Source of the DNA: Alkalimarinus coralli
GTDB lineage: Bacteria; Pseudomonadota; Gammaproteobacteria; Pseudomonadales; Oleiphilaceae
Length of the DNA stretch: 64,000 nt
Direction of reading: 5' to 3'
Assembly: GCF_023650515.1 (NCBI RefSeq)
Contig: NZ_CP096016.1
Location: 1,388,001-1,452,000 of the forward strand
This document shows positions 1 through 64,000 of this stretch, one piece after another. The notes below the pieces were generated by a model. That model worked only from the letters and a program-made list of their open reading frames with translations, searched no databases and had not been told where the DNA came from. Positions within the stretch are counted from its first letter, which is position 1. Each line of letters opens with the position of its first letter. The translations under genes and the position numbers were made by a program.

Positions 1-877
1 AGATGCCTAGAATATGACGAGTAATATGTCCGAGATAAGCACCTTTGCTCATCTCTTCTTCGATATATGGAATCATAGCCTCAAGGACTTGCTGGCGAGT
101 GAGTGTACTTTCTTGCTCGCCATATATTTTTTGGTCAACCTGCGATAATAACCATGGGTTTTGATACGCCTCTCTTCCGACCATTACACCGTCAAGCTGG
201 TCGAGATGGCTTAGGCTTTCGTTGATGGTTTTGATTCCACCATTAACGATTATTTCAAGCGATGGAAAGTCTCGTTTTAGTTGATAGGCTACATCATATT
301 TAAGAGGGGGAATTTCTCTGTTTTCTTTTGGCGATAGACCTTGAAGGATTGCCTTTCTAGCGTGCACTATAAATGTGGAGCAACCGGCCTCAGAAATAGT
401 TTTTACAAAATGGTGAAGCTCTTCGTAACTGTCTTTTTCATCTATGCCGATGCGGTGCTTTACGGTAACAGGTATTGACACCGAACGCTGCATGTTGCTA
501 ACACACTCAGCGACGAGTTCAGGGTGAGCCATTAAGCATGCACCAATCATGTTGTTCTGGACTCGGTCACTCGGGCAGCCAACATTAAGATTAACTTCGT
601 TGTAACCCAAGTCTTCAGCCATTTTGGCGCACGCAGCCAGCTCGTCAGGGTTGCTTCCACCTAGCTGCACTGCGAGTGGAGACTCCTGATGGTTAAATTG
701 TAAATATCGATCTCTATCGCCATGTACCAATGCACCTGTTGTAATCATCTCGGTGTAGAGCACAGCGTTTCTGGAAATAAGGCGCGCAAAATACCTGTAA
801 TGTCTATCGGTCCAATCGAGCATCGGGGCTATACAGAACTTGCGGTTAAGAGGCTTGGGAGAGTCGATGTTTGTCAT
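1..877 (-). CDS. dusA: tRNA-dihydrouridine synthase DusA (3' end beyond window)
   Basis: FMN-dependent enzyme that reduces uridines in the D-loop of tRNAs. The first 292 residues are present, against about 330 for DusA, so only the C-terminus is cut off by the window edge. Visible motifs are the TIM-barrel opening [14 protein letters not shown] (about residues 15-28), the substrate region [13 protein letters not shown], and [10 protein letters not shown] with the catalytic cysteine near residue 101. VKHRIG and VNGGI-type FMN-phosphate segments follow. The start ATG at 877 gives the usual short leader before the barrel; no strong ribosome binding site is visible. It is divergent from the binding-protein gene that starts at 989. 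Confidence 0.93.
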
Positions 878-988
878 TTCTGTAAGGGCTACCCAGTTTA
901 TCTGATGGTTTAGGTACGATGGTTGTAGGATACCGGCAAAACGTGGGTTATTATAACAGAGATTGTTTATTTCCTATAAAGGTTGTCA

Positions 989-1939
989 GTGAAGCTGTTA
1001 ATCAGGTGTGCCTTTTTCTTTGGAGCTTTATGCTCTTGTTTGCCGCAGGCGTTATTTGGGAAAAGGCTAGTATTGACGGTAATAACACTCTGCCTATTCC
1101 CCTCTTATGCGCTAGGGCTAACGAGTAGCCATCAAGAACAGGTTAATCTTGTCATCCCTCGAGTCGATGTGTCCAATGCCGAGCATGCGGAGTATTTCGT
1201 TAAATTACTCGAACTAGCAATGGAAAAAACAATTAGCGACGGTAGATATCAGATTACGCGCTCACAAAAGGATCGATCTCAGGCTCGAAACTTATTAGAC
1301 CTAGAAAAAGGACATAACCTGAACGTCTTATGGACAATGACCTCGAAGGAGAGAGAAGATAGATTGTTACCGATTCGAATTCCATTGTTAAAGGGGTTGT
1401 TAGGGTATCGGGTTTTTTTAATACGAAAGGAAGATAAAAACACATTTGGATCTATCCAGTCTCTGGACGGCTTAAGGCGATTTAAAGCAGGGCAGGGGGC
1501 GCACTGGCCTGACACTCGCGTTCTTAGGGAAAATGGTATAGATGTGGTTACGAGTGTCAGGTTTGAACTGCTTTTTACGATGTTACAGGAGAAACGGTTT
1601 GATTATTTTCCGCGAGGCATTAATGAGGCGTGGGCGGAACTCAAACATCACGCTCAACGAGGCTTAATTGTTGAGCCGTCAATTCTATTAAAATATGCGG
1701 CCCCCATGTATTTCTTTGTTAACCGAAGCGATGAATGGCTAGCAAACAGAATTGAGAAAGGCTTATTGACTGCCATTGAGGATGGTAGTTTTGATGCGCT
1801 ATTCTACGGCTTTCCAGTGCATCAGAACTTTTTTAGTCTCGCCAATATTCGCAGTAGAAAAACGTTTGAGCTTGTTAACCCCGGGTTACCAGAAAAAACG
1901 CCTCTCGATATTGATGAGCTTTGGTATAAGGCCGACTAA
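989..1939 (+). CDS. periplasmic substrate-binding protein, SBP_bac_3-like
   Basis: Resembles the extracellular solute-binding proteins of polar amino acid uptake systems (family 3 fold). There is no permease or ATPase beside it, so it may be an orphan sensor or binding protein. A hydrophobic N-terminus with a likely signal segment (KRLVLTVITLCLFPSYALG) precedes the mature part. Later segments such as LLGYRVFLIRKED, GQGAHWPDTRVL and FDYFPRGINEAW match the two-lobed fold. I prefer GTG at 989 because AAAGG lies six bases upstream; a TTG at 983 sits too close to that site. An internal TTG at 1040 would give a more typical signal peptide. Substrate unknown. Confidence 0.7.
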   Translation: MKLLIRCAFFFGALCSCLPQALFGKRLVLTVITLCLFPSYALGLTSSHQEQVNLVIPRVDVSNAEHAEYFVKLLELAMEKTISDGRYQITRSQKDRSQARNLLDLEKGHNLNVLWTMTSKEREDRLLPIRIPLLKGLLGYRVFLIRKEDKNTFGSIQSLDGLRRFKAGQGAHWPDTRVLRENGIDVVTSVRFELLFTMLQEKRFDYFPRGINEAWAELKHHAQRGLIVEPSILLKYAAPMYFFVNRSDEWLANRIEKGLLTAIEDGSFDALFYGFPVHQNFFSLANIRSRKTFELVNPGLPEKTPLDIDELWYKAD

Positions 1940-1997
1940 CGTTCAGCACCAGTAGAAATCGACTTCTCTCAATAGGCTTTTCTAAGTAGGTAATGCT

Positions 1998-2909
1998 ATG
2001 TCTGTTTCAGTTGCACTAATACCTGTGTTCGCACTCATTATGCTGGGGTATCTGTTGAGACGCATTAACTTCCCCGGGCATACATTTTGGTCGCAAGCTG
2101 AAAAATTCACCTACTTTTTACTCTTCCCGGCAATGCTGATTTACAAATTAACCAATGCCGAAAGAGGGGGCGTCCAACTTGCAGATATTGCACTCATTGT
2201 AGTGCTTTTTCTGCTGTCAGTATCAGCTTTACTGATTATTGCCCAGAAGTTACTCAAGTGGCCTGGTGCCATTTTTACCTCGATCTATCAGGGAGGAATC
2301 CGATTCAACTCTTACGTTGGTTTGGCAGCAATTAGCGAACTGTTTGGAGATGCTTATCTTCCGTCTGCGGCTGTTGCCATGGCGATCATGATCCCTTTGA
2401 TAAATCTGCTATGTATTTTGGTCTTTTCGGTTTGGGGGGAGAAAGAGATTAAGGGGCTTTCAGGGGTGCTTAAAGCGATTGTGACTAACCCGTTAATCGT
2501 AGCTTGTGTGATTGGCATCTCGCTCAATATGGCTGGTGTCAGGTTTTATTCGGTTGTAGAAGGTATGATAAAACCATTGAGCCAGCTGGCATTACCGATG
2601 GGGTTAATGGCGGTGGGTGCTGGACTCAACTTAAAGTCTCTGCGTGGTGCCTCAATGCCTTTTGTCGTGTCGAGCTTTATTAAGTTGCTGGTTTTTCCTG
2701 TTATAAGCTTGTTGATTCTGAGACTGGTCGGGGCAGACCTTGTTACAAGCACCGTTGTTATCCTGCTATCTTGCCTCCCGACGGCATCCTCTTCTTACAT
2801 TTTGGCCCGGCAGTTAGGGGGAGATGCCGATTTGATGGCGACCATTGTTAGTGGCCAAACCCTTTTAGCGATAGTCACCATTCCGTTTATGGTGACCTTA
2901 CTTCTTTGA
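1998..2909 (+). CDS. AEC-family transporter (auxin efflux carrier/malonate permease type)
   Basis: Integral inner-membrane carrier of 303 residues with about ten hydrophobic segments, normal for the AEC family. Family-like features include the N-terminal VALIPVFALIMLGYLLRR, the central NPLIVACVIGISLNMAGV segment that starts the second repeat, and the C-terminal LPTASSSYILARQLGGDADLMATIVSGQTLLA. This last stretch is highly characteristic of AEC proteins. The family exports or imports organic acids; the substrate cannot be told from sequence. It is separated by 58 bases from the binding-protein gene and convergent with znuA. Confidence 0.88.
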   Translation: MSVSVALIPVFALIMLGYLLRRINFPGHTFWSQAEKFTYFLLFPAMLIYKLTNAERGGVQLADIALIVVLFLLSVSALLIIAQKLLKWPGAIFTSIYQGGIRFNSYVGLAAISELFGDAYLPSAAVAMAIMIPLINLLCILVFSVWGEKEIKGLSGVLKAIVTNPLIVACVIGISLNMAGVRFYSVVEGMIKPLSQLALPMGLMAVGAGLNLKSLRGASMPFVVSSFIKLLVFPVISLLILRLVGADLVTSTVVILLSCLPTASSSYILARQLGGDADLMATIVSGQTLLAIVTIPFMVTLLL

Positions 2910-2944
2910 TCTCTTGCAACTCAGCTCTTTTGGTTTAAGTGCGC

Positions 2945-3952
2945 TTATTTCAGGCATTGGGAAAAACTATCTGCAATTGCGTGAATGAACTCAATGTAAC
3001 CCGTCTCAGAGTTTACCATTGCTGTGGCGAGCGGGTCGGCAGTAATGACTTTTACATCAGTTCCTTGAGTGATCGTTTCGACATATGGGGCTTTGAAATT
3101 GGGCTCTTTGATCAGGCATATGCTCTTTTTATTACTGATCTCACTGGCAAGCTGAGCAAGGTGCTTGGCTCCAGGCCGGGACTCTGGAGTTAGGGTAATC
3201 GTTCCTGATATTGTCATGCCAAAATAATCTGCAAAATAAGAGAAGGCATGATGGAAGGTATAAATATCAATCTGACTTTGAGCTGTAAACTGCTTAGTGA
3301 TTTGCTCTTCTGACGTTTTGAGACGAGCTAAAAACGTATCTGTGTTTTCCCGTAGCCGTATTTGATGCGCAGGGTAGTGGGTAGAAAGCTCGTTATAGAT
3401 AGACTCGGCAATGCTGCGCGTGTATGCCGGATTCAGCCAGATATGAGGGTCAAACGCGCTAGTGTAACCATTCTCATGATTGTGGCTGTGTTCGTGGTGC
3501 TCTAAAGTGTCGCGCCTTGAAGAGTGGTTCTCGGTAGAGTCTTGCTGTAGTTTGAGTGCGGCTGTGAGTGGCAGCTGGTTTACTCCGCTGCTTTGAAGTA
3601 CTTTCACAAGAAATAGCTCAAGCTCTGGGCCAACCCATATGAACAAATCTGCATTGCTAAGGCGTGCCCTTTGTGAGGGTCTTAACTGATAGTGATGAGG
3701 GTTAGCAGACGGAGGCAGAAGCAGGTTGGAGTGACCCAAGTCTCCAACAATAGCCGTTGCGATTAATTGAATGGGCTTGATTGAGCTAAGGACGTTAATG
3801 CTTTGAGGGTTTTTATCGTCGGCCTTTATCGAAGCTGAACTGAGAGCTACAGCAAGCGCAATGATTAACGGTGTCACTGCGATTGATTTGGTAAATAAGC
3901 TTACGCGGTTAACAGTCATGTTGCGTAGTGCTATTGTGAAATACTGGATCAT
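2945..3952 (-). CDS. znuA: zinc ABC transporter substrate-binding protein ZnuA
   Basis: High-affinity periplasmic zinc-binding protein of 335 residues. After a signal region (IALAVALSSASIKA) come the metal-ligand contexts ANPHHYQLRPS, DPHIWLNP and TFHHAFSYFADYFG. A histidine-rich loop (HHEHSHNHEN) lies between the first two, typical of zinc rather than manganese binders. The translation start could be the first methionine or Met12 (MTVNRVSLF). Unusually, no znuB, znuC or zur gene is adjacent; the divergent neighbour is a metallo-hydrolase, and I see no clear Zur palindrome upstream. The partner permease must be encoded elsewhere. Confidence 0.92.
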   Translation of the reverse strand: MIQYFTIALRNMTVNRVSLFTKSIAVTPLIIALAVALSSASIKADDKNPQSINVLSSIKPIQLIATAIVGDLGHSNLLLPPSANPHHYQLRPSQRARLSNADLFIWVGPELELFLVKVLQSSGVNQLPLTAALKLQQDSTENHSSRRDTLEHHEHSHNHENGYTSAFDPHIWLNPAYTRSIAESIYNELSTHYPAHQIRLRENTDTFLARLKTSEEQITKQFTAQSQIDIYTFHHAFSYFADYFGMTISGTITLTPESRPGAKHLAQLASEISNKKSICLIKEPNFKAPYVETITQGTDVKVITADPLATAMVNSETGYIEFIHAIADSFSQCLK

Positions 3953-4104
3953 TCAAAAATCTTCGTTGTTAAGGCTGTAGATGAATCAAGAGGGCTCAGA
4001 TCAGGCGTGCGGCGCGAAGTATAGCACGGCAGTGAGTGGCCAACGAGTAGTAGTTTTTCGCTGGATGCCATTTTTGATATAGTCACGCTAAATCACGTTT
4101 ATAA

Positions 4105-4146
4105 AAACCGCTAAAAACTATATAGAAACCGCTAATAACTATATTG
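4105..4146 (+). repeat. tandem pair of 21-bp direct repeats upstream of the MBL gene
   Basis: Two adjacent 21-base units (4105-4125 and 4126-4146) share the frame AAACCGCTAAWAACTATATW and differ at two positions. The second ends 15 bases before the start codon at 4162. The spacing is exactly two helical turns, so they could be tandem operator sites or a duplicated promoter -10 region. Function is inferred only from position. Confidence 0.8.
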
Positions 4147-4161
4147 GATAGAGAGAACTGA

Positions 4162-4800
4162 ATGGCTATTAAGTATCAAATTGTACCTGTGACACCCTTT
4201 GAACAAAACTGTACTGTACTGTGGTGCGATCAATCAAAAAAGGCCGCAGTTGTTGATCCAGGAGGCGACTTGGGTAGAGTTACCGCGGTATTGGATAAAG
4301 AAGGGTTAATGCTGGAAAAAATTCTTTTGACTCACGCCCATATAGATCACGCAGGTGGAACGGCTCAACTGGCAAAACAATATGCCGTGCCGATTGAGGG
4401 ACCTCACAAAGAAGACAAATTCTGGATTGACGCGCTGCCTCAGCAGAGTCAGATGTTTGGTTTTCCTTCTGTCGAGACGTTTACACCTGACCGGTGGTTG
4501 AAAGATGGTGATCTGGTGACGGTTGGTGATGAAACGTTAAATGTTGTTCATTGCCCAGGTCATACTCCAGGGCATGTTGTATTCCATAGCAGTGACGCAC
4601 AGCTGGCATTAGTGGGGGATGTGCTTTTTCATGGTGGAATCGGGCGAACGGATTTTCCAAAAGGCGATCATGCAACGTTGATCCGCTCGATTAAAAGCAA
4701 CCTTTGGCCTCTTGGCAACAATACGTCGTTCATTCCGGGGCATGGGCCAATGTCAACGTTCGGAGAAGAGAGAAGAAGTAATCCGTTTGTAGCAGATTAA
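4162..4800 (+). CDS. MBL-fold metallo-hydrolase, YcbL/glyoxalase II-like
   Basis: Metallo-beta-lactamase-fold hydrolase of 212 residues, the size of YcbL-type proteins, which lack the C-terminal substrate domain of true glyoxalase II. Metal-ligand motifs are complete: THAHIDHAGG (about 57-66), HCPGHTPGH, VGDVLFHGGIGRTD, and the terminal FIPGHGP. YcbL homologues hydrolyse S-lactoylglutathione poorly or act on other thioesters, so the substrate here is open. The ribosome binding site is GAGAGAA just before ATG 4162. A pair of 21-bp repeats lies immediately upstream and a GCCAGT/ACTGGC hairpin immediately downstream (4802-4817). Confidence 0.87.
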   Translation: MAIKYQIVPVTPFEQNCTVLWCDQSKKAAVVDPGGDLGRVTAVLDKEGLMLEKILLTHAHIDHAGGTAQLAKQYAVPIEGPHKEDKFWIDALPQQSQMFGFPSVETFTPDRWLKDGDLVTVGDETLNVVHCPGHTPGHVVFHSSDAQLALVGDVLFHGGIGRTDFPKGDHATLIRSIKSNLWPLGNNTSFIPGHGPMSTFGEERRSNPFVAD

Positions 4801-4935
4801 TGCCAGTGTTAACTGGCTTGAGGCACCGCTCGCATACTACTCTGTCAAATCCTGGGTTGATCTGAGCGAAGCTACTATCGAATATGAGCTGTATGCCGTT
4901 GCGTGGTTATTTTAATGATGTCCGCGCTGGGTTTT

Positions 4936-4945
4936 TGCGTATAAT
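4936..4945 (+). promoter_or_regulatory. likely gltX promoter -10 region
   Basis: TGCGTATAAT at 4936-4945 contains a perfect TATAAT hexamer with an upstream TG near the extended -10 position. It lies 40 bases before the gltX start. No convincing -35 hexamer is seen at 17 bases, so the extended element may compensate. Confidence 0.5.
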
Positions 4946-4984
4946 AGCCCCTTTTTAAGTCATCTACAGAGAGATATTCATTTT

Positions 4985-6478
4985 ATGACTGTTCGTACTC
5001 GTATTGCGCCTTCTCCAACAGGCGATCCTCACGTAGGAACTGCCTACATTGCACTTTTCAATATGTGTTTTGCTCGCCAGCACGGTGGACAGTTTATATT
5101 ACGAATAGAGGACACTGATCAGGCTCGCAGCACGGCGGAGTCTGAGCAGGATATCTTAGGCGCTTTACGCTGGTTGGGGCTAGATTGGGACGAAGGGCCT
5201 GATGTGGGTGGCCCTAAAGGCCCTTACCGCCAAAGCGAGCGGAAAGATGATTACAAAGCGTATGCAATGCAATTGGTTGAAAAAGGGCATGCGTTTTATT
5301 GTTTTAGAACGCCAGAAGAGCTGGATCAGATTCGTGAAGAACGAAAAGCCGCAGGCCTAAACCCCGGTATTAAGGGTGATCTTGAGCTGTCAGAGGATGA
5401 AGTTAAGTCCCGGTTGGATGCTGGAGATCCCTACGTTATCAGAATGAAGGTTCCTGACGAGGGGACATGTCTTATCGAAGATATGCTTAGGGGAACAATA
5501 GAGATTGACTGGTCTCAGGTTGACTGTCAAATACTTCTAAAATCTGACGGCATGCCTACTTATCACTTGGCTAACGTGGTTGATGATCATCTTATGGATA
5601 TCACCCATGTAATACGTGGGGAAGAGTGGATTAACTCTGCACCCAAGCACCAGTTGCTCTATCAGTACTTTGAATGGGATATGCCGGTGTTGTGCCATAT
5701 GCCGCTGTTGCGGAATCCTGACAAAAGCAAGTTAAGTAAACGCAAAAACCCTACCAGTATTAACTATTATGAGCGGATGGGTTTTATGCCTGAGGCTGTG
5801 GTTAATTACTTGGGACGAATGGGATGGTCAATGCCAGACGAGAGCGAGAAATTCAGCTTATCAGAGATGGTTAGCCATTTCGATATATCTCGAGTGTCGC
5901 TTGGTGGGCCTATTTTTGATGTCGAAAAGCTGAGCTGGTTGAATGGTTTATGGATTAGAGAAAACCTTTCCGACGAAGAGTTCTCTCTAAGGTTACAAAA
6001 CTGGGCATTTAATGCCGAGCGAATGGCACCGCTTATTCCGCATGTTAAAGGAAGAGTAGACACATTCAGTGATGTTGTTCCTTTGGCGGGGTTTATGTTT
6101 TCGGGAATGTTGAACCTCTCTGCGGATGATTTTGCTCATAATAAACTGGACGAAGGGCAGGTTAAGCGAGTATTACAGTTTGCCCTTTGGAAGTTGGAGG
6201 CTCAACGCCATTGGACGAAAGAGAATATATTTGCTGATATAAAAGCACTCTCAAAGGCGATGGAGTTGAAAATGGGGGATTTCAACTTCCCTGTGTTTGT
6301 CGCTATTGCCGGAACGCCAAACTCATGGTCAGTAATGGACTCAATGAATCTGCTAGGCCCAGACATGACAAGAGCACGCTTGCGGTATGCTTTAAACCTG
6401 TTGGGGGGCTTTTCCAAGAAAGAAACTAAGCGAGTAGAAAAGGAATATCAGGCTGTTTTAGCGCAGATCGAAGTATAA
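4985..6478 (+). CDS. gltX: glutamyl-tRNA synthetase
   Basis: Class I aminoacyl-tRNA synthetase that charges tRNA-Glu in the cytoplasm, 497 residues, full length. The N-terminus [17 protein letters not shown] contains the HIGH-type signature (here DPHVG). IEDTDQARS contacts the ATP site, and KLSKRKNP is the KMSKS loop. The C-terminal helical anticodon-binding domain follows. The gene lies directly upstream of a tRNA-Glu gene, its own substrate, though the tRNAs have a separate promoter. Confidence 0.97.
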
Positions 6479-6500
6479 ACAAATTAGATCAGCAAAATGC

Positions 6501-6529
6501 TTGACTCATCGAAGGTAACTCAATAATAT
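6501..6529 (+). promoter_or_regulatory. promoter of the tRNA-Ala/tRNA-Glu unit
   Basis: TTGACT (6501-6506), a 17-base spacer and TAATAT (6524-6529) make a near-consensus sigma-70 promoter. It sits between the gltX stop and the first tRNA. A GC-rich stretch (CGGCCCCG) follows the -10, as is usual at stringently controlled stable-RNA promoters. Confidence 0.7.
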
Positions 6530-6548
6530 ACGGCCCCGATGACAGATT

Positions 6549-6624
6549 GGGGCCATAGCTCAGCTGGGAGAGCGCAACGCTGGCAGCGTTGAGGTCTGCG
6601 GTTCGATCCCGCATGGCTCCACCA
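6549..6624 (+). tRNA. tRNA-Ala (anticodon GGC)
   Basis: A 76-nt cloverleaf with encoded CCA. The acceptor stem GGGGCCA pairs with TGGCTCC and contains the G3-U70 wobble that identifies alanine tRNA. The anticodon loop reads CTGGCAG (GGC) and the T-loop reads GGTTCGATCCC. It is followed 33 bases later by tRNA-Glu in the same transcript. Confidence 0.97.
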
Positions 6625-6657
6625 ATTTTATGTCATCGACAAGATAGAAAGTTCCGG

Positions 6658-6733
6658 GTCCCCATCGTCTAGAGGCCTAGGACACCGCCCTTTCACGGCG
6701 GTAACAGGGGTTCGACTCCCCTTGGGGACGCCA
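6658..6733 (+). tRNA. tRNA-Glu (anticodon TTC)
   Basis: A 76-nt cloverleaf with encoded CCA. The acceptor GTCCCCA pairs with TGGGGAC, the anticodon loop reads CTTTCAC (TTC), and the T-arm contains GGTTCGACTCC. It is cotranscribed with the tRNA-Ala gene and followed by a strong intrinsic terminator. Confidence 0.97.
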
Positions 6734-6741
6734 ATTATTCC

Positions 6742-6774
6742 AAAAAACCTGAAACCTTGTTTCAGGTTTTTTTT
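6742..6774 (+). terminator. rho-independent terminator of the tRNA unit
   Basis: AAAACCTGAAAC and GTTTCAGGTTTT form a perfect stem around a three-base loop (CTT), followed by a run of T. It lies eight bases after the CCA of tRNA-Glu. Confidence 0.9.
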
Positions 6775-6892
6775 CGCCTGATGTATGGCCTTTGCTCGGC
6801 AGTTCTACGCGCAAAGCTGGGTCAGCTGTCTATGGCTTGGTTTTCGTGGTTATTGATGTTTTATGCGTGGGTCTGGTTGCCAGGCTAGCGGA

Positions 6893-6917
6893 GCCCTCTC
6901 ACGTTGTGAGAGGGGGC
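6893..6917 (-). terminator. hairpin downstream of the DUF3010 gene
   Basis: CCCTCTCAC and GTGAGAGGG form a perfect stem with a three-base loop, about 18 bases beyond the stop codon of the minus-strand gene at 6935. There is no T-run on the minus strand, so it may be a stabilising hairpin or a rho-assisted end rather than a classic terminator. Confidence 0.5.
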
Positions 6918-6934
6918 ACTGTATGAGAGTAGGG

Positions 6935-7363
6935 CTACTTCTTGCGAGAAATAGCTGCAAATGCGGTTGTGAAGGCTGGTTCCTGAAACGCTTTTAATCC
7001 GGTGCTTGTGAACGGGATGGGTATAGGGTTGTGGCTAAGCTGTTCCTTTATTTCTGTTGCCGATAGCGTTTCTACCTCAAAGCCGTCCGACAATTGAATG
7101 GCTGCTTCCATCTTAAAGCCGTTTGCACTTCCTGAGAATTTACCTTTGGTTGGCCTTTGTCGAATAATGACTTTGTCAACTTTGTAGTCTTCCATTAGCT
7201 TTGCAAATGCAAACTGAAAGTCTATTAATTGATCTCTACTGTTCACGTCAACGAGAGTGAGTCGGCGCACTCGACAATCAGGAAGATCTATTAAACCATC
7301 AGACAGGGACATAAGGCAGATAATGGCTTCATTGCCTTTTAATTCAACACCACAGACTTTCAT
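6935..7363 (-). CDS. DUF3010 family protein
   Basis: Small cytoplasmic protein of 142 residues when started at ATG 7363 (MKVCGVELKGNEA). This is where the family normally begins; an 11-residue upstream extension is possible. Recognisable family features are VCGVELKGNEAIICL at the N-terminus, the central KVIIRQRPTKGKFSGSANGFKMEAAIQ and the end EPAFTTAFAAI. The function of the family is not established. It lies downstream of and on the same strand as the QueD-like gene, 114 bases away, and ends next to a hairpin. Confidence 0.8.
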   Translation of the reverse strand: MKVCGVELKGNEAIICLMSLSDGLIDLPDCRVRRLTLVDVNSRDQLIDFQFAFAKLMEDYKVDKVIIRQRPTKGKFSGSANGFKMEAAIQLSDGFEVETLSATEIKEQLSHNPIPIPFTSTGLKAFQEPAFTTAFAAISRKK

Positions 7364-7477
7364 GATTGGTACCATGTAATAAAAAAAGGGAGCCATTATA
7401 GCTTAAATAAAAACCGCTGAGGAGGTTTGTATCCGCGCATCACAGATGTGCGATGCAGGCCCTGGTTTGCCGCCATA

Positions 7478-8329
7478 TTACCGCTCGGCAATGGCCCCTT
7501 TGCCTACGCCTTCAAATGCCTTGACTCTAAACTGACTGGTCGGATATTGAGCTTTCAATTGCTCTGAAATATGTGTTGCGATCCACTCAACAGTTGAATC
7601 GGTTTTGATTATATACACCTGGCGGGAGGGTATTATCAGTTCAAAGTCACCTTGAATGGCAGAGTAGGCAAAATGGGTATGGGGGTGCCCATTGATTAAC
7701 GGGTTACCTGCAATATCACTCTCTGTTCCGATGTAAATGTCTTCAAAGATGCTAGCCCACTGCTTTTCAAGGTCATGGGCTGGCTTACCATCTCTATATA
7801 TATTGATTGTGGAGCGGTGGCCGTGTGCAATGCGCTGGCAATTACCCTTATGTTTTTTAAGTCCGTGACTGTAGTGGTAGAACTCACCCTTAATAACCTC
7901 TTCCCTTAATTGAATGCAAATGCCTTTCACGTTGGAGGGGAGCTGATGAAGTATTCTATCGCACAAATAAGCAGATATGTTCTCTTTACTAATCTCTACA
8001 TCTTTTATTTGGGTAAGGGATTCCAATGGCGAATGATGAATAATTTGCTCGCCGCTAGGCGCGTTGTACACAACCTTGGCAAGGGTGCCCTGTGTGTTGA
8101 TGCTAATGCTTTGATGAGCTGCCGGAACAACAAATTTATGATCGACTTCATGGTCGATGATGTTTTTAATTTTCTTTTTTACATCACCAAAATCAAACAG
8201 CATACCTTGTTCGTCCAGGTCGCCTTCCAACTCTATGTCAACGATCCAGCTCTCGCCTAAAATCCCTCTTTCGGTATGCAGGTATGAAAAATCAATTACG
8301 GTCAGGTTGTTTACAAAGAGCTGATTCAT
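7478..8329 (-). CDS. two-domain 6-carboxytetrahydropterin synthase-like protein
   Basis: 283 residues holding two 6-pyruvoyl-tetrahydropterin synthase (QueD) folds in tandem. The C-terminal copy (about 150-283) has the QueD-type active site: zinc-ligand region YHYSH, NCQRIAHGH with the catalytic cysteine and two His ligands, a later TDSTVEWIATHI, and FEGVGKGAIAE with the terminal Glu. The N-terminal copy (about 1-115: FSYLHTERGILGESWIVDIELEG) keeps the fold but lacks CxxxHGH. Known single-domain QueD makes a queuosine/7-deazaguanine precursor, so this doubled form is likely a relative of uncertain substrate. It is divergent from the UbiA-like gene. Confidence 0.75.
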   Translation of the reverse strand: MNQLFVNNLTVIDFSYLHTERGILGESWIVDIELEGDLDEQGMLFDFGDVKKKIKNIIDHEVDHKFVVPAAHQSISINTQGTLAKVVYNAPSGEQIIHHSPLESLTQIKDVEISKENISAYLCDRILHQLPSNVKGICIQLREEVIKGEFYHYSHGLKKHKGNCQRIAHGHRSTINIYRDGKPAHDLEKQWASIFEDIYIGTESDIAGNPLINGHPHTHFAYSAIQGDFELIIPSRQVYIIKTDSTVEWIATHISEQLKAQYPTSQFRVKAFEGVGKGAIAER

Positions 8330-8676
8330 GAGAGGTTAGCCAGGGTTTCTGATGGGTGGTGACTAGGTTATCTAAGTCAGAAGGAGGTTAAGAATGCGGA
8401 GAATTATACCAGATAAAATACCATGCCATAAAGCTGGTCGCCCTTTGATCGTTTTATTAATAAAAATGTGCACAAATGTAATATTTTATAAAAAAATAAT
8501 GGTACATATGCACAATAAAGTTTGTTGGTGGCATAATGTTACAAAAAGAAACACTTGTGAACGACACGGTTTGATTCGAAATACTAAACTAGTGCCATCG
8601 TACCAATGTCTGTTCCCGCAAGTGACGGCTCTGCACCAACAGATAACTCTATATCAGCAAGCAAAGGACTTAATAA
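8330..8676. promoter_or_regulatory. AT-rich divergent intergenic region upstream of the unusual lipid-type cluster
   Basis: 347 bases without a credible gene. It holds a perfect TGTGCACA palindrome (8467-8474) and a related ATGCACAA 43 bases on (8508-8515). A weak promoter-like pair follows: TGCACA at 8509-8514, a 17-base spacer and CATAAT at 8532-8537. These could be control sites for the plus-strand cluster beginning at 8677. Only the sequence motifs are seen; regulation is inferred. Confidence 0.4.
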
Positions 8677-9660
8677 GTGAACCCTAATTCAGTAACGATT
8701 GAATCTCCCTTAGCGACTAGAATCAAAGCATGGATGGATGAACGTTTCCCATTTGTAAATGCACTGCTTTTTTTTATTTTGTATCTGACTGCTGCGGTAA
8801 TCGCTCGCTATTCCTCAACCGAAGGTGCTGTTTCGTTAGCTCTCATTGATATTGTAGGGTGCCTGATCACTTGGAGCTTTTTTTTGGTGGTTCGTATATT
8901 TGATGAGCACAAAGACTATGAGCTTGATGTGCTTAACCATCCACAGCGGGTACTGCAAAGTGGCTTGATCACCCTAAACCACCTGAAAGGGTTGGCCCTG
9001 GCAGCAATTGCGCTGCAAATCACTTATTCACTTATTCTTGACTCTGTGCAGACAACCAATGCCAGTGCAGTGGGGCCGACAATGTTTGCCTGGTTAATGG
9101 TTTTTGGTTGGACATGTTTAATGGGGAAGGAATTTTTCTGCGGTGAATGGCTTGAGAAGCGTCTAACGTTGTATGCCTTTTCTCATATGATCGTGATGTT
9201 TTTTATCGTGTGGTGGCTGGTTCAAATGGGACGCCCCAGCGCGCCTTTAAGCAATGAAGTTATTGCGTTGGGTTTTCTGGCATTTATTAGTGGTTTTGCT
9301 TTTGAAATCACACGAAAAACCAGAGGGCCAGAAGAAGAACGAGATACGGTTGACTCATACTCAAAAATATTTGGTGCAAAAGGCGCTGCTATATTGGTTA
9401 TTTCATTAGTGTTGGGAATGATTGCTACTCAATGCTTCATCATTCTTCAGGTAGGAGGCGCTGGGTACTGGCCTGCATTAGTTGTTCTGGCGATTGTGTT
9501 GCTGTTATGCCTAAAAAGCTTATTAAGTTTTATTGCTGAGCCGACAGAAAAAGGGCGGGAGAAGAATGAGATGGCTGTCGCTCTTGGTACGTTGTTAGGG
9601 TATTTGGTGGTATTGGTCAGTGTATTTGTCAACCGGGGGATTACGTTAACCCTCATGTAA
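8677..9660 (+). CDS. UbiA-superfamily prenyltransferase-like membrane protein
   Basis: 327-residue polytopic membrane protein with about eight or nine hydrophobic helices. The first aspartate-rich motif of the UbiA superfamily is present in variant form, RIFDEHKDYELD (about 73-84), with D/E-x-x-D-x-x-x-D spacing. A second charged cytosolic loop, EITRKTRGPEEERDTVDSYSK (about 210-230), stands where the second motif belongs. UbiA enzymes transfer prenyl chains to aromatic or glyceryl-phosphate acceptors; archaeal digeranylgeranylglyceryl phosphate synthase is one. GTG 8677 is supported by AAAGGA eight bases upstream. It is the first gene of a seven-gene plus-strand run. Acceptor and donor are unknown. 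Confidence 0.72.
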   Translation: MNPNSVTIESPLATRIKAWMDERFPFVNALLFFILYLTAAVIARYSSTEGAVSLALIDIVGCLITWSFFLVVRIFDEHKDYELDVLNHPQRVLQSGLITLNHLKGLALAAIALQITYSLILDSVQTTNASAVGPTMFAWLMVFGWTCLMGKEFFCGEWLEKRLTLYAFSHMIVMFFIVWWLVQMGRPSAPLSNEVIALGFLAFISGFAFEITRKTRGPEEERDTVDSYSKIFGAKGAAILVISLVLGMIATQCFIILQVGGAGYWPALVVLAIVLLLCLKSLLSFIAEPTEKGREKNEMAVALGTLLGYLVVLVSVFVNRGITLTLM

Positions 9661-9777
9661 GTGTTGCTGCTTTCACTATTACTTGTAGAAGAGATGCTAT
9701 GCACATTTTTAATTAATGCCGAGCGTCTTAACGTTTCGATTATGTTGTTTTATATAAATAGAAGGAGTAGCGATTAA

Positions 9778-12561
9778 ATGCTACCTAATACTCAAGAATT
9801 TGGGCGATATATTAACAATACTGCCCACCAGGGAATGCTCTCTTTTACGAAGTCAGGAGAGGTTCTGTCTGGCGATATTTTAACCATTACTCCTAACGGT
9901 CTAACATTCATTGTTGAATCATCTGAATATTTTGATGAATCCTGCCTTGGCCTGTTCCTTGAAGACCCCAAAGTATTTATTGATGGCGAATTTCTATGCG
10001 ATACCCACCTTAGCATTGCCAGTATCACTCCCCAAACGGTAAGCGCGGAAAATGGACGCTTACAACTGTTTGAAGTAAAAACTGTTGTTCCAGAGACTGA
10101 TAATGCCAGCTGCCTTTGGCAGGTTCTTTATCAAATACATCGAGAGAGTAGCAAGGCCGATGATCAACCTCTTTACGATGCCCTTACACTGCCTAAGGTA
10201 CCTGCTCGCGGAGTCTATAGCGAAGAAGCGAGATTGGAACGTTTGGCTTTTATCAGGGAAAACACGGATGCAGAGCTAACGGCTGTAGAGAAAAACAGCT
10301 TTGATGCCAATAAATTGATGAGTAACATTGAGGCGTTTATTGGCTCTGTAGAAGTCCCCGTGGGGGTAGCTGGTCCTCTTTTAATCAATGGCCAAAACGT
10401 GAATGGCCTGATGTATGCCCCAATGGCTACATCGGAAGGTGCGTTAGTGGCTTCTGCAACGCGAGGAGCCACGGTGCTTTCGCGGTGCGGTGGTGTAAAT
10501 ACCAAGGTGCTGGGGCAGAGAATGCTGCGTGTACCACTGTTTGTATTGAGCAACATGCAGGATGCTCTATTTTTCGCTAACTGGATAGAAAGTCACTTCA
10601 ACGAAATTAAAGAACAGACTAAGCGTTTCTCCAACTATGCTGACTTGAAAGAGGTGGAACCTCAAGTATTTGGCAAGGCCGTGCATGTTCATTTTGTGTA
10701 TGAAACAGGCGATGCGGCTGGCCAAAATATGACGACTACATGTACCTGGCAAGCATGTCTTTGGGTCATGGAGCAAATGAAGCAATTTGAATCACTAAAG
10801 TTTGAAAACTTTATGATTGAGGCCAACCTGTCGAACGACAAAAAAGTCACCTATCAATCGTTTCTTAAGGGGCGCGGGGTTAAGGTGATGGCTGAGTGCA
10901 TACTGCCTGCCGAACATACCGAACGCGTACTCAAAGTGACGCCCAAACAGCTGGTTGAAGCCTACCAGAACTTTGTTACTGGAAGTATCGGTGCCGGTAT
11001 GGTTGGAATTAACATCAACATAGCCAACGTTATTGGGGCGATGTTTACAGCGACCGGGCAAGATATTGCCTGCGTTCATGAATCATCGATAGGGCAGTTT
11101 CATTTGGAATTGACCGATGACGGTCGTTCAGTGTACGCAAGCATGATCCTCCCTAGCCTGGTAATTGGAACAGTGGGCGGCGGAACAAGTCTTACCCAGC
11201 AACGCGAATGCCTGGAGCTGTTGGGGTGTGCAGGGCCTGGGAAAGCGGCGCGTCTTGCAGAAATTATTTGTGGCTACTGTCTTGCACTTGATTTGTCGAC
11301 GTTATCAGCTATTGCTAGTGGCCAGTTCGCAAGTGCTCACGAGCGCTTGGGTCGAAACAGACCCGTAGATACACTCAAGCAAGGCGACTTAAATCCGCAG
11401 TTTTTCCAGCGTATCATGCGCAAGCAATTTGAAAGTGAACACCTCACTGTCGGAACTGCAGAGCCGATTGTTCACGAATCCAAAGGCAGCAGTATTATCA
11501 CTGAATTAACTGCCCATAAGGTGAACAAAATACTGGGGCATTTTCCTTATTCTCTGTCTCTGCAAAATGATCTGGGGAAGGAAGAAACAAAGGATGTAAT
11601 GGTAAAAGTTAAGCCTTTGGATGCAGAGGTCATCATGATGCTAAATAGCATGGCTGCAATGTGTGACCCACGTTTAGCGCAGGAATATAATCGATATAAA
11701 GATCAGCTAGGATTCCGTGGATGTCACCAGCGGGAGCTTGCGGTGATGACTCAAAAAGACCCTCGTTTTACGCGAAACTCCCCTTTGGTTTATGGTGTTT
11801 ACGAAAATGAGGAGCGTGAGGCGTACCTGATTGTAGAAGAGTTGATGACGGATATGGTTCTGATGGACAGTGCAGATGACGTGACTGGCTGGACAAATGA
11901 GCATATTAAAGCCGCAATCAAAGGCATTTCAGAAGTTCATAGTATTTGGTTTGGCCGTGAGGAAGAGCTTCGCCAGCAGCCGTGGATTATCGACGCACCG
12001 ACTAAGGAGTCGAGAGTTGAGAAGCAGCGTCTTTGGGAAATGCTCGGTGTTCATGCAAGAGAAGAGTTTCCCGAGTGGTTTTCTGATGATGACCTGGTGC
12101 GTTACCGCGACTTGGTTAAGGCGATGCCTAAACTGTGGGATCGCTTGGAAAGTATGCCAAAAACACTTATCCACAACGATTTCAACCCGCGTAATATAGC
12201 GTTCAGAAAAACGTCAGACGGGTTGAGGTTATGCGCTTACGATTGGGAATTGGCGACTGTTCACCTGCCTCAATATGATGTGGCAGAGTTGATGGCGTTT
12301 ACACTGACCGGAGATTTCACTCGAGCGGATATCGATGAACTTGTTGAGTATCATCGACTAGAGCTTGAGAAAAACACCGGTGTAGAGATTGATGCAGCGG
12401 GCTGGAGAGACGGGTTTAGCCTTTGTATTGTTGATTTGTTAGTCACCCGAATGTCGTTGTATGCGATGGCTCATACCTTTAGACATTATAAGTTTATGGA
12501 ACGCGTGCACAGCTCATTTAGGCGTCTCTTGGAAATAGAGATTGAGCGGGCTTGTAAATAG
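9778..12561 (+). CDS. HMG-CoA reductase-like protein fused to an APH/choline-kinase-type domain
   Basis: 927 residues in three parts. Residues 1-110 are beta-rich and vaguely PilZ-like. Residues about 130-560 are an HMG-CoA reductase with the class I motif set: PMATSEGALVAS (catalytic Glu near 220), GDAAGQNM (311-318), SNDKK (Lys near 355), GQD (427-429), GTVGGGT (464-470) and SAHERLGRNR (His near 521). Residues about 590-927 form an aminoglycoside-phosphotransferase/choline-kinase fold with HNDFNPRN (799-806) and DWE (822-824) as catalytic and metal-binding motifs. The reductase normally makes mevalonate from HMG-CoA with NADPH. All its catalytic residues survive, but specificity is not proven. 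AAGGAG lies ten bases upstream of ATG. I know of no described enzyme with this architecture. Confidence 0.8.
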   Translation: MLPNTQEFGRYINNTAHQGMLSFTKSGEVLSGDILTITPNGLTFIVESSEYFDESCLGLFLEDPKVFIDGEFLCDTHLSIASITPQTVSAENGRLQLFEVKTVVPETDNASCLWQVLYQIHRESSKADDQPLYDALTLPKVPARGVYSEEARLERLAFIRENTDAELTAVEKNSFDANKLMSNIEAFIGSVEVPVGVAGPLLINGQNVNGLMYAPMATSEGALVASATRGATVLSRCGGVNTKVLGQRMLRVPLFVLSNMQDALFFANWIESHFNEIKEQTKRFSNYADLKEVEPQVFGKAVHVHFVYETGDAAGQNMTTTCTWQACLWVMEQMKQFESLKFENFMIEANLSNDKKVTYQSFLKGRGVKVMAECILPAEHTERVLKVTPKQLVEAYQNFVTGSIGAGMVGININIANVIGAMFTATGQDIACVHESSIGQFHLELTDDGRSVYASMILPSLVIGTVGGGTSLTQQRECLELLGCAGPGKAARLAEIICGYCLALDLSTLSAIASGQFASAHERLGRNRPVDTLKQGDLNPQFFQRIMRKQFESEHLTVGTAEPIVHESKGSSIITELTAHKVNKILGHFPYSLSLQNDLGKEETKDVMVKVKPLDAEVIMMLNSMAAMCDPRLAQEYNRYKDQLGFRGCHQRELAVMTQKDPRFTRNSPLVYGVYENEEREAYLIVEELMTDMVLMDSADDVTGWTNEHIKAAIKGISEVHSIWFGREEELRQQPWIIDAPTKESRVEKQRLWEMLGVHAREEFPEWFSDDDLVRYRDLVKAMPKLWDRLESMPKTLIHNDFNPRNIAFRKTSDGLRLCAYDWELATVHLPQYDVAELMAFTLTGDFTRADIDELVEYHRLELEKNTGVEIDAAGWRDGFSLCIVDLLVTRMSLYAMAHTFRHYKFMERVHSSFRRLLEIEIERACK

Positions 12562-12692
12562 CGAGCAATAAACGCGACTACCTTGGATGCTTCAAGTTCG
12601 GGGTATTAATGTATTAATGATAAAAGCTAATGCCAAATTCCGGCCATAGGTCGCGGCTTGGCTTTAACAGAAACGGTTTGGGTAACGATAAT

Positions 12693-15425
12693 ATGACAGT
12701 TCAAAGTGAAGGTTTAGGCTATGTCCTTTCCTCAAAAGGAGCGTCAAGCTTTAGCGAAAACACACTAGGCGGGAAAGCCAGCCAGATGGCGTGGTTAACC
12801 CGTAACGGGTTTAATGTACCCGAGTGGTTTGTTATCACTACGGAAGCTTTTAACGGCTTTGTATCTGAAAACAAATTGGGTGACTGGATAGATGAGAAGC
12901 TAAAAACATTATCTGATCAAAATGTCGGTCCAGTATCTGAAGAGATTCGGAACAAACTTTTATCCGGGGTGTTGCCATGCGCCCTGGAAGAGCAAATTAG
13001 CGAGTCGCTCGCGACAATGCCTAATGGAGTCGAAGATTTCTATGCAGTGCGTTCTTCGGTAGTTGGCGAAGATGCAGCATCCGCTTCATTTGCCGGCCAA
13101 ATGGACTCAGAGTTATTTCAAAAGGGTATTGATGCAATAACCCACTCGGTAAAAAGTGTTTTTGCCAGCGCATTTACTGAGCGTGCGCTGATCTATCGTT
13201 TACACCATAATATTGATTACAGAAATATAAAAGCTGCTGTTATTGTCCAGCGAATGATATTCGGGTCAGTTTCCGGGGTAATGTTTACCGCTCACCCCAT
13301 TAATGGTCGTCGTGACCAGGGATTAATTTCTGCGTGTTATGGGGCCGGAGAAGGTATTGTGTCCGGGCTTTGCAGTACCGATGAATATACCGCCTCTCTC
13401 GATGCCAGAGAGGTCGAATCTACTATTAATGAAAAAGATATTCAGTTGGTATTTGACGAGGAAAGGGGATTAGGGACGATAGAAAAGCCTGTTCCCGAAG
13501 CGTTAAAAAATAAGGCGTGTCTCACCAACGAGCAAGTGAAGCAGCTTATACGTACAGGCAAAAGCATCGCGGAAGCGCGGTTGTTTCCACAAGACATCGA
13601 GTGGACTGTTGAAAGTGGCGTGATCTATATTCTTCAAACACGACCTGTCACCTCTATGCCGCCACCAGAAAAGCCTAAAGGGGATAGAATTGTATGGGAT
13701 AACTCAAACATCCAGGAAAGCTACTGTGGGGTAACAACACCTCTGACATTTAGTTTTGCCAATCGTGCCTACGCAACTGTGTATGAACAAACGATGCGGT
13801 TGATGGGAATCTCTGAAAAAGAGATTCAGAAAAATCAAGGTATGTTACGTAATATGTTGGGCCTCATAAAAGGACGAGTGTACTACAACATCAACAACTG
13901 GTATCGAGGGTTGCTGTTTCTTCCATCATTTGGCACTAATAAAGAAGCGATGGAAAGAATGATGGGGTTACAAGACCCTGTTGATATGATCCAGGACACA
14001 CATCTTTCCGCTTTTCAGAAGTTAAAAAAACTGCCCGGCATGTTGAAAGCTCTGATCATTCTGCTGAGCCATTTTGTAAGAATGGGCAGCTTGGTTGATC
14101 AGTTCAAGGCGATGTTTCAGCGGGAGTACAATGCGATTCCACGTACTCAGCTGCATACATTGGAAATGGCTGAACTGATGGCGTTGACCAAGCAGCTGGA
14201 TAACAACCTGCTGAATCGCTGGACAACCCCTATTGTTAATGACTTTTACGTGATGATTTATAACGGAAAAGTGAATAGCTGTCTCACAAAGGTTGGCATT
14301 GAAAACGCCGAAGTTGTGCAAAACAACTTGCTGTCGGGCGAAGAAGGAATAGAAAGCACAGAGCCGACTAAAATGCTCCTTCGTATGTGTAGCTTTGTTC
14401 GGTCTGATAAGTCGCTTAAAGCACTTATTAACGGCACTGAAAATCAATATCTTCTTGATGCTATTCAGGTTCAGTCTCCAGAGTTTTATCTTCAATGTCT
14501 TGAGTATATCGAGCTGTACGGTGATCGAACGATTGGTGAGTTGAAGCTTGAATCTGTGAGCCTTCGCCAAGACCCGTCGTTTATGTTTGCAGTACTGAAA
14601 AACTTCTTAAGCCGGGAAGACCTGAGCGAAGAAACCCTTTCCAGTAACGAAACGGCGTTCAGGCAGGAGGCAGAGCAAGAGGCCTTCGGCAAGATTGAAC
14701 AACAGTTAGGTGCTAAAAAACTGGCCACATTTAAGGTTCATCTGGCGAAGCTGCGTGATGCGATTAAACATCGTGAAAATATGCGTCTGGCAAGAACCCG
14801 TATGTTCGGACTTTATCGTGATATCTATATTGAGATAGGTCGTCAGCTTCAAATGGATAAGCAGCTTGATGAAGCGAGAGATATTCTGTATCTCACCGTT
14901 GAAGAACTTGATGCCTATATGGAAGGCAGGAGCGTATCTTCCCTTAATGACCTTGCACAACTGCGCAAAAAAGAGTTTGCCTCATACGAGCAGGAAGAAC
15001 TCCCTCATCACTTTAGTACCTGGGGGCCTGTTTATCATCACAATAGTTATGAATACAAAGGCGGTCACGAAGCTCTGGATGCCGATAGTGACGAGCTATC
15101 GGGGCTTGGTTGTTACCCTGGAATTGTGGAGCAACCGGTAAGGCTGATATTTTCGCCAGAAGATGAGCTTAGCCTGGATGGACAAATATTGTGCACCGTT
15201 AGGACTGATCCAGGTTGGGCGCCACTATTCCCAACGGCGGGTGGGTTGTTGGTCGAGCGCGGCTCAACACTTTCTCATTCTGCGGTTGTCGCGAGAGAGC
15301 TGGGTATTCCGGCTATCGTTAATATTCCTGGTATTACCAAAATTATCAACGATGGCGAGCGAGTAAAAATGGATGGTGCTAAGGGCACTATACAAAGGTT
15401 AGATACAACAACTGAGACAGTTTAA
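12693..15425 (+). CDS. PEP synthase/rifampin phosphotransferase-like dikinase
   Basis: 910 residues from ATG 12693; an ATG at 12630 would add 21 low-complexity residues without a better ribosome site. The N-terminal ATP-grasp domain shows LGGKASQMAWL, YAVRSSVVGEDA and the closing ILQTRPVTS. A long unique middle part (about 330-800) follows. The C-terminal swivelling domain contains GSTLSHSAVVARELGIPA with the phosphorylatable histidine (near 862). This order (ATP domain, substrate domain, His domain) is that of rifampin phosphotransferase. It is not that of PEP synthase, whose PEP barrel is missing here. It should move ATP's beta-phosphate to an unknown small molecule. Its stop overlaps the next start (TAATG). 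Confidence 0.78.
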   Translation: MTVQSEGLGYVLSSKGASSFSENTLGGKASQMAWLTRNGFNVPEWFVITTEAFNGFVSENKLGDWIDEKLKTLSDQNVGPVSEEIRNKLLSGVLPCALEEQISESLATMPNGVEDFYAVRSSVVGEDAASASFAGQMDSELFQKGIDAITHSVKSVFASAFTERALIYRLHHNIDYRNIKAAVIVQRMIFGSVSGVMFTAHPINGRRDQGLISACYGAGEGIVSGLCSTDEYTASLDAREVESTINEKDIQLVFDEERGLGTIEKPVPEALKNKACLTNEQVKQLIRTGKSIAEARLFPQDIEWTVESGVIYILQTRPVTSMPPPEKPKGDRIVWDNSNIQESYCGVTTPLTFSFANRAYATVYEQTMRLMGISEKEIQKNQGMLRNMLGLIKGRVYYNINNWYRGLLFLPSFGTNKEAMERMMGLQDPVDMIQDTHLSAFQKLKKLPGMLKALIILLSHFVRMGSLVDQFKAMFQREYNAIPRTQLHTLEMAELMALTKQLDNNLLNRWTTPIVNDFYVMIYNGKVNSCLTKVGIENAEVVQNNLLSGEEGIESTEPTKMLLRMCSFVRSDKSLKALINGTENQYLLDAIQVQSPEFYLQCLEYIELYGDRTIGELKLESVSLRQDPSFMFAVLKNFLSREDLSEETLSSNETAFRQEAEQEAFGKIEQQLGAKKLATFKVHLAKLRDAIKHRENMRLARTRMFGLYRDIYIEIGRQLQMDKQLDEARDILYLTVEELDAYMEGRSVSSLNDLAQLRKKEFASYEQEELPHHFSTWGPVYHHNSYEYKGGHEALDADSDELSGLGCYPGIVEQPVRLIFSPEDELSLDGQILCTVRTDPGWAPLFPTAGGLLVERGSTLSHSAVVARELGIPAIVNIPGITKIINDGERVKMDGAKGTIQRLDTTTETV

Positions 15426-16534
15426 TGAGTGAATGGAATACAGCCAGCCAACTGCCAGCGTCCTTTTTCAGCATTGCGGAAAAAGTCTATGCGTCAGATG
15501 ACTTCTGGATAAAGGAAAGTGAACCCTATATACGGACACTATTCTCGACCGAGAATAGTTTCTTTGGTAGTGGCAAAGCGTGGGTTGATACTGAAAAAAA
15601 TTGTGCTCGCCTCGCAGGATTTTATAATCCGGATCAATTAATAGACGGTAAGCGAGCTGCGTACTTTGGCTTTTGGGAGTGTGATAATCAACTGGAAGCT
15701 AATCAGGCGCTTTTCGAACGTTTTGAGAGGTGGGCCAGAGCATGTGGTGCAGATGTGATTTACGGCCCAATAAATTTTAACACGTTTGGCTTATATCGCA
15801 TTAGAATGAGCCATCATGAAAATGGTTACTTTCCTGGTGAACCGTATAACCCCAGCTATTATCCAGAATTGATGGAGAAGCTAGGGTATGGTGTCAGTAA
15901 ACGTTTCTATAGCTGGTTTGGGCGGCTGGACAATCGTGCAGAGAAGTCTGCGCCACTGATGTCAAAAGAGGTGGCCAAACTGGAGCAGCAAGGTATTAAA
16001 TTTAGTCGCCTTACCCCAGAGTACTGGTTGAACCATCTACCGGAAATCTTTCTTAATGTAGATGAGATCTTTAAAGATAACTTTGCCTATAGCGGAATTA
16101 CATTTGAAGCTTTTGAAAAGGCCTTTGGCGAAGGCTTTGCTTATCGCTTTTGTCCAAAGGCTTCTGTATTGGCAACGGATGCAGAAGGTAACATCGCAGG
16201 TTTTTTTGTTGCCTTCCCAGATTACTCCCCCTTATTAAAGCAATCTTCACCAAAGAAAGTGGAAGCGAGCCAAATACGCTACAACGATCATTTTAAACTT
16301 TTAGAACATCCTAAAGTATTGGGTAAAAGCGGTGGTGTTAGTCCTGCCTACAGGAAAAGTGGGCTGTTCTCGGTCATGAGCTATCTGCTGACACAGTGGT
16401 CTGAAGCTAGCTATGAGCTAGGTGGTGCAACGTTAGTACGAGAAGACAACCCTTCTGCACGAGTAGGGCGGTTATTTTTCTCACAACCAGGGGACTGGTC
16501 ACATGAGTATGCGTTATTTTCGAAGACGCTATAA
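15425..16534 (+). CDS. GNAT-superfamily-like acyltransferase (YghO-like)
   Basis: 369 residues, about the size of tandem GNAT-fold proteins such as YghO. The acyl-CoA-binding loop region is suggested by the later GKSGGVSPAYRKSGLFSVMSYLL followed by ATLVREDNPSARVGRLF. The early part holds ADVIYGPINFNTFGLYRI and GYFPGEPYNPSYYPELMEKLGY, typical of this family. A donor and acceptor cannot be named. Translation is coupled to the PEP-dikinase gene through a one-base stop/start overlap (TAATG), which argues for joint action. Confidence 0.6.
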   Translation: MSEWNTASQLPASFFSIAEKVYASDDFWIKESEPYIRTLFSTENSFFGSGKAWVDTEKNCARLAGFYNPDQLIDGKRAAYFGFWECDNQLEANQALFERFERWARACGADVIYGPINFNTFGLYRIRMSHHENGYFPGEPYNPSYYPELMEKLGYGVSKRFYSWFGRLDNRAEKSAPLMSKEVAKLEQQGIKFSRLTPEYWLNHLPEIFLNVDEIFKDNFAYSGITFEAFEKAFGEGFAYRFCPKASVLATDAEGNIAGFFVAFPDYSPLLKQSSPKKVEASQIRYNDHFKLLEHPKVLGKSGGVSPAYRKSGLFSVMSYLLTQWSEASYELGGATLVREDNPSARVGRLFFSQPGDWSHEYALFSKTL

Positions 16535-16579
16535 GGTTAGCGTTAGATGTATAGCAATGCAGGTTTATAAGGAGTCGTA

Positions 16580-18268
16580 ATGCACGCGATTGTTCCATCT
16601 TTGGTACCTGAATCCGGAAATTTCGCTGACCTTATTCTCCGGCATGCAAAGCGCCAGCCTTTTGTTACTGCGCTGAATATTCCGCATGAGGTGCGAGCGC
16701 AAAAAATCACTCATTTTGAAGAGATCTCTTTTGGAGAGCTTGGAGATAGAGTAGCCAAACTTAGATCTCTGCTTAATCGAGAGGGGTTAAAAAAGCAGGA
16801 TCGAGTAGTGGTGATGTTTAAGCCCTGCATCAACCTTTATGCACTGGTTGTCGCGCTTTTGGCTGAAGGAATGGTCCCTGTATTTATAGATACAGGTATG
16901 GGGGCTAAAAAAATGCTTAATGCATTAGAGGAGAGCGATGCCAGTATGATTGTCGCAACCTCTTCTCTATTACGTTTCCGTTGGCTATTTCCTGCGTTTT
17001 GGGGAAGGCGTTGCATTTCGGCTGATAGCCCGTTGTTAGGAATAAAGACACTCGACTTATTACTTGAAGGTGTTACGCCTTCCAGTTTGGAGGAAATGCC
17101 TTGTGCTGAAATCAAACAGGGTAATAGAGGCTTAATATCCTTTACCTCTGGGAGTACCGGCAGGCCAAAAGGTGCTGACCGGACTCACGATAGCTTGATA
17201 CAGCAACACATTGCCATTAGGGATCACTGGCAGGATTCAGCAGAAGACATTGATATGACTTCGCTGCCGGTAGTTGTATTGCATAACCTTTGCTGCGGAA
17301 TGCCTAGTGTTTTGCCTGCTATAGAATTTTCGGCTCCCGGAAGTGCTGATGGCTATTTGGTATTACGCCAGCTGCTGGAGTCAAATGTTACTCGATTGAG
17401 TGGGGCCCCTGCATTCATAGAGAAGGTTGCAGATGCGGCATTGGCGAACGCATCTTCATCAACGGTGGCGTTGTCACTTAACAGTATTAGTCTAGGCGGA
17501 GCTCCCGTGACTGCGAAGCTATCGAGAAAACTTAATGAGGCATTTCCAGGAGCAGTCAGCCGCGTTGTCTATGGTTCTACAGAAGCTGAGCCCATTGCCA
17601 GTGTTGAAACAGCAAAGGTGGCTTTAGAGCAACATGAAGGTTACCTGGTTGGTATGCCTGCACATCAATCCGAGGTGTTGATCGTTAAGTTACCGAAAGA
17701 TCCAGGCCAGATCACTGACGATACGTTGGCACCTTATTATTGTGTTCAGGGTGAAGTCGGGGAGCTTGTCGTTAAGGGTAAGCATGTGCTTAAAGGGTAT
17801 GTTGATAACCCTGAAGCGACTAAAGAGAACAAAATTCATTGTGCTGATGGCAGCGTCTGGCATAGAACAGGGGACTTAGCCAAGCTTGATGAGAAAGGGA
17901 GCATTTGGTTGATGGGCCGAATGTCCGACTCCATACATTTTAATGGAAAACCGGTATTTACCTACATCATTGAAAGTAAAGTTGATGCCATTCCAGGGGT
18001 AAAACGGTCTGCCCTGATTCAAAATACACCTGACAACAAGCCTGTTTTGGTCTTTGAGCGTGAGCAAGTTCAGCAGGTAGAACGTTACTCAACGATTGAT
18101 ATATCAACTCAAATAGAACATGCAGAGATCAAACTAAAACATCTGGTTATGGGATTATTGATTGATGAAGGTTTAGTGGGAACGGGTATTGTCTGCCTCG
18201 ATAAGTTACCTGTAGACAGTCGCCATAACAGTAAAATAGATCGGGCAAAGCTGAGAAAAATGCTATGA
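16580..18268 (+). CDS. AMP-dependent acyl ligase, OleC-like
   Basis: 562-residue member of the ANL (acyl-CoA synthetase) superfamily. The phosphate loop FTSGSTGRPKGADRTH is at about 188-203, VYGSTEAEPIA is the A5 motif, and HRTGDLAKLDEKGSIWLMGR is the hinge motif. The C-terminal lysine region is DKLPVDSRHNSKIDRAKL. The stretch around LPVVVLHNLCCGMPSVLPA and the overall length resemble OleC-type enzymes, which activate fatty acids and can close beta-lactones. Activation of a carboxylic acid as an adenylate is very likely; the substrate is not known. AAGGAG lies shortly before ATG. The last codons overlap the next gene by four bases (ATGA). Confidence 0.8.
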   Translation: MHAIVPSLVPESGNFADLILRHAKRQPFVTALNIPHEVRAQKITHFEEISFGELGDRVAKLRSLLNREGLKKQDRVVVMFKPCINLYALVVALLAEGMVPVFIDTGMGAKKMLNALEESDASMIVATSSLLRFRWLFPAFWGRRCISADSPLLGIKTLDLLLEGVTPSSLEEMPCAEIKQGNRGLISFTSGSTGRPKGADRTHDSLIQQHIAIRDHWQDSAEDIDMTSLPVVVLHNLCCGMPSVLPAIEFSAPGSADGYLVLRQLLESNVTRLSGAPAFIEKVADAALANASSSTVALSLNSISLGGAPVTAKLSRKLNEAFPGAVSRVVYGSTEAEPIASVETAKVALEQHEGYLVGMPAHQSEVLIVKLPKDPGQITDDTLAPYYCVQGEVGELVVKGKHVLKGYVDNPEATKENKIHCADGSVWHRTGDLAKLDEKGSIWLMGRMSDSIHFNGKPVFTYIIESKVDAIPGVKRSALIQNTPDNKPVLVFEREQVQQVERYSTIDISTQIEHAEIKLKHLVMGLLIDEGLVGTGIVCLDKLPVDSRHNSKIDRAKLRKML

Positions 18269-18882
18269 AAAAGCCACTATTGATTGTGTCATTAAATCCC
18301 GTTGACTGGCTGACTTTAAGTGGCGTTTGGGTGGCAGCAGGAAGTTTGTGGTTTGCGTTTGAGCATCAAATTGCGTATGCACTTTCATTGCTCTATATCG
18401 CCATGTTGATTGATGCATTTGACGGAATTTTGGCCCGAAAACTTGGCTATGAAAGTGAATTCGGACGTTATCTTGATAGTTTTGTTGACGTGTTGGATTA
18501 CCTCATCGTGCCGGGTTTCATTCTCTATTTTTGGGGGTTCAACGGCGTCTTTGAAGGAATGCTGATCATACTGGTGTTGTGCTGCGGAATTTTGCGGCTG
18601 TCGGTGTTCAATCAGTCGGGTAATGTAAAAGATGAAAACGGGAACCTTGCGTACTTAGGTATGCCGGTATTTTGGTTGAATTTCATTTTGGGTGGTGCCT
18701 ACATACTCTCTTGGTTTATCGGTCTAGCCATCGTAATGGCTCTATTGTGCGTCATTTACCCGGTGGCCTGCTTCCTTATGATTTACAACGGGCCGTTTTT
18801 TAAATTTTCAAGTATCAATGTCATTGTAAGCCTGGTGTTTGGTGGTGCGTTGGTGTTTTTTCTGGCGGGTTTGTTTGGTTGA
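18265..18882 (+). CDS. CDP-alcohol phosphatidyltransferase (PssA/archaetidyl-transferase type)
   Basis: 205-residue membrane enzyme with about seven hydrophobic helices. It carries the complete CDP-alcohol phosphotransferase signature D-x2-D-G-x2-A-R-x8-G-x3-D-x3-D at about residues 50-75 (DAFDGILAR, then GRYLDSFVD). The family swaps CMP on a CDP-lipid for serine, inositol phosphate, glycerol phosphate or another alcohol. Size and layout fit type II phosphatidylserine synthase and archaetidylserine synthase. It starts inside the stop codon of the acyl ligase gene (ATGA), and a CDP-lipid synthase-like gene follows 61 bases later. That places activation and headgroup transfer side by side. Confidence 0.88.
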   Translation: MKKPLLIVSLNPVDWLTLSGVWVAAGSLWFAFEHQIAYALSLLYIAMLIDAFDGILARKLGYESEFGRYLDSFVDVLDYLIVPGFILYFWGFNGVFEGMLIILVLCCGILRLSVFNQSGNVKDENGNLAYLGMPVFWLNFILGGAYILSWFIGLAIVMALLCVIYPVACFLMIYNGPFFKFSSINVIVSLVFGGALVFFLAGLFG

Positions 18883-18943
18883 TTGTTCTGCCTATCAACA
18901 AACTGAACAATACCGACAAATATTTACTTTTTGAGATAATGTT

Positions 18944-19525
18944 TTGATAGATAGTATTAGTACGCTTAACTCCCCGACAATATACGAAAGCGCCATTGTT
19001 GCGCTGTGGCTAACGCTTCCAATTGTAATAGGCGGTGTTGCGCACATGTTCTTTGTCGCGAATGACTGGTTACCATCGCTGAAAGTACCGATAAACGAAG
19101 CGCTTTTTGGTAAGAACAAAACCTGGAGAGGTGTTGTTGTTATGCCCTTGGTAACGATTCCTGGCGCGCTTCTGTTAGGTATGTTGGGGGGCGTTCAACC
19201 TGGCTCGTTATCATCTTCATTACCTGATGTTTCGTTAACTCTGCTAGGCCTTTGTTTAGGGCTTGGCTATGTTATTTTGGAGCTGCCAAACTCCTACCTA
19301 AAAAGAAAGCTAGGGATTCCGCCTGGGGGCGCGCCAGATCAGGGAGCGTTCTGGTTTATCGCCATGGATCAACTGGACTCGGCAATCGGCTTTGCTATTG
19401 TCTATGCCTTGTTTTTTGACTTTCCAGCTGTGACTTATCTTCTTTTGCTTATTGAGTTTCCTTTTGTTGCGTTGCTGGTTAAGCGGGTTTTGTACTGGGT
19501 TCGTTTAAAAAAGTCTTACCTATAG
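18944..19525 (+). CDS. CDP-archaeol synthase-like (CarS/CdsA family) cytidylyltransferase
   Basis: 193-residue integral membrane protein with about five hydrophobic segments. It has FGKNKTWRGVVVMP (55-68), LPNSYLKRKLGIPPGG (114-129) and AMDQLDSAIG (140-149). GK-KTWRG, S-x2-KR-x2-GI and DQLD are the marks of archaeal CarS, and the C-terminal part is shared with bacterial CdsA. CarS uses CTP to activate unsaturated archaetidic acid; the substrate here is unknown. At about 190 residues it is CarS-sized rather than CdsA-sized (about 270-300). TTG 18944 is the likely start. It is the last gene of the cluster before an inverted-repeat element. Confidence 0.72.
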   Translation: MIDSISTLNSPTIYESAIVALWLTLPIVIGGVAHMFFVANDWLPSLKVPINEALFGKNKTWRGVVVMPLVTIPGALLLGMLGGVQPGSLSSSLPDVSLTLLGLCLGLGYVILELPNSYLKRKLGIPPGGAPDQGAFWFIAMDQLDSAIGFAIVYALFFDFPAVTYLLLLIEFPFVALLVKRVLYWVRLKKSYL

Positions 19526-19831
19526 CCGCAAGCGATACTCAATAGGTGTTAAGGGATTTATCTACAATTTTAGTTACCTGGGCGACATAGGACGTAACCT
19601 GAACTACGCTATATATCAGGAGACTCTTGCACGACTATTGCGCTTACAAATACCGCGTTAAAAAATGACTCAAAATTGTGCGCTCTCCTGGGTCGACCGG
19701 GACTTATTACGTATAAACTGCGCTTTTTCGTCATTTTTTGCCTTGTCTTTGCTTCGCTCATAACGTCGTGCAAAGGTCTCATCAGGTATAAATTAACGCT
19801 TTTTCAAGCTTATTAGAGCACACAGGTTACG
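19526..19831. other. intergenic region occupied by an inverted-repeat element
   Basis: 306 bases between the CarS-like gene and the GGDEF/EAL gene, with no credible coding sequence. Most of it is a long imperfect inverted repeat, described separately. Before it are 85 bases without clear signals. After it, CAGG at 19823-19826 precedes a TTG start at 19832. Confidence 0.7.
19611..19791. repeat. long imperfect inverted repeat, MITE-like
   Basis: Two arms of about 85-90 bases face each other around GGTCGACC (19691-19698). Matching blocks are GAGAC/GTCTC (19620-19624 with 19776-19780), TTGCACGAC/GTCGTGCAA (19627-19635 with 19765-19773) and AAAAAATGAC/GTCATTTTTT (19660-19669 with 19730-19739). 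They lie at near-symmetric positions about a centre near 19700. The element has no coding capacity, so it could be a non-autonomous transposable element or a large regulatory hairpin. I saw no second copy in this window. Confidence 0.7.
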
Positions 19832-22717
19832 TTGGTATTGATGGGGATTGAATTACTTATATTGTTTAAGGTCGGAACTGCCACGTTGTGGCTTTTTTTA
19901 GCCTTTATTTTCTTTAAATACTTCCTTAGTGCAAAATATCACCAGCCGGTTTTGTCGACCTTGTTTTTGCTAGTCGTTGCGCTCTGTTTTGTTCCTATTG
20001 TCTATACCATCAGTACCCATGAGTATTCTCTACAGCTAAACCTCCCAGTTGCGATTATGGGTGTGCTGGTTACGGCTATCGTACTTAGCCCCTCGATGCG
20101 TCGTGAAATTCGAAAACTGCTAAAGACTGGAAAAGAGGCTGTCAACCATGATGACTCAGGGCCAGTTGATGGGTTATTAGGTAGTATTTCAGCACACGCA
20201 TTCGAAGGAATATACGTGTTAGACCCAGAGTCGATGAGGTATCTAGATGTAAATACCTCAGGTGCTGCTGCATTGAAATATAACCGTGCTGATATGCTTG
20301 GTATGCATTTAAAAACAATCCATCCGAATGACTTTGGTATGGTTGAGCAACGGGTTAGAGAGACACTACAGACTGAGAAGCGCATTAAGTTTGAGGTAAA
20401 CGCGATGCGTTCAGACAATATTACGATTTTTGTAGAGGTTGCGTTAAAACACATTCATTTGAACGGGCGCTCAGTCGTATTGGCGGTGGGGCGAGACTTA
20501 ACCCGCCGCCAGCTGTCACAGCGAAAAATTAACCAACTTAATCAGCTATATCAACTGCTTACTCTATCAAACCGGGCCATTACGAGAATCAAAGATCGGC
20601 GCAAGCTCTCTGAAAAAATATGCGACCTTGCCGTAGGAGAGGGTGGTTTTTTGCTCGGCTGGATTGGCGACCTGGAAGATCGAAAGGTACTACCGATTTG
20701 CCATTCAGGGGTCAACGAAGGGTATGTAGAAAACTTAAACATCGACTTGGATATAGAGCGATATCTGGAGGGGCCAGTAGTAAGATCCATCAATGAACGC
20801 AAAGTTATCTTTATAAATAACCTGAGTAACGAAAAAGGTTTTCAATCTTTAAAAGTGGAAGCACTGAAAAGAGGGTTTAACTCCGTTGCATCAGTTCCAA
20901 TTTTTGTTGGACAAGACGTTTGCTCTGTTCTGGTTATATACTCTTCACAAGAAAATATATTCAACACAAAGCTGGCTCAGTTATTGACGAACCTGTCGGA
21001 GGACTTGAGTTATGCATTTGGTAACATCAATGCTGAGCGCCTTCGCTTGGACGCCGAGAAAAGGCTTCGTTTACTTTCAAGTGTTGTTGATCAGAGTACT
21101 GATGCCGTGACGATTATGAATGCCGGTGGGGGTATTGAATACGTTAACCCCCGCTTTACAACGCTTACTGGTTATACATTAGATGAAATAAAAGGGAAGT
21201 CTCCGTCAGTTTTGTGCAGTAGCAAAGGGGAGTCAGAGAAATTTCTAAAGGTATTTAATGACCTGAATAATGGTAGAAAGTGGAAGGGCGAATTTTTAAA
21301 CCGGAAGAAGGGTGGCGAAGAGTATTGGTCTATGGATACTATTTCGCCAATAAAGGATGACAGTGGTGCTATTACTCAATATGTGTCAACCTCAGAGGAC
21401 TACTCAGCGTTAAGGCAGGCTCAAGACAAGATCGAACAGCTCGCCTTTTATGATAGCCTCACAGGCTTACCTAACCGGCGTTTGTTACATGACAGATTGA
21501 TACAGGCAATAAGCCTGTCGGCCAAAAATTACTCTTATGTTGCCGTTCTCATGCTGGATATCGATAAGTTTAAAACAATAAATGATTCATTGGGTCACAC
21601 AGCAGGGGATGAGTTGATTAAAAACATTTCATTGCTGCTGACCGATTATGTAGGGCATGGGGATACGGTTGCTCGGCTAGGAGCAGACGAATTTATTGTT
21701 GTATTATCGAATGTTCGGGATATGAAAGAGGTTGTTTATTTTGCTGAGAAACTGTTGGAAAAAACAAGACAGCCGATGGACGTTCAAGGAAATACCGTTT
21801 CTGTAACAGCAAGCATTGGTGTCAGCCTTCACCCGATGGATACCGTTGATGGAGGGGATCTGCTTAGGTGTGCCGACTTGGCCATGTATCATGCAAAAGC
21901 AGAAGGGAGAAATAACTTTCAGTTTTATACTCGAGAAATGAATGATAGAGCGCTTGAGCAACTTGATTTAGAGAAGAGGCTAAAGGTTGCGATACAGGAC
22001 CGTTCATTTGAGCTTTATTACCAACCCCAGATTGATATGAATTCGGGCAAAGTAAAAGGCGTTGAGGCGCTTATTCGGTGGATCGATGATGGACAATACA
22101 TACCTCCAGATAAGTTTATTCCGGTTGCTGAAGAGAGTGGCTTGATGGACCAAATTGGTGAGTGGGTTATCAAGCAGGCAATCAGTGATGCCGAGCGATT
22201 GAACGATCAGTTTGCAGATCAAATAAATGTTGCCATTAACCTTTCAGCGAGCCAGTTTCGCGAGTCGGATAAATTAATTGAGCTTATCACCAGCCAGCTC
22301 AAAGAGACTGGTCTTAAGCCTGGTAATGTAGAGTTAGAGTTGACTGAAAGCATGCTGATTGGCGATCTGGAATCGGTTATCAGTACGCTAGACGCTTTTA
22401 GAGCGTTAGGTATAACGTTAGCAATTGATGATTTCGGTACAGGGTATTCATCGCTCAGTTATCTAAAAAACCTACCGATAGACACATTGAAGATTGATCG
22501 GTCGTTTATTAAAGATATTGGTATTGACGCGAGCGATGCGGCGATAACGGTTGCTATTATAACGCTCGCTAATGAACTAAATATGTCGGTATTGGCTGAA
22601 GGGGTAGAAACTGAGGGACAGATGCTGTTCCTTGAAGGGCATGGGTGTAGTGCTTATCAGGGGTACTATTATAGTAAGCCGCTACCGCTAACTAAGCTGA
22701 TTGATCTGCTAAGCTGA
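19832..22717 (+). CDS. membrane PAS-GAF-PAS-GGDEF-EAL cyclic-di-GMP signalling protein
   Basis: 961 residues. Three hydrophobic helices (1-85) are followed by a PAS domain (about 115-235), a GAF domain (about 250-400), a second PAS domain (about 415-530), GGDEF (about 535-700) and EAL (about 715-955). The cyclase signature reads GADEF (617-621) instead of GGDEF, so cyclase activity is doubtful. The phosphodiesterase site looks complete: EAL at 745-747, INLSASQF, LTES, DDFGTGYSSL, LKID and EGVET. It most likely degrades c-di-GMP in response to a redox or ligand signal. TTG 19832 or ATG 19841 may be the start. A shared terminator separates it from the convergent receiver gene. Confidence 0.92.
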   Translation: MVLMGIELLILFKVGTATLWLFLAFIFFKYFLSAKYHQPVLSTLFLLVVALCFVPIVYTISTHEYSLQLNLPVAIMGVLVTAIVLSPSMRREIRKLLKTGKEAVNHDDSGPVDGLLGSISAHAFEGIYVLDPESMRYLDVNTSGAAALKYNRADMLGMHLKTIHPNDFGMVEQRVRETLQTEKRIKFEVNAMRSDNITIFVEVALKHIHLNGRSVVLAVGRDLTRRQLSQRKINQLNQLYQLLTLSNRAITRIKDRRKLSEKICDLAVGEGGFLLGWIGDLEDRKVLPICHSGVNEGYVENLNIDLDIERYLEGPVVRSINERKVIFINNLSNEKGFQSLKVEALKRGFNSVASVPIFVGQDVCSVLVIYSSQENIFNTKLAQLLTNLSEDLSYAFGNINAERLRLDAEKRLRLLSSVVDQSTDAVTIMNAGGGIEYVNPRFTTLTGYTLDEIKGKSPSVLCSSKGESEKFLKVFNDLNNGRKWKGEFLNRKKGGEEYWSMDTISPIKDDSGAITQYVSTSEDYSALRQAQDKIEQLAFYDSLTGLPNRRLLHDRLIQAISLSAKNYSYVAVLMLDIDKFKTINDSLGHTAGDELIKNISLLLTDYVGHGDTVARLGADEFIVVLSNVRDMKEVVYFAEKLLEKTRQPMDVQGNTVSVTASIGVSLHPMDTVDGGDLLRCADLAMYHAKAEGRNNFQFYTREMNDRALEQLDLEKRLKVAIQDRSFELYYQPQIDMNSGKVKGVEALIRWIDDGQYIPPDKFIPVAEESGLMDQIGEWVIKQAISDAERLNDQFADQINVAINLSASQFRESDKLIELITSQLKETGLKPGNVELELTESMLIGDLESVISTLDAFRALGITLAIDDFGTGYSSLSYLKNLPIDTLKIDRSFIKDIGIDASDAAITVAIITLANELNMSVLAEGVETEGQMLFLEGHGCSAYQGYYYSKPLPLTKLIDLLS

Positions 22718-22766
22718 CTGATTTACTAAATAGTGAAGAGTAGTTGTACAGCTAGTGAACTGAAAT

Positions 22767-22795
22767 AAAAAAGCACGGACGCCTCCGTGCTTTTT
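22767..22795. terminator. bidirectional intrinsic terminator
   Basis: GCACGGA (22773-22779) and TCCGTGC (22784-22790) pair around a four-base loop, with an A-run on the left and TTTTT on the right. It can end the plus-strand GGDEF/EAL transcript and the minus-strand receiver gene transcript. Confidence 0.9.
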
Positions 22796-22810
22796 GTCTT
22801 CTAATATGTT

Positions 22811-23881
22811 CTAAAACATGCCCGACAAGAAGGCAATACCTGCACTGAATACCCCAATGCTTGTTGCAAGTGCTATGACGTATATTTTATTGGTTGCAGA
22901 GCGCTGATTTTGCGTATACAGATCGATAGTGCGTTGTGCTATATCTTCTGCTGTTTCACGAGATATGTCGTGAGCTTGCTGTATCGCTTCAGATTGCAGG
23001 GTTTGCCAGAACTCAGTATCGATCGACTGAACCGACGTCATATGATCCTTAAGCTCTTCCATCTGCTCCGCAGACATACCTTGAGAACCTTGATTGTTGA
23101 GTATTTCAGCCTTGAGCTCTGCTAACTGGTTGCTGAGAAATAAGCTAACCTCAGCTGCAATCTCTTCTTTTACCGCGCTGGTTTTTTCATTGATCTGCGT
23201 GGCTAGTGACTCTATAGTGCCGTTTAAGCGCTCTCCTTGCTCTGCTTTAGATTCCTCAAGTATTCTCTTGAGGTGGTCATACTGTTCATCAAACAGGTTG
23301 CTTAACAGCTCATGAAGGCGATTGTTAACATTGGTCTTCACTGCTGATCGTGCAACTTGTTCGATCATCTCAGTTGGCAGGGCCACCACGTTCGCATTAA
23401 GCATATCATGCTCCTGTACGTTGCTGCTCTCTGTAGATAGGGGTTCTTCTGTTGTTGGACTCTCCGCTGCAGGCGATATTTCTGCTTGAGGGAGGTCTCC
23501 TCGTTCAACCGCCTGTCCCAGTTCTTCCAGAAGGTTGCTAACACCCTTTGGCTGAGGGGGTTTAGTTAAAATATTGTATATGCCGAACTCTTTTGCCTCA
23601 TCAGCAAACTCTTCAGACTTTTTCGAGGTGCACATGATAATAGGGATGGCGGCAGTATCAGGGTTGCTCTTGATCGCCTTCGTGGCTTCAACACCATTCA
23701 TGCCGGGCATCAAATGATCCATAAATATAACGTCTGGGTTATCATGTGAGCTGAGATAGTCCAGCGCCTCTTCTGCTGAACCAGCCATGCTGACATTAAG
23801 ATCAATTTTCTCGAGTAGTTTACTCAAGGCAAATCTCGCCACTTTTGAATCATCAACCAATAATGCACTTTTAATTGTCAT
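22811..23881 (-). CDS. receiver (CheY-like) domain protein with coiled coil and C-terminal membrane anchor
   Basis: 356 residues. The N-terminal receiver domain (1-125) has the acidic pair DD (10-11), the phosphoacceptor Asp in FMDHLMPG (near 55), IMCTSKK with the Thr/Ser switch and TKPP with the conserved Lys. No DNA-binding or enzymatic output domain follows. Instead there is an acidic linker (about 130-165), a long helical, probably coiled-coil region and a single C-terminal hydrophobic helix, [20 protein letters not shown]. It appears to be a tail-anchored receiver, perhaps docking partner proteins at the membrane. No cognate kinase is adjacent. It is convergent with the c-di-GMP gene. 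Confidence 0.85.
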
Positions 23882-23963
23882 TTCTAACCTCGGTTTTTAA
23901 ACCACCCAAATCGCTTAAACGCTATAAGCTATTTGTCCATCTGTTTTAAAAATTGTATGTCTG

Positions 23964-25442
23964 TTACCAGCCTTCCATGGGAGGGCACTGGGTTGCCCTA
24001 TAGCTTTTCAAGCGGTAGCACACGCCTGGTTCAGTTGTCCTGGCAGTAAATATCTCTCCTTCAGGCGTTGTGAGTGTTGCTTTGCCAAAAGGTAGCCCAA
24101 ACTTAAACGTTCCGGTTATCTTGCTTCCATTCGGGTTCATTAGCTCGCCCTTGCCATGGTATTTGCCTTCCATGAACTGGCCTGCATACTTTTTACCATT
24201 CGCATAGATTTCGGTTCCTTTTCCATGGAACTGGCCTTTAGAGAAAGAGCCTTCATAGTGGCGGCCATCCGGATATGTCAGCGACCCTTCGCCATGGAAC
24301 TGATTATCTGAAAAGCCGCCAACGTAGAGCAGGCCGTCTTTAGTTGTTAATGACCCTTGGCCGTTCAACGAACCGTTAACCCAATATCCAGTATAGATGT
24401 CACCATTGGCTTTTGTCAGTGTTCCTTCGCCATTGAACTCACCATCTTTAAATATGCCAACAAAGGTATCGCCCTGGCTGGTTATCAGCGTTCCATCTCC
24501 CTGCATAACACCTTCAAACCACTCGCCACGGTACTCTGTTCCATCAGGATAAGTAATGCTGCCTATGCCATGAAACTTGCCATTTAGGAAGGCGCCTCGG
24601 TATTGAGTGCCGTCATCGGCTAAATAGCTTCCTTCGCCGGTAGTAATACCGTTTATCCATTCGCCATTGCGGTAGTCGACAGTCGTGTAGTGCTCAAGTC
24701 TTGCTTTGAGGGTTTGCTTTTTCCCTTTTACGACCGATACATCTTTCTGCCAGCTTGAGTATCCATTTTTAGCCACTTCGATTGAATAGTTTCCGGGGTC
24801 CAAGTCAACTTCGAGCCGAGTAGAACCGTATGGTTTACCGTTTATCAGCACCATATCGCCTTCGATGTTTGAGCGGATAACCAATGTACCTGTAGTTATT
24901 ACCGGTTTCGGTTTGGTCACAACTGGCTTTGGTTTGGTGACTTCTGGCTTAGGCGTTACTGGCTCTTCCTTTTTGGGCGCAGCGGGGATAGCAGCGGGCA
25001 TAATAGCTGCTGTCTCTGTTGTACTCTTCGAGGTCAAGGCATCTTCACTTGTGCTTGACTGTTTATTGCTATTGGTTTCGGCTGATGATCGACTTTCAGC
25101 TTCTGTTGATGCGATATCTTCAGAGGTGCTATTGTCAGCTGATGAAATCGTTTCAGGTGATGCGCTATCTGCGAAAATATCTTCATCTTTAATTTCAGTC
25201 GCAGCGGGCGCTTCCCTGTCTGCATGACCGACCATGGCCGAGTCTTCAGGTTTAATCGGTGGCGTGGCCTTTTTCGGGCTTTCTTGAGTCGGCGCTTTGA
25301 CGGTATTTTGCTCACTTACGTCGGTTGTGGGGATGTGGGCTCCAGAGTGTTCGTTTTGTCCACTAATGTGAGCGAACCCCGCAGTGACTAAAAGCATTAA
25401 AAATAGAGCGTTTGCAAAAATAAGAGGTCTAATATCGACCAT
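23964..25442 (-). CDS. PEGA- and MORN-repeat surface or periplasmic protein
   Basis: 492 residues from ATG 25442; a GTG at 25454 would add four but overlaps the AAGG site. An N-terminal hydrophobic segment (PLIFANALFLMLLVTAGFA) is followed by a long Ser/Thr/Glu/Pro-rich linker with repeated KPKPVVTKPKP-type sequence. A PEGA domain comes next (about 185-250: GTLVIRSNIEGDMVLINGKPYG). About nine MORN repeats of roughly 23 residues each follow (YxGxFxxGxxHGxGxxTYPDG pattern, about 255-470). Two cysteines near the end could form a disulfide. MORN arrays mediate lipid or protein contacts; the specific role is unknown. It lies 82 bases upstream of the receiver gene on the same strand. Confidence 0.87.
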   Translation of the reverse strand: MVDIRPLIFANALFLMLLVTAGFAHISGQNEHSGAHIPTTDVSEQNTVKAPTQESPKKATPPIKPEDSAMVGHADREAPAATEIKDEDIFADSASPETISSADNSTSEDIASTEAESRSSAETNSNKQSSTSEDALTSKSTTETAAIMPAAIPAAPKKEEPVTPKPEVTKPKPVVTKPKPVITTGTLVIRSNIEGDMVLINGKPYGSTRLEVDLDPGNYSIEVAKNGYSSWQKDVSVVKGKKQTLKARLEHYTTVDYRNGEWINGITTGEGSYLADDGTQYRGAFLNGKFHGIGSITYPDGTEYRGEWFEGVMQGDGTLITSQGDTFVGIFKDGEFNGEGTLTKANGDIYTGYWVNGSLNGQGSLTTKDGLLYVGGFSDNQFHGEGSLTYPDGRHYEGSFSKGQFHGKGTEIYANGKKYAGQFMEGKYHGKGELMNPNGSKITGTFKFGLPFGKATLTTPEGEIFTARTTEPGVCYRLKSYRATQCPPMEGW

Positions 25443-25633
25443 AAGAAACTGCACCTTAAATACTGTTTGCTGTAAACAAATAAATTAACCTATTAGATTG
25501 ATGGTAGCGCTAAAAATAAGAGATTGTAACTGAATTAGAGGTTTCATAGTGTATTTGTAATATGTTTCACACTTTGTTCGCTATGTAGCTCACGCCGCGT
25601 AGACAACATAGCTCACTTATTGATCGCTCCATG

Positions 25634-26137
25634 TTATTTTTCGTTACTATTTTGTAATTCCTCCCACGCACGCATATGGACATCTGCTTCATATTCGTAG
25701 GGTGATTTATAAGGCGTAAGCACGAAATCAAAAATCGCAAAGATAAACCCAACCGAAAACCATGCGATGAAAAGCGTCTCTATAGTATTCGCTTGTACCT
25801 GAGGATTAGAGTTAACGAAGTTCTCCAAACTAGGAAGAAGGCTCGATACTGTTGCGACCGGGTTAAACCGGTTGAGTACTAAGGGGAGCCAGAACGACAG
25901 AAACACCGGGAAAAAGCCAAATGACCATAAGAAGCGGCGAAGCAGGTAAACTAATAATGAGCTAAAAAAACGTTTGCGCAGCTCCGGTACCTGCTTGATT
26001 TTTTCGAGGTATTTTTTCCGCTCTATCCAGTACTGCTCTGGCGCACCTGAATGAGTTGCATTTTGACTTGATTGCACGGCAGTGCTGTCAGTTGTGACTC
26101 CATCTTTTCCAAGTGACTCGTGCCGAAAACCTAGCAT
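25634..26137 (-). CDS. hypothetical protein with two membrane helices
   Basis: 167 residues, not recognised as a named family. A polar N-terminus (about 1-55, Ser/Thr/Gln-rich) leads into LLRRFLWSFGFFPVFLSFWLPLVL and, after a loop, TLFIAWFSVGFIFAIFDFVLTPY. This suggests two transmembrane helices with both ends on the same side. The C-terminal tail is acidic (EYEADVHMRAWEEL). It lies on the same strand as the MORN gene, about 190 bases upstream of it. The methylglyoxal synthase gene is divergent. Confidence 0.6.
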   Translation of the reverse strand: MLGFRHESLGKDGVTTDSTAVQSSQNATHSGAPEQYWIERKKYLEKIKQVPELRKRFFSSLLVYLLRRFLWSFGFFPVFLSFWLPLVLNRFNPVATVSSLLPSLENFVNSNPQVQANTIETLFIAWFSVGFIFAIFDFVLTPYKSPYEYEADVHMRAWEELQNSNEK

Positions 26138-26344
26138 GCATAATTTCCATAATGTTGTTGACGAAAAATATAATATTAACAGCTACCAACAGCCAGTTAA
26201 TCGATATTAACTTTATCACATGAGGTATGCCACGCAATCAAAAATTACCTGCAATACTAAACATGTGAGACATGTGGGTACTGATGTCATATCATGGTCT
26301 GAGTAGAGAGAGTGTTCTTTAATATCTGACTTCCAGGAGGGGCA

Positions 26345-26785
26345 ATGGCCGCCATAAAACGAGTTGCGTTGGTAGCTCACGATAACAAAAAACAAGTGTT
26401 ACTTAAGTGGATTTTGTCGAATCAAGAACGGTTATCAGAGTGTGAATTAATCACTACGGGAACGACGGGGTCATTAATTCATGAGGCATCGGGTTTGCCT
26501 GTGACGCGTGTGCACAGCGGGCCTTTGGGTGGAGATCAGCAGATTGGTGCCAGAATATCGGAGCAGACGGTTGATTTGCTTATTTTCTTTTGGGACCCAC
26601 TGGAACCAATGTCCCACGACCCAGACATTAAAGCACTGTTGCGCATTGCGACCTTATGGAATATCCCTATCGCATGCAACCAAAGCTCTGCCGACTTTAT
26701 CATCAGCTCTCCATTAATGGAAAGTTATGATCGTGTAGTGCCTGACTTTTCAAGTTACCAAAAAAGGCCAATACCCGTGGAGTAA
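26345..26785 (+). CDS. mgsA: methylglyoxal synthase
   Basis: Converts dihydroxyacetone phosphate to methylglyoxal and phosphate, a bypass that relieves sugar-phosphate stress. 146 residues, close to the usual 150. Family motifs are complete: LVAHDNKKQVLLKW, TTGTTGSLI (phosphate-binding), HSGPLGGDQQIGARI with the catalytic Asp, FFWDPLEPMSHDPDIKALLRI, and NIPIACNQSSADF. GGAGGGG directly precedes ATG 26345. It is the only glycolytic-bypass gene in this part. Confidence 0.96.
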   Translation: MAAIKRVALVAHDNKKQVLLKWILSNQERLSECELITTGTTGSLIHEASGLPVTRVHSGPLGGDQQIGARISEQTVDLLIFFWDPLEPMSHDPDIKALLRIATLWNIPIACNQSSADFIISSPLMESYDRVVPDFSSYQKRPIPVE

Positions 26786-27107
26786 TCCTGCGTTTTTAAT
26801 AAAGTGCCTGTTGCTGCTTGCGTCTTGTCTGCTTGTAAGCTGTGCAGGACGCACTGCAGTGGATATTTTTGATAAGCCCATTGAGCTAAATGAAGGGGGG
26901 GGAGTGAACGATTAGTCGCTGTTGATCATTCAGCGTGTTTAGATTAATGCGTCTTTGGTTTATGCTACACACAAGGCCTTTGTTAGGTGACCCAAAAGAG
27001 GTGGGACAGGTTTTATTAATTCTGTTCTGTTCCAGTGCCATTTTTTGCCTGTACAGCTATTGTCACCGATTTCAGAGCATACATAATTCACGAGGAATAC
27101 GATTTAA
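26786..27107. other. intergenic region with a possible lipoprotein-like relic
   Basis: 322 bases between mgsA and the M16C peptidase gene. From about 26793 to 26915 a frame reads like a lipoprotein signal (KCLLLLASCLLVSC) followed by a short hydrophilic tail and a TAG stop. It has only weak start codons (TTG 26811) and no clear ribosome site, so I do not call it a gene. No terminator is evident. The last 50 bases probably hold the leader of the following gene. Confidence 0.4.
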
Positions 27108-30038
27108 ATGTCAGAAACATCATCTAATAATTGTCCACATCCAGCGTTTGAGTTACAGCGAACGCAAAAGATAGACTCGCTGAAAGTCAGTATAGAAGAG
27201 TATGTGCATACTAAAACCGGGGCGAGGCACTTGCACCTGGCATCTGATAATGATGAAAATGTGTTTCTAGTTGGTTTAAAAACGGTTCCTCAAGATAATA
27301 CTGGTGTCGCCCATATCCTTGAACATACCGCGCTATGTGGAAGTGAGCGATACCCGGTCCGTGATCCATTTTTCATGATGATCAGGCGTTCCTTAAATAC
27401 CTTTATGAACGCGTTTACCAGTAGTGATTGGACCGCCTATCCATTTGCCAGTAAAAACCGCAAGGACTTTGACAACTTACTGGCTGTCTATCTGGATTCT
27501 GTATTTTTTTCCAGCCTTGACCCGTTGGATTTTGCGCAGGAAGGCCACCGCTTAGAGTTTGAAGACGCTGAAGATACCGAGTCAAAATTGACATACAAAG
27601 GTGTCGTCTATAACGAAATGAAAGGCGCCATGAGCTCTCCTGTCAGTCAATTGTGGCAAACACTGACCAAGTATGTGTTCCCTACATCCACTTATCACTT
27701 TAACAGTGGAGGGGAGCCGGAACACATTACAGACTTGTCCTATGATGAGCTGATTGCATTTTATAGAAAGCACTACCATCCCAGTAATGCGGTATTTCTT
27801 ACATTTGGTAATATCCCCGCGAATGAGCACCATGAAAAGTTCGATACGCTGGTGCTGTCCAGGTTTGATAAGCAGCCTGAAGAAATCGTTGTAACTGACG
27901 AAAAACGTTACTTTTCTCCTGTTAAAGTTCAGGAAAGTTATCCTGTAAACAGTACAGAAGGTACCGAGAAAAAAACGCACATTGTAATGGGGTGGTTGTT
28001 AGGGCATAGCTTTAACCTCGAAGAAAATCTGGAGGCACATCTGCTTTCCAATGTTTTGTTTGAGAATAGTGCCTCTCCGCTTCAGCAGGCGTTAGAGACT
28101 ACAACTTTGGGGCATGCGCCTTCACCTCTTTGCGGTTTGGAAGATTCCAATAGAGAAATGACTTTTGTCTGCGGGATTGAAGGCGGAGACGCAGAAAACA
28201 CCGAGGCCGTTGAAAACCTTGTAATGTCGGTTCTTGAGAGCGTGGCGTCAGAAGGTGTAGCGAAAGAACGCCTTGAGGCCGTTCTCCACCAGCTCGAGCT
28301 AAGCCAGAGAGAGATTTCTGGCGATCACTACCCTTACGGACTACAGCTTATTCTTGGGGCGTTGTCGCCAATGATTCACGGTGGAGACCCGGTTGAACTG
28401 CTTGACCTTGAACCAGTGCTGGATAATCTTCGCAAGAAAATTGAAGACCCAGAGTACATCAAAGAGCTGGTTAGGCGACTATTGCTTGAAAACCCCCACC
28501 GAGTCACCCTTTCGCTAAAACCTGATGCATCTTTTGAAGAGCAGCGGGACAAAGCATTACATCAAACACTGGAAAGAATTAAGAGCCAGCTTTCAGATAA
28601 TGAGAAACAGCAAATTGTAAGCCAAGCCAAAGCCCTGGCAGACAGGCAGTGCCAGAAAGATGATGAATCAATTTTACCTAAAGTCGGTATTGAAGATGTT
28701 CCTGTTACGCTGAATATCCCCCAAAGTAGTGTTTTTTCAAAGAGCCCTGATATTTGTACTTATAGCCAGGGTACGAATGGTCTGGTCTATCAGCAGATAA
28801 TCGTTGACCTGCCTTCCTTGACAGAAGATGAACTACAAATATTGCCTATCTATACCAGTTGCTTAACAGAGATGGGGGCGGGCGAGTTTAGTTACTTGGA
28901 GATGCAAAACAAACAATCTGAGGTGACTGGCGGGATAGGTGCTTATTCATCTGTAAAAGGTGCGATAGAAGATGAGCAAGATGTTTCGGGTTATATTATT
29001 TTTTCAGGTAAGGCGTTGTCTAGAAATTCAGCTGGGCTTTCGGAGCTTATGAAAGAAATCGTCCTTAATGCCCGCTTTGATGAAGCTGAGCGTTTAAAGG
29101 AACTGGTTTCTCAGATTCGAGCGAAAAAAGAGCAGTCGGTAACGAGCAATGGTCATGGTTTGGCGATGGGCGCTGCAACCAGCTTGATGAGCCCCGTTTC
29201 CAAGCTTTCATTTAGCTTGGGTGGCTTGCAAGGTATTAAGCGTGTGAAGCAGTTAGATGATTGTTTAGCTGACAGATCCGAACTGGCCAAGCTTCAAAGT
29301 GCTCTTGCAGATCTACATAAAAAAGTAGCGGTATCGCAACGTAAGTTTTTAGTGGTAGCAGAGCCCGAAAAAGTTCACGATGTAGCTCAATCTGTATCGC
29401 GTGCCTGGTCGAGTGTGAAGTCCGTTGAACATGAGACCTTTACGCTAAGCCCTGTGAGAGCTCAGGCCAAACAGGCATGGTTAACCGCTACGCAGGTTAA
29501 CTTTTGTGCTAAAGCATACCCAACTGTTGCTATTGAGCATCCAGACTCGGCAGCGCTGACCGTACTGGGCGGTTTTCTGAGAAATGGATACTTGCACAGA
29601 ACGATTAGGGAGCAGGGTGGAGCATACGGTGGAGGCGCAGGCCAGGATTCTGCTATCGCAGCTTTCAGGTTCTTTTCATATAGAGACCCAAGATTAGAAG
29701 AGACCTTCTCTGATTTTGATGAGTCATTAAACTGGATGTTGAACGAAGAGCATGAAGCGTCGGCGATAGAAGAAGCTGTATTAGGCGTCGTCAGTCAGAT
29801 AGACAAGCCTAAATCTCCTGCTGGAGAAGCCAAAGCTGATTATCATAGTGAATTATTTGGCAGAACGGCAGATCAGCGAGCGCGCTTTAGAGAGCGTATT
29901 CTTGGTGTTACCTTGGAAGACTTAAAAAGAGTCGCTGCGCAGTACTTTAGCCCCGAAAAGGCCAGTGTAGCCGTAGTAACGAGTCCAGCCAACCAAAAGC
30001 TGGTTGAGGGCATGGGTTTGGATGTATATGAGCTCTAG
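27108..30038 (+). CDS. M16C zinc metallopeptidase (presequence protease-like insulinase)
   Basis: 976 residues, the size of single-chain M16C peptidases such as PreP. It has the inverted zinc motif HILEH (69-73) and a downstream Glu in VVYNEMKGAM (about 163-172) as third ligand. The LCGSERYPVRDPFF and TAYPFASKNRKDF segments are strongly conserved in the family. The C-terminal half carries GGFLRNGYLHRTIREQGGAYGGG, the substrate-contacting Arg/Tyr region. It should degrade unstructured peptides in a closed chamber. There is no signal peptide, so it is probably cytoplasmic. A strong terminator follows. Confidence 0.93.
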   Translation: MSETSSNNCPHPAFELQRTQKIDSLKVSIEEYVHTKTGARHLHLASDNDENVFLVGLKTVPQDNTGVAHILEHTALCGSERYPVRDPFFMMIRRSLNTFMNAFTSSDWTAYPFASKNRKDFDNLLAVYLDSVFFSSLDPLDFAQEGHRLEFEDAEDTESKLTYKGVVYNEMKGAMSSPVSQLWQTLTKYVFPTSTYHFNSGGEPEHITDLSYDELIAFYRKHYHPSNAVFLTFGNIPANEHHEKFDTLVLSRFDKQPEEIVVTDEKRYFSPVKVQESYPVNSTEGTEKKTHIVMGWLLGHSFNLEENLEAHLLSNVLFENSASPLQQALETTTLGHAPSPLCGLEDSNREMTFVCGIEGGDAENTEAVENLVMSVLESVASEGVAKERLEAVLHQLELSQREISGDHYPYGLQLILGALSPMIHGGDPVELLDLEPVLDNLRKKIEDPEYIKELVRRLLLENPHRVTLSLKPDASFEEQRDKALHQTLERIKSQLSDNEKQQIVSQAKALADRQCQKDDESILPKVGIEDVPVTLNIPQSSVFSKSPDICTYSQGTNGLVYQQIIVDLPSLTEDELQILPIYTSCLTEMGAGEFSYLEMQNKQSEVTGGIGAYSSVKGAIEDEQDVSGYIIFSGKALSRNSAGLSELMKEIVLNARFDEAERLKELVSQIRAKKEQSVTSNGHGLAMGAATSLMSPVSKLSFSLGGLQGIKRVKQLDDCLADRSELAKLQSALADLHKKVAVSQRKFLVVAEPEKVHDVAQSVSRAWSSVKSVEHETFTLSPVRAQAKQAWLTATQVNFCAKAYPTVAIEHPDSAALTVLGGFLRNGYLHRTIREQGGAYGGGAGQDSAIAAFRFFSYRDPRLEETFSDFDESLNWMLNEEHEASAIEEAVLGVVSQIDKPKSPAGEAKADYHSELFGRTADQRARFRERILGVTLEDLKRVAAQYFSPEKASVAVVTSPANQKLVEGMGLDVYEL

Positions 30039-30116
30039 TTCCCGAGTTTGGCTCAATTACTCTTGTTTGGTCATTTCCTAAATGTACCACGGGTTCTTGA
30101 TTGCAAGTACGTTATA

Positions 30117-30144
30117 GGGAGGGCGGTGTGCGCCCTCTCTTTTT
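30117..30144. terminator. intrinsic terminator between convergent genes
   Basis: GGGAGGGCG and CGCCCTCTC pair (one G-U) around a GTGTG loop, followed by TCTTTTT. It lies about 80 bases past the M16C peptidase stop. Confidence 0.85.
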
Positions 30145-30178
30145 AATTAAAACGCCTTTTTTTGTAAAAATTGACGCT

Positions 30179-30997
30179 CTACTTAGCTCTTCGTTCAATT
30201 CCTGTTGCAACCATAATCCGTGTTGCTATCTCTTCCACTGAGTAGTCTGTTGTGTTCATAAAGGTTATGCGTTCCCGGCGATACATCATTTCGACTTCTT
30301 CGACTTCATAATTGCACTGTTTAATGGATGAGTAGCGTGAGTTTGGCCGCCTTTCGTTCCTGATTACTGAAAGTCTCTCTGGCTCAATTGTGAGCCCAAA
30401 TATCTTATGCTTAAATTCTTTAAGCGGAGCGGGAAGCTTTTGATCATCTACGTCCTCTTCTGTAATTGGATAGTTCGCAGCTTTGATCCCATAATTAAGC
30501 GCCAGATACAAGCATGATGGTGTCTTGCCACTCCTTGATACACCTACCAAGATTACGTCAGCTTGGTCGTAGTGTCGGGTTCGTGCTCCGTCATCATTAT
30601 CGAGTGCAAAGTTAACGGCCTCAATTCTTCTATCATAATTTCTGTTTGTTGCGATGGAGTGGGATTTACCAACGGTGTAGCAAGATTTGGAGTCCAGTTC
30701 AGACTCAAGAGGGCCGAGAAACGTTCCAAAAATATCGATCATGAAACCGTTGCTTTGGGCTATCTCGTTTCTAATTTCATTGTTTACAATAGTGTCAAAA
30801 ATTATTGGCCTTGCACCATCAGATTCGGCGGTTTTATTAATCGTTTTAACTGCTTCTTTAGCCTTTTCTATACAGTCAATATAAGGCAGGGTTGTTTTAT
30901 CAAATTCGATATTTTCAAACTGTGCGAGCAAGCTTTGGCCCAGTCCTTCGGCCGTAATACCTGTGCCGTCTGATATAAAAAAAGCAGATCGTTTCAT
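30179..30997 (-). CDS. ppsR: PEP synthase regulatory protein (kinase/pyrophosphorylase)
   Basis: Bifunctional DUF299 enzyme: it inactivates PpsA with ADP and reactivates it by phosphorolysis. From ATG 30997 ([18 protein letters not shown]) it is 272 residues, the family length; an upstream start would add ten. Motifs are SDGTGITAE at the N-terminus and the P-loop [16 protein letters not shown], with [21 protein letters not shown] near the end. It is transcribed divergently from ppsA, the classic arrangement. Confidence 0.95.
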
Positions 30998-31277
30998 TGT
31001 TATACCATAGCGTAGTGAAAGCCACACAAGCGCCTAAAGCACGCCGTTTGCAGGGCTTGATTACTTGTCGTTATTCGTTAGATGCTGTCAGATTAAACCA
31101 TAGCTGACTGTGGTTTTGAACCGAGTGTCCCCAGTTAAGTCTAGGCTAACTCTCGGTTATATAAAAAAAGAATTCAATATCTCCCCATTTGGTTGTGAAA
31201 TATTGGCCGATATGAAGTATTATTCACCAACATTTTTATTCAACTAGCTAATTTGCAAAACACAAGGGAGAAGTACT

Positions 31278-33647
31278 TTGGAAGACTACATTGTATCGTT
31301 TGAACACCTTGGTATAGACGATGTTGACCGGGTCGGCGGGAAAAACGCGTCACTAGGGGAGATGATTAGCAATCTTTCAAATGTTGGCGTTTCTGTCCCC
31401 GGTGGTTTTGCAACGACCTCCCTTGCGTTTCGAGAGTTCCTCACGGTTAATAAGCTAACAGAAAAGATTAATGACGTCCTGACACAGCTTGACGTGAACG
31501 ATGTAAACGCACTTGCTAAGGCTGGAGCAGAGATTCGACGCTGGGTACTAGAAGCACCACTCCCTGAAAAATTGAATGAGGCGCTTGAGGTTGCATATAA
31601 CAAGCTTCTGGACGGCAATGAAGGAATGGCGGTCGCCGTCCGTTCATCGGCAACTGCCGAAGATTTACCGGACGCCTCTTTTGCGGGTCAGCAAGAGACA
31701 TTTCTAAATATTGTTGGGCTTGATAGTGTTAAAGTGGCTGTTAAAGAGGTCTTCGCTTCACTATTTAATGATCGAGCAATTTCGTACAGGGTTCACCATG
31801 GTTTTGATCATGCGGAGGTGGCTCTGTCGGCTGGCATCCAGAAAATGGTTCGCAGTGAAACTGCAAGTAGTGGCGTTATGTTCACACTGGACACTGAATC
31901 CGGTTTTAATGATGTAGTGTTTATTACTTCGTCTTACGGTTTGGGTGAAACCGTCGTTCAAGGAGCCGTTAACCCTGATGAATTTTATGTTCATAAAGAA
32001 ACATTTGAAGCGGGCCGACCTGCAGTATTGAGGCGCAACCTCGGTAGTAAGGCGATTAAGATGATCTATACAGATCAAGCCCATGCCGGAAGTTCGGTTG
32101 AAACGGTTAAGGTTGACACTGAGCAACGAAGCCTGTTTTCCATAACCGATGAGGAGGTTTTAGAACTAACTCGACAAGCCATTATTATTGAAAAGCACTA
32201 TAAGCGGCCAATGGATATTGAGTGGGCCAAAGATGGAGATGATGGCAAGATATATATCGTTCAGGCTCGCCCTGAAACGGTCAAAAGTCGTGCGTCGGGG
32301 TCTGTTCTAGAACGCTACCTGATGAAGGAAACGGGCAATGTGCTGGTAGAGGGGCGCAGTATTGGTCACAAAATCGGAAGCGGCCCTGTAAAGGTTATTC
32401 ATAGCGTTAATGAAATGGATAAAGTTAATGAAGGTGACGTGCTGGTAGCCGATATGACAGACCCAGATTGGGAACCTGTTATGAAGCGTGCCTCGGCTAT
32501 CATTACTGACCGGGGGGGCCGAACATGCCATGCCGCGATCATCGCGAGAGAGTTGGGTGTGCCTGCGGTGGTTGGTTGTGGTAATGCATCAGAGAAGCTG
32601 ACGGATGGGCAAAAAGTGACTGTTTCCTGTGCTGAAGGGGATACCGGATTTATCTATGACGGTATGCTCGATTTCGAGCTTCAGGAAAACAATATTGACT
32701 CGATGCCTGCGTTGCCATTTAAAATCATGATGAATGTTGGAAATCCTGACAGGGCATTTGATTTTCAGTCTCTTCCTAATGCAGGTGTCGGCCTGGCTCG
32801 CCTTGAGTTTATTATCAACCGAATGATAGGGGTTCACCCTAAAGCGCTTCTCAATTTTGATTCATTGCCGAGAGAAACGAAACAGATTGTCGAAAAGCGT
32901 ATTTCCGGGTATGACTCACCAGTCGACTTTTATGTTGAAAAACTGGTTGAAGGTATTTCAACGCTAGCGGCGGCTTTCTCTCCAAAGCGGGTCATCGTTA
33001 GGCTTTCTGATTTTAAATCTAATGAGTATGCGAACCTGATAGGCGGGACAATATACGAGCCTGATGAAGAGAATCCAATGCTTGGGTTTAGAGGTGCATC
33101 AAGATACATATCGGAAGCATTCAGGGATTGTTTCGAGCTTGAATGCAGAGCCATGAAAAAAGTCAGAGATGAGATGGGCTTTACCAATGTAGAGATCATG
33201 GTTCCATTCGTCAGAACGGTGGGTGAAGCCAAGCAGGTCGTTGAGCTTCTTGAAGAAAATGGTTTGAAACGAGGCGAGAACGGCTTAAAAGTTATTATGA
33301 TGTGCGAACTGCCTGCCAACGCATTGTTAGCCGACCAGTTCTTACAGTACTTTGATGGCTTCTCTATCGGTTCTAATGACCTAACTCAGCTTACGCTCGG
33401 TATTGATCGAGATTCAGGGATTATTGCTCACTTGTTTGATGAGCGTAATGAGGCCATTCGTGTATTGCTTTCTAATGCTATCTCAGCTTGTAAAAAGGCT
33501 GGTAAGTATGTCGGAATCTGTGGGCAAGGACCTTCTGATCACCCCGATCTGGCAAAATGGTTAATGGAGCAGGGGATTGACAGTGTGTCATTAAACCCCG
33601 ACTCCGTTTTGGATACTTGGTTTTTTCTTGCAGATGCGCAAGCCTAA
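31278..33647 (+). CDS. ppsA: phosphoenolpyruvate synthase
   Basis: Makes PEP, AMP and phosphate from pyruvate, ATP and water for gluconeogenesis. 789 residues, full length. The N-terminal ATP-grasp domain has [11 protein letters not shown] and [20 protein letters not shown]. The swivelling domain has [18 protein letters not shown] with His418. The C-terminal PEP barrel ends in [17 protein letters not shown] with the catalytic Cys. Start TTG 31278 is supported by AAGGGAG seven bases upstream. It is divergent from its regulator ppsR, and a perfect 12-bp terminator follows. Confidence 0.97.
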
Positions 33648-33654
33648 CCACTTG

Positions 33655-33690
33655 GTAAGCGCCTAATTTTATTTTAGGCGCTTACTTTTT
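33655..33690 (+). terminator. ppsA terminator
   Basis: GTAAGCGCCTAA (33655-33666) and TTAGGCGCTTAC (33674-33685) form a perfect 12-bp stem around a seven-base T-rich loop. TTTTT follows immediately. It begins seven bases after the ppsA stop. Confidence 0.95.
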
Positions 33691-33722
33691 AGTTATTGAT
33701 TGCTTTAAAGAAAGAGGTAGGG

Positions 33723-34745
33723 ATGCAAAGTAGCAGTCAACTATTTCCGGTTCAGCTTGTTTCAGCTGAGGTCGTAGGTTCTCTTTTTGAGGACATATAC
33801 CTTCTCAAGCCAAACAACAGCCCAGACCGAACAGTAGAGTTAGCCGTTACACGTATTAGCAGGAAGCATAATAGCGTGAATCATCCGCAGCATGGAGAAC
33901 CGGTCATTCTTCTGCATGGTGCATTCTCAAATCGACGCCATTGGCTGTCCCCAGATGGTGCCGGTGTGGCTGCGTATCTCGTTGAGGCCGGGTTTGATGT
34001 ATGGATTCCTGAAATGAGGGGACACGGCCTCTCGCCTGTTAATGAAGACTACTCAGGAAACTCGTTGGACAAAGTTGTTGAGTATGATTTGCCGGCGATT
34101 CATAAGTTTATTATCGAACAGACAGGCAAAAATATATCTTACATTGCCGAAGGGATGGGCGGTTTTGCTATCCTCACCGCGATGGAAATAAGTGCAATAC
34201 AGCAAAAAACTGTATCAGGTTGTATATATATTGAAGAAGAAACACCTTTATCGTCATATTTAAGCGAGCGAATACTGACGAAAAATGCGTTGTGGCGATG
34301 GAAAAAGCAAGGTGTTATTAGTGGCCGAAAAGTTGGTTTAGGCTCTGAAAATGAGAGTTATGAAACGGTCAAACAGTATCTTTATTGGAAGAGTCGCGCC
34401 TCATTTAATACACCTGCCGGGCTTTCGCTAGAAAACGGGTTTGGTCAAATTGATGTGCCTGCAATGGTGGTTTCTACCTCTTCTGATGAAAAGCAAGCGG
34501 TTGCTAAAAACGCGAAGTGGATTTTCGATCAGTTAAGTGGCAATTCGAAGACATTTAAGCGTTATGATTATTGCCAGTATCAAGCCCAGCCCGCGTATAA
34601 AGAAGGCGGGAGAACAATTTATCCTGGCAAGAATGGGTGTTGGGGAGATGTCGTCCACTGGCTTCGATTGCATGGGCGAACGGTAAAGGAACAGCAGCAT
34701 CGTCTGCACTATAATCAGCGAGTATCAGAAGAAGTAGCCGTTTAA
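33723..34745 (+). CDS. alpha/beta-hydrolase fold protein lacking the nucleophile serine
   Basis: 340 residues from ATG 33723, which has GAGG five bases upstream; TTG 33696 would add nine residues. The oxyanion-hole segment VILLHGAFSNRRHW and the strand/loop VWIPEMRGHGLSP are typical of alpha/beta hydrolases. At the nucleophile elbow, however, the sequence reads YIAEGMGGFA where GxSxGG is expected, so the serine is replaced by glycine. A candidate catalytic His remains in GDVVHWLRLHG. It may be a binding protein or use an unusual mechanism. Two more genes follow on the same strand. Confidence 0.75.
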   Translation: MQSSSQLFPVQLVSAEVVGSLFEDIYLLKPNNSPDRTVELAVTRISRKHNSVNHPQHGEPVILLHGAFSNRRHWLSPDGAGVAAYLVEAGFDVWIPEMRGHGLSPVNEDYSGNSLDKVVEYDLPAIHKFIIEQTGKNISYIAEGMGGFAILTAMEISAIQQKTVSGCIYIEEETPLSSYLSERILTKNALWRWKKQGVISGRKVGLGSENESYETVKQYLYWKSRASFNTPAGLSLENGFGQIDVPAMVVSTSSDEKQAVAKNAKWIFDQLSGNSKTFKRYDYCQYQAQPAYKEGGRTIYPGKNGCWGDVVHWLRLHGRTVKEQQHRLHYNQRVSEEVAV

Positions 34746-34772
34746 TAATGCCGTTATGTTTTTGGGGGCGAT

Positions 34773-35462
34773 ATGAGTCGTAGTAGAACTGCTTTGATTG
34801 TTGGTGCAACAGGACTGGTAGGAGGCCATTGCGTTAGGCAAATTCTGGACTCTGCTATTTACGACGAAGTCGTTGTGTTTGGCCGCCGTAAGTTAAACCT
34901 CGCTCATAGCCGGCTAACGCAGTTGGTCGGAGAGTTATCAGATGCAAGCTCCGTCTTGAAGGACTGCAAGGCAAATGATGTGTACTGCTGCCTTGGTACA
35001 ACAATCAAAAAAGCGAAAACCAAGGCTGCATTCAGAGCCGTTGACTATCAATACCCATTAGATATTGCCTCTGTTATGCGCAAAAACGGAGCGGAGCATT
35101 TTTGCGTGGTGAGCGCAGCAGGTGCGAACGAGCACTCGCATTTTTTTTATAATCAGGTAAAAGGTGAATTGGAAAAAAAACTTGCTGATGTTGGCTTTCC
35201 CTTTCTTACGATCATGCGACCCTCTTTGTTGACGGGGGATCGGGACGAGTTTCGCCTGGGCGAGTCGTTAAGTGGCGCGGTTGGTTCGCTTATTAAACCT
35301 TTTATGAAGGGGGTATTGCTTGAGATTAGCCCTGTGGAAGCAGATAAAGTTGCACAGGTAATGGTAAAAGAGTCATCAAAGATCGTTGATGGTTTGAGGT
35401 ATCAACCTATTGTTGTGATAAAATCCCGACAAATTCAAGAATACGAAATGCAAGGAGAATGA
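34773..35462 (+). CDS. NAD(P)-binding Rossmann protein (HTATIP2/YbjT-like SDR)
   Basis: Atypical short-chain dehydrogenase/reductase of 229 residues. The cofactor loop is [10 protein letters not shown] (about 11-20), VVVFGRRK is the second strand, and the segment [24 protein letters not shown] is characteristic of the bacterial relatives of human HTATIP2/CC3. [27 protein letters not shown] supplies the SDR Ser and Tyr/Lys-like positions. The biochemical role of these small proteins is not settled. Its stop lies one base before the rraA start, implying cotranscription. Confidence 0.83.
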
Positions 35463-35463
35463 T

Positions 35464-35952
35464 GTGCCAATAATTACGCCAGATTTGTGTGACGAGTATC
35501 CAGATATTATTGAAGTTGTTGAGCCTATGTTTAATAACTATGGTGGCAAGGAATCGTTTGGTGGAGAGATTGTTACCGTAAAGTGCTTTGAGGATAACTC
35601 TGTGGTGAAGGAGCAAGTTGGAACTCCGGGTCATGGAAAGGTAATGATTGTCGATGGAGGGGCATCGATGAGAGCTGCACTTCTTGGAGATATGTTAGCT
35701 GAAAAAGCGGCCAAGAATGGCTGGGAAGGTATTATTGTTTATGGCTGTATACGCGATGTAGACGTCATCATGGAAACAGATTTAGGGGTTCAGGCACTCT
35801 CAACCCACCCAATGAAAACTGATAAAAGAGGCATTGGTGATTTAAATGTGCCGGTAACGTTTGGCGGTGTAACGTTTAAGCCAGGGAGCTATGTATATGC
35901 CGATAATAATGGCATTGTCGTAACCCCGACCAAGCTCAATATTGAGCCATAA
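35464..35952 (+). CDS. rraA: ribonuclease E activity regulator RraA
   Basis: 162-residue RraA/HMG-aldolase-fold protein. Characteristic stretches are [10 protein letters not shown] at the start, [51 protein letters not shown] and the end YADNNGIVV. RraA forms trimers that bind the C-terminal scaffold of RNase E and dampen its activity; rne lies 6 kb away in this window. Start GTG 35464 has AAGGAG six bases upstream. Its stop codon lies inside a degenerate 14-bp tandem repeat. Confidence 0.95.
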
Positions 35953-35984
35953 CTATTGACCATAACTATCGAGCAATAACTAAG
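35944..35984 (+). repeat. degenerate three-copy tandem repeat across the rraA stop codon
   Basis: Three units, GAGCCATAACTATT, GACCATAACTATC and GAGCAATAACTAAG, run head to tail. They start two codons before the rraA stop. Each unit contains an ATAACTA core with a TAA, so the duplication does not extend the protein. Confidence 0.65.
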
Positions 35985-36016
35985 GCGTTTTATTCTTAAA
36001 CGTCTGTTAGAGCTTA

Positions 36017-36052
36017 CCCAGATAGGCAAAGGTTAACTTAAGCTTATCTGGG
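36017..36052. terminator. hairpin between rraA and the PilZ gene
   Basis: CCCAGATA (36017-36024) and TATCTGGG (36045-36052) pair around a 20-base loop between convergent genes. There is no T-run, so termination is only a guess. Confidence 0.35.
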
Positions 36053-36059
36053 AGCCATG

Positions 36060-36371
36060 CTATTTGGGCATATTTAGTATCTCTGCCCCTATGAGAAACC
36101 TGTTGTTATCAGACTCTTCGCAGCGAATCACTTTAACTTTAGTTTCAAAAGACGGAAATGCGGGGTTGCTTGAGGGAAGGGATGTATGAAATTCACTGTT
36201 TTCTTCTAGCGCTTCACTTGTTTCAATAAGCATGCCTGTACCACTTAAATCTTTGCATACCGCAGTCATAGTCTCATCTGAATTCTCAAAAGATAGCCGA
36301 ATCTCTGTATCAACTTTCATTCTAATGAAATCACGTTTTTCACTATAGTCTCGAATGATTGAATTAATCAT
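36060..36371 (-). CDS. small PilZ-domain protein
   Basis: 103 residues, a stand-alone PilZ domain. It has the c-di-GMP-binding arginine pair in KRDFIRM (about 12-18), the D-x-S-x-x-G motif in KDLSGTGMLIE, and the closing IGAEILNM. It probably binds c-di-GMP and relays it to a partner. It is a monocistronic minus-strand gene about 220 bases downstream of the SH3/coiled-coil gene. Confidence 0.88.
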   Translation of the reverse strand: MINSIIRDYSEKRDFIRMKVDTEIRLSFENSDETMTAVCKDLSGTGMLIETSEALEENSEFHTSLPSSNPAFPSFETKVKVIRCEESDNNRFLIGAEILNMPK

Positions 36372-36485
36372 AACTTATGAGCCCTTTTTGTTGTTGTCCT
36401 TAACTTTATACGTGTTATAACTGAGGCTGTCAAAGTAGAAAAAGTTATAATAAAGGCGGGATAGATAGTATATAGTATTATTAAA

Positions 36486-36516
36486 AATCATTACCCACTA
36501 TATGTGGGTAATGATT
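36486..36516 (-). terminator. terminator downstream of the SH3/coiled-coil gene
   Basis: AATCATTACCCAC (36486-36498) and GTGGGTAATGATT (36504-36516) form a perfect 13-bp stem with a five-base loop. On the minus strand the stem is followed by TTTAATAATA, a moderate U-tract. It lies about 75 bases past the stop at 36590. Confidence 0.7.
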
Positions 36517-36589
36517 AGAACATGGGAAATGATTAGAGCGATGTGGCGAATCGCCATTGCTGCGCAATGTGCGAAACAGTGCAGACAGG

Positions 36590-37255
36590 TTAAGCCCAGC
36601 TGTCGTTCTTTTTGGTTGGCTTGAGCCATGGAATAATTAAGGCAAGTATTACGCCCAAGAGTACGAGCGCAGCGCCGATCATCATAAAACTGGTTTCACT
36701 TTTGTCTTTAAGCCTTTGGTTATCTGTTGTCAGTAGTTCGACTTCGTTTTTTAGTTCTTGGTTGGTTTCTCTTAACTCTCTGTTACGCTGATCGAGGGTT
36801 AGAGCATTTGAGGATATCGTTTTTACTTTTTTCAATTCGCTACTGGTTGCCTGGCTTTCAAGTGTTAGCTGCTCATGACTACTTGATAAAGAATTATACT
36901 TTTCCTGGAGCTCTTTAAGCTCTGATTGTAGTTCAGTTAGTCTATTTTGAGCTTTTTCCAGTTGAGCGGTTGCCTTTTTCAGTCGATCTCGCGCGATTTC
37001 ATTTTTTACCAGATAACGTGTTGGCAGGTAGCCGGTAACGCCATCCGGTGTTCTAACGTGGCTATAACCTGAGTCGGGGTTATGGGCAATAAGTTCAACT
37101 TTAGTTCCGCTTTTCACACCCTTGTGTACAATTCTAAATTGAAGACCTTCGCCGCTCCTAAGAGGAACCAGTAAGGTATCGTCTATATACATTGATTCAG
37201 CCAAAGATAGCGATGGCGCTATAATCAGCATTAAAATATACAAAATTTTCTTCAC
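36590..37255 (-). CDS. TIGR04211-type SH3 and coiled-coil membrane protein (YgiM-like)
   Basis: 221 residues from GTG 37255, which has GGGA seven bases upstream; an ATG 24 bases earlier is possible. It has a signal peptide (KKILYILMLIIAPSLSLA) and a bacterial SH3 domain (about 25-90: LLVPLRSGEGLQFRIVHKGVKSGTKVEL). A long coiled coil (about 95-185) and a C-terminal transmembrane helix (MIGAALVLLGVILALIIPW) with a positively charged tail complete it. This matches periplasmic, membrane-anchored YgiM-type proteins. Function in envelope maintenance is presumed, not shown. Confidence 0.88.
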   Translation of the reverse strand: MKKILYILMLIIAPSLSLAESMYIDDTLLVPLRSGEGLQFRIVHKGVKSGTKVELIAHNPDSGYSHVRTPDGVTGYLPTRYLVKNEIARDRLKKATAQLEKAQNRLTELQSELKELQEKYNSLSSSHEQLTLESQATSSELKKVKTISSNALTLDQRNRELRETNQELKNEVELLTTDNQRLKDKSETSFMMIGAALVLLGVILALIIPWLKPTKKNDSWA

Positions 37256-37348
37256 GTTTATATCCCGCAGTAATGGCAAAGTGGGTCAGTATTTAGCGCT
37301 TAAACAGGTATCTTATTACAGAATTATTCTGATACCAATTAACTGTTG

Positions 37349-37648
37349 CTAGGGTAATACATGTTTGAATGGTTTAACAGTAACCTTACGGTACACGCCG
37401 GCTTCAACATAGGGGTCATTGTCTGCCCACTCTTGTGCGTCGCTCAATGAGTTGAACTCGGCGATGACCAGACTTCCTGTAAAACCATGCTCACCCGGAT
37501 CGTTGCAATCAATAGCGGGGTGTGGGCCGGCAACTAATAGGCGTCCTAACTCTTTCAGTGACTCTAGCCGCTCTATGTGGGTAGGTCGTGCAAGCTTCCT
37601 TTTATCGAGGCTATTAGGTACGTCTTCACTGATAATTGCGTAAAACAT
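37349..37648 (-). CDS. YciI family protein
   Basis: 99 residues from ATG 37648, supported by AGGA a few bases upstream. [17 protein letters not shown] and [22 protein letters not shown] carry the His/Asp-type conserved positions of the YCII dimeric alpha/beta-barrel. The end [21 protein letters not shown] is characteristic. Enzymatic role unknown. It is divergent from the PHP phosphatase gene, as is common for yciI and yciV relatives in gammaproteobacteria. Confidence 0.88.
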
Positions 37649-37799
37649 GCTATTCCTTTTTTGTGAATATTTCGAGAATATTCCTAGATTATATAAGTAA
37701 GTGGCGATGAATTCATTTGATTGATGAAAATACTGCATAACGCACGGTTGAACTGAATGTGTTATGGTTGTGCTTTATTCTATATTGGGCTTTAAATTG

Positions 37800-38651
37800 A
37801 TGTCTCACCTCTCCTCTCAAATCGACCTTCACTGTCATAGCAGTGCATCTGATGGGCTTTTAACGCCTTCTGCTTTAGTTCAGTTGGCTTATGATAATGG
37901 AGTCAAGCATATGGCGCTGACAGACCATGATACGGTTAGTGGGTTAGATGAGGCCCTTTTATGTGGAGGTGAGCTAGGAGTTAATGTGCTTGCTGGTGTA
38001 GAGTTTTCAGCGCAATGGAAAAATCAAGGGGTTCATATTTTAGGGCTCGATTTTAATCGTCACTCACCAGTGATTCATTCAGCGGTCGAACGCCAGAAAG
38101 AGAGCCGTTTCAGCCGTGCGCAAACGATCGGGGATCGGTTAGCTAAAAAAGGCTTTAGTGGACTTTATGATAAGGCTTTAGAGCTATCTTCCGGTCAAGC
38201 GCCAGGGCGCCCTCATATTGCCTCTGCAATGGTAGAACTTGGCTACGTAAACAGTAGCGCGGTGGCATTTAAAAAGTATCTGGGTGCGGGAAAGGTTGGG
38301 GATGTAAAATCAGTTTGGCCTGAGTTGAATGAGGTTGTTAGTTGGATTATTGATGCCGGGGGAGTCGCAATTATTGCTCATCCACGAAAGTACAATATGA
38401 CGGTTACAAAACTTAGGTCGCTTATTGAGGATTTTGTTGAGTCGGGTGGTGAAGGGCTGGAAGTGGTTACATCGGGCCAGAAACAGGGGGAGATAGGTCT
38501 TCTGGCTGATTTGTGTCGCAAGTATGGGCTGAAAGGGTCTTTGGGGAGTGATTTCCATTCACCCAAGCAGCCATGGGTTCGCATGGGGGCTATACCGCCT
38601 TTGCCTAAAAGTGTTGTACCAGTATGGAAAGATTGGGGGCTGGAACTCTAG
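37800..38651 (+). CDS. PHP-domain phosphoesterase (YciV/RNase AM-like)
   Basis: 283 residues from ATG 37800 (MSHLSSQIDLHCHSSASDG). The PHP metal motifs are DLHCHSSASDG, LTDHDTVSG, GVEFSAQW and HIxxAM-type PGRPHIASAM. Later come IIAHPRKY and SDFHSPKQPW. YciV removes the 3' phosphate from pAp-like bisphosphates and trims RNA 5' ends, and this homologue probably does likewise. It is convergent with the UPF0149 gene, with no clear terminator in the 17-base gap. Confidence 0.9.
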   Translation: MSHLSSQIDLHCHSSASDGLLTPSALVQLAYDNGVKHMALTDHDTVSGLDEALLCGGELGVNVLAGVEFSAQWKNQGVHILGLDFNRHSPVIHSAVERQKESRFSRAQTIGDRLAKKGFSGLYDKALELSSGQAPGRPHIASAMVELGYVNSSAVAFKKYLGAGKVGDVKSVWPELNEVVSWIIDAGGVAIIAHPRKYNMTVTKLRSLIEDFVESGGEGLEVVTSGQKQGEIGLLADLCRKYGLKGSLGSDFHSPKQPWVRMGAIPPLPKSVVPVWKDWGLEL

Positions 38652-38668
38652 TTTTAACCAATGTCTGC

Positions 38669-39238
38669 CTACTTGTTGTCTGAGTGAAAAAATAAAAATA
38701 GGTCTGTCATTAGCTCGGGTAGCTGCTCTTCAAACTGTTCCATAATCTTTTGATTATTATTGATTTCAGAAAAGTCTTCATCGTCAAAAAGTTGAGACAG
38801 GGCCATTATGGGGAGTAAGAGTTCTGCTACTAATTCCTGACTGCGCTCAAACCATGAGGTTTCATGATCAAGAAAGCCTTCTACAAAACCTGCACACCAG
38901 TTGGTTAATGCTTCTTCGTAATACTCTTCATCAGCGTCGTAGATGGGAAGCTCAAGCGTCTTTCCTGCAGAAAGTTCTGCTGATATGTTGTTCCTGAGTT
39001 TTGATATAATGCTCTCTGCTATTTTCAGCTTGTCAGAAGCTAACCCTTTATGGCTGTTAAATACCAGGTCTGTTAACTCTGAGTCATTGATGTTTTTAGG
39101 GCCCACCACATAAGAGCAGACAAGTCCGTGAACGCCAAAAAAGTCGAGTGCATCTTCGGAAAGCTCATCCTCAAATAGAATATCCTCGAGAGTATCGATA
39201 TCGTGATCTGTAATGGAAGATGTCTGTGATGAGCTCAT
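38669..39238 (-). CDS. UPF0149 (YecA/YgfB) family protein
   Basis: 189-residue acidic protein with the family features DALDFFGVHGLVCSYVVGP, LPIYDADEEYYEEALTNWCAGFVEGFLD and an acidic C-terminal helix pair. The function of UPF0149 proteins is not settled. It lies downstream of rne on the same strand, separated by a very stable hairpin. Confidence 0.83.
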   Translation of the reverse strand: MSSSQTSSITDHDIDTLEDILFEDELSEDALDFFGVHGLVCSYVVGPKNINDSELTDLVFNSHKGLASDKLKIAESIISKLRNNISAELSAGKTLELPIYDADEEYYEEALTNWCAGFVEGFLDHETSWFERSQELVAELLLPIMALSQLFDDEDFSEINNNQKIMEQFEEQLPELMTDLFLFFHSDNK

Positions 39239-39284
39239 TTATGCGGATCCTGGTTCTTGGTTTGTGGGGCTATTGGTGAATGAG

Positions 39285-39312
39285 CGCCAGCCAGTCCATA
39301 AACTGGCTGGCG
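39285..39312 (-). terminator. strong hairpin after rne
   Basis: CGCCAGCCAGT and ACTGGCTGGCG form a perfect 11-bp GC-rich stem with a six-base loop, nine bases past the rne stop codon. No U-run follows on the minus strand, so it may protect the 3' end of the message as much as terminate it. Confidence 0.6.
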
Positions 39313-39321
39313 TTCCTTCGA

Positions 39322-42141
39322 TTAGGACTCTACTGATTTTGAATCCGCGCTTTCTGATTTAGTGCTGTCGGTCACTTCAGATTGCTTGGCTTCATTTTCA
39401 GCTGCTTCCTTTTTTCTCTGCTGGCGAGGGTCATTGGCTGCTCGCGCTCTTCTTTGACGACGAGGCCGTGCCGGCTTTGTTTCAGGTGACTCTGAAGGTT
39501 TATTGTCGCTCTTTGCTTCTTCTGTCGAGGCCTTTTGTGTGGTCTCAGTTGCTTTTTCAGCTTTTTCAGCTTTTTCTGAGCTTGCACCACTGCTACCCGC
39601 TGGTGTTGCGGCTAGCGTTTCAGCCTGTTCGGGCTTGGAGGCTTTGTTATCAGACACCTTACTGGCTGGTACTTCATGCTTATCTTGTGCAGGCTCTGCC
39701 TTTTTTATCGGAGCATCAGTTTCATTTTTGACCGATGCTGCAGTAGCTGTACTTGCTTTGCTGGTGTCTTCAGAAACTTTTATTGGTGCGGCATCTGCGT
39801 GCTTAGGCGCTTTAGTTTCCTTTGTTACCGCATCAGCTTTGGCGTCTGAGGTTTTTACTTCGCTATCGGACGAAGTTTGAGGCTTTTCGTTAACTGGAGA
39901 CTTTCGGCTGCTCGAAGAGTCGCGTCTAGGTGCACGCTTTCTTTCTGCACTTTTCTCTCGCGGTGCTACAGCCTCCTGGCTCTGTTTCGTCGCGCCAGCA
40001 GTATTGCTTTCAGTCACTGTCGGCAACTGTTTTGCTGGTGTGTCTTGCGTTTTTGCAGCTGCAGGTGAGCTCGGCGCGCTCTGCTTTTCATTGGTATTGA
40101 CAGGCTGGTTAGCTGGGCTACGCTCACCGGTACTGTTTTTACCGCCTCTAGTGCGTTTGTCTGACTGCCGGTTATCATTGCGGTTGCCTGCATCTCGATT
40201 GCGTGAGGATGCACTGCGGTTGCGTCTAGGGCGACGGTTTTCATCCGTCGAACTGCTTGATGCGCTGCCGCTTTTTTGCTGGCTATCAGTCTCTTGCTGG
40301 TTATTTCTGATTGATTTTGCAGTTGACTCATTTCGAGACCCTTTTTGGCGGCCTCGGTTCGACTGCTTGCTGCCTCGTTCAGGGCGGTTCCGTTGCGTGT
40401 TACGCGATGAAGTTTGGCGAGCTTTGTGTTCTGGCTTAACTTCGACCTTTTTTTCCTCTTCCGCGCTGCCGCCAAATATGGCTGCAACTTTCAACGAAAG
40501 CTTTTTAAGCAGCCCTATCTCTTCTGATGTTGGGGCCGGGGAGCTGGGTTTAAGTGTTTTTACTGCGGCTTCTTCTCTGACTACTTGCTTAACTGGTGCA
40601 GTCGTCGAGGCCTGTTGTTCTGTCACCTCTGATTTAAGCTCGTAGCTTACAGTATCGTCATCAGACTCATCATCTCGCATTCTTAGCACTTCGTAATGCG
40701 GTGTCTCCATTGTCTCAGTCGGTACAATGACGATAGAAACATTCTGATTCTTTTCGATTTCAGCAATCTGAGCTCGTTTTTCGTTTAAAAGGAACGTTGC
40801 TACAGATATCGGTAGCAGGGCCCTAACTTCGCTTGTTTTTTCTTTTGATGACTCTTCATACATTAGACGCATAATTGATAGCGCCATTGAGTCAATGCTT
40901 CTTATCGTGCCCTGGCCGCTACAGCGTGGGCAAACTTCATTTCGTGTTTCTCCCAGTGAGGGTCTTAGCCTTTGGCGAGACATTTCAAGAAGACCGAATC
41001 TGGATATTTTGCCGACTTGAACGCGGGCGCGATCCAACTCGAGAGCCTGTCTCATTCTGGTTTCTACTTCGCGCTGGTTTCTAGCTGGTGTCATATCGAT
41101 AAAGTCGATTACAATCAGCCCACCCATGTCACGAAGGCGAAGCTGCCTGGCAATTTCATCTGCTGCTTCAAGGTTTGTGTTTAAAGCGGTTTCTTCGATA
41201 TCGCTCCCTTTTGTCGCTCGGGCAGAGTTAATATCGATAGAGACCAGTGCCTCTGTTGGGTCGATGACGATTGAACCGCCAGAAGGAAGTTTAACTTCTC
41301 GCTGGAATGCTGTTTCGATCTGTGCTTCGATCTGATATCGGCTAAATAAGGGAATATCATCCTCATATAGCTTAATCTTATTCTCATAAGCAGGCATTAC
41401 GGATTGCACAAAGTTAACGACATCTTCATAAACTTCTGGAGAGTCGACAAGTACTTCGCCTATATCCTGACGTAGGTAGTCTCTAATGGCCCGGATAATT
41501 ACATTGCTTTCCTGATAAATGAGGAAAGGGGCTTTGCGGCTGTCTGCAGCGTGAGTGATTGACTCCCAGAACTGATGTAAGTAATCGAGGTCCCATTGAA
41601 GCTCTTCGGTATTTCTACCAACTCCAGCAGTCCGAACAATTGCTCCCATTTGCTTGGGTATTTCAAGGCCCGAAATGGCGTCTCTTAGCTGGTTTCTATC
41701 TTCACCTTCTATACGTCTGGATATTCCGCCAGCTCGCGGATTGTTCGGCATGAGTACCAAATAGCGACCAGCAAGGCTGACAAATGTAGTTAGTGCGGCG
41801 CCTTTATTGCCTCGCTCTTCTTTGTCTACTTGTACGATTATTTCCTGGCCTTCTGAAATAACATCTTTGATGTTAATTCTGCCTTCTCCCCTGGATGCGG
41901 TACGCTTGAAATACTCTTTAGATATCTCTTTTAGAGGGAGAAAACCGTGTCTTTCGGCTCCGAAGTCAACAAAAGCTGCCTCCAGGCTGGGCTCTACCCG
42001 AGTTATTCTGCCCTTATAGACGTTTGCTTTTTTTTGCTCGCGGGTACTCGACTCTATATCAAGGTCGTATAGTTTTTGACCATCTACAAGCGCAACGCGT
42101 AACTCTTCTGCCTGAGTTGCGTTAATTAGCATTCTCTTCAT
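39322..42141 (-). CDS. rne: ribonuclease E
   Basis: Essential endoribonuclease and scaffold of the degradosome, 939 residues. The catalytic half (1-510) has the S1 domain ([21 protein letters not shown]), the DNase-I-like site with [24 protein letters not shown] and [11 protein letters not shown] (the two metal-binding Asp residues), and the zinc link CPRCSGQG. The C-terminal half is a low-complexity Ser/Lys/Ala/Glu-rich scaffold with Arg-rich patches, ending in [16 protein letters not shown]. The 972-base gap upstream suggests a long leader, as used elsewhere for autoregulation. Confidence 0.97.
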
Positions 42142-43113
42142 GTAAGGATTTTTTTCCAGTTAGCACTGAAAGGAGTATGTGGGGGAGTGTGGCTTTCGAA
42201 TGATGATTGATAATTATATAACTATCGGGAAAAACACACGAATACTGTGTTTTTCAAAAAAACCAAACAGCATGGTATATAACCAGCGCTTTGGTGAGTT
42301 GATGATGAAATCACAACTTCTTGACTGATTCTAAATCAGCTCTGGGTCAGTGAATAAAACATTGATGGTTCTGCTAAACTGGCTCGCCCTACAGGGGTTG
42401 CAAAACACTTGTAGAATCCCCGTGGTTTGCGAGCATGCTAACATAGCAAAGCTTTGCTAGCCTTTAACTAAACCGTTTGTTAATTCCTGACTCAATCATC
42501 TAATTACTTGTTACATGTGCGGTAAGCTTGGTCTTACATCCCTTCTGTTTGACTGAAAAGTTAAACGATCATGGGCTGCCGACTGACTACACTACAAATT
42601 CGAAAACTGTTCTCTATCCCGCAATCTACTTCAGAGCGGTTAAAATAAAGTCTTTTTATGCTCAATTTTGAGCTACTTAAAGACGTCCGGTGTTGCTGAT
42701 CAGCGAATAAACCATCGGCTCAACCCTATAGGTATGCACCAATTCATAGCGTTGGGTGATGTGTCGCTGAACTTCCTGTAATCAGGGTGTCTATATATCG
42801 CTGACTGGGTACAAGTTGGCTATACAATAAAGCCAAGTACTTTTGCCTGCTCTATTCCTAAATAAATTATAGAAGGTTTATAAGCTTAAGCCTTCTGGAA
42901 ATATCATCTACTTAGTACTTTTAAGTGATATTTCATGGCTCTTTCGAAATGACCACATGTATTTCGTCTGAAATTATCGACGTAATCTGTTAGAATGGGC
43001 CTTTTTTTGAGCACTTACAGAATATAACAGCATTTCTATACCGCATCAAACCTACTGACAATATTCAGGTGGAATTGAGTAAAGTAACTGGGTAATAGGT
43101 TCTGTGATGTATA
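42142..43113. promoter_or_regulatory. long divergent intergenic region: rne leader and rluC promoter
   Basis: 972 bases with no credible coding sequence between rne (minus) and rluC (plus). On the rne side, GCTCGC (42382-42387) and GCGAGC (42429-42434) close a stem containing an inner CTACA/TGTAG pairing, a structured element about 240-290 nt upstream of rne. RNase E autoregulates through hairpins in its 5' leader in Escherichia coli, so this could serve the same purpose. On the rluC side, TAGAAT at 42991-42996 is a possible -10. The arrangement of rne and rluC back to back is conserved in gammaproteobacteria. Confidence 0.55.
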
Positions 43114-43158
43114 GTGAGCGTTCATTCACCTAGCCCAATTATTAGTTTAAGTCCACAT

Positions 43159-44151
43159 ATGTCAAATGAAATGAATACTTCTGCTATCGACGGTTCCGAA
43201 AATGGTTCCGGAGGGACAAAAGTAAGGTTTGTAACCGTAACTGAGAGTAGTGAAGCGCAACGAATTGACAACTTTTTATTGTCAAACCTGAAAGGGGTTC
43301 CAAAAAGTAAGATCTATAGAATCATCAGGAAAGGTGAGGTCAGGGTTAATAAAGGTCGTGTAAAGCCTGAATACAAGCTGAGTATTGGTGACGTAGTCAG
43401 GGTTCCGCCAGTCTCTGTTCGAGAAGCGCGAGATTCAGTTAAGCCGGGTAATAACGTCGTTAAGTTGCTGCAAAACTCCATTATATTCGAGAATCAGGAG
43501 TTACTGGTTATCAATAAGCCTTCTGGGATGGCTGTTCACGGGGGGAGCGGGATAAATCTTGGGGTGATTGAAGCTTTTCGGGCAATGAGACCAGATCATG
43601 ACTTTCTTGAGTTGGTTCATCGCTTGGATAGGGATACATCCGGCTGCTTATTGATTGCGAAAAAAAGGACTATGCTTAGGTATCTTCATCAATGCCTAAG
43701 AGAAGATGGCATGAAAAAGATTTATCACACCGTTGTGGTTGGGAAGTGGCCAAACCATGTTCGGGAGGTAAACGCTCCTTTACTTAAGAATGAACTCAAG
43801 TCTGGTGAAAGGGTTGTGACGGTGACTAAAGAGGGTAAGCCTTCTCTAACTAAGTTCAGATTAATTGAACGTTTTAAAGGTTTTACCTTGGTTGAGGCTA
43901 GCCCCATTACTGGCCGTACTCATCAGATTCGCGTTCACGCAGCGTTTGCGGGGTATCCGATATTGGGCGACGAGAAATACGGAGTGGATGAAGTAAATAA
44001 AGGAATGAAACGCTTAGGCGCAAAACGATTGATGCTTCATGCCGCTGAGTTAGCCGTTAAACTCCCTTCAGATCGTAAAGTGACCGTTTTTAAAGCACCT
44101 TATGAGCAAACCTTTCATAATGTCGTAGGGGCTTTGCGGGAGGAAGGTTAA
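43159..44151 (+). CDS. rluC: 23S rRNA pseudouridine synthase RluC
   Basis: Isomerises uridines 955, 2504 and 2580 (E. coli numbering) of 23S rRNA. 330 residues from ATG 43159; GTG 43114 or ATG 43171 are alternatives. The S4 RNA-binding domain (IDNFLLSNLKGVPKSKIYRIIRKGEVRVNKGRV) comes first. The catalytic core has LVHRLDRDTSGCLL with the nucleophilic Asp, and GRTHQIRVHAAFAGYPILGD is typical of RluA-type enzymes. Its stop codon overlaps the next start (TAATG), so the HAD gene is probably coexpressed. Confidence 0.94.
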   Translation: MSNEMNTSAIDGSENGSGGTKVRFVTVTESSEAQRIDNFLLSNLKGVPKSKIYRIIRKGEVRVNKGRVKPEYKLSIGDVVRVPPVSVREARDSVKPGNNVVKLLQNSIIFENQELLVINKPSGMAVHGGSGINLGVIEAFRAMRPDHDFLELVHRLDRDTSGCLLIAKKRTMLRYLHQCLREDGMKKIYHTVVVGKWPNHVREVNAPLLKNELKSGERVVTVTKEGKPSLTKFRLIERFKGFTLVEASPITGRTHQIRVHAAFAGYPILGDEKYGVDEVNKGMKRLGAKRLMLHAAELAVKLPSDRKVTVFKAPYEQTFHNVVGALREEG

Positions 44152-44795
44152 TGAGGTACAAGGCTATTGCTTTTGACTGGGATGGCACGCTGGTTGATTC
44201 GATTGATCACATAGTCGGTAGCATGAAAGGTGCTGCAGAAAGAATGTCTCTGGCAGCGCGAGCAAATCAAGATATCAGAAATATTATCGGTCTGGGGATG
44301 AAGGAGGCCATAAGGACGCTGTACTCAGATATGTCTGATAGCGATATTGATCTGTTTAGGCAGCACTATAGTGATGTGTTTTTCTCCACTGAAGTTGGGA
44401 GGAAAGATCTTTTCCCGAATGCTGATGAACTTTTAGGGGAGCTGAATACGCGAGGATTGAGGCTTGCTGTTGCGACAGGTAAGAGTAGGAGGGGGTTAGA
44501 TATAGCTCTGAAAACAACAGGGCTAAAAAAACACTTCTCGGTTGAGCGGTGTGCTGACGAGTCCAGATCAAAACCGCACCCTCTGATGCTTAATCAGATT
44601 ATGGCTACGCTTGATATTCAACCTGAAGACATGTTGATGGTCGGTGATACCGATTATGATATGGATATGGCCCAAAGGGCGGGAGTAGATCGCTTGGGTG
44701 TATCTTTCGGTGCCCAGCCTGTTGAAAGGTTAGAATGTTACCGACCGGTTGGGATCATTGATGACCTCGGCGACTTAATGCACTATATAGCATAG
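44151..44795 (+). CDS. HAD-superfamily phosphatase (phosphoglycolate phosphatase-like)
   Basis: 214 residues with the HAD motifs in order: FDWDGTLVDS (motif I, Asp nucleophile), VATGK (motif II), SKPHP (motif III Lys) and VGDTDYDMDMA (motif IV). The helical cap is of the PGPase/beta-phosphoglucomutase type. The substrate is unknown, but rluC-coupled HAD genes are common in gammaproteobacteria. A degenerate tandem repeat begins at its stop codon, and sppA follows. Confidence 0.9.
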   Translation: MRYKAIAFDWDGTLVDSIDHIVGSMKGAAERMSLAARANQDIRNIIGLGMKEAIRTLYSDMSDSDIDLFRQHYSDVFFSTEVGRKDLFPNADELLGELNTRGLRLAVATGKSRRGLDIALKTTGLKKHFSVERCADESRSKPHPLMLNQIMATLDIQPEDMLMVGDTDYDMDMAQRAGVDRLGVSFGAQPVERLECYRPVGIIDDLGDLMHYIA

Positions 44796-44850
44796 TGATT
44801 TGAATTAAGTAGCATGGTGGTTTGAATATAATGTGGTGGCTTGATTTAAG
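44791..44850 (+). repeat. degenerate tandem repeat after the HAD gene
   Basis: Three related units of about 17-22 bases begin CATAGTGATTTGAATTAAG (44791), CATGGTGGTTTGAATATAA (44813) and TGGTGGCTTGATTTAAG (44834). The first overlaps the HAD stop codon. This is similar in placement to the repeats after rraA and sppA. Confidence 0.55.
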
Positions 44851-44915
44851 CGCCAAAAATTGAATTCTAAGCTGGTTTTATATAAGTTTGTACCTATTAA
44901 ATAATTCTTAGGCTA

Positions 44916-45893
44916 ATGCGGATGTTAGGGGAAGACCAATTGAGCGACACTCGACCTGAAAGTAGTAAGGAATGGAAAATTATCGAAAAAACGATGCTTC
45001 AGCTAAGTGCGGAGCAACGCCGCTCCAGGCGCTGGGGGGTGTTCTTCAAACTATTAACGTTTACCTATCTTTTTGCTTTGCTTTACCTCTTTAACGTAAG
45101 TGGTGATGGTGCTTCTGTTACTAAAGGTGGAGCGCATACCGCATTGATTGATGTAAATGGTGTTATCGCCGCAAATGAAGATGCCGCAGCTGATGTTGTG
45201 GTTCAGGGGCTTCGTGGTGCATTTGAGGACAAAAATACCAAAGGTATTATTCTTCGAATTAATAGTCCTGGCGGTAGTCCAGTGCAATCTGGTTATATCT
45301 ATGATGAGATAAAAAGGTTAAAAGCACTTAATTCTGACGTTATGGTTTATGCCGTTATTGGCGATATAGGGGCGTCGGGTGCTTATTACATTGCTGCTGC
45401 GGCTGATCATATATACGCAGATAAAGCCAGTTTGGTAGGGTCAATTGGAGTGACCGCTGCAGGGTTTGGCTTTGTTGAAACGCTCGATAAGCTCGGTATA
45501 GAGCGACGTAACTATACCTCGGGAGCGCATAAAGGTTTCCTTGACCCATTCTCGCCAGAAAAGGAAGAGGAGGTTGAGTTTTGGGGGAAGGTTCTCAAGA
45601 CTACGCACAATCAGTTTATTGGCAAGGTCAAAGAGGGGCGGGGAGAACGACTGAAGGATAATCCCGATCTATTTACAGGTTTGGTATGGAGCGGGGAGCA
45701 GGCGCTAGAGCTTGGACTGATCGATGGGCTGGGAAGTCCTGGCTATGTTGCCCGTGAAGTAATAGGGGTGGAAAATATTGTCGACTTTACTCCGAAGCCA
45801 GACCCTTTTGAGAAGTTTACTCAAAGGCTGGGTACCTCAATTGGGAGTGCTATTTCTAATAGTGTAGTTAATGGAGTTATGAAGCTACAATGA
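44916..45893 (+). CDS. sppA: signal peptide peptidase SppA-type serine protease (S49)
   Basis: 325 residues, the short single-domain SppA. An N-terminal cytoplasmic stretch precedes one transmembrane helix (FKLLTFTYLFALLYLF), so the catalytic domain faces the periplasm. IRINSPGGSP-type oxyanion sequence (LRINSPGGSPVQSG) is followed by GDIGASGAYYIAAAAD with the catalytic Ser and KASLVGSIGV with the general-base Lys. It clears cleaved signal peptides. It ends directly at a 14-bp minisatellite. Confidence 0.93.
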   Translation: MRMLGEDQLSDTRPESSKEWKIIEKTMLQLSAEQRRSRRWGVFFKLLTFTYLFALLYLFNVSGDGASVTKGGAHTALIDVNGVIAANEDAAADVVVQGLRGAFEDKNTKGIILRINSPGGSPVQSGYIYDEIKRLKALNSDVMVYAVIGDIGASGAYYIAAAADHIYADKASLVGSIGVTAAGFGFVETLDKLGIERRNYTSGAHKGFLDPFSPEKEEEVEFWGKVLKTTHNQFIGKVKEGRGERLKDNPDLFTGLVWSGEQALELGLIDGLGSPGYVAREVIGVENIVDFTPKPDPFEKFTQRLGTSIGSAISNSVVNGVMKLQ

Positions 45894-45895
45894 GA

Positions 45896-46021
45896 CAGTA
45901 GCACTAAGGCAGTAGCACTAAGGCAGTAGCACTAAGGCAGTAGCACTAAGGCAGTAGCACTAAGGCAGTAGCACTAAGGCAGTAGCACTAAGGCAGTAGT
46001 ACTAAGGAAGTAGCACTAAGA
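45896..46021 (+). repeat. 14-bp minisatellite, nine copies
   Basis: The unit CAGTAGCACTAAGG is repeated nine times head to tail, beginning three bases after the sppA stop codon. Copies 1-7 are identical, copy 8 has one change and copy 9 two. The unit carries TAG and TAA stops. Such perfect arrays usually vary in copy number between strains. Confidence 0.97.
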
Positions 46022-46130
46022 CTGTGCTCACAATAAAACGCTTCGATCTATAATACGGTGTTTTAAGATTTTGGTTAATTGGTGCAGTCGGCAAACGCCG
46101 ACTGTACTTGGTGGCTTGTCGCGCAAAATA

Positions 46131-46721
46131 TTAGCTCAATGGGTTGACTGACTCATTTCTCAGTAGGGTGAGCAGGCGAATCAAGGGGAGCCCTATTAGT
46201 GCGTTAAAATCATCCCCCGATAATTTATCAAATAAGCATATCCCCATTCCTTCAACTTTAAAGCTGCCAGCACAGTCGTATGGTTTCTCTATGTTTAAGT
46301 AATTTTCTATCTCTCGTGTTGTCAGCGTCCTGAAGTGGACGCGGAATGGTTCTAGAACAAACTGATGGTTGTTCGTTTTACTGTTCAGCAAAGCTAAACC
46401 GGTAAGAAATGTCACATGTTTGCCGCTGCAGGCGTTCAGCTGTTTGACGGCGTTTTCATGGCCGTTCGGTTTGGTGAGTACGGTTCCATCATCTAGTGTG
46501 GCAATTTGGTCAGACGAAATAATAAGGTGATTTGGGTATTTGTGCCTGATTGCCAGTGCTTTGGCTTTGGTAACCCTTTCCACCATGTCTTTTGGCTGTT
46601 CGCCTTCCAGAGCACTTTCATCAATGTTGGGGGCCGCTGTTGAAAAAGGAAGGCATAGCTTTTCCAGGATTTGCTTTCTATACGGAGATGTAGAGGCTAA
46701 AACGAGAGGTAACGTGCTCAT
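46131..46721 (-). CDS. Maf-like nucleotide pyrophosphatase (YceF type)
   Basis: 196 residues. LASTSPYRKQILEKL is the Maf N-terminal signature, with DESALEGEQP, then ISSDQIATLDDGTVLTKP containing the catalytic Asp of the family. YDCAGSFKVEGMGICLFDKLSGDDFNALIGLPL matches the YceF (m7GTP pyrophosphatase) subgroup rather than YhdE. It hydrolyses modified nucleoside triphosphates to monophosphates, a house-cleaning role. It is divergent from yceD, as in Escherichia coli. Confidence 0.92.
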   Translation of the reverse strand: MSTLPLVLASTSPYRKQILEKLCLPFSTAAPNIDESALEGEQPKDMVERVTKAKALAIRHKYPNHLIISSDQIATLDDGTVLTKPNGHENAVKQLNACSGKHVTFLTGLALLNSKTNNHQFVLEPFRVHFRTLTTREIENYLNIEKPYDCAGSFKVEGMGICLFDKLSGDDFNALIGLPLIRLLTLLRNESVNPLS

Positions 46722-46835
46722 GTGTGAACCTGTTGGCTGCTTTTAAACAGTATTTGAGTGATATGTTTAGAATATATGCTAATTTCGCCATAATGTTTTG
46801 ACAATACTTAAATTCGCCCCTAAAATTGCGCGCTT

Positions 46836-47375
46836 ATGTCGAATATGCCCTTACCATTAACTGTTAACCCAGTAAAACTTGCAGAACAGGGAACTGAACT
46901 TATTGGTTCAATCGCCTTGAGTAAGCTGCCAAGAGTATCAGAACTACTGGTTAGTTCTGAGGGTGAAGTGAATGCAGAGTTAGTGTTTGGTCGCGATGAG
47001 CAAAGGTTAAGAATATTAAGTGGCAAGCTGTCGTGTGACGTGTCTATGGTTTGTCAGCGTTGTCTGGAGCCGGTATCTAAAACGATTCAATCAGAATTTG
47101 TTTTGGGGCTTGTGCTAACTGATGAGCAAGCAGTAAATCTTCCAAAGATTTACGAGCCGCTGATGGTTGAGCTGGATGACAATATGGAGCTCTCTGATAT
47201 ACTTGATGAAGAGTTGCTCTTGAGTGTTCCAATGTTTGCTTACCATGAGCCAAAAGACTGTAAGGTTGATGCTTCTGTCGTTGATTTCTATGACGAAGAA
47301 GTAGAAGCTGATAAAACTGAAGATAAAAAGCCAAACCCTTTCGGGGTTTTGTCTAACATTAAATTTGATAAGTAA
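46836..47375 (+). CDS. yceD: DUF177/YceD family protein
   Basis: 179-residue acidic protein with the family Cys pair in VCQRCLEP and the DLDLSD-like segment VELDDNMELSDILDEELLLSVPM, ending in NPFGVLSNIKFD. YceD homologues are encoded just before rpmF in most bacteria and plants, where they affect 23S rRNA processing. rpmF follows 41 bases later. First gene of the ribosomal protein and fatty acid synthesis operon. Confidence 0.93.
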   Translation: MSNMPLPLTVNPVKLAEQGTELIGSIALSKLPRVSELLVSSEGEVNAELVFGRDEQRLRILSGKLSCDVSMVCQRCLEPVSKTIQSEFVLGLVLTDEQAVNLPKIYEPLMVELDDNMELSDILDEELLLSVPMFAYHEPKDCKVDASVVDFYDEEVEADKTEDKKPNPFGVLSNIKFDK

Positions 47376-47416
47376 CGTCGTATTCTTATCAGAGATTACT
47401 TGGGAGTAAATAACCA

Positions 47417-47596
47417 ATGGCAGTTCAAAAGAGTAAAGTAACTCGATCCAGACGTGGACAGCGTCGTTCGCACGATTCACTAAGTGCAGCTACACTATCG
47501 ACCGATCCGACTACTGGTGAAGTTCATCGTCGTCACCATGTGACTCCTGATGGCTTCCTTCGTGGTAAAAAGGTAATTGAGTCTTCTGACGACTAA
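47417..47596 (+). CDS. rpmF: 50S ribosomal protein L32
   Basis: 59 residues, short and basic. It begins [20 protein letters not shown] and ends [11 protein letters not shown], the usual L32 layout; the C-terminal zinc Cys residues of some L32 proteins are absent, as in other gammaproteobacteria. GGGAG precedes ATG 47417. The plsX start overlaps its last 20 bases if TTG 47577 is used. Confidence 0.97.
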
Positions 47597-48683
47597 TACT
47601 GCTTTGGTTGACCGAGTCACTGTTGCTGTTGATGCAATGGGTGGGGACTTAGCTCCCCAGGCAACAGTCATCGCAGCACTAGAAAGTCTCAAAAAAAATG
47701 AGGCCTTAAGCATTATTCTGGTTGGTAATCAGGATGATCTTGAGGCCTTGTTGCATCCGCAATCTGCTAATAGTTCTCATCCATCGAGTTCTTCATTACC
47801 ACCAGCTCTTATCCCCCTTGTTAATGACTTCCAAGATAGTGGTCGATTAACAATCCATCATGCGCCAGATGTGGTTCTAATGAGCGACAGGCCTTCTCGA
47901 GCCCTGAGAACCAAGCAAAAATCATCAATGGCAATAGCACTTCAGTTAGTCAGGGATGGCGCTGCAGAAGGGTGTGTTAGTGCTGGCAATACGGGGGCGT
48001 TGATGCTTTTGGGGCGATCTATACTAGGGATGTGTCCAGGGATTGATAGGCCTGCGATAACCAAACGTCTACCTTCACCAGCAGGATACTGCTATGTTTT
48101 GGATCTCGGAGCTAATGTCGATAGTACGGCAGAGCACTTGTACCAATTTGCGTTGATGGGGGCAATATTGGTAGAAGCGATGGAGGGCGTAAAAGCGCCT
48201 CGTGTTGCACTTATTAATGTTGGCGAAGAAGAGATTAAAGGCAGTGAGCAGGTCAGGCTTTCATCAACGATGCTGGCTGAGTGTGAAGGGTTAAACTACG
48301 TCGGGTTTGTTGAAGGTGGCGATTTATTTAACGGTGTTGCAGATGTCATTGTGTGCGATGGCTTTGTAGGTAATGTTGCCCTTAAAACCGGTGAAGGTGT
48401 TGCAAGGCTTGTGCATCAGGCATTGCGTGATATATTCGAAAAACACTGGTATACACGTTTGCTGGGTAAGCTTATTATGCCTTTGCTTGGTGGGCTACTT
48501 CAGCAGGTCGATCCTTCGCGGCACAATGGCGCACTCTTTGTTGGTTTACAAGGCGTTGTTGTTAAGAGTCATGGAAATGCAGACTCAGAAGCGTTTGCGT
48601 ATGCCATTGATCAGGCTTTTGATGAGGCCGAGAGGAAAGTCCCCGACTTAATCAATGACCGCCTTGATGAGTTATTGTTTTAG
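47577..48683 (+). CDS. plsX: phosphate acyltransferase PlsX
   Basis: Converts acyl-ACP to acyl-phosphate for phospholipid synthesis. 368 residues from TTG 47577, which overlaps rpmF; TTG 47604 ([15 protein letters not shown]) matches the family start better but has a weaker ribosome site. Motifs are [46 protein letters not shown] and [17 protein letters not shown] Ser-rich insert ([14 protein letters not shown]) lies near residue 64. There is no fabH between plsX and fabD, the Pseudomonas-type order. Confidence 0.95.
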
Positions 48684-48847
48684 CGCTGCATATATACTGC
48701 TATCCTTCTTATTATTCACGTTAGGCGCTGCTTGGTTATTGGTGCTTAGAGTTATTATGAGCGATTTTTGCAAGTATAGGCTGAGCTGGAAGGCAACTAT
48801 ACCTATAGCTAATCGCATTAACTAAATTTATAAATTACGCTGCAATT

Positions 48848-49783
48848 ATGAAAACATCGATAGTATTTCCAGGTCAGGGATCACAATCAATAGGCATGCT
48901 CTCAGAAGCCTATCAAGAGTTTAATACTGTACGTGAGTGCTTTGCTGAAGCCGCTGAGGTTTTGGGTTTTGATATGTGGTCATTAATCAGCAATGGCCCG
49001 CTAGAAGAGTTAAATAAAACTGAACATACTCAGCCCGCTATTCTAATTGCAAGTGTTGCGCTTTATCGCGTATGGCAAGAGTTGGGCGGTGCTGAACCTG
49101 TGTGTTTAGCTGGTCATAGCCTTGGAGAGTACTCTGCACTGGTAGCTGCTGGAGCGCTGCCCTTTGCTGAGGCTGTAAAGCTCGTTAGATTGCGCGGCCA
49201 ATTAATGCAAGAGGCTGTTCCTCTCGGCGAAGGCGCGATGGCAGCGGTTATCGGGCTAGATGACAGCGGCGTGATTTCTGCGTGCAATAGTGCTGCAGAG
49301 GGCGAGGTCGTATCAGCCGTTAATTTTAATGCGCCTGGACAGGTCGTTATTGCGGGTGCAAAAAATGCAGTTGATAGAGCTATCATTGCGTGCAAAGAAG
49401 CGGGTGCGAAAAGGGCGTTACCTCTTCCTGTCAGTGTTCCAGCTCATAGCGCGTTGATGAAACAGGCTGCTGAAAGGTTAGAGCATGCGTTACGCTCCCT
49501 TGATTTTAATGATGCCGTAATACCCGTTGTTCAAAATGTCACTGCTGAAATGGAAACCAACAAAGCTAAGCTGATTGATAATTTGGTAAAGCAGTTATAC
49601 TCGCCAGTGCTCTGGACTCAGAGTGTGAAATGTATTGCAGAGAATGGTGCTGAGGCAATAGTAGAATGTGGCCCGGGGAAAGTGTTAACGGGGTTGGCGA
49701 AGCGAATTGATCGAGGTCTCACTGGATTTAACATTGAAAGCCCAGAGAAGCTGCGTGATGCTTTGCAGGAAACGGCAAAGTGA
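48848..49783 (+). CDS. fabD: malonyl-CoA:ACP transacylase
   Basis: 311 residues. FPGQGSQSIGML opens the protein, GHSLGEYSALVAAGAL contains the catalytic Ser, VRLRGQLMQEAVPLG carries the malonyl-binding Arg, PVSVPAHSALM the catalytic His, and CGPGKVLTGL ends the fold. It loads malonyl groups onto AcpP, encoded two genes downstream. A 164-base gap after plsX could hold a promoter, but none is obvious. Confidence 0.96.
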   Translation: MKTSIVFPGQGSQSIGMLSEAYQEFNTVRECFAEAAEVLGFDMWSLISNGPLEELNKTEHTQPAILIASVALYRVWQELGGAEPVCLAGHSLGEYSALVAAGALPFAEAVKLVRLRGQLMQEAVPLGEGAMAAVIGLDDSGVISACNSAAEGEVVSAVNFNAPGQVVIAGAKNAVDRAIIACKEAGAKRALPLPVSVPAHSALMKQAAERLEHALRSLDFNDAVIPVVQNVTAEMETNKAKLIDNLVKQLYSPVLWTQSVKCIAENGAEAIVECGPGKVLTGLAKRIDRGLTGFNIESPEKLRDALQETAK

Positions 49784-49882
49784 TTGTTTGATATTGGGTA
49801 AATCAATAAGTCTCTATATACAAATGGTTATGATATGTTGGCCGCTTTCAGCGCGGCGATAACCAAAAAAAGGAGTTTGTTA

Positions 49883-50626
49883 ATGTCTTTAGATAATAAG
49901 GTTGCATTGATCACGGGGGCAAGTCGGGGGATTGGGAAGGCTATTGCTAAAACATTGGCTTCTCAAGATTATACTGTTATCGGCACCGCGACTACCGAAG
50001 AAGGTGCATCGGCTATATCGCACTATTTTGCCCGTTGGGGGTTGCGCGGTGACGGAATTGTAATGGATGTTTCGAGTTCTGAGTCGGTAGAAGAGGGGAT
50101 TGATCAGGTTAAATCAGCTTATGGTGTTCCGTTGGTTCTGGTCAACAACGCCGGTATTACGAAGGACAACCTCCTGCTTCGAATGAAGTCAGATGAGTGG
50201 GACTCAGTTCTGAACACAAACCTCTCTTCAATGTATCGAACTTCGAAAGCAGTATTAAGGGGTATGTCAAAGGCAAGGTGGGGGCGAATTATTAACGTCA
50301 GCTCTGTCGTTGCATCCATGGGGAATGCCGGTCAGGTTAATTACGCCGCTGCAAAGGCAGGAGTTGAAGGTTTTACGCGCTCTCTTGCAAAAGAAATTGC
50401 GGGCAGGGGGGTAACGGTAAACTCGGTCGCTCCGGGCTTTATCGAAACGGATATGACAAAGGAATTAAGTGAAGAGCAGGTTAATGCAATGCTTTCAATC
50501 ATTCCTGCTAAACGGTTGGGTAAGCCAGAAGAAATTGCAGGTGTTGTTGGATTTTTGGCGAGTGAGTCTGCCGGGTATATTACAGGCGAAACAATTAATG
50601 TGAACGGCGGAATGTACATGGGGTAG
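49883..50626 (+). CDS. fabG: 3-oxoacyl-ACP reductase
   Basis: 247 residues from ATG 49883, supported by AAAGGAG; an in-frame upstream extension is unlikely. It is a classic SDR: ITGASRGIGKAIA for NADPH, NNAGITKDNLLLRMK, the catalytic set INVSSVV and YAAAKAGVEGF, and the family end GETINVNGGMYM. It reduces 3-oxoacyl-ACP in each fatty acid elongation cycle. It sits between fabD and acpP. Confidence 0.96.
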   Translation: MSLDNKVALITGASRGIGKAIAKTLASQDYTVIGTATTEEGASAISHYFARWGLRGDGIVMDVSSSESVEEGIDQVKSAYGVPLVLVNNAGITKDNLLLRMKSDEWDSVLNTNLSSMYRTSKAVLRGMSKARWGRIINVSSVVASMGNAGQVNYAAAKAGVEGFTRSLAKEIAGRGVTVNSVAPGFIETDMTKELSEEQVNAMLSIIPAKRLGKPEEIAGVVGFLASESAGYITGETINVNGGMYMG

Positions 50627-50659
50627 CCCCCTTGGCCGCTTACCAACATTGTTTTTATG

Positions 50660-50690
50660 TTGAATTCACGCTTGTTTAAGGGGTTATATT
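50660..50690 (+). promoter_or_regulatory. possible acpP promoter
   Basis: TTGAAT (50660-50665) and TTATAT (50684-50689) are separated by 18 bases, about 55 bases before the acpP start. A dedicated promoter fits the high demand for acyl carrier protein and the terminator placed after acpP. Confidence 0.5.
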
Positions 50691-50742
50691 CTACTAGACT
50701 AGCACGCAACTAAGTGCTTGGTTTATATATAGAGAGGAAAGT

Positions 50743-50976
50743 ATGAGTACTGTCGAAGAGCGCGTTAAAAAGATTGTTTGTGAACAGCTTGGTGTAAAAG
50801 AATCTGAAGTTCAAAACACTTCATCTTTTGTAGAAGATTTAGGGGCAGATTCTCTCGATACAGTCGAGTTGGTGATGGCGCTTGAAGAAGAGTTTGAGAC
50901 TGAAATTCCTGATGAAGAAGCTGAGAAACTAGCGACTGTTCAGAATGCAATTGACTATATTATTTCAAATCAATAA
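50743..50976 (+). CDS. acpP: acyl carrier protein
   Basis: 77 residues, very acidic. [18 protein letters not shown] contains the serine (DSL) that receives the phosphopantetheine arm. The start [18 protein letters not shown] and the end [17 protein letters not shown] are normal for AcpP. AGAGGAAAG precedes the ATG. It is flanked by its own promoter-like site and a terminator, while fabF follows. Confidence 0.98.
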
Positions 50977-51005
50977 CAAATCAGTTTTATTTTAGCCAAG
51001 CCATA

Positions 51006-51039
51006 GGCCGCGCGAATATTATATTTCGGGCGGCTTTTT
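51006..51039 (+). terminator. terminator between acpP and fabF
   Basis: GCCGCGCGAA and TTCGGGCGGC pair with one mismatch around a short AT loop, followed by TTTTT. It lies 30 bases after the acpP stop and would make fabF expression lower than acpP. Confidence 0.8.
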
Positions 51040-51091
51040 AGTTTCTAGGCGTGGCATTTACAGCTTGATAGCAGGCTTTGAGAGGTTTCAG

Positions 51092-52342
51092 ATGGCATTG
51101 AGGCGAGTAGTAGTTACGGGCACCGGTATGGTTTCACCTTTAGGTACTAATGTAACCGATTCATGGAATGCGGCTATTAAAGGTGTGAGTGGTATTGGTT
51201 ATATAGAGAGCTTTGACGCTGAAAGCTTTGCGACTAAAATTGGAGGCGCGGTCAAAGGTTTGGACGTCGAGGAATATCTCAGTAAAAAAGAGATTCGAAA
51301 AATCGATCGCTTTATGCAGTATGGCTTAATTGCATCCATACAGGCTGTTGAAGATGCGGGCTTAGCAGACTGCAAAGACACAGAGTTGCTTGAAAAAACA
51401 GGCGTTGCTATCGGTTCAGGTATTGGTGGGCTCGAAACCATTGAAAACAACTATAAGGCCTTGCTAGAAGGCGGGCCAAGAAAGGTTTCTCCGTTTTTTG
51501 TGCCTGGCTCTGTTATCAATATGATTTCAGGTAATTTGGCCATTCGCTACGGCTTTAAAGGTCCCAATATAGCCATCACCACGGCATGTACAACGGGAAC
51601 CCATAATATAGGCTATGCAGCACGAACTATCGCCTATGGAGACGCAGAAGTAATGATTGCAGGCGGGGCAGAAATGGCTACCACACCAACCGGCGTGGCA
51701 TCATTCTGCTCGGCTAGAGCGCTGTCGACCCGTAACGATGAGCCGGAGAAGGCGAGTCGACCATGGGATGTTGACCGAGATGGTTTTGTGTTGGGGGATG
51801 GTGCAGGAGTTATTGTATTGGAATCGCTGGAGTCAGCCCAAAAACGGGGAGCGAATATTCTTTGTGAGCTTGTCGGTTTTGGAATGAGCGATGATGCGTT
51901 CCATATTACGTCCCCACCAGAAAGTGGCGAAGGGGCGCAAATGTCAATGAAAAGAGCGCTTAAAGACGCGGGCATAAATACTTCTGAAATTGACTATATA
52001 AACGCCCATGGAACGTCGACGCCACAAGGTGATATAGCCGAGTGCAGAGCGATTAAGGCTGTTTTTGGACAGCACGCGTCAGCATTGAAGATTAGTTCGA
52101 CCAAATCGATGACCGGGCACTTACTTGGCGCGGCGGGCTCGGTTGAGGCAATATTTTGCATTAATAGTATTTTAAATAGTGTTGTACCGCCAACCATTAA
52201 CCTTGATAACCCTGATAAAGAGTGTGACTTGAACTTTGTTGCCCATCAGGCTCAAGAGGGCGAGGTACGATACGCGTTGTCAAACTCATTTGGGTTTGGT
52301 GGCACTAATGGCTCCTTAGTGTTTGCCAAATTTACGCATTGA
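51092..52342 (+). CDS. fabF: 3-oxoacyl-ACP synthase II
   Basis: 416 residues from ATG 51092 ([18 protein letters not shown]); GAGAGG lies upstream, and TTG 51065 would add nine residues. The thiolase-fold triad is visible: [13 protein letters not shown] with the catalytic Cys, [12 protein letters not shown] with the first His and [13 protein letters not shown] with Lys and the second His. It elongates acyl-ACP with malonyl-ACP. Confidence 0.97.
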
Positions 52343-52364
52343 TACGATTTTCGGAGTGACTGGT

Positions 52365-53219
52365 TTGTCGGCGTTTCCAGTTCTTATAAATGGTTGTTTG
52401 AAACAATCTATAGACATTTTTGACAGAGGGTTCATGTACGGAGACGGTCTTTTCGAGACTGTCAGGGTTGTTAAAGGTATTGCACCCTTATGGGAGTACC
52501 ATTGTAAAAGGCTAATTAAAGGCTGTGAAAAGCTCAAAATAGAGACTGACGATAAGCTAATTGAGCGGCTATGGTCTGGCCTCAACCGTGTCATCGAAAT
52601 TGCTGGAACCAAGTCAGACACCTGTATTGTTAAATTGATTATATCAAGAGGTGCTGGTGGCCGTGGCTATCAAGTGCCTGAGCAGAGTACAGCGACCGAA
52701 GTCGTTATATGCTATCCAGCTCCAAGCTATTCGTCGACTCACCCATCTGAGGGGGTCAACGTGACCACTTGTCGATATCGTCTGTCTGAGAACTCATATC
52801 TAGCAGGAATAAAGCACTTGAACAGACTGGATCAAGTGCTTGCCAGTTCTGAAGTACCCAAATCCTCTTCAGAAGGTATCATGCTTGACCAGCGTGGCCG
52901 CTTAATTGAGGGGACAAAGTCTAATATTCTGTTTTTTGGTGATGGCGAGATTGTCTCTCCAGCGACAGACTTATGTGGAGTTGATGGTGTCGCCAGAGAC
53001 TTTGTTTTCCTGAACGCCCAAGAGCTTGGCTTAAGTGCTCGTTTTGAGAGGGTGTTGCCATCTGCCATACATCAGTTTGAAGGCATGGCCGTGACCAATA
53101 GCGTACTAGGTATTTGGCCCGTTCGACAGATGGACGGTGCATTGTTGCCAATAAGCCCTCTGGTATATGATATACAGCGACTTTTTAATGAAAAATTAAT
53201 GTTCGAGTATAAAGTTTGA
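52365..53219 (+). CDS. pabC: aminodeoxychorismate lyase
   Basis: PLP enzyme that releases 4-aminobenzoate from aminodeoxychorismate for folate synthesis. 284 residues from TTG 52365, which has GGAG eight bases upstream and lies after the fabF stop; TTG 52323 would overlap fabF. Motifs are DRGFMYGDGLFETVRV, GIKHLNRLDQVLAS with the PLP Lys, and EGTKSNILFF. It is embedded between fabF and mltG as in Pseudomonas and Escherichia. Its stop overlaps the mltG start by four bases. Confidence 0.93.
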   Translation: MSAFPVLINGCLKQSIDIFDRGFMYGDGLFETVRVVKGIAPLWEYHCKRLIKGCEKLKIETDDKLIERLWSGLNRVIEIAGTKSDTCIVKLIISRGAGGRGYQVPEQSTATEVVICYPAPSYSSTHPSEGVNVTTCRYRLSENSYLAGIKHLNRLDQVLASSEVPKSSSEGIMLDQRGRLIEGTKSNILFFGDGEIVSPATDLCGVDGVARDFVFLNAQELGLSARFERVLPSAIHQFEGMAVTNSVLGIWPVRQMDGALLPISPLVYDIQRLFNEKLMFEYKV

Positions 53220-54247
53220 AAAAACGATTTATTGTACTAATTATAACGCTGCTCTTGATGTGCCTGGCGGCTCTATCAGCATGGGCATACTACAACTATG
53301 AGCTTCAAAAAGTAGTCGTTGCACAAGGCGATACGCTAGATGTGGAGATACAGTCGGGGCAAAGTTTTACCTCCGTTACGCATCAACTGGTTACAAAAGG
53401 GGTGTTAACGTCGCCCCAGATTATGAAGGTCTATGGCCGAGTCAGTGGCTTGAGTGGGAAGCTTAAAGCGGGAGAATATAGCTTAAAAGGGGCATTAACG
53501 ATTCCACAGTTGGTTGACGTTTTTGTTTCAGGTCGCTCTGTTAGTTACCAGATAACCCTTGTAGAAGGGTGGACTTTTAAAGAATTAATCAATGAGCTGT
53601 CTCGTCACGACAAGCTGAAAAAAGTGGTTATTGGAAATAAGCCCATGGATATACTTCGTGCTGTGACTGATGAGTATCAACACCCCGAAGGCTTATTTTT
53701 CCCGGACACCTACTTGTACAAGAAAAACGATACAGATCTCAGCATTTTGGTTCGCTCGTTTAATCGTATGCAAAAAGTACTAAACGAAGAGTGGGAAGCC
53801 CGCAATAAAGACGTACCATTGGCGTCGCCATATGAAGCGCTAATTCTGGCTTCGATAGTAGAAAAAGAAACAGGCGATGCATCTGAGAGGCAGCAGATTG
53901 CTGGCGTGTTTGTGCGGCGCATTATTAAAGGAATGAGATTACAAACTGATCCAACTGTTATCTATGGTTTGGGAGATAACTACAAGGGAAATATTACCAG
54001 GGCACACTTAAGGCAGTATACGCCGTACAATACCTATAAAATTAACGGCCTTCCTCCGACGCCTATAGCCATGGCGGGCAGAGAGGCAATACATGCCACG
54101 TTGCACCCTGACTCATCTAAAACGCTATACTTCGTCGCTAAGGGTAATGGGCTGCATCACTTTTCCGAGACATTGAAAGAACACATCAATGCTGTAAACA
54201 AGTACCAAATCTATAATCGAAAAAAGAGCTATCGCTCGACCAAATAA
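53216..54247 (+). CDS. mltG: endolytic murein transglycosylase MltG
   Basis: 343 residues. One N-terminal membrane helix (FIVLIITLLLMCLAALSAWAYY) is followed by a LysM-like segment and the YceG catalytic domain. EALILASIVEKETGD contains the catalytic Glu, with MRLQTDPTVIYGL and YNTYKINGLPPTPIAMAGREAI downstream. It cuts nascent glycan strands and ends their synthesis. TTG 53216 overlaps the pabC stop (TTGA), so the two genes are coupled. Confidence 0.94.
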   Translation: MKKRFIVLIITLLLMCLAALSAWAYYNYELQKVVVAQGDTLDVEIQSGQSFTSVTHQLVTKGVLTSPQIMKVYGRVSGLSGKLKAGEYSLKGALTIPQLVDVFVSGRSVSYQITLVEGWTFKELINELSRHDKLKKVVIGNKPMDILRAVTDEYQHPEGLFFPDTYLYKKNDTDLSILVRSFNRMQKVLNEEWEARNKDVPLASPYEALILASIVEKETGDASERQQIAGVFVRRIIKGMRLQTDPTVIYGLGDNYKGNITRAHLRQYTPYNTYKINGLPPTPIAMAGREAIHATLHPDSSKTLYFVAKGNGLHHFSETLKEHINAVNKYQIYNRKKSYRSTK

Positions 54248-54280
54248 TCAGCCAAGCGGGACAATTGAGGTTTATTCATA

Positions 54281-54913
54281 GTGAAAAAAGGGCTTTTCTT
54301 AACGGTAGAGGGGGCTGAGGGTGTTGGAAAGTCCACTAACATTTCGTTTATTCGCAGCACTCTGGAGTCTAAGGGGATTAAGGTTGTTGTAACCAGAGAG
54401 CCTGGCGGTACACCGATGGCTGAAGAGATTCGGGAAATCTTACTAAAAAATCGTGACGAACGTGTCGTTGAAAATTCAGAGCTGTTGTTGATGTTTGCGG
54501 CTAGGGCCCAGCATATTGAGAATCTGATTAAGCCCGCTCTTTTAAAAGGTCACTGGGTCATTTCAGACCGCTTTACGGATGCAACCTATGCGTATCAAGG
54601 CGGGGGGAGAGAAGTGGATGCTGAAAGAATTAGCATTCTTGAGAAGTTCGTACAAGGAAATTTTCGGCCTGATAAAACAATATTATTGGATGCGCCTGTT
54701 GAAATTGGTATGGCTAGAGCCCATAAAAGAGGTGAGCTTGACCGATTTGAGAATGAGAAGGGCATGTTCTTTGAACGTGTTAGAAATGTTTATTTGGAAA
54801 GACTGAGTAACGAACCTGATCGGTTCGAGTTAATTGATGCATCAAAGCAACTTGTAGACGTTCAGGTTCAACTTAAAAGTGTCGTTGAGTCGATAGTTGA
54901 TCAGACGGTTTAG
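54281..54913 (+). CDS. tmk: thymidylate kinase
   Basis: 210 residues. P-loop VEGAEGVGKSTN, the DRx motif in WVISDRFTDATYAYQGGGR, and TREPGGTPMAEEIR for dTMP binding. It phosphorylates dTMP to dTDP. GTG 54281 is the start (MKKGLFLTVEGAEG). It normally precedes holB in this operon, but here htpX comes next. Confidence 0.96.
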   Translation: MKKGLFLTVEGAEGVGKSTNISFIRSTLESKGIKVVVTREPGGTPMAEEIREILLKNRDERVVENSELLLMFAARAQHIENLIKPALLKGHWVISDRFTDATYAYQGGGREVDAERISILEKFVQGNFRPDKTILLDAPVEIGMARAHKRGELDRFENEKGMFFERVRNVYLERLSNEPDRFELIDASKQLVDVQVQLKSVVESIVDQTV

Positions 54914-54967
54914 AGATAAACGAATGGTACCGGTAGATAACGGTCAACCTTGAGAGTGAGGGATAAT

Positions 54968-55819
54968 ATGAAACGAATAATGCTGTTTATTGCGACGAAC
55001 TTCGCGATACTAATTGTATTGGGCGTTGTTTTGAACGTGGTGTTGCCTATTCTGGGAATTCACCCGGAAGGAACGGGAGGGCTTTTACTTATCTCAGCTG
55101 TTTTTGGGATGGGGGGGGCTTTTGTATCACTTGCGATGTCGAAGTGGATCGCCAAAAAAAGTGTTGGAGCTTATGTTATCGAGCAGCCTCGTAATGCTCA
55201 AGAGAGCTGGCTTCTAAGCACAGTGAAAAAGCAAGCCGATGCTGCTGGAATAGGCATGCCGGAAGTGGCCATGTATAACTCTCCAGAAATTAATGCATTT
55301 GCTACCGGCATGAATAAAAACAGTGCATTGGTTGCCGTCAGTACAGGCTTGCTACAAAGTATGACTCAGGATGAGGCAGAAGCTGTATTGGGCCATGAAG
55401 TAAGCCACGTCGCTAACGGTGATATGGTAACAATGACGCTGCTTCAAGGTGTTATGAACACCTTTGTATTTTTCTTTGCTCGAATAGCTGCAAGCGCCAT
55501 TAGCAGAGGAAGTGATAACAGGTTTATATACTTCATCACCGTGATGTTTTTTCAAGTCGTGTTTGGTGCGCTAGCAAGTATTATCGTTATGTGGTTTTCT
55601 CGCTACCGAGAATTTAGAGCAGATGAAGGCGGAGCCGATTTGGCGGGTAAGCAAAAGATGATAAATGCACTTAGAAGGCTGCAGGGAGATAGGACTGAAA
55701 GTCAGCTTGATGGTCAGCTAACGGCGTTTGGTATTAGCGGAAAACGTGGAATGTCTGAACTGTTTATGAGCCACCCTCCGCTGGAAAAGCGAATCGCTGC
55801 ACTGCAAGGGCAAATGTAA
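54968..55819 (+). CDS. htpX: HtpX membrane zinc metalloprotease
   Basis: 283 residues from ATG 54968 ([15 protein letters not shown]), with GAGGG upstream. Four membrane helices; the zinc motif HEVSH lies in [13 protein letters not shown], with the third ligand Glu in [14 protein letters not shown]. It degrades misfolded inner-membrane proteins together with FtsH. It is not usually found beside tmk, so this is a local rearrangement. Confidence 0.96.
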
Positions 55820-55833
55820 AACAGGGGCGATGT

Positions 55834-55887
55834 AAAAACTGCGCAGCTCTATTATTGAATGAATACGAGAGAGTGGCGCAGTTTTTT
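55834..55887. terminator. convergent terminator between htpX and the epimerase gene
   Basis: AAAAACTGCGC (55834-55844) and GCGCAGTTTTTT (55876-55887) form an 11-bp stem with a long loop containing a further CTCT/GAGAG pairing. It has A- and T-runs on both sides, so it can serve both strands. Confidence 0.75.
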
Positions 55888-55907
55888 AGCTTAAATTGCT
55901 TATGAGC

Positions 55908-56309
55908 CTATTTCTGCTTAGAGCAAATTTCTAGCAGCGTTCCTTTGGTTGAACGTGGATGCATGAAGGCAATTTGATTACCATGAGCACCTTTTCTTGG
56001 AACGCTATCAATCATCTCAAAATCAAGGTCAATAAGTCGCTGTATTTCAGCTTCGATATCGTCAACAGCTAATGCGATATGGTGCATACGGCCACCATTT
56101 TTATCAATAAACTTTGCAATAGGGCTCGATGGGTCAGTCGCTGCAAGCAATTCAAAGTAAGACTCGCCAACTTTGAAGAATGCGGTTTCAACTTTTTGTT
56201 CGTCAACAACTTCGGTGCCCACAAACTCTAGACCTATATTCTTATAGATCTCGATTGCCTCTTCCAGATCAGTTACTGCTATTCCTAAATGGTCTATCTT
56301 TTTAATCAT
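55908..56309 (-). CDS. methylmalonyl/ethylmalonyl-CoA epimerase
   Basis: 133-residue vicinal-oxygen-chelate protein. KKIDHLGIAVTDLEEAIEIYKNIGLEF and GRMHHIALAVDDIEAEIQRL carry the metal-binding His residues, with a later Glu in GTLLEICSK. The family interconverts (R)- and (S)-methylmalonyl-CoA and ethylmalonyl-CoA. As the last gene of the minus-strand ethylmalonyl-CoA cluster, it fits the epimerase step between Ccr and Ecm. Confidence 0.93.
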   Translation of the reverse strand: MIKKIDHLGIAVTDLEEAIEIYKNIGLEFVGTEVVDEQKVETAFFKVGESYFELLAATDPSSPIAKFIDKNGGRMHHIALAVDDIEAEIQRLIDLDFEMIDSVPRKGAHGNQIAFMHPRSTKGTLLEICSKQK

Positions 56310-56331
56310 GGCTTAAAACTCAAATTGAAAG

Positions 56332-56355
56332 CCCCTCATCAAAATAGATGAGGGG
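56332..56355 (-). terminator. hairpin between ccr and the epimerase gene
   Basis: CCCCTCATC and GATGAGGGG form a perfect 9-bp stem with a six-base loop, nine bases past the ccr stop. The minus-strand tail (CTTTCAATTT) is only weakly U-rich, so it may attenuate or stabilise rather than fully terminate. Confidence 0.5.
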
Positions 56356-56363
56356 AGTGTATG

Positions 56364-57614
56364 TTACTCACTAATACCCATATTGGTATCTTGTGCGCCA
56401 ACAAGTACAGACATGTTGCCAGACGGGTGCTTGTTTTCATACATCAGTTGATGTGCTTGAGGAAGTTGGTCATAGGTATATGTCATGGCTAAACATGGAT
56501 CAACTTTTCCTTCTGCAACTAGATCATTAATACCTTTTGCCTGGTCATCATTGGCAAAATGAGAGCCTTGCAGACGTTTTTGGCGCATCCAGTGGTAACG
56601 CAGATCCAGGGTGGCATTAAAGCCCGTGGTACCTGCACAAATGACTACCATACCGCCGGTTTCGCACACAAATACTGAGGTAGGGAGCGTTGTTTCACCA
56701 GGGTGCTCGAATACAACATCGACGCCACGCTTCTCCCCGATGATATCCCAAATAGCTTTACCAAACTTACGAGCCCCTTTTAGCCACTGACCATACCCTT
56801 CCTGATCTTTCCAGTGAGGCATCATTCCCCAGTGGTCAAAGTCATTTCGGTTGATGCAGCCTACTGCGCCTAACTTCATACAGAAGTCGATCTTACTGTC
56901 ATCAGATATAACGGCAATTGGCTTAGCGCCTTGCGCCTTCGCGATTTGGATTGCCATAGAGCCAATGCCGCCGGCACCACCCCAGACCAGTACAACATCA
57001 TCTTTTTTAACTGTATTGGGCTGCCACGCCATGAGCATACGGTAGGAAGTTGCGCCTACCAACATATAGGTGGCCGCTGCCTCCCAGCTCAGGTGCTTTG
57101 GTTTAGGTAGAAGTTGGTGATCCTGAACTTTTGTAAACTGGGCAAAACTGCCATAGTTTGTTTCGTAGCCCCAGATACGAAAGGTGCTATCGTACATAGG
57201 GTCTTTACCTGCTTGCTCCATGGCGCAGTTCTTCTTCCAGCTGCCGCAGTGAGCAACGACCTCGTCACCAACCTTAACATTGGTGACATCCTTGCCGATT
57301 TTATAAACAATGCCAGATGCGTCTGATCCACCAATATGGAAGTTTTCGGTTTCACCGGCTTTATTGCGTGCTGCAATGACATTAACGGGAATCCCCAGGC
57401 CAGCCCATACATTATTATAGTTAACACCTGCGGCCATAACGTAAACAAGCACTTCGTCATCGCCTATTTCGGGCACATCAAGGGTTTCTTTCTGAAAGGC
57501 TTTGGTGGGTTCTCCAAAACGCTCTGGTCGAATGAGCCATGCATGCATTTTTGCAGGTACCTCACCCAAGGGTGGTGTTTCGCCTATTTCGTATAGTTCT
57601 TTGGTTGCTGTCAT
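56364..57614 (-). CDS. ccr: crotonyl-CoA carboxylase/reductase
   Basis: Key enzyme of the ethylmalonyl-CoA pathway: reductively carboxylates crotonyl-CoA with NADPH and CO2 to ethylmalonyl-CoA. 416 residues, a medium-chain dehydrogenase fold lacking the catalytic zinc. The N-terminal [22 protein letters not shown] and [19 protein letters not shown] are highly characteristic. [23 protein letters not shown] binds NADPH, and [24 protein letters not shown] follows. AGGGGAA precedes the start. It lies in a minus-strand group with meaB, ecm and mcd. Confidence 0.95.
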
Positions 57615-57658
57615 TACAGTTCCCCTATTATTATTAAATTTAAAGATTGAATAGCTGG

Positions 57659-58684
57659 TTAACCTGCACTGGTTAGAGAAGGTATGAGTGCTCGCATTAC
57701 ACCAATAATGTATTGCTCCTTCTCTTCATAACTTTTATGTAACTTGAGCTCTGACTCTAATGTCGCATCAAAATGAGTTAGCCCAAAGCGGCCAAACTCC
57801 TGAAAAACCCACTTTCGAAGATAAAACAGCTCTTGATCCAGGGCTGATTTTCTAACTGATTTGTCCTGATGTAGCTTGAGCAAAAAGCTGGCAAGCTCAT
57901 CGATACCTTTTTGCTTTAATGCGCTAGTTAAAAATATTTGCTTGGCGTCATCAGCGTTGTGATCGATAGATACATTAACAAGCTTCAAGCTTGACTTAAG
58001 CAAGTGATAGCTTTTTTTGGCGAGGCTATCTTCATCACACTTGTTAATAACAAAGGTGTTAGGCACTTCCATTATTCCAGCTTTCATAAACTGGACCTGA
58101 TCACCTGCAAAGGGTTGAAGAACGAGGCAGGTATGATCACTTAATTGCTCGACTTCAACTTCACTCTGTCCTATGCCAACAGTCTCAATAATGGTGATAT
58201 CAAACAGGTATCTTAGCAGGCGGGTTACTTGATATGTTTTTTTCCCCACGCCTCCCAAATCCAGATCTGATGCCTGAGAACGAAAAAACAGCCGGTTGTC
58301 GTCTACTGGAAAGTTGGTACGTGTTCGGTCTCCCAATAATGAGCCCCCTGACCGTTGACTTGATGGATCCACGGCTAAAACGGCAACTGAGAGTGACGGG
58401 GTTTCCTTAAGCATACTCAAGCATAACTCTCCTATCAGGCTGGATTTACCGGCGCCTGGTGTGCCTGTTATGCCGAGAACAAGCCCTTGCTTACGATCAC
58501 TTTCCGGTTGTTCGCTTAAATAGGTGATTATGCTGTGGCGGGACTGCTTGGCTCGCTCTGTGTTGACCTCGAACAATGAAATTAGCTGGGCGAGAGGCCA
58601 TTTTTCAAGCCTCTTTGCTCGCGTAACCATCTCCTTTAGCTCAGGAGGCATGATGGACTCAAAGCTGTTTTGACTTTTGCTCAT
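57659..58684 (-). CDS. meaB: MeaB/ArgK-type G3E GTPase, mutase chaperone
   Basis: 341 residues. Walker [15 protein letters not shown], switch region [31 protein letters not shown] and the base motif NKCDEDS are all present. MeaB proteins guard B12-dependent acyl-CoA mutases, loading and protecting the cofactor. The start at 58684 lies inside the 3' end of ecm (26-base overlap), which ties it to that mutase. Confidence 0.94.
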
Positions 58685-60689
58685 TGATCACGTCCATGAT
58701 TTCGTCCATTACAGCCATTGGGTCGAAGTCCTTAGGAGTAAATATACGTTTAACTCCCATGTTTTCTAATTTTTCATAATCAGGTTCAGGAATGATGCCA
58801 CCCAAAATTACTGGAATTGAGTCTTTGGCCCCATTCTTATCCAGCTCATCAAATAGCTGTGCCATGATTTCATTGTGTGAACCTGAAAGTAGCGACACGC
58901 CAATTAGGTCTACGTTTTCTTCCAAGGCTGATTGGACAATGTCTGACGCACTGAGCCTAATGCCAAAATATACGACGTCAAAGCCCGCGTGTTTTGCGGC
59001 TACAGCAATCATTTCAGCACCGTTTGAGTGGCCGTCTAATCCAGGCTTGCCGACCACAATACGAGGTCTGTAACCATGAGTCTCGATAAAGTCAGATATT
59101 TTGTTACGAACCGAGGTCAGGCTATTACTATCGTCGTCAATTGACATTGACTGTCCATCAACACCCGTAGGGGGGCGATACTCGCCGAAGACACTTCGTA
59201 ACGTCTCGGACCACTCTCCAGTCGTTACTCGTGCTTTAGCACACTCAATGGAGGCTTCCATCAAGTTCGTATTATTTTTTGCATGCTCTGCCAGACGAGC
59301 AAGCGCTGCCTTAACCCGTTCGTCGTCTCTTGTTCGTTTGGTCTCCGCCAGTGCGTCGAGCGTCTTTTGAGCCGCTTTGGCGTCTACCATGAATATACCG
59401 CCATCGCTGTCGCCGACTAACGGAGACTCAAGCCCTTCCATCCACTTATTTTTACCGACGACTATTTGTTCTCCATTGGCAAGCCGGCCCATTCGCTCGC
59501 TCTGAGACGCCACCAAGGCTGATTTCATATAACCTGTTTTAACGGCTTCGACACCGCCTCCCAAGTCAAGAACGCGGTTTATTTCGTCATAAGCCTGGTC
59601 TTTTAGTTGTTTAACTTTTGATTCGATGACCACTGACCCTTCCAGAAGATCCGGATACTCGAGCAGGTCTGTTTCATAGGCGAGGATCTGCTGTATTCGT
59701 AATGACCACTGTTGATCCCAAGGGCGGGGGAGCGACAGCGCTTCATTCCACGCGGGTAGTTGCAATGCTCGACAGCGTGCCTTCCTGCTCAATGTAACAC
59801 CTAGCGTTTCGATAAGAATACGCCAGGCGTTGTTCTCTGGCTGTTCTGCTGTTAAGCCAAGCGAGTTAACCTGTACGCCATATCGGAAGCGTCGATATTT
59901 GGCGTTTTTTACACCGTATCGCTCTTGTGTGATCTCATCCCACATTTCGCAGAATGCCCGCATTTTTGACACTTCTTCTACGAACCGCATTCCCGCGTTT
60001 ACGAAGAACGAGATGCGTCCAACGCAGCGCTCAAACTCCTCTTCGCTAAAACAGTCTCGTTCTTTAATGGCATCAAGAATGGTAATAGCTGTAACTAAAG
60101 CGAAAGCAAGCTCTTGAACAGGCGTGGCTCCGGCTTCTTGAAGGTGGTAGGAGCAAATGTTTGATGCGTTCCAGCTAGGGATGTTGTGAAGGCAAAACTC
60201 ATACATATCGACGATAAGCCGCATTGAGTCTTCAGGAGGAAATATGTACGTCCCTCTGGCAAGGTACTCCTTTATAAGGTCGTTTTGGGTTGTGCCCTTC
60301 AATTGACTGATGTCAACGCCCCGTTCTTCTGCAAGCGCGACGTACAGTGACAGCAGCCACATTGCCGTGCCATTGATTGTCATTGACGTATTCATTTCTT
60401 CAAGCGGTATATTGTCAAAAAGAATATGAAAATCGTCTAACGAGTTGATTGGAACGCCAACTTTGCCAATTTCAGGCTTGGCAATAGGGTGGTCGGAGCT
60501 ATAACCGCACTGTGTTGCCAGATCCATCGCGATACTTAAACCGGTCTGGCCTTTAGAAAGGTTGTCCCTGTAAAGTTCATTGGTTGCCCATACGTTGGTG
60601 TGTCCGGCATAGGTACGGAAAATCCAGGGGCGGTCTCGCGTAGGCTTACCGTCCTTATCATAGATCGTGTGGCTGTTTTGTTCAGTCAT
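58659..60689 (-). CDS. ecm: ethylmalonyl-CoA mutase (MeaA-type, B12-dependent)
   Basis: Rearranges ethylmalonyl-CoA to methylsuccinyl-CoA using adenosylcobalamin. 676 residues, single-chain. The N-terminal barrel has RPWIFRTYAGHTNVWATNELYR and GQTGLSIAMDLATQCGYSSDHP. The C-terminal B12 domain has VVGKPGLDGHSNGAEMIAVAA with the base-off His (D-x-H-x-x-G), plus the SLLSGSH segment. The length and N-terminus match Ecm/MeaA rather than methylmalonyl-CoA mutase. AGGAAGGG precedes ATG 60689. It is 15 bases downstream of mcd. Confidence 0.93.
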   Translation of the reverse strand: MTEQNSHTIYDKDGKPTRDRPWIFRTYAGHTNVWATNELYRDNLSKGQTGLSIAMDLATQCGYSSDHPIAKPEIGKVGVPINSLDDFHILFDNIPLEEMNTSMTINGTAMWLLSLYVALAEERGVDISQLKGTTQNDLIKEYLARGTYIFPPEDSMRLIVDMYEFCLHNIPSWNASNICSYHLQEAGATPVQELAFALVTAITILDAIKERDCFSEEEFERCVGRISFFVNAGMRFVEEVSKMRAFCEMWDEITQERYGVKNAKYRRFRYGVQVNSLGLTAEQPENNAWRILIETLGVTLSRKARCRALQLPAWNEALSLPRPWDQQWSLRIQQILAYETDLLEYPDLLEGSVVIESKVKQLKDQAYDEINRVLDLGGGVEAVKTGYMKSALVASQSERMGRLANGEQIVVGKNKWMEGLESPLVGDSDGGIFMVDAKAAQKTLDALAETKRTRDDERVKAALARLAEHAKNNTNLMEASIECAKARVTTGEWSETLRSVFGEYRPPTGVDGQSMSIDDDSNSLTSVRNKISDFIETHGYRPRIVVGKPGLDGHSNGAEMIAVAAKHAGFDVVYFGIRLSASDIVQSALEENVDLIGVSLLSGSHNEIMAQLFDELDKNGAKDSIPVILGGIIPEPDYEKLENMGVKRIFTPKDFDPMAVMDEIMDVINEQKSKQL

Positions 60690-60704
60690 AGTCCCTTCCT
60701 GAAT

Positions 60705-62393
60705 TTAGGCGGCATTCTCAATAAGTGAGCGGGCAATTACCTTAAGTGCGAGCGTTTCCTCTGCGCCCTCAAAAATTGATAAGACCCGAGCATCGATCCA
60801 GTACCGGCTTACAGCGGACTCTTCAGCATAGCCCATGCCTCCGTGGATTTGCATGGCTTCCCGGCTTAACCACTCTGAGCTTTTGCAGGCAAAGAGTTTG
60901 ACTAAACTGGCTTCCATTTGTCCTTTTCCTTCATCCATTAGTCGTCCTACTGCATAGGTGAACTGTCTGGATGAGGTCAATAAGGTGGCCATCTTGGCCA
61001 GCTTTACTAGTGTTAGCTGATACTCGCCAATAGGCGCGCCGAACACTTTACGTTCTTTGGCATAATTGATACCTGCTTCAAATGCGGCTTGCATTAAACC
61101 GTTGGCTCGGGCTGCGGTTTGTATGCGTCCACCAGAGAACCCTGCCATGGTGTAGTAAAAGCCTTTTCCTAGCCCGGCTTCACCACCTAAGAGGTTTGAA
61201 TCGGGTACAAATACATCATCATAAAATACATCGAATGAGTGCATGCCACGATAACCAATGGTTGGAATGGCTTTACCGGTGAGCTTGCCTCCGCCTTCTT
61301 GTTGGTACTCAAAGTCGTGTCCGTCAAAAGAGGGCTTTTCGACCAGAAACATACTGAGACCTTTGTGGCCAAGGCTCGGGTCTGGGTCTGTTCTGGCGAG
61401 GGTAAGCAAAACGCCTGCTTTGCCACCAAATGTGCACCAGGTTTTTGCACCATTGAGTTTCCAGCCGCCTTCGACTCGCTCGGCTTTTAACTTCATGCCC
61501 GCTACGTCTGAGCCATAATCCGGTTCAGTTATCGCGACAGCACAAAACGGGTCTGCCGCCGCTAGCTTTGGTAGCCAATACTGTTTTTGCTTTTCTGTTC
61601 CACCAGCCATTAGCGCTCGTGAGAGGATCTCGGGTCGAGTAATCAGGCTTCCCGCTGCGGCTAACGAACCTCTTGAAAGCTCTTCAGTAACAACGATCAT
61701 TCCCATATTGTCTTCTTGGTCATCTGGCTGAAGGCCTTCGTACTTCTCCGGAATAGATAGCCCGAAACAGCCCATTTCAACCAGTGTATTGAGGATTTCA
61801 TCCGGGACAATCAAATCGTGTCGGTGGATCTCTTCTGCCAATGGCATCACAACGTCTGATGCGAAGTTTCTAAAGGTTTCACGCATGATCTCTTTATCTT
61901 CTTCCAAAACGTAGTCGCCGGTGCGTCCGTTTTCCTGTAATGCTAGCTGACCAAGCGCTACCAACTTTTCGGTTGCCAGGTGTTCGTCACAAAATGCCTG
62001 AACTGAAGAGGAATCCAGCGTGTTCGAAAAATCTTCCATAGAGAGGCCGAACTCTCTTTTTCTCGGCGCTAGACGACTCCGGATGTTCTGAAGAATCTCA
62101 GCGCAAAACTGTAAGGTTACACGTTCTTCAATTTGCAGTTCTGGATGGTTATCCCTGTTTGACCTGATTTTTCGAGCATAATCGATCATACACTTGGCAC
62201 CCGCTAGCTCTGCTGCCGAAAATGCAAGGTCGTACGATACCAGTTGATACTGGTCTAACTTAGTGGCGGATACTCGACCAGCTTCGTTTAAGCAGCTGCT
62301 TTTAATAAAGCTAAGTGACTTATTAAGTAGTTGTTGCCCTGATTCGACGGCAACAAGTGCCTGGTCAATCAGTTGTGAAGGGTGCTGAGACAA
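60705..62393 (-). CDS. mcd: methylsuccinyl-CoA dehydrogenase-like acyl-CoA dehydrogenase
   Basis: 562 residues, longer than ordinary acyl-CoA dehydrogenases because of an N-terminal helical extension of about 150 residues, as in (2S)-methylsuccinyl-CoA dehydrogenase. FAD/substrate motifs include CAVAITEPDYGSDVAGMK, GWKLNGAKTWCTFGGKA, YQLTLVKLAKMATLL and MQIHGGMGYAEESAVSRYW. The end is IFEGAEETLALKVIAR. It oxidises methylsuccinyl-CoA to mesaconyl-CoA, the step after Ecm. It is probably the first gene of the minus-strand operon. Confidence 0.88.
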   Translation of the reverse strand: MSQHPSQLIDQALVAVESGQQLLNKSLSFIKSSCLNEAGRVSATKLDQYQLVSYDLAFSAAELAGAKCMIDYARKIRSNRDNHPELQIEERVTLQFCAEILQNIRSRLAPRKREFGLSMEDFSNTLDSSSVQAFCDEHLATEKLVALGQLALQENGRTGDYVLEEDKEIMRETFRNFASDVVMPLAEEIHRHDLIVPDEILNTLVEMGCFGLSIPEKYEGLQPDDQEDNMGMIVVTEELSRGSLAAAGSLITRPEILSRALMAGGTEKQKQYWLPKLAAADPFCAVAITEPDYGSDVAGMKLKAERVEGGWKLNGAKTWCTFGGKAGVLLTLARTDPDPSLGHKGLSMFLVEKPSFDGHDFEYQQEGGGKLTGKAIPTIGYRGMHSFDVFYDDVFVPDSNLLGGEAGLGKGFYYTMAGFSGGRIQTAARANGLMQAAFEAGINYAKERKVFGAPIGEYQLTLVKLAKMATLLTSSRQFTYAVGRLMDEGKGQMEASLVKLFACKSSEWLSREAMQIHGGMGYAEESAVSRYWIDARVLSIFEGAEETLALKVIARSLIENAA

Positions 62394-62466
62394 GAGGCCT
62401 CCTAAGTAGCGTTATAGGCAATAGCTTTTTATAAACCAGACTAAAGAAATTAGTACCGTTTGATAA

Positions 62467-62498
62467 ATTTGCAACAAATGACAAACATACTATTTGTC
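62467..62498. promoter_or_regulatory. palindromic candidate operator upstream of mcd
   Basis: ATTTG-CAA-CAAAT (62467-62479) is directly followed by GACAAA-N7-TTTGTC (62480-62498). Two adjacent inverted repeats sit about 75-105 bases before the mcd start, a likely place for a regulator of the ethylmalonyl-CoA operon. The regulator is unknown. Confidence 0.45.
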
Positions 62499-62677
62499 GA
62501 AACTGTATTAGCCTAAAGTATTAGTTAATGATGCTCGGTATCGTATATTAATTACCAATATAACAAAAGAAAATGTGGGGGCTTTGCGCTAAAAGCGGGC
62601 ATCTATGTGATTTTTATCAAAAAATAGCCCGCATTTAGTGCATTAATGGTGCTTTTTAGCTAAAAAATTAAGTAATT

Positions 62678-63730
62678 TTATAGCGCGTTGGTCTGAGGGG
62701 TGATCAGTATTTTGCCGGTGTGCTTGTTTGATTTGAGCAGTTTGAATGCCTCTTTATAGCAATCCAAATCAAACTTCTTAGCAATGATAGGCGTTAGTTG
62801 CTGAGAATTTATACCTTGTGTGATTTTTCTTACACAATCACCTAACACTTCCTGATTATCTAACACTATGTCTAAGGTAAAGCCTTTAATGGTTAGTCGT
62901 CTTTTCATTAATACGCCTGCATGTATATCCATCGGGCGCCGGTCGAGCATTCCTTGTATAACTATTCTGGAGTCTCTGGCTGAACCCTGAACCAAGTAAC
63001 GGGTATCAGGGCCAGCAACGGCATCAAAAACCAGGTCTGTGCCAGTGCCGTTGGTAATTGTTTTAATTCGCTCAACATAATCTCCATTTTTCATGTTGAT
63101 AACGTGCTGGGCCCCCAGTTTTTTAAGCTGGCTAACCTTATCATCACTGGTTGTTGTCGCGATGGAGGTGGCGCCACGCATGTTTGCAATTTGGATGGCT
63201 GCAATACCGACAGAGCTTGATGCGGCGGTGATAACAACCGTTTGCCCTTGCGTTAAACCTCCGTCAGTAACCAAACCGCCCCATGCTGTTAGATACTGCA
63301 TCCAAATTGACGCGGCGTCTTCATCGGATACAGACTCGGGCGTCGCTATTAAATTGTTAGCGTTGTAGATACCGTATTCAGCGAAACAACCGTCGCGGCT
63401 AACGTCTAATGCGAGTGGGGTGATCGCAACCCTGTCACCAACGCGGTAGCTAACACCTTCTCCTACCGCATCGATAATTCCAGCGCCTTCGAACCCAAGC
63501 CGGCTATACGCGTATTGTTCACTTGCGGGTTGTGTACAATCACTTTCCCCTAGAGGTAAGAATGTTGGTTTGAAAAAGTAACGACCTTCCGGAAAAAGCG
63601 TATCCGAGCGGTTTAGGCCTGCGGAGGTGAGTTTCAGTCTAACCTGGCCTTTACCCGGCATTGGTAATGGCAGATCAGCGAGCTCAATTGAATCTATCGG
63701 CCCTTGCTCTTTAAAAATAAGTGCACGCAT
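62678..63730 (-). CDS. zinc-independent MDR-type alcohol dehydrogenase/quinone oxidoreductase
   Basis: 350 residues of the medium-chain dehydrogenase superfamily. The N-terminal GroES-like part (IELADLPLPMPGKGQVRLKLTSAGLNRSDTLF) lacks the catalytic-zinc Cys. Then come GFEGAGIIDAVGEGV, and the cofactor loop VVITAASSSVGIAAIQIANMRGA, which is of the quinone-oxidoreductase type. It ends HTGKILITPQ. It could be a crotonyl/enoyl-CoA reductase-like or quinone reductase; the substrate is not clear. It is separated by 284 bases from the ethylmalonyl-CoA operon and divergent from the CoA-transferase gene. Confidence 0.85.
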   Translation of the reverse strand: MRALIFKEQGPIDSIELADLPLPMPGKGQVRLKLTSAGLNRSDTLFPEGRYFFKPTFLPLGESDCTQPASEQYAYSRLGFEGAGIIDAVGEGVSYRVGDRVAITPLALDVSRDGCFAEYGIYNANNLIATPESVSDEDAASIWMQYLTAWGGLVTDGGLTQGQTVVITAASSSVGIAAIQIANMRGATSIATTTSDDKVSQLKKLGAQHVINMKNGDYVERIKTITNGTGTDLVFDAVAGPDTRYLVQGSARDSRIVIQGMLDRRPMDIHAGVLMKRRLTIKGFTLDIVLDNQEVLGDCVRKITQGINSQQLTPIIAKKFDLDCYKEAFKLLKSNKHTGKILITPQTNAL

Positions 63731-63846
63731 ATAAAAGACCCCGTTAGATTTGAGTGATGATCATGCATTTTGATGATATGAATAGCAAAAATGGATTTAT
63801 AGCATACTGTGGTTTATGATTCTGGAAAAATTTTAGGGAGTTACGT

Positions 63847-64000
63847 ATGAAAGGTATCCTGTCAGGTATGAGGGTCGTTGAGGCCTCAGCATTTGTTGCT
63901 GCGCCACTAGGAGGGATGACACTAGCACAATTGGGAGCAGATGTTATTCGTGTCGATGCCATTGGCGGCGGGCTGGATTATCGCCGGTGGCCAGTTACCG
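63847..64000 (+). CDS. family III CoA transferase, mesaconyl-CoA isomerase-like (5' end only)
   Basis: The first 51 codons of a CaiB/BaiF-type CoA transferase, cut by the window end. It reads MKGILSGMRVVEASAFVAAP, then LGGMTLAQLGADVIRVDAIG and GGLDYRRWPVT. The GADVIRVD segment is common to the family. The FVAAPLGGMTLAQ and GGGLDYRRWP pieces resemble mesaconyl-CoA C1-C4 CoA transferase (Mct) as I remember it; this rests on a short fragment. GGGAG lies six bases before ATG. Its place beside mcd, ecm and ccr fits a role in mesaconyl-CoA metabolism. Confidence 0.75.
   Translation, partial: MKGILSGMRVVEASAFVAAPLGGMTLAQLGADVIRVDAIGGGLDYRRWPVT

Follow-up and report, generated by a model that had tools for sequence, protein, structure and literature searches.

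The seven genes of the cluster

The DNA considered here (hereafter the window) is a stretch of 64,000 nucleotides from Alkalimarinus coralli, and between its positions 8677 and 19525 lie seven intact open reading frames, one after another on the forward strand (Table 1). Two of the junctions between them are overlaps (of 1 and 4 bases) and four are gaps (of 117, 68, 45, and 61 bases). A first-pass annotation had described just such a plus-strand run, with the same families and with several junctions overlapping or closely spaced, and the open reading frames agree with it, as do the Pfam matches and relatives of the proteins. Pfam supports six of the seven proteins, the exception being the GNAT-like protein, for which neither Pfam nor NCBIfam gave a hit. 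Scans for promoters and terminators found no excess over shuffled sequences (14 versus 18.5 and 14 versus 11.2, respectively). The GC content is alike inside the cluster (45.0%) and elsewhere in the window (44.9%), a match that does not decide between a membrane lipid and a diffusible metabolite as the product.

Table 1. Proteins encoded by the cluster, with positions in the window and the support for each family
Protein	Position	Strand	Length (aa)	Family support
UbiA-superfamily transferase	8677-9660	+	327	Pfam UbiA, 31.3 bits (just under cut-off 34.2)
HMGR-APH fusion	9778-12561	+	927	Pfam HMG-CoA_red, 387 bits; APH, 39.7 bits
Phosphohistidine dikinase	12630-15425	+		Pfam PPDK_N, 269 bits; PEP-utilizers, 74 bits
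GNAT-like protein, kin of YghO-type N-acyltransferases	15425-16534	+	369	Family via relatives
AMP-forming acyl ligase, OleC-like (PRK09274)	16580-18268	+		Pfam AMP-binding, 144 bits
CDP-alcohol phosphotransferase, nearest to serine-type enzymes	18265-18882	+		Pfam CDP-OH_P_transf, 55 bits
CarS-like protein, presumed CTP:lipid-phosphate cytidylyltransferase	18944-19525	+		Pfam CarS-like, 36.1 bits (cut-off 22)

Conservation and distribution

The check proposed with the annotation, whether relatives keep the genes together, was run, and they do: six further genomes (G003, G020, G112, G128, G531, and G538) carry the full set of seven in identical order on a single strand, the proteins being 38-85% identical to those of the window. 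The co-occurrence of the seven genes is more than chance. This arrangement is called type I below, to distinguish it from a sister cluster (type II) and from two variants (L071 and L072). In comparison with the nearest relative (L012), pN/pS is 0.12-0.28 for the seven genes and 0.09 for the adjoining gltX, and dS is saturated in all but one of the eight comparisons. Of the seven complete copies, five (L013, L014, L015, L022, and L074) have a gene encoding an exporter of MMPL type (RND) directly upstream, and three of these (L013-L015) also have a LolA-like gene; no MMPL relative was found at the window, at L012, or at the type II loci. At L014, the match to CarS, found by tblastn, sits in a stretch without a separately called open reading frame.

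The cluster is sparsely distributed. The fusion of reductase and kinase occurs in 5 of 163 genomes of the strain's own family, its own genome counted. A profile of the GNAT-like protein matches in 30 of 369 genomes of the class (E<=1e-5), at 33 places; short flanks were screened by tblastn at 29 of the places outside the organism's own genome (L024-L052), and further cluster genes appeared at L033, L041, L048, L049, and L052. Wider stretches were read at these five and at two of the best-scoring others (L024 and L025), the remaining 22 being judged by their short flanks only. A CarS profile matches in 4 of the 369 class genomes (the strain's own, G401, G195, and G395) and in 2 of 398 genomes of the phylum (its own and, at 30.6 bits, G932). 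A broad spread of the type I cluster was rejected on these grounds: the scores of the GNAT profile fall from 622 bits for the organism's own protein to 95 for the next best, and the CarS profile rarely matches. The match in G932 is an open reading frame between uppS- and dxr-like frames and is taken, by eye, to be cdsA.

Features of the encoded proteins

The fusion protein consists of a domain resembling class I HMG-CoA reductases (approximately residues 150-530) followed by a kinase of the APH type (approximately 600-925); its N-terminal domain of about 135 aa gave no Pfam hit at E 10. Nine such fusions were found. Membership of the first domain in the class I HMG-CoA reductase fold is supported both by its Pfam score and by the catalytic Glu, Lys, Asp, and His (E185, K355, D429, and H521), which are kept in all nine fusions and in the three type II proteins compared; the kinase motif H-N-D....N and Asp are likewise kept in 9/9. 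Some residues of the pocket have diverged (positions of Lys735, His752, and Ser684 in the numbering of human HMGR). None of the nine type I fusions has a conserved basic residue in the segment matching Lys735, and His752 is replaced by Asn, while type II reductases have an Arg near the Lys735 position and keep that of His752. The position of Ser684 is occupied by Glu in 12/12 cluster reductases and also in two lone HMGRs. On a Streptomyces plasmid, an HMGR-APH fusion adjoins a GH3-family enzyme, and no match to UbiA, dikinase, GNAT, CDP-alcohol transferase, or CarS was found there within 42 kb.

In UbiA enzymes, the second Asp-rich motif binds diphosphate. The UbiA-like protein retains the first Asp-rich motif in a D/E form (D76 E77 D80 D84), but the second is replaced by ExxRK: where DGGGP synthase has KDFEDMEGD, all 13 cluster copies, the window's included, align a sequence of the type RKTRGPEEE, with RK in place of KD. 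Among solved chains, DGGGP synthase is the only match (E 9e-5), and the score against NCBI family PRK05951 is 222.7 bits, below the cut-off of 239. The dikinase has the PPDK_N domain, a middle region, and a C-terminal His domain, with H883 present in 14/14 proteins. It scores 1281 bits against PRK06241.2-4 (named PEP synthase by NCBI), above the cut-off of 1063, and falls below the cut-offs for both PigC (364 bits) and Rph (351 of 999). Its Met 22 may be the true start.

The ligase, the CDP-alcohol transferase, and the CarS-like protein, like the UbiA-like protein, all fall below the cut-offs of NCBI families. For the CDP-alcohol transferase, the scores are 76.7 bits of 240 against archaetidylserine synthase and 72.9 of 107 against pssA; D50, D53, G54, A57, R58, G67, D71, and D75 are kept in 9/9 copies. 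The CarS-like protein belongs to the Pfam family but not to the NCBI equivalog for CDP-archaeol synthase (38.5 of 148 bits), and it matches the CDP-archaeol synthase of known structure, 5guf, weakly (E 0.65). The ligase scores 454 bits against PRK09274 (cut-off 478) and 214 of 850 against the OleC family, with its P-loop and K552 kept in 13/13.

The GNAT-like protein was placed through its relatives. A profile built from it finds proteins of GNAT type, and its counterpart at L084 exceeds the cut-off for Pfam Acetyltransf_1, with 42 bits between that protein and the window's. It is homologous to the GNAT protein of a sphingolipid-type locus, L086 (81-84 bits by blastp and 95 by profile), where the relative sits with an epimerase and a ligase-ACP-aminotransferase set; kinship to ceramide synthase is traced through this L086 protein. 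In a published study, yghO/CC_1154 is named as the gene for a ceramide-type N-acyltransferase. The predicted model of the GNAT-like protein has a pLDDT of 72 and a pTM of 0.70, and its profile found only chance-like matches among solved structures (E 0.12 and worse).

A sister cluster and two variants

Five other genomes carry the type II cluster: it is complete in three, divided by a plasmid origin in a fourth, and truncated at a contig end in the fifth. The HMGR, UbiA-like protein, dikinase, GNAT, and ligase are retained in fixed order, and modules are swapped around them: where type I has CarS, the CDP-alcohol transferase, and APH, type II has a DUF3419 protein, of the BtaA family, and a hydrophobic protein of 430-440 aa. 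Enzymes of the DUF3419 family (BtaA) likewise equip a lipid alcohol with an amino-acid headgroup. The hydrophobic protein has no firm family, though it carries what is taken here to be a motif of phytol/dolichol-kinase type. A weak match to DUF92 came from a single copy of the four (E 0.0064; 16.3 bits, cut-off 27.5), but the identity found no confirmation, as 0 of 398 Pseudomonadota genomes exceed the cut-off and the sole weak hit lies on a contig of 3.7 kb with no adjoining cluster gene. Searched against plasmids, the hydrophobic protein matched only Roseinatronobacter, whose type II cluster is plasmid-borne, as is the fusion in Streptomyces.

In variant L071, the CDP-alcohol transferase and CarS form a single protein of 400 aa, the ligase is fused to an alpha/beta hydrolase (a part with no match among solved chains), and a formyltransferase is present along with APH and the dikinase; no match to GNAT4 was found there. 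Searching plasmids with the CDP-alcohol transferase-CarS fusion gave, in the best 20 of 30 records, matches to the former half only. Variant L072 has two dikinases and an aminotransferase, and neither HMGR nor ligase was found within the 20 kb read.

Trees of HMGR, the UbiA-like protein, and the dikinase each part type I from type II by a branch, and the reductases of both types together stand apart from lone bacterial ones (97/94; UbiA 88/98; dikinase 100/99). The HMGR tree comes with a warning from the program of long branches, including the one where the reductases of the two types meet, which may be false; the program dropped three short rows, L070 and L078 (a split gene) were omitted, and the frame-shifted row L065 is an artefact. 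In the UbiA tree, most branches are unstarred and the rows of L071 and L072 are long.

The archaeal reading

Proteins resembling UbiA, HMGR, CarS, and archaetidylserine synthase had suggested an archaeal-type isoprenoid lipid, built as an ether on glycerol 1-phosphate. That reading is close to refuted, and the candidate was rejected. No HMG-CoA synthase (PF08540) was found in any of the 13 genomes searched, whether their cluster was of type I, of type II, or a variant (0/6 and 0/7, the strain's own included), in a search whose controls were positive in 4 of 14. GGGP synthase (PF01884) was over cut-off in 0/6 cluster genomes, with none in the strain's own genome. A single GHMP kinase per genome was found in 6/6, in an open frame of 283-338 aa, about the size of IspE, and is read as that enzyme. 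The altered UbiA motif and the weak match to CarS of known structure also stand against it. The annotation had noted that the window holds neither GGGP synthase nor the rest of the mevalonate pathway; as far as tested, there is no such route in the whole genome. Genome G003 has a sub-threshold PF01884 fragment of 48 positions (22.3 bits).

What survives of the original proposal, an unusual phospholipid, is a dedicated, conserved set of genes with apparent CDP-lipid, phosphodiester-headgroup, and acyltransferase steps; the archaeal-type isoprenoid does not. The alternative offered at the time, in which ligase, reductase, and kinase together produce an alcohol phosphate from an acid, is a better fit than the archaeal reading: reductase and kinase are a single fused protein, and the Streptomyces fusion lies beside a GH3 enzyme.

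A possible pathway and its rivals

Tentatively, the cluster is best read as a pathway dedicated to making an unusual polar lipid, one whose headgroup is an amino acid. We infer each substrate, the order of steps, and the lipid nature of the product as follows. The OleC-like ligase would activate a lipophilic carboxylic acid, the descendant of HMG-CoA reductase would reduce the thioester to a primary alcohol, and the fused APH kinase would phosphorylate it. CarS would then convert the lipid phosphate to a CDP-lipid, in which the CDP-alcohol transferase would swap CMP for a small headgroup, most likely serine. Finally GNAT, which is related to bacterial ceramide synthase, would attach a second chain by N-acylating the amine. 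The UbiA-like protein and the dikinase have no assigned step; perhaps they build or modify the apolar part ahead of headgroup addition. The RND exporter, where present upstream, may carry the product outward. The scheme draws support from the two fusions (reductase with kinase and, in L071, CDP-alcohol transferase with CarS), since each joins consecutive steps. It is not universal, because L071 gave no match to GNAT4 and L072 was read without HMGR or ligase. Possible, though doubtful, is a wider claim, that these Proteobacteria have a lipid pathway of modular headgroup, comprising an acyl-thioester-to-alcohol reductase derived from HMGR, a UbiA with a new ExxRK donor site, the dikinase, the OleC-like ligase, and a ceramide-synthase-like N-acyltransferase, into which either a CarS/CDP-alcohol module (for a phospho-amino-acid) or a BtaA-type module (homoserine-like) is plugged, yielding polar lipids of a class so far unseen.

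Alternatively, the reductase may have kept mevalonate as its product. HMG-CoA from the breakdown of leucine or terpenes would be reduced, APH would produce phosphomevalonate, and the other enzymes would assemble a lipid whose backbone derives from mevalonate. HMG-CoA may be available in type I, all seven complete genomes of which have HMG-CoA lyase over cut-off (as does G246 of type II); the catalytic residues are intact in all 12 aligned cluster HMGRs, and type II reductases keep the basic and His positions noted above. The type I fusions, however, have lost both, Ser684 is replaced throughout, and no HMG-CoA synthase was found in the 13 genomes. Nor is lyase over cut-off in G473, G401, G452, or G195, so that in G473, a complete type II genome, the reductase is without an evident source of HMG-CoA. 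A mevalonate building block seems unlikely. It is also rather improbable that an acid is converted to an isoprenoid or 2-enoyl alcohol and by two kinases to its diphosphate, from which UbiA would form an ether on lysophosphatidate, with CarS and the CDP-alcohol transferase or the BtaA-type protein adding a headgroup to an otherwise normal diradylglycerol. Each UbiA-bearing variant does have two kinases or presumed kinases: APH and dikinase (type I and L071), the hydrophobic protein and dikinase (type II), or two dikinases (L072). Yet the second, diphosphate-binding motif of UbiA is missing in all 13 copies, and the hydrophobic protein lacks support as DUF92.

Finally, the product might be a diffusible secondary metabolite, phosphorylated and N-acylated, rather than a membrane lipid. 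The patchy distribution and the plasmid location in Roseinatronobacter and Streptomyces would accord with this, as would the kinship of the dikinase to PigC, RedH, and rifampin phosphotransferase. Characterised members of the UbiA, CDP-alcohol transferase, and CarS families, however, act on lipids or prenyl chains, and MMPL-type and LolA-like genes adjoin some copies. A diffusible product seems quite unlikely.

Relation to known systems

No description of this combination of genes was found in the literature, judged on the titles and abstracts of part of the matches. Individual genes recall several systems. The ligase resembles olefin beta-lactone synthetase (OleC), and the ligase-hydrolase fusion of L071, putatively, OleBC, but the score is far below the OleC cut-off and the cluster encodes neither OleA nor OleD. 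The dikinase shares its three-part layout with rifampin phosphotransferase and the prodigiosin ligase PigC but belongs to PRK06241.2-4 and is set in a cluster of lipid type. Rhodobacterial sphingolipid genes (aasR, acpR, spt, epi, and aca/yghO; PMC9386255) likewise pair an AMP ligase with an N-acyltransferase related to the YghO type; serine palmitoyltransferase, ACP, and epimerase are absent from the seven genes of the window.

With the archaeal phospholipid pathway (GGGP synthase, DGGGP synthase, CarS, and archaetidylserine synthase), the cluster has in common the pair of CarS-like protein and CDP-alcohol transferase, a UbiA-superfamily transferase, and the HMGR fold. It differs in the missing GGGP synthase and mevalonate pathway, in the UbiA motif, and in the extra ligase, GNAT, dikinase, and kinase. 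CarS, UbiA, and HMG-CoA reductase in a bacterial genome are not in themselves evidence of archaeal lipids. If the lipid reading is true, HMG-CoA reductase has been recruited out of the mevalonate pathway, and a so far unassigned class of membrane or surface lipid is made in some bacteria, among them members of the Hahellaceae/Alcanivoracaceae kind. The betaine-lipid gene btaA has its DUF3419 protein in common with type II, where that protein stands alongside HMGR, UbiA, dikinase, GNAT, and ligase; in the type found in the window, CarS and the CDP-alcohol transferase take its place, and the two types, differing mainly in the headgroup module, offer a ready natural experiment.

The gene cluster and its relatives

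The first-pass annotation had claimed a run of seven plus-strand genes with overlaps or short gaps, and such a run is indeed present (Table), with two overlaps and a largest gap of 117 bases. The host genome is a single contig of 4.83 Mb, and the GC fraction of the cluster (0.450) matches that of the remaining window (0.449). Six of the seven families it had named were confirmed by Pfam or NCBIfam (UbiA, HMG-CoA reductase fused to an APH kinase, PPDK_N/PEP-utilizers dikinase, AMP-binding ligase, CDP-OH transferase, and CarS-like protein), but the seventh, the 369-aa GNAT-like protein, matched no family in either collection.

Features with coordinates, in the window and in loci (L) from other genomes (G) or plasmids
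Location	Coordinates	Feature
Window	7478-8329	283-aa protein, two stretches matching 6-pyruvoyl-tetrahydropterin synthase; exceeds single-domain size; also adjoins the cluster in L012
Window	8677-19525 (+)	Seven-gene cluster
Window	9778-10190	N-terminal domain of the fusion; about 110-140 aa in strict type I fusions, poorly conserved
Window	19832-22717	961-aa ORF just 3' of the cluster, reads as PAS/GGDEF/EAL-type signalling protein; same position in L012/L021 (57-61% identity)
L072 (G195)	14031-16916	961-aa protein; its N-terminal half is a class III aminotransferase that scores 304 bits, below cut-off, against the PigE model
L053 (Streptomyces sp. NBC_01435 plasmid)	18209-22331	HMGR-APH fusion directly after GH3-family enzyme
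L020 (G022, window's own family)	6738-10854	HMG-CoA reductase near GHMP-kinase-like ORFs (read by eye)
L075 (G531's family)	8633-9889	Lone class I HMG-CoA reductase
L076 (G531's family)	8551-9726	Lone class I HMG-CoA reductase
L077 (G531's family)	8987-10228	Lone class I HMG-CoA reductase
L054 (Alteromonas macleodii plasmid pBGP9)	2406-9167	Thermostable-hemolysin-family protein, AMP-binding protein, iron-containing redox enzyme, SDR

The seven families are kept together in relatives: they lie in the same order and on the same strand in six other genomes, namely G003, G020, G112, G128, G531 (an Alcanivoracaceae MAG from the named genome collection), and G538. By protein search, 5 of 163 own-family genomes (counting the window's host) carry the full-length 927-aa fusion, and another five a lone HMG-CoA reductase; in G531's family, 2 of 46 genomes carry the fusion. 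The one scan of named genomes returned two loci, L021 (on the same contig as L012) and L022, and the nearest relative locus lies on a contig of Hahellaceae bacterium BB19, in keeping with the gammaproteobacterial host given in the first-pass annotation. Identity to the window proteins ranges from 38% (GNAT, L022) to 85% (CDP-OH, L012), and pN/pS between the window and L012 is 0.12-0.28 across the seven genes.

Among the seven complete copies, five (L013, L014, L015, L022, and L074) are closely preceded by an MMPL-type gene, assigned by Pfam in L015 and L022 and by tblastn (33-90% identity to those) in the others. The L015 protein also matches the HAE3/HpnN RND families. L013-L015 carry a LolA-like gene as well (Pfam in L015, 72-79% identity in L013 and L014). 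These putative exporter proteins have no relative at E 1e-5 in the window, L012, L071, L072, or the type II loci read.

Beyond this arrangement (type I, with CarS and CDP-OH), a CarS profile search of 369 genomes of the class found the own genome and three others. L071 (G401) encodes the HMGR-APH fusion, a 400-aa CDP-OH-CarS protein, a formyltransferase, an alpha/beta-hydrolase-AMP-ligase fusion, UbiA, and the dikinase. L072 (G195) encodes UbiA, GNAT, CarS, CDP-OH, two dikinases, and the 961-aa aminotransferase protein, whose second half has no Pfam match; an ICMT-like methyltransferase adjoins, and no reductase or ligase was found within the 20 kb read. In L073 (G395), a 5-kb contig, CarS is the only cluster gene. 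The N-terminal domain of strict type I fusions has no Pfam match and is missing or unrelated in L071. The Streptomyces plasmid fusion is 41% identical to the window's over 85%; UbiA, dikinase, GNAT, CDP-OH, and CarS were unmatched in the 42 kb read there, which hold several AMP-binding matches.

A sister cluster, type II, was found through GNAT neighbours in L083, L084, and L085; its gene order is HMGR, UbiA, dikinase, DUF3419 protein, hydrophobic protein of 430-440 aa, GNAT, AMP ligase. L082 holds the ligase, GNAT, and a partial hydrophobic protein at a contig end. The alphaproteobacterium Roseinatronobacter sp. S2 carries the set on a plasmid, where the reductase spans the start of the circular record, both ends having been matched separately. 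The DUF3419 protein (Pfam 243.8 bits) bears only an unknown-function label, though we take the family to be BtaA. The HMGR tree unites the type I fusions with the type II reductases, separately from the lone bacterial enzymes (97/94), although the tool flagged that join as one of long branches; the UbiA (88/98) and dikinase (100/99) trees place the two types on opposite sides of one branch. Our reading is that both types probably descend from a single core and differ in a headgroup module that can be swapped.

A putative polar-lipid pathway

The cluster enzymes look active, as judged from aligned residues: reductase E185, K355, D429, and H521 are invariant in 12 rows, the HND-N and D residues of the APH kinase in 9, dikinase His883 in 14, the ligase P-loop and K552 in 13, and the CDP-OH motif in 9. 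We propose that an acid would be converted to an alcohol, its phosphate, a CDP-lipid, and finally a phosphodiester headgroup, with N-acylation besides. Every enzyme would then act in its family's usual chemistry, and both observed fusions would join consecutive steps. The scheme is weakest in that it assigns UbiA and the dikinase no fixed step and in that the enzyme substrates are putative. Each of the enzyme families is already known. To our knowledge, neither their combination nor the two-module design has been described; among the matches listed from open-licence PMC papers, no title or abstract describes this gene combination.

The best non-cluster match of the GNAT-like protein (AlphaFold model pLDDT 72, pTM 0.70) lies in L086 (95 bits, E 3e-27). 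Its neighbours there are an epimerase-like ORF and a ligase-carrier-aminotransferase protein of 1114 aa, and we read the locus as probably of the serine-palmitoyltransferase type. This homology, and the naming of yghO and CC_1154 as acyl-CoA N-acyltransferase genes in a study of rhodobacterial sphingolipids (PMC9386255), suggest that GNAT may perform N-acylation.

Mevalonate and archaeal lipids

The first reading, of an archaeal-type lipid made by HMGR, UbiA, and CarS, did not survive the genome checks. HMG-CoA synthase was absent from 13 of 13 genomes searched (the search was positive in 4 of 14 controls), GGGP synthase was over cut-off in none of six, and each of six has a single GHMP kinase of about IspE size. 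In the UbiA-like proteins the first Asp-rich motif is retained in a D/E form; at the site where DGGGP synthase shows ExxKD and then more Asp residues, 13 of 13 show ExxRK. On these four grounds we reject an archaeal lipid pathway in the genomes searched, and on the HMG-CoA synthase and GHMP kinase results a mevalonate pathway. According to PMC7852524, a paper on the FCB group, paired GGGP and DGGGP synthases mark archaeal lipids in bacteria; this cluster, in contrast, comes without GGGP synthase and without a canonical DGGGP synthase.

A rival in which UbiA receives a diphosphate made by two kinases would account for the unvarying count of two proteins that are kinases or presumed kinases; it fits badly, however, with the lost Asp motif, and we consider it unlikely. 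Eight of 12 genomes had HMG-CoA lyase, taken as a marker of leucine breakdown, over cut-off, namely the seven complete type I genomes and G246 (type II). The lyase stayed under cut-off in G401, G195, G452, and G473; in the last of these, a complete genome, no HMG-CoA source is evident. HMG-CoA could thus exist in the window's host, and because of the lyase in all complete type I hosts we retain, as improbable, a lipid with mevalonate as its backbone. The cluster reductases themselves diverge at several positions (human numbering): Ser684 is replaced by Glu in 12 of 12, as it is in two lone reductases; the nine type I fusions have Asn for His752, which type II keeps; and near Lys735 type I fusions have no conserved basic residue, whereas type II has Arg. 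These changes may point to an acyl substrate other than HMG-CoA in type I.

The reductase locus in G022 possibly belongs to a real mevalonate pathway. HMG-CoA synthase was absent in G531, the only genome tested in its family, and all three lone reductases of that family adjoin an IscA/ErpA-like ORF. On pBGP9, a lone HMG-CoA reductase lies two genes after the tabulated group.
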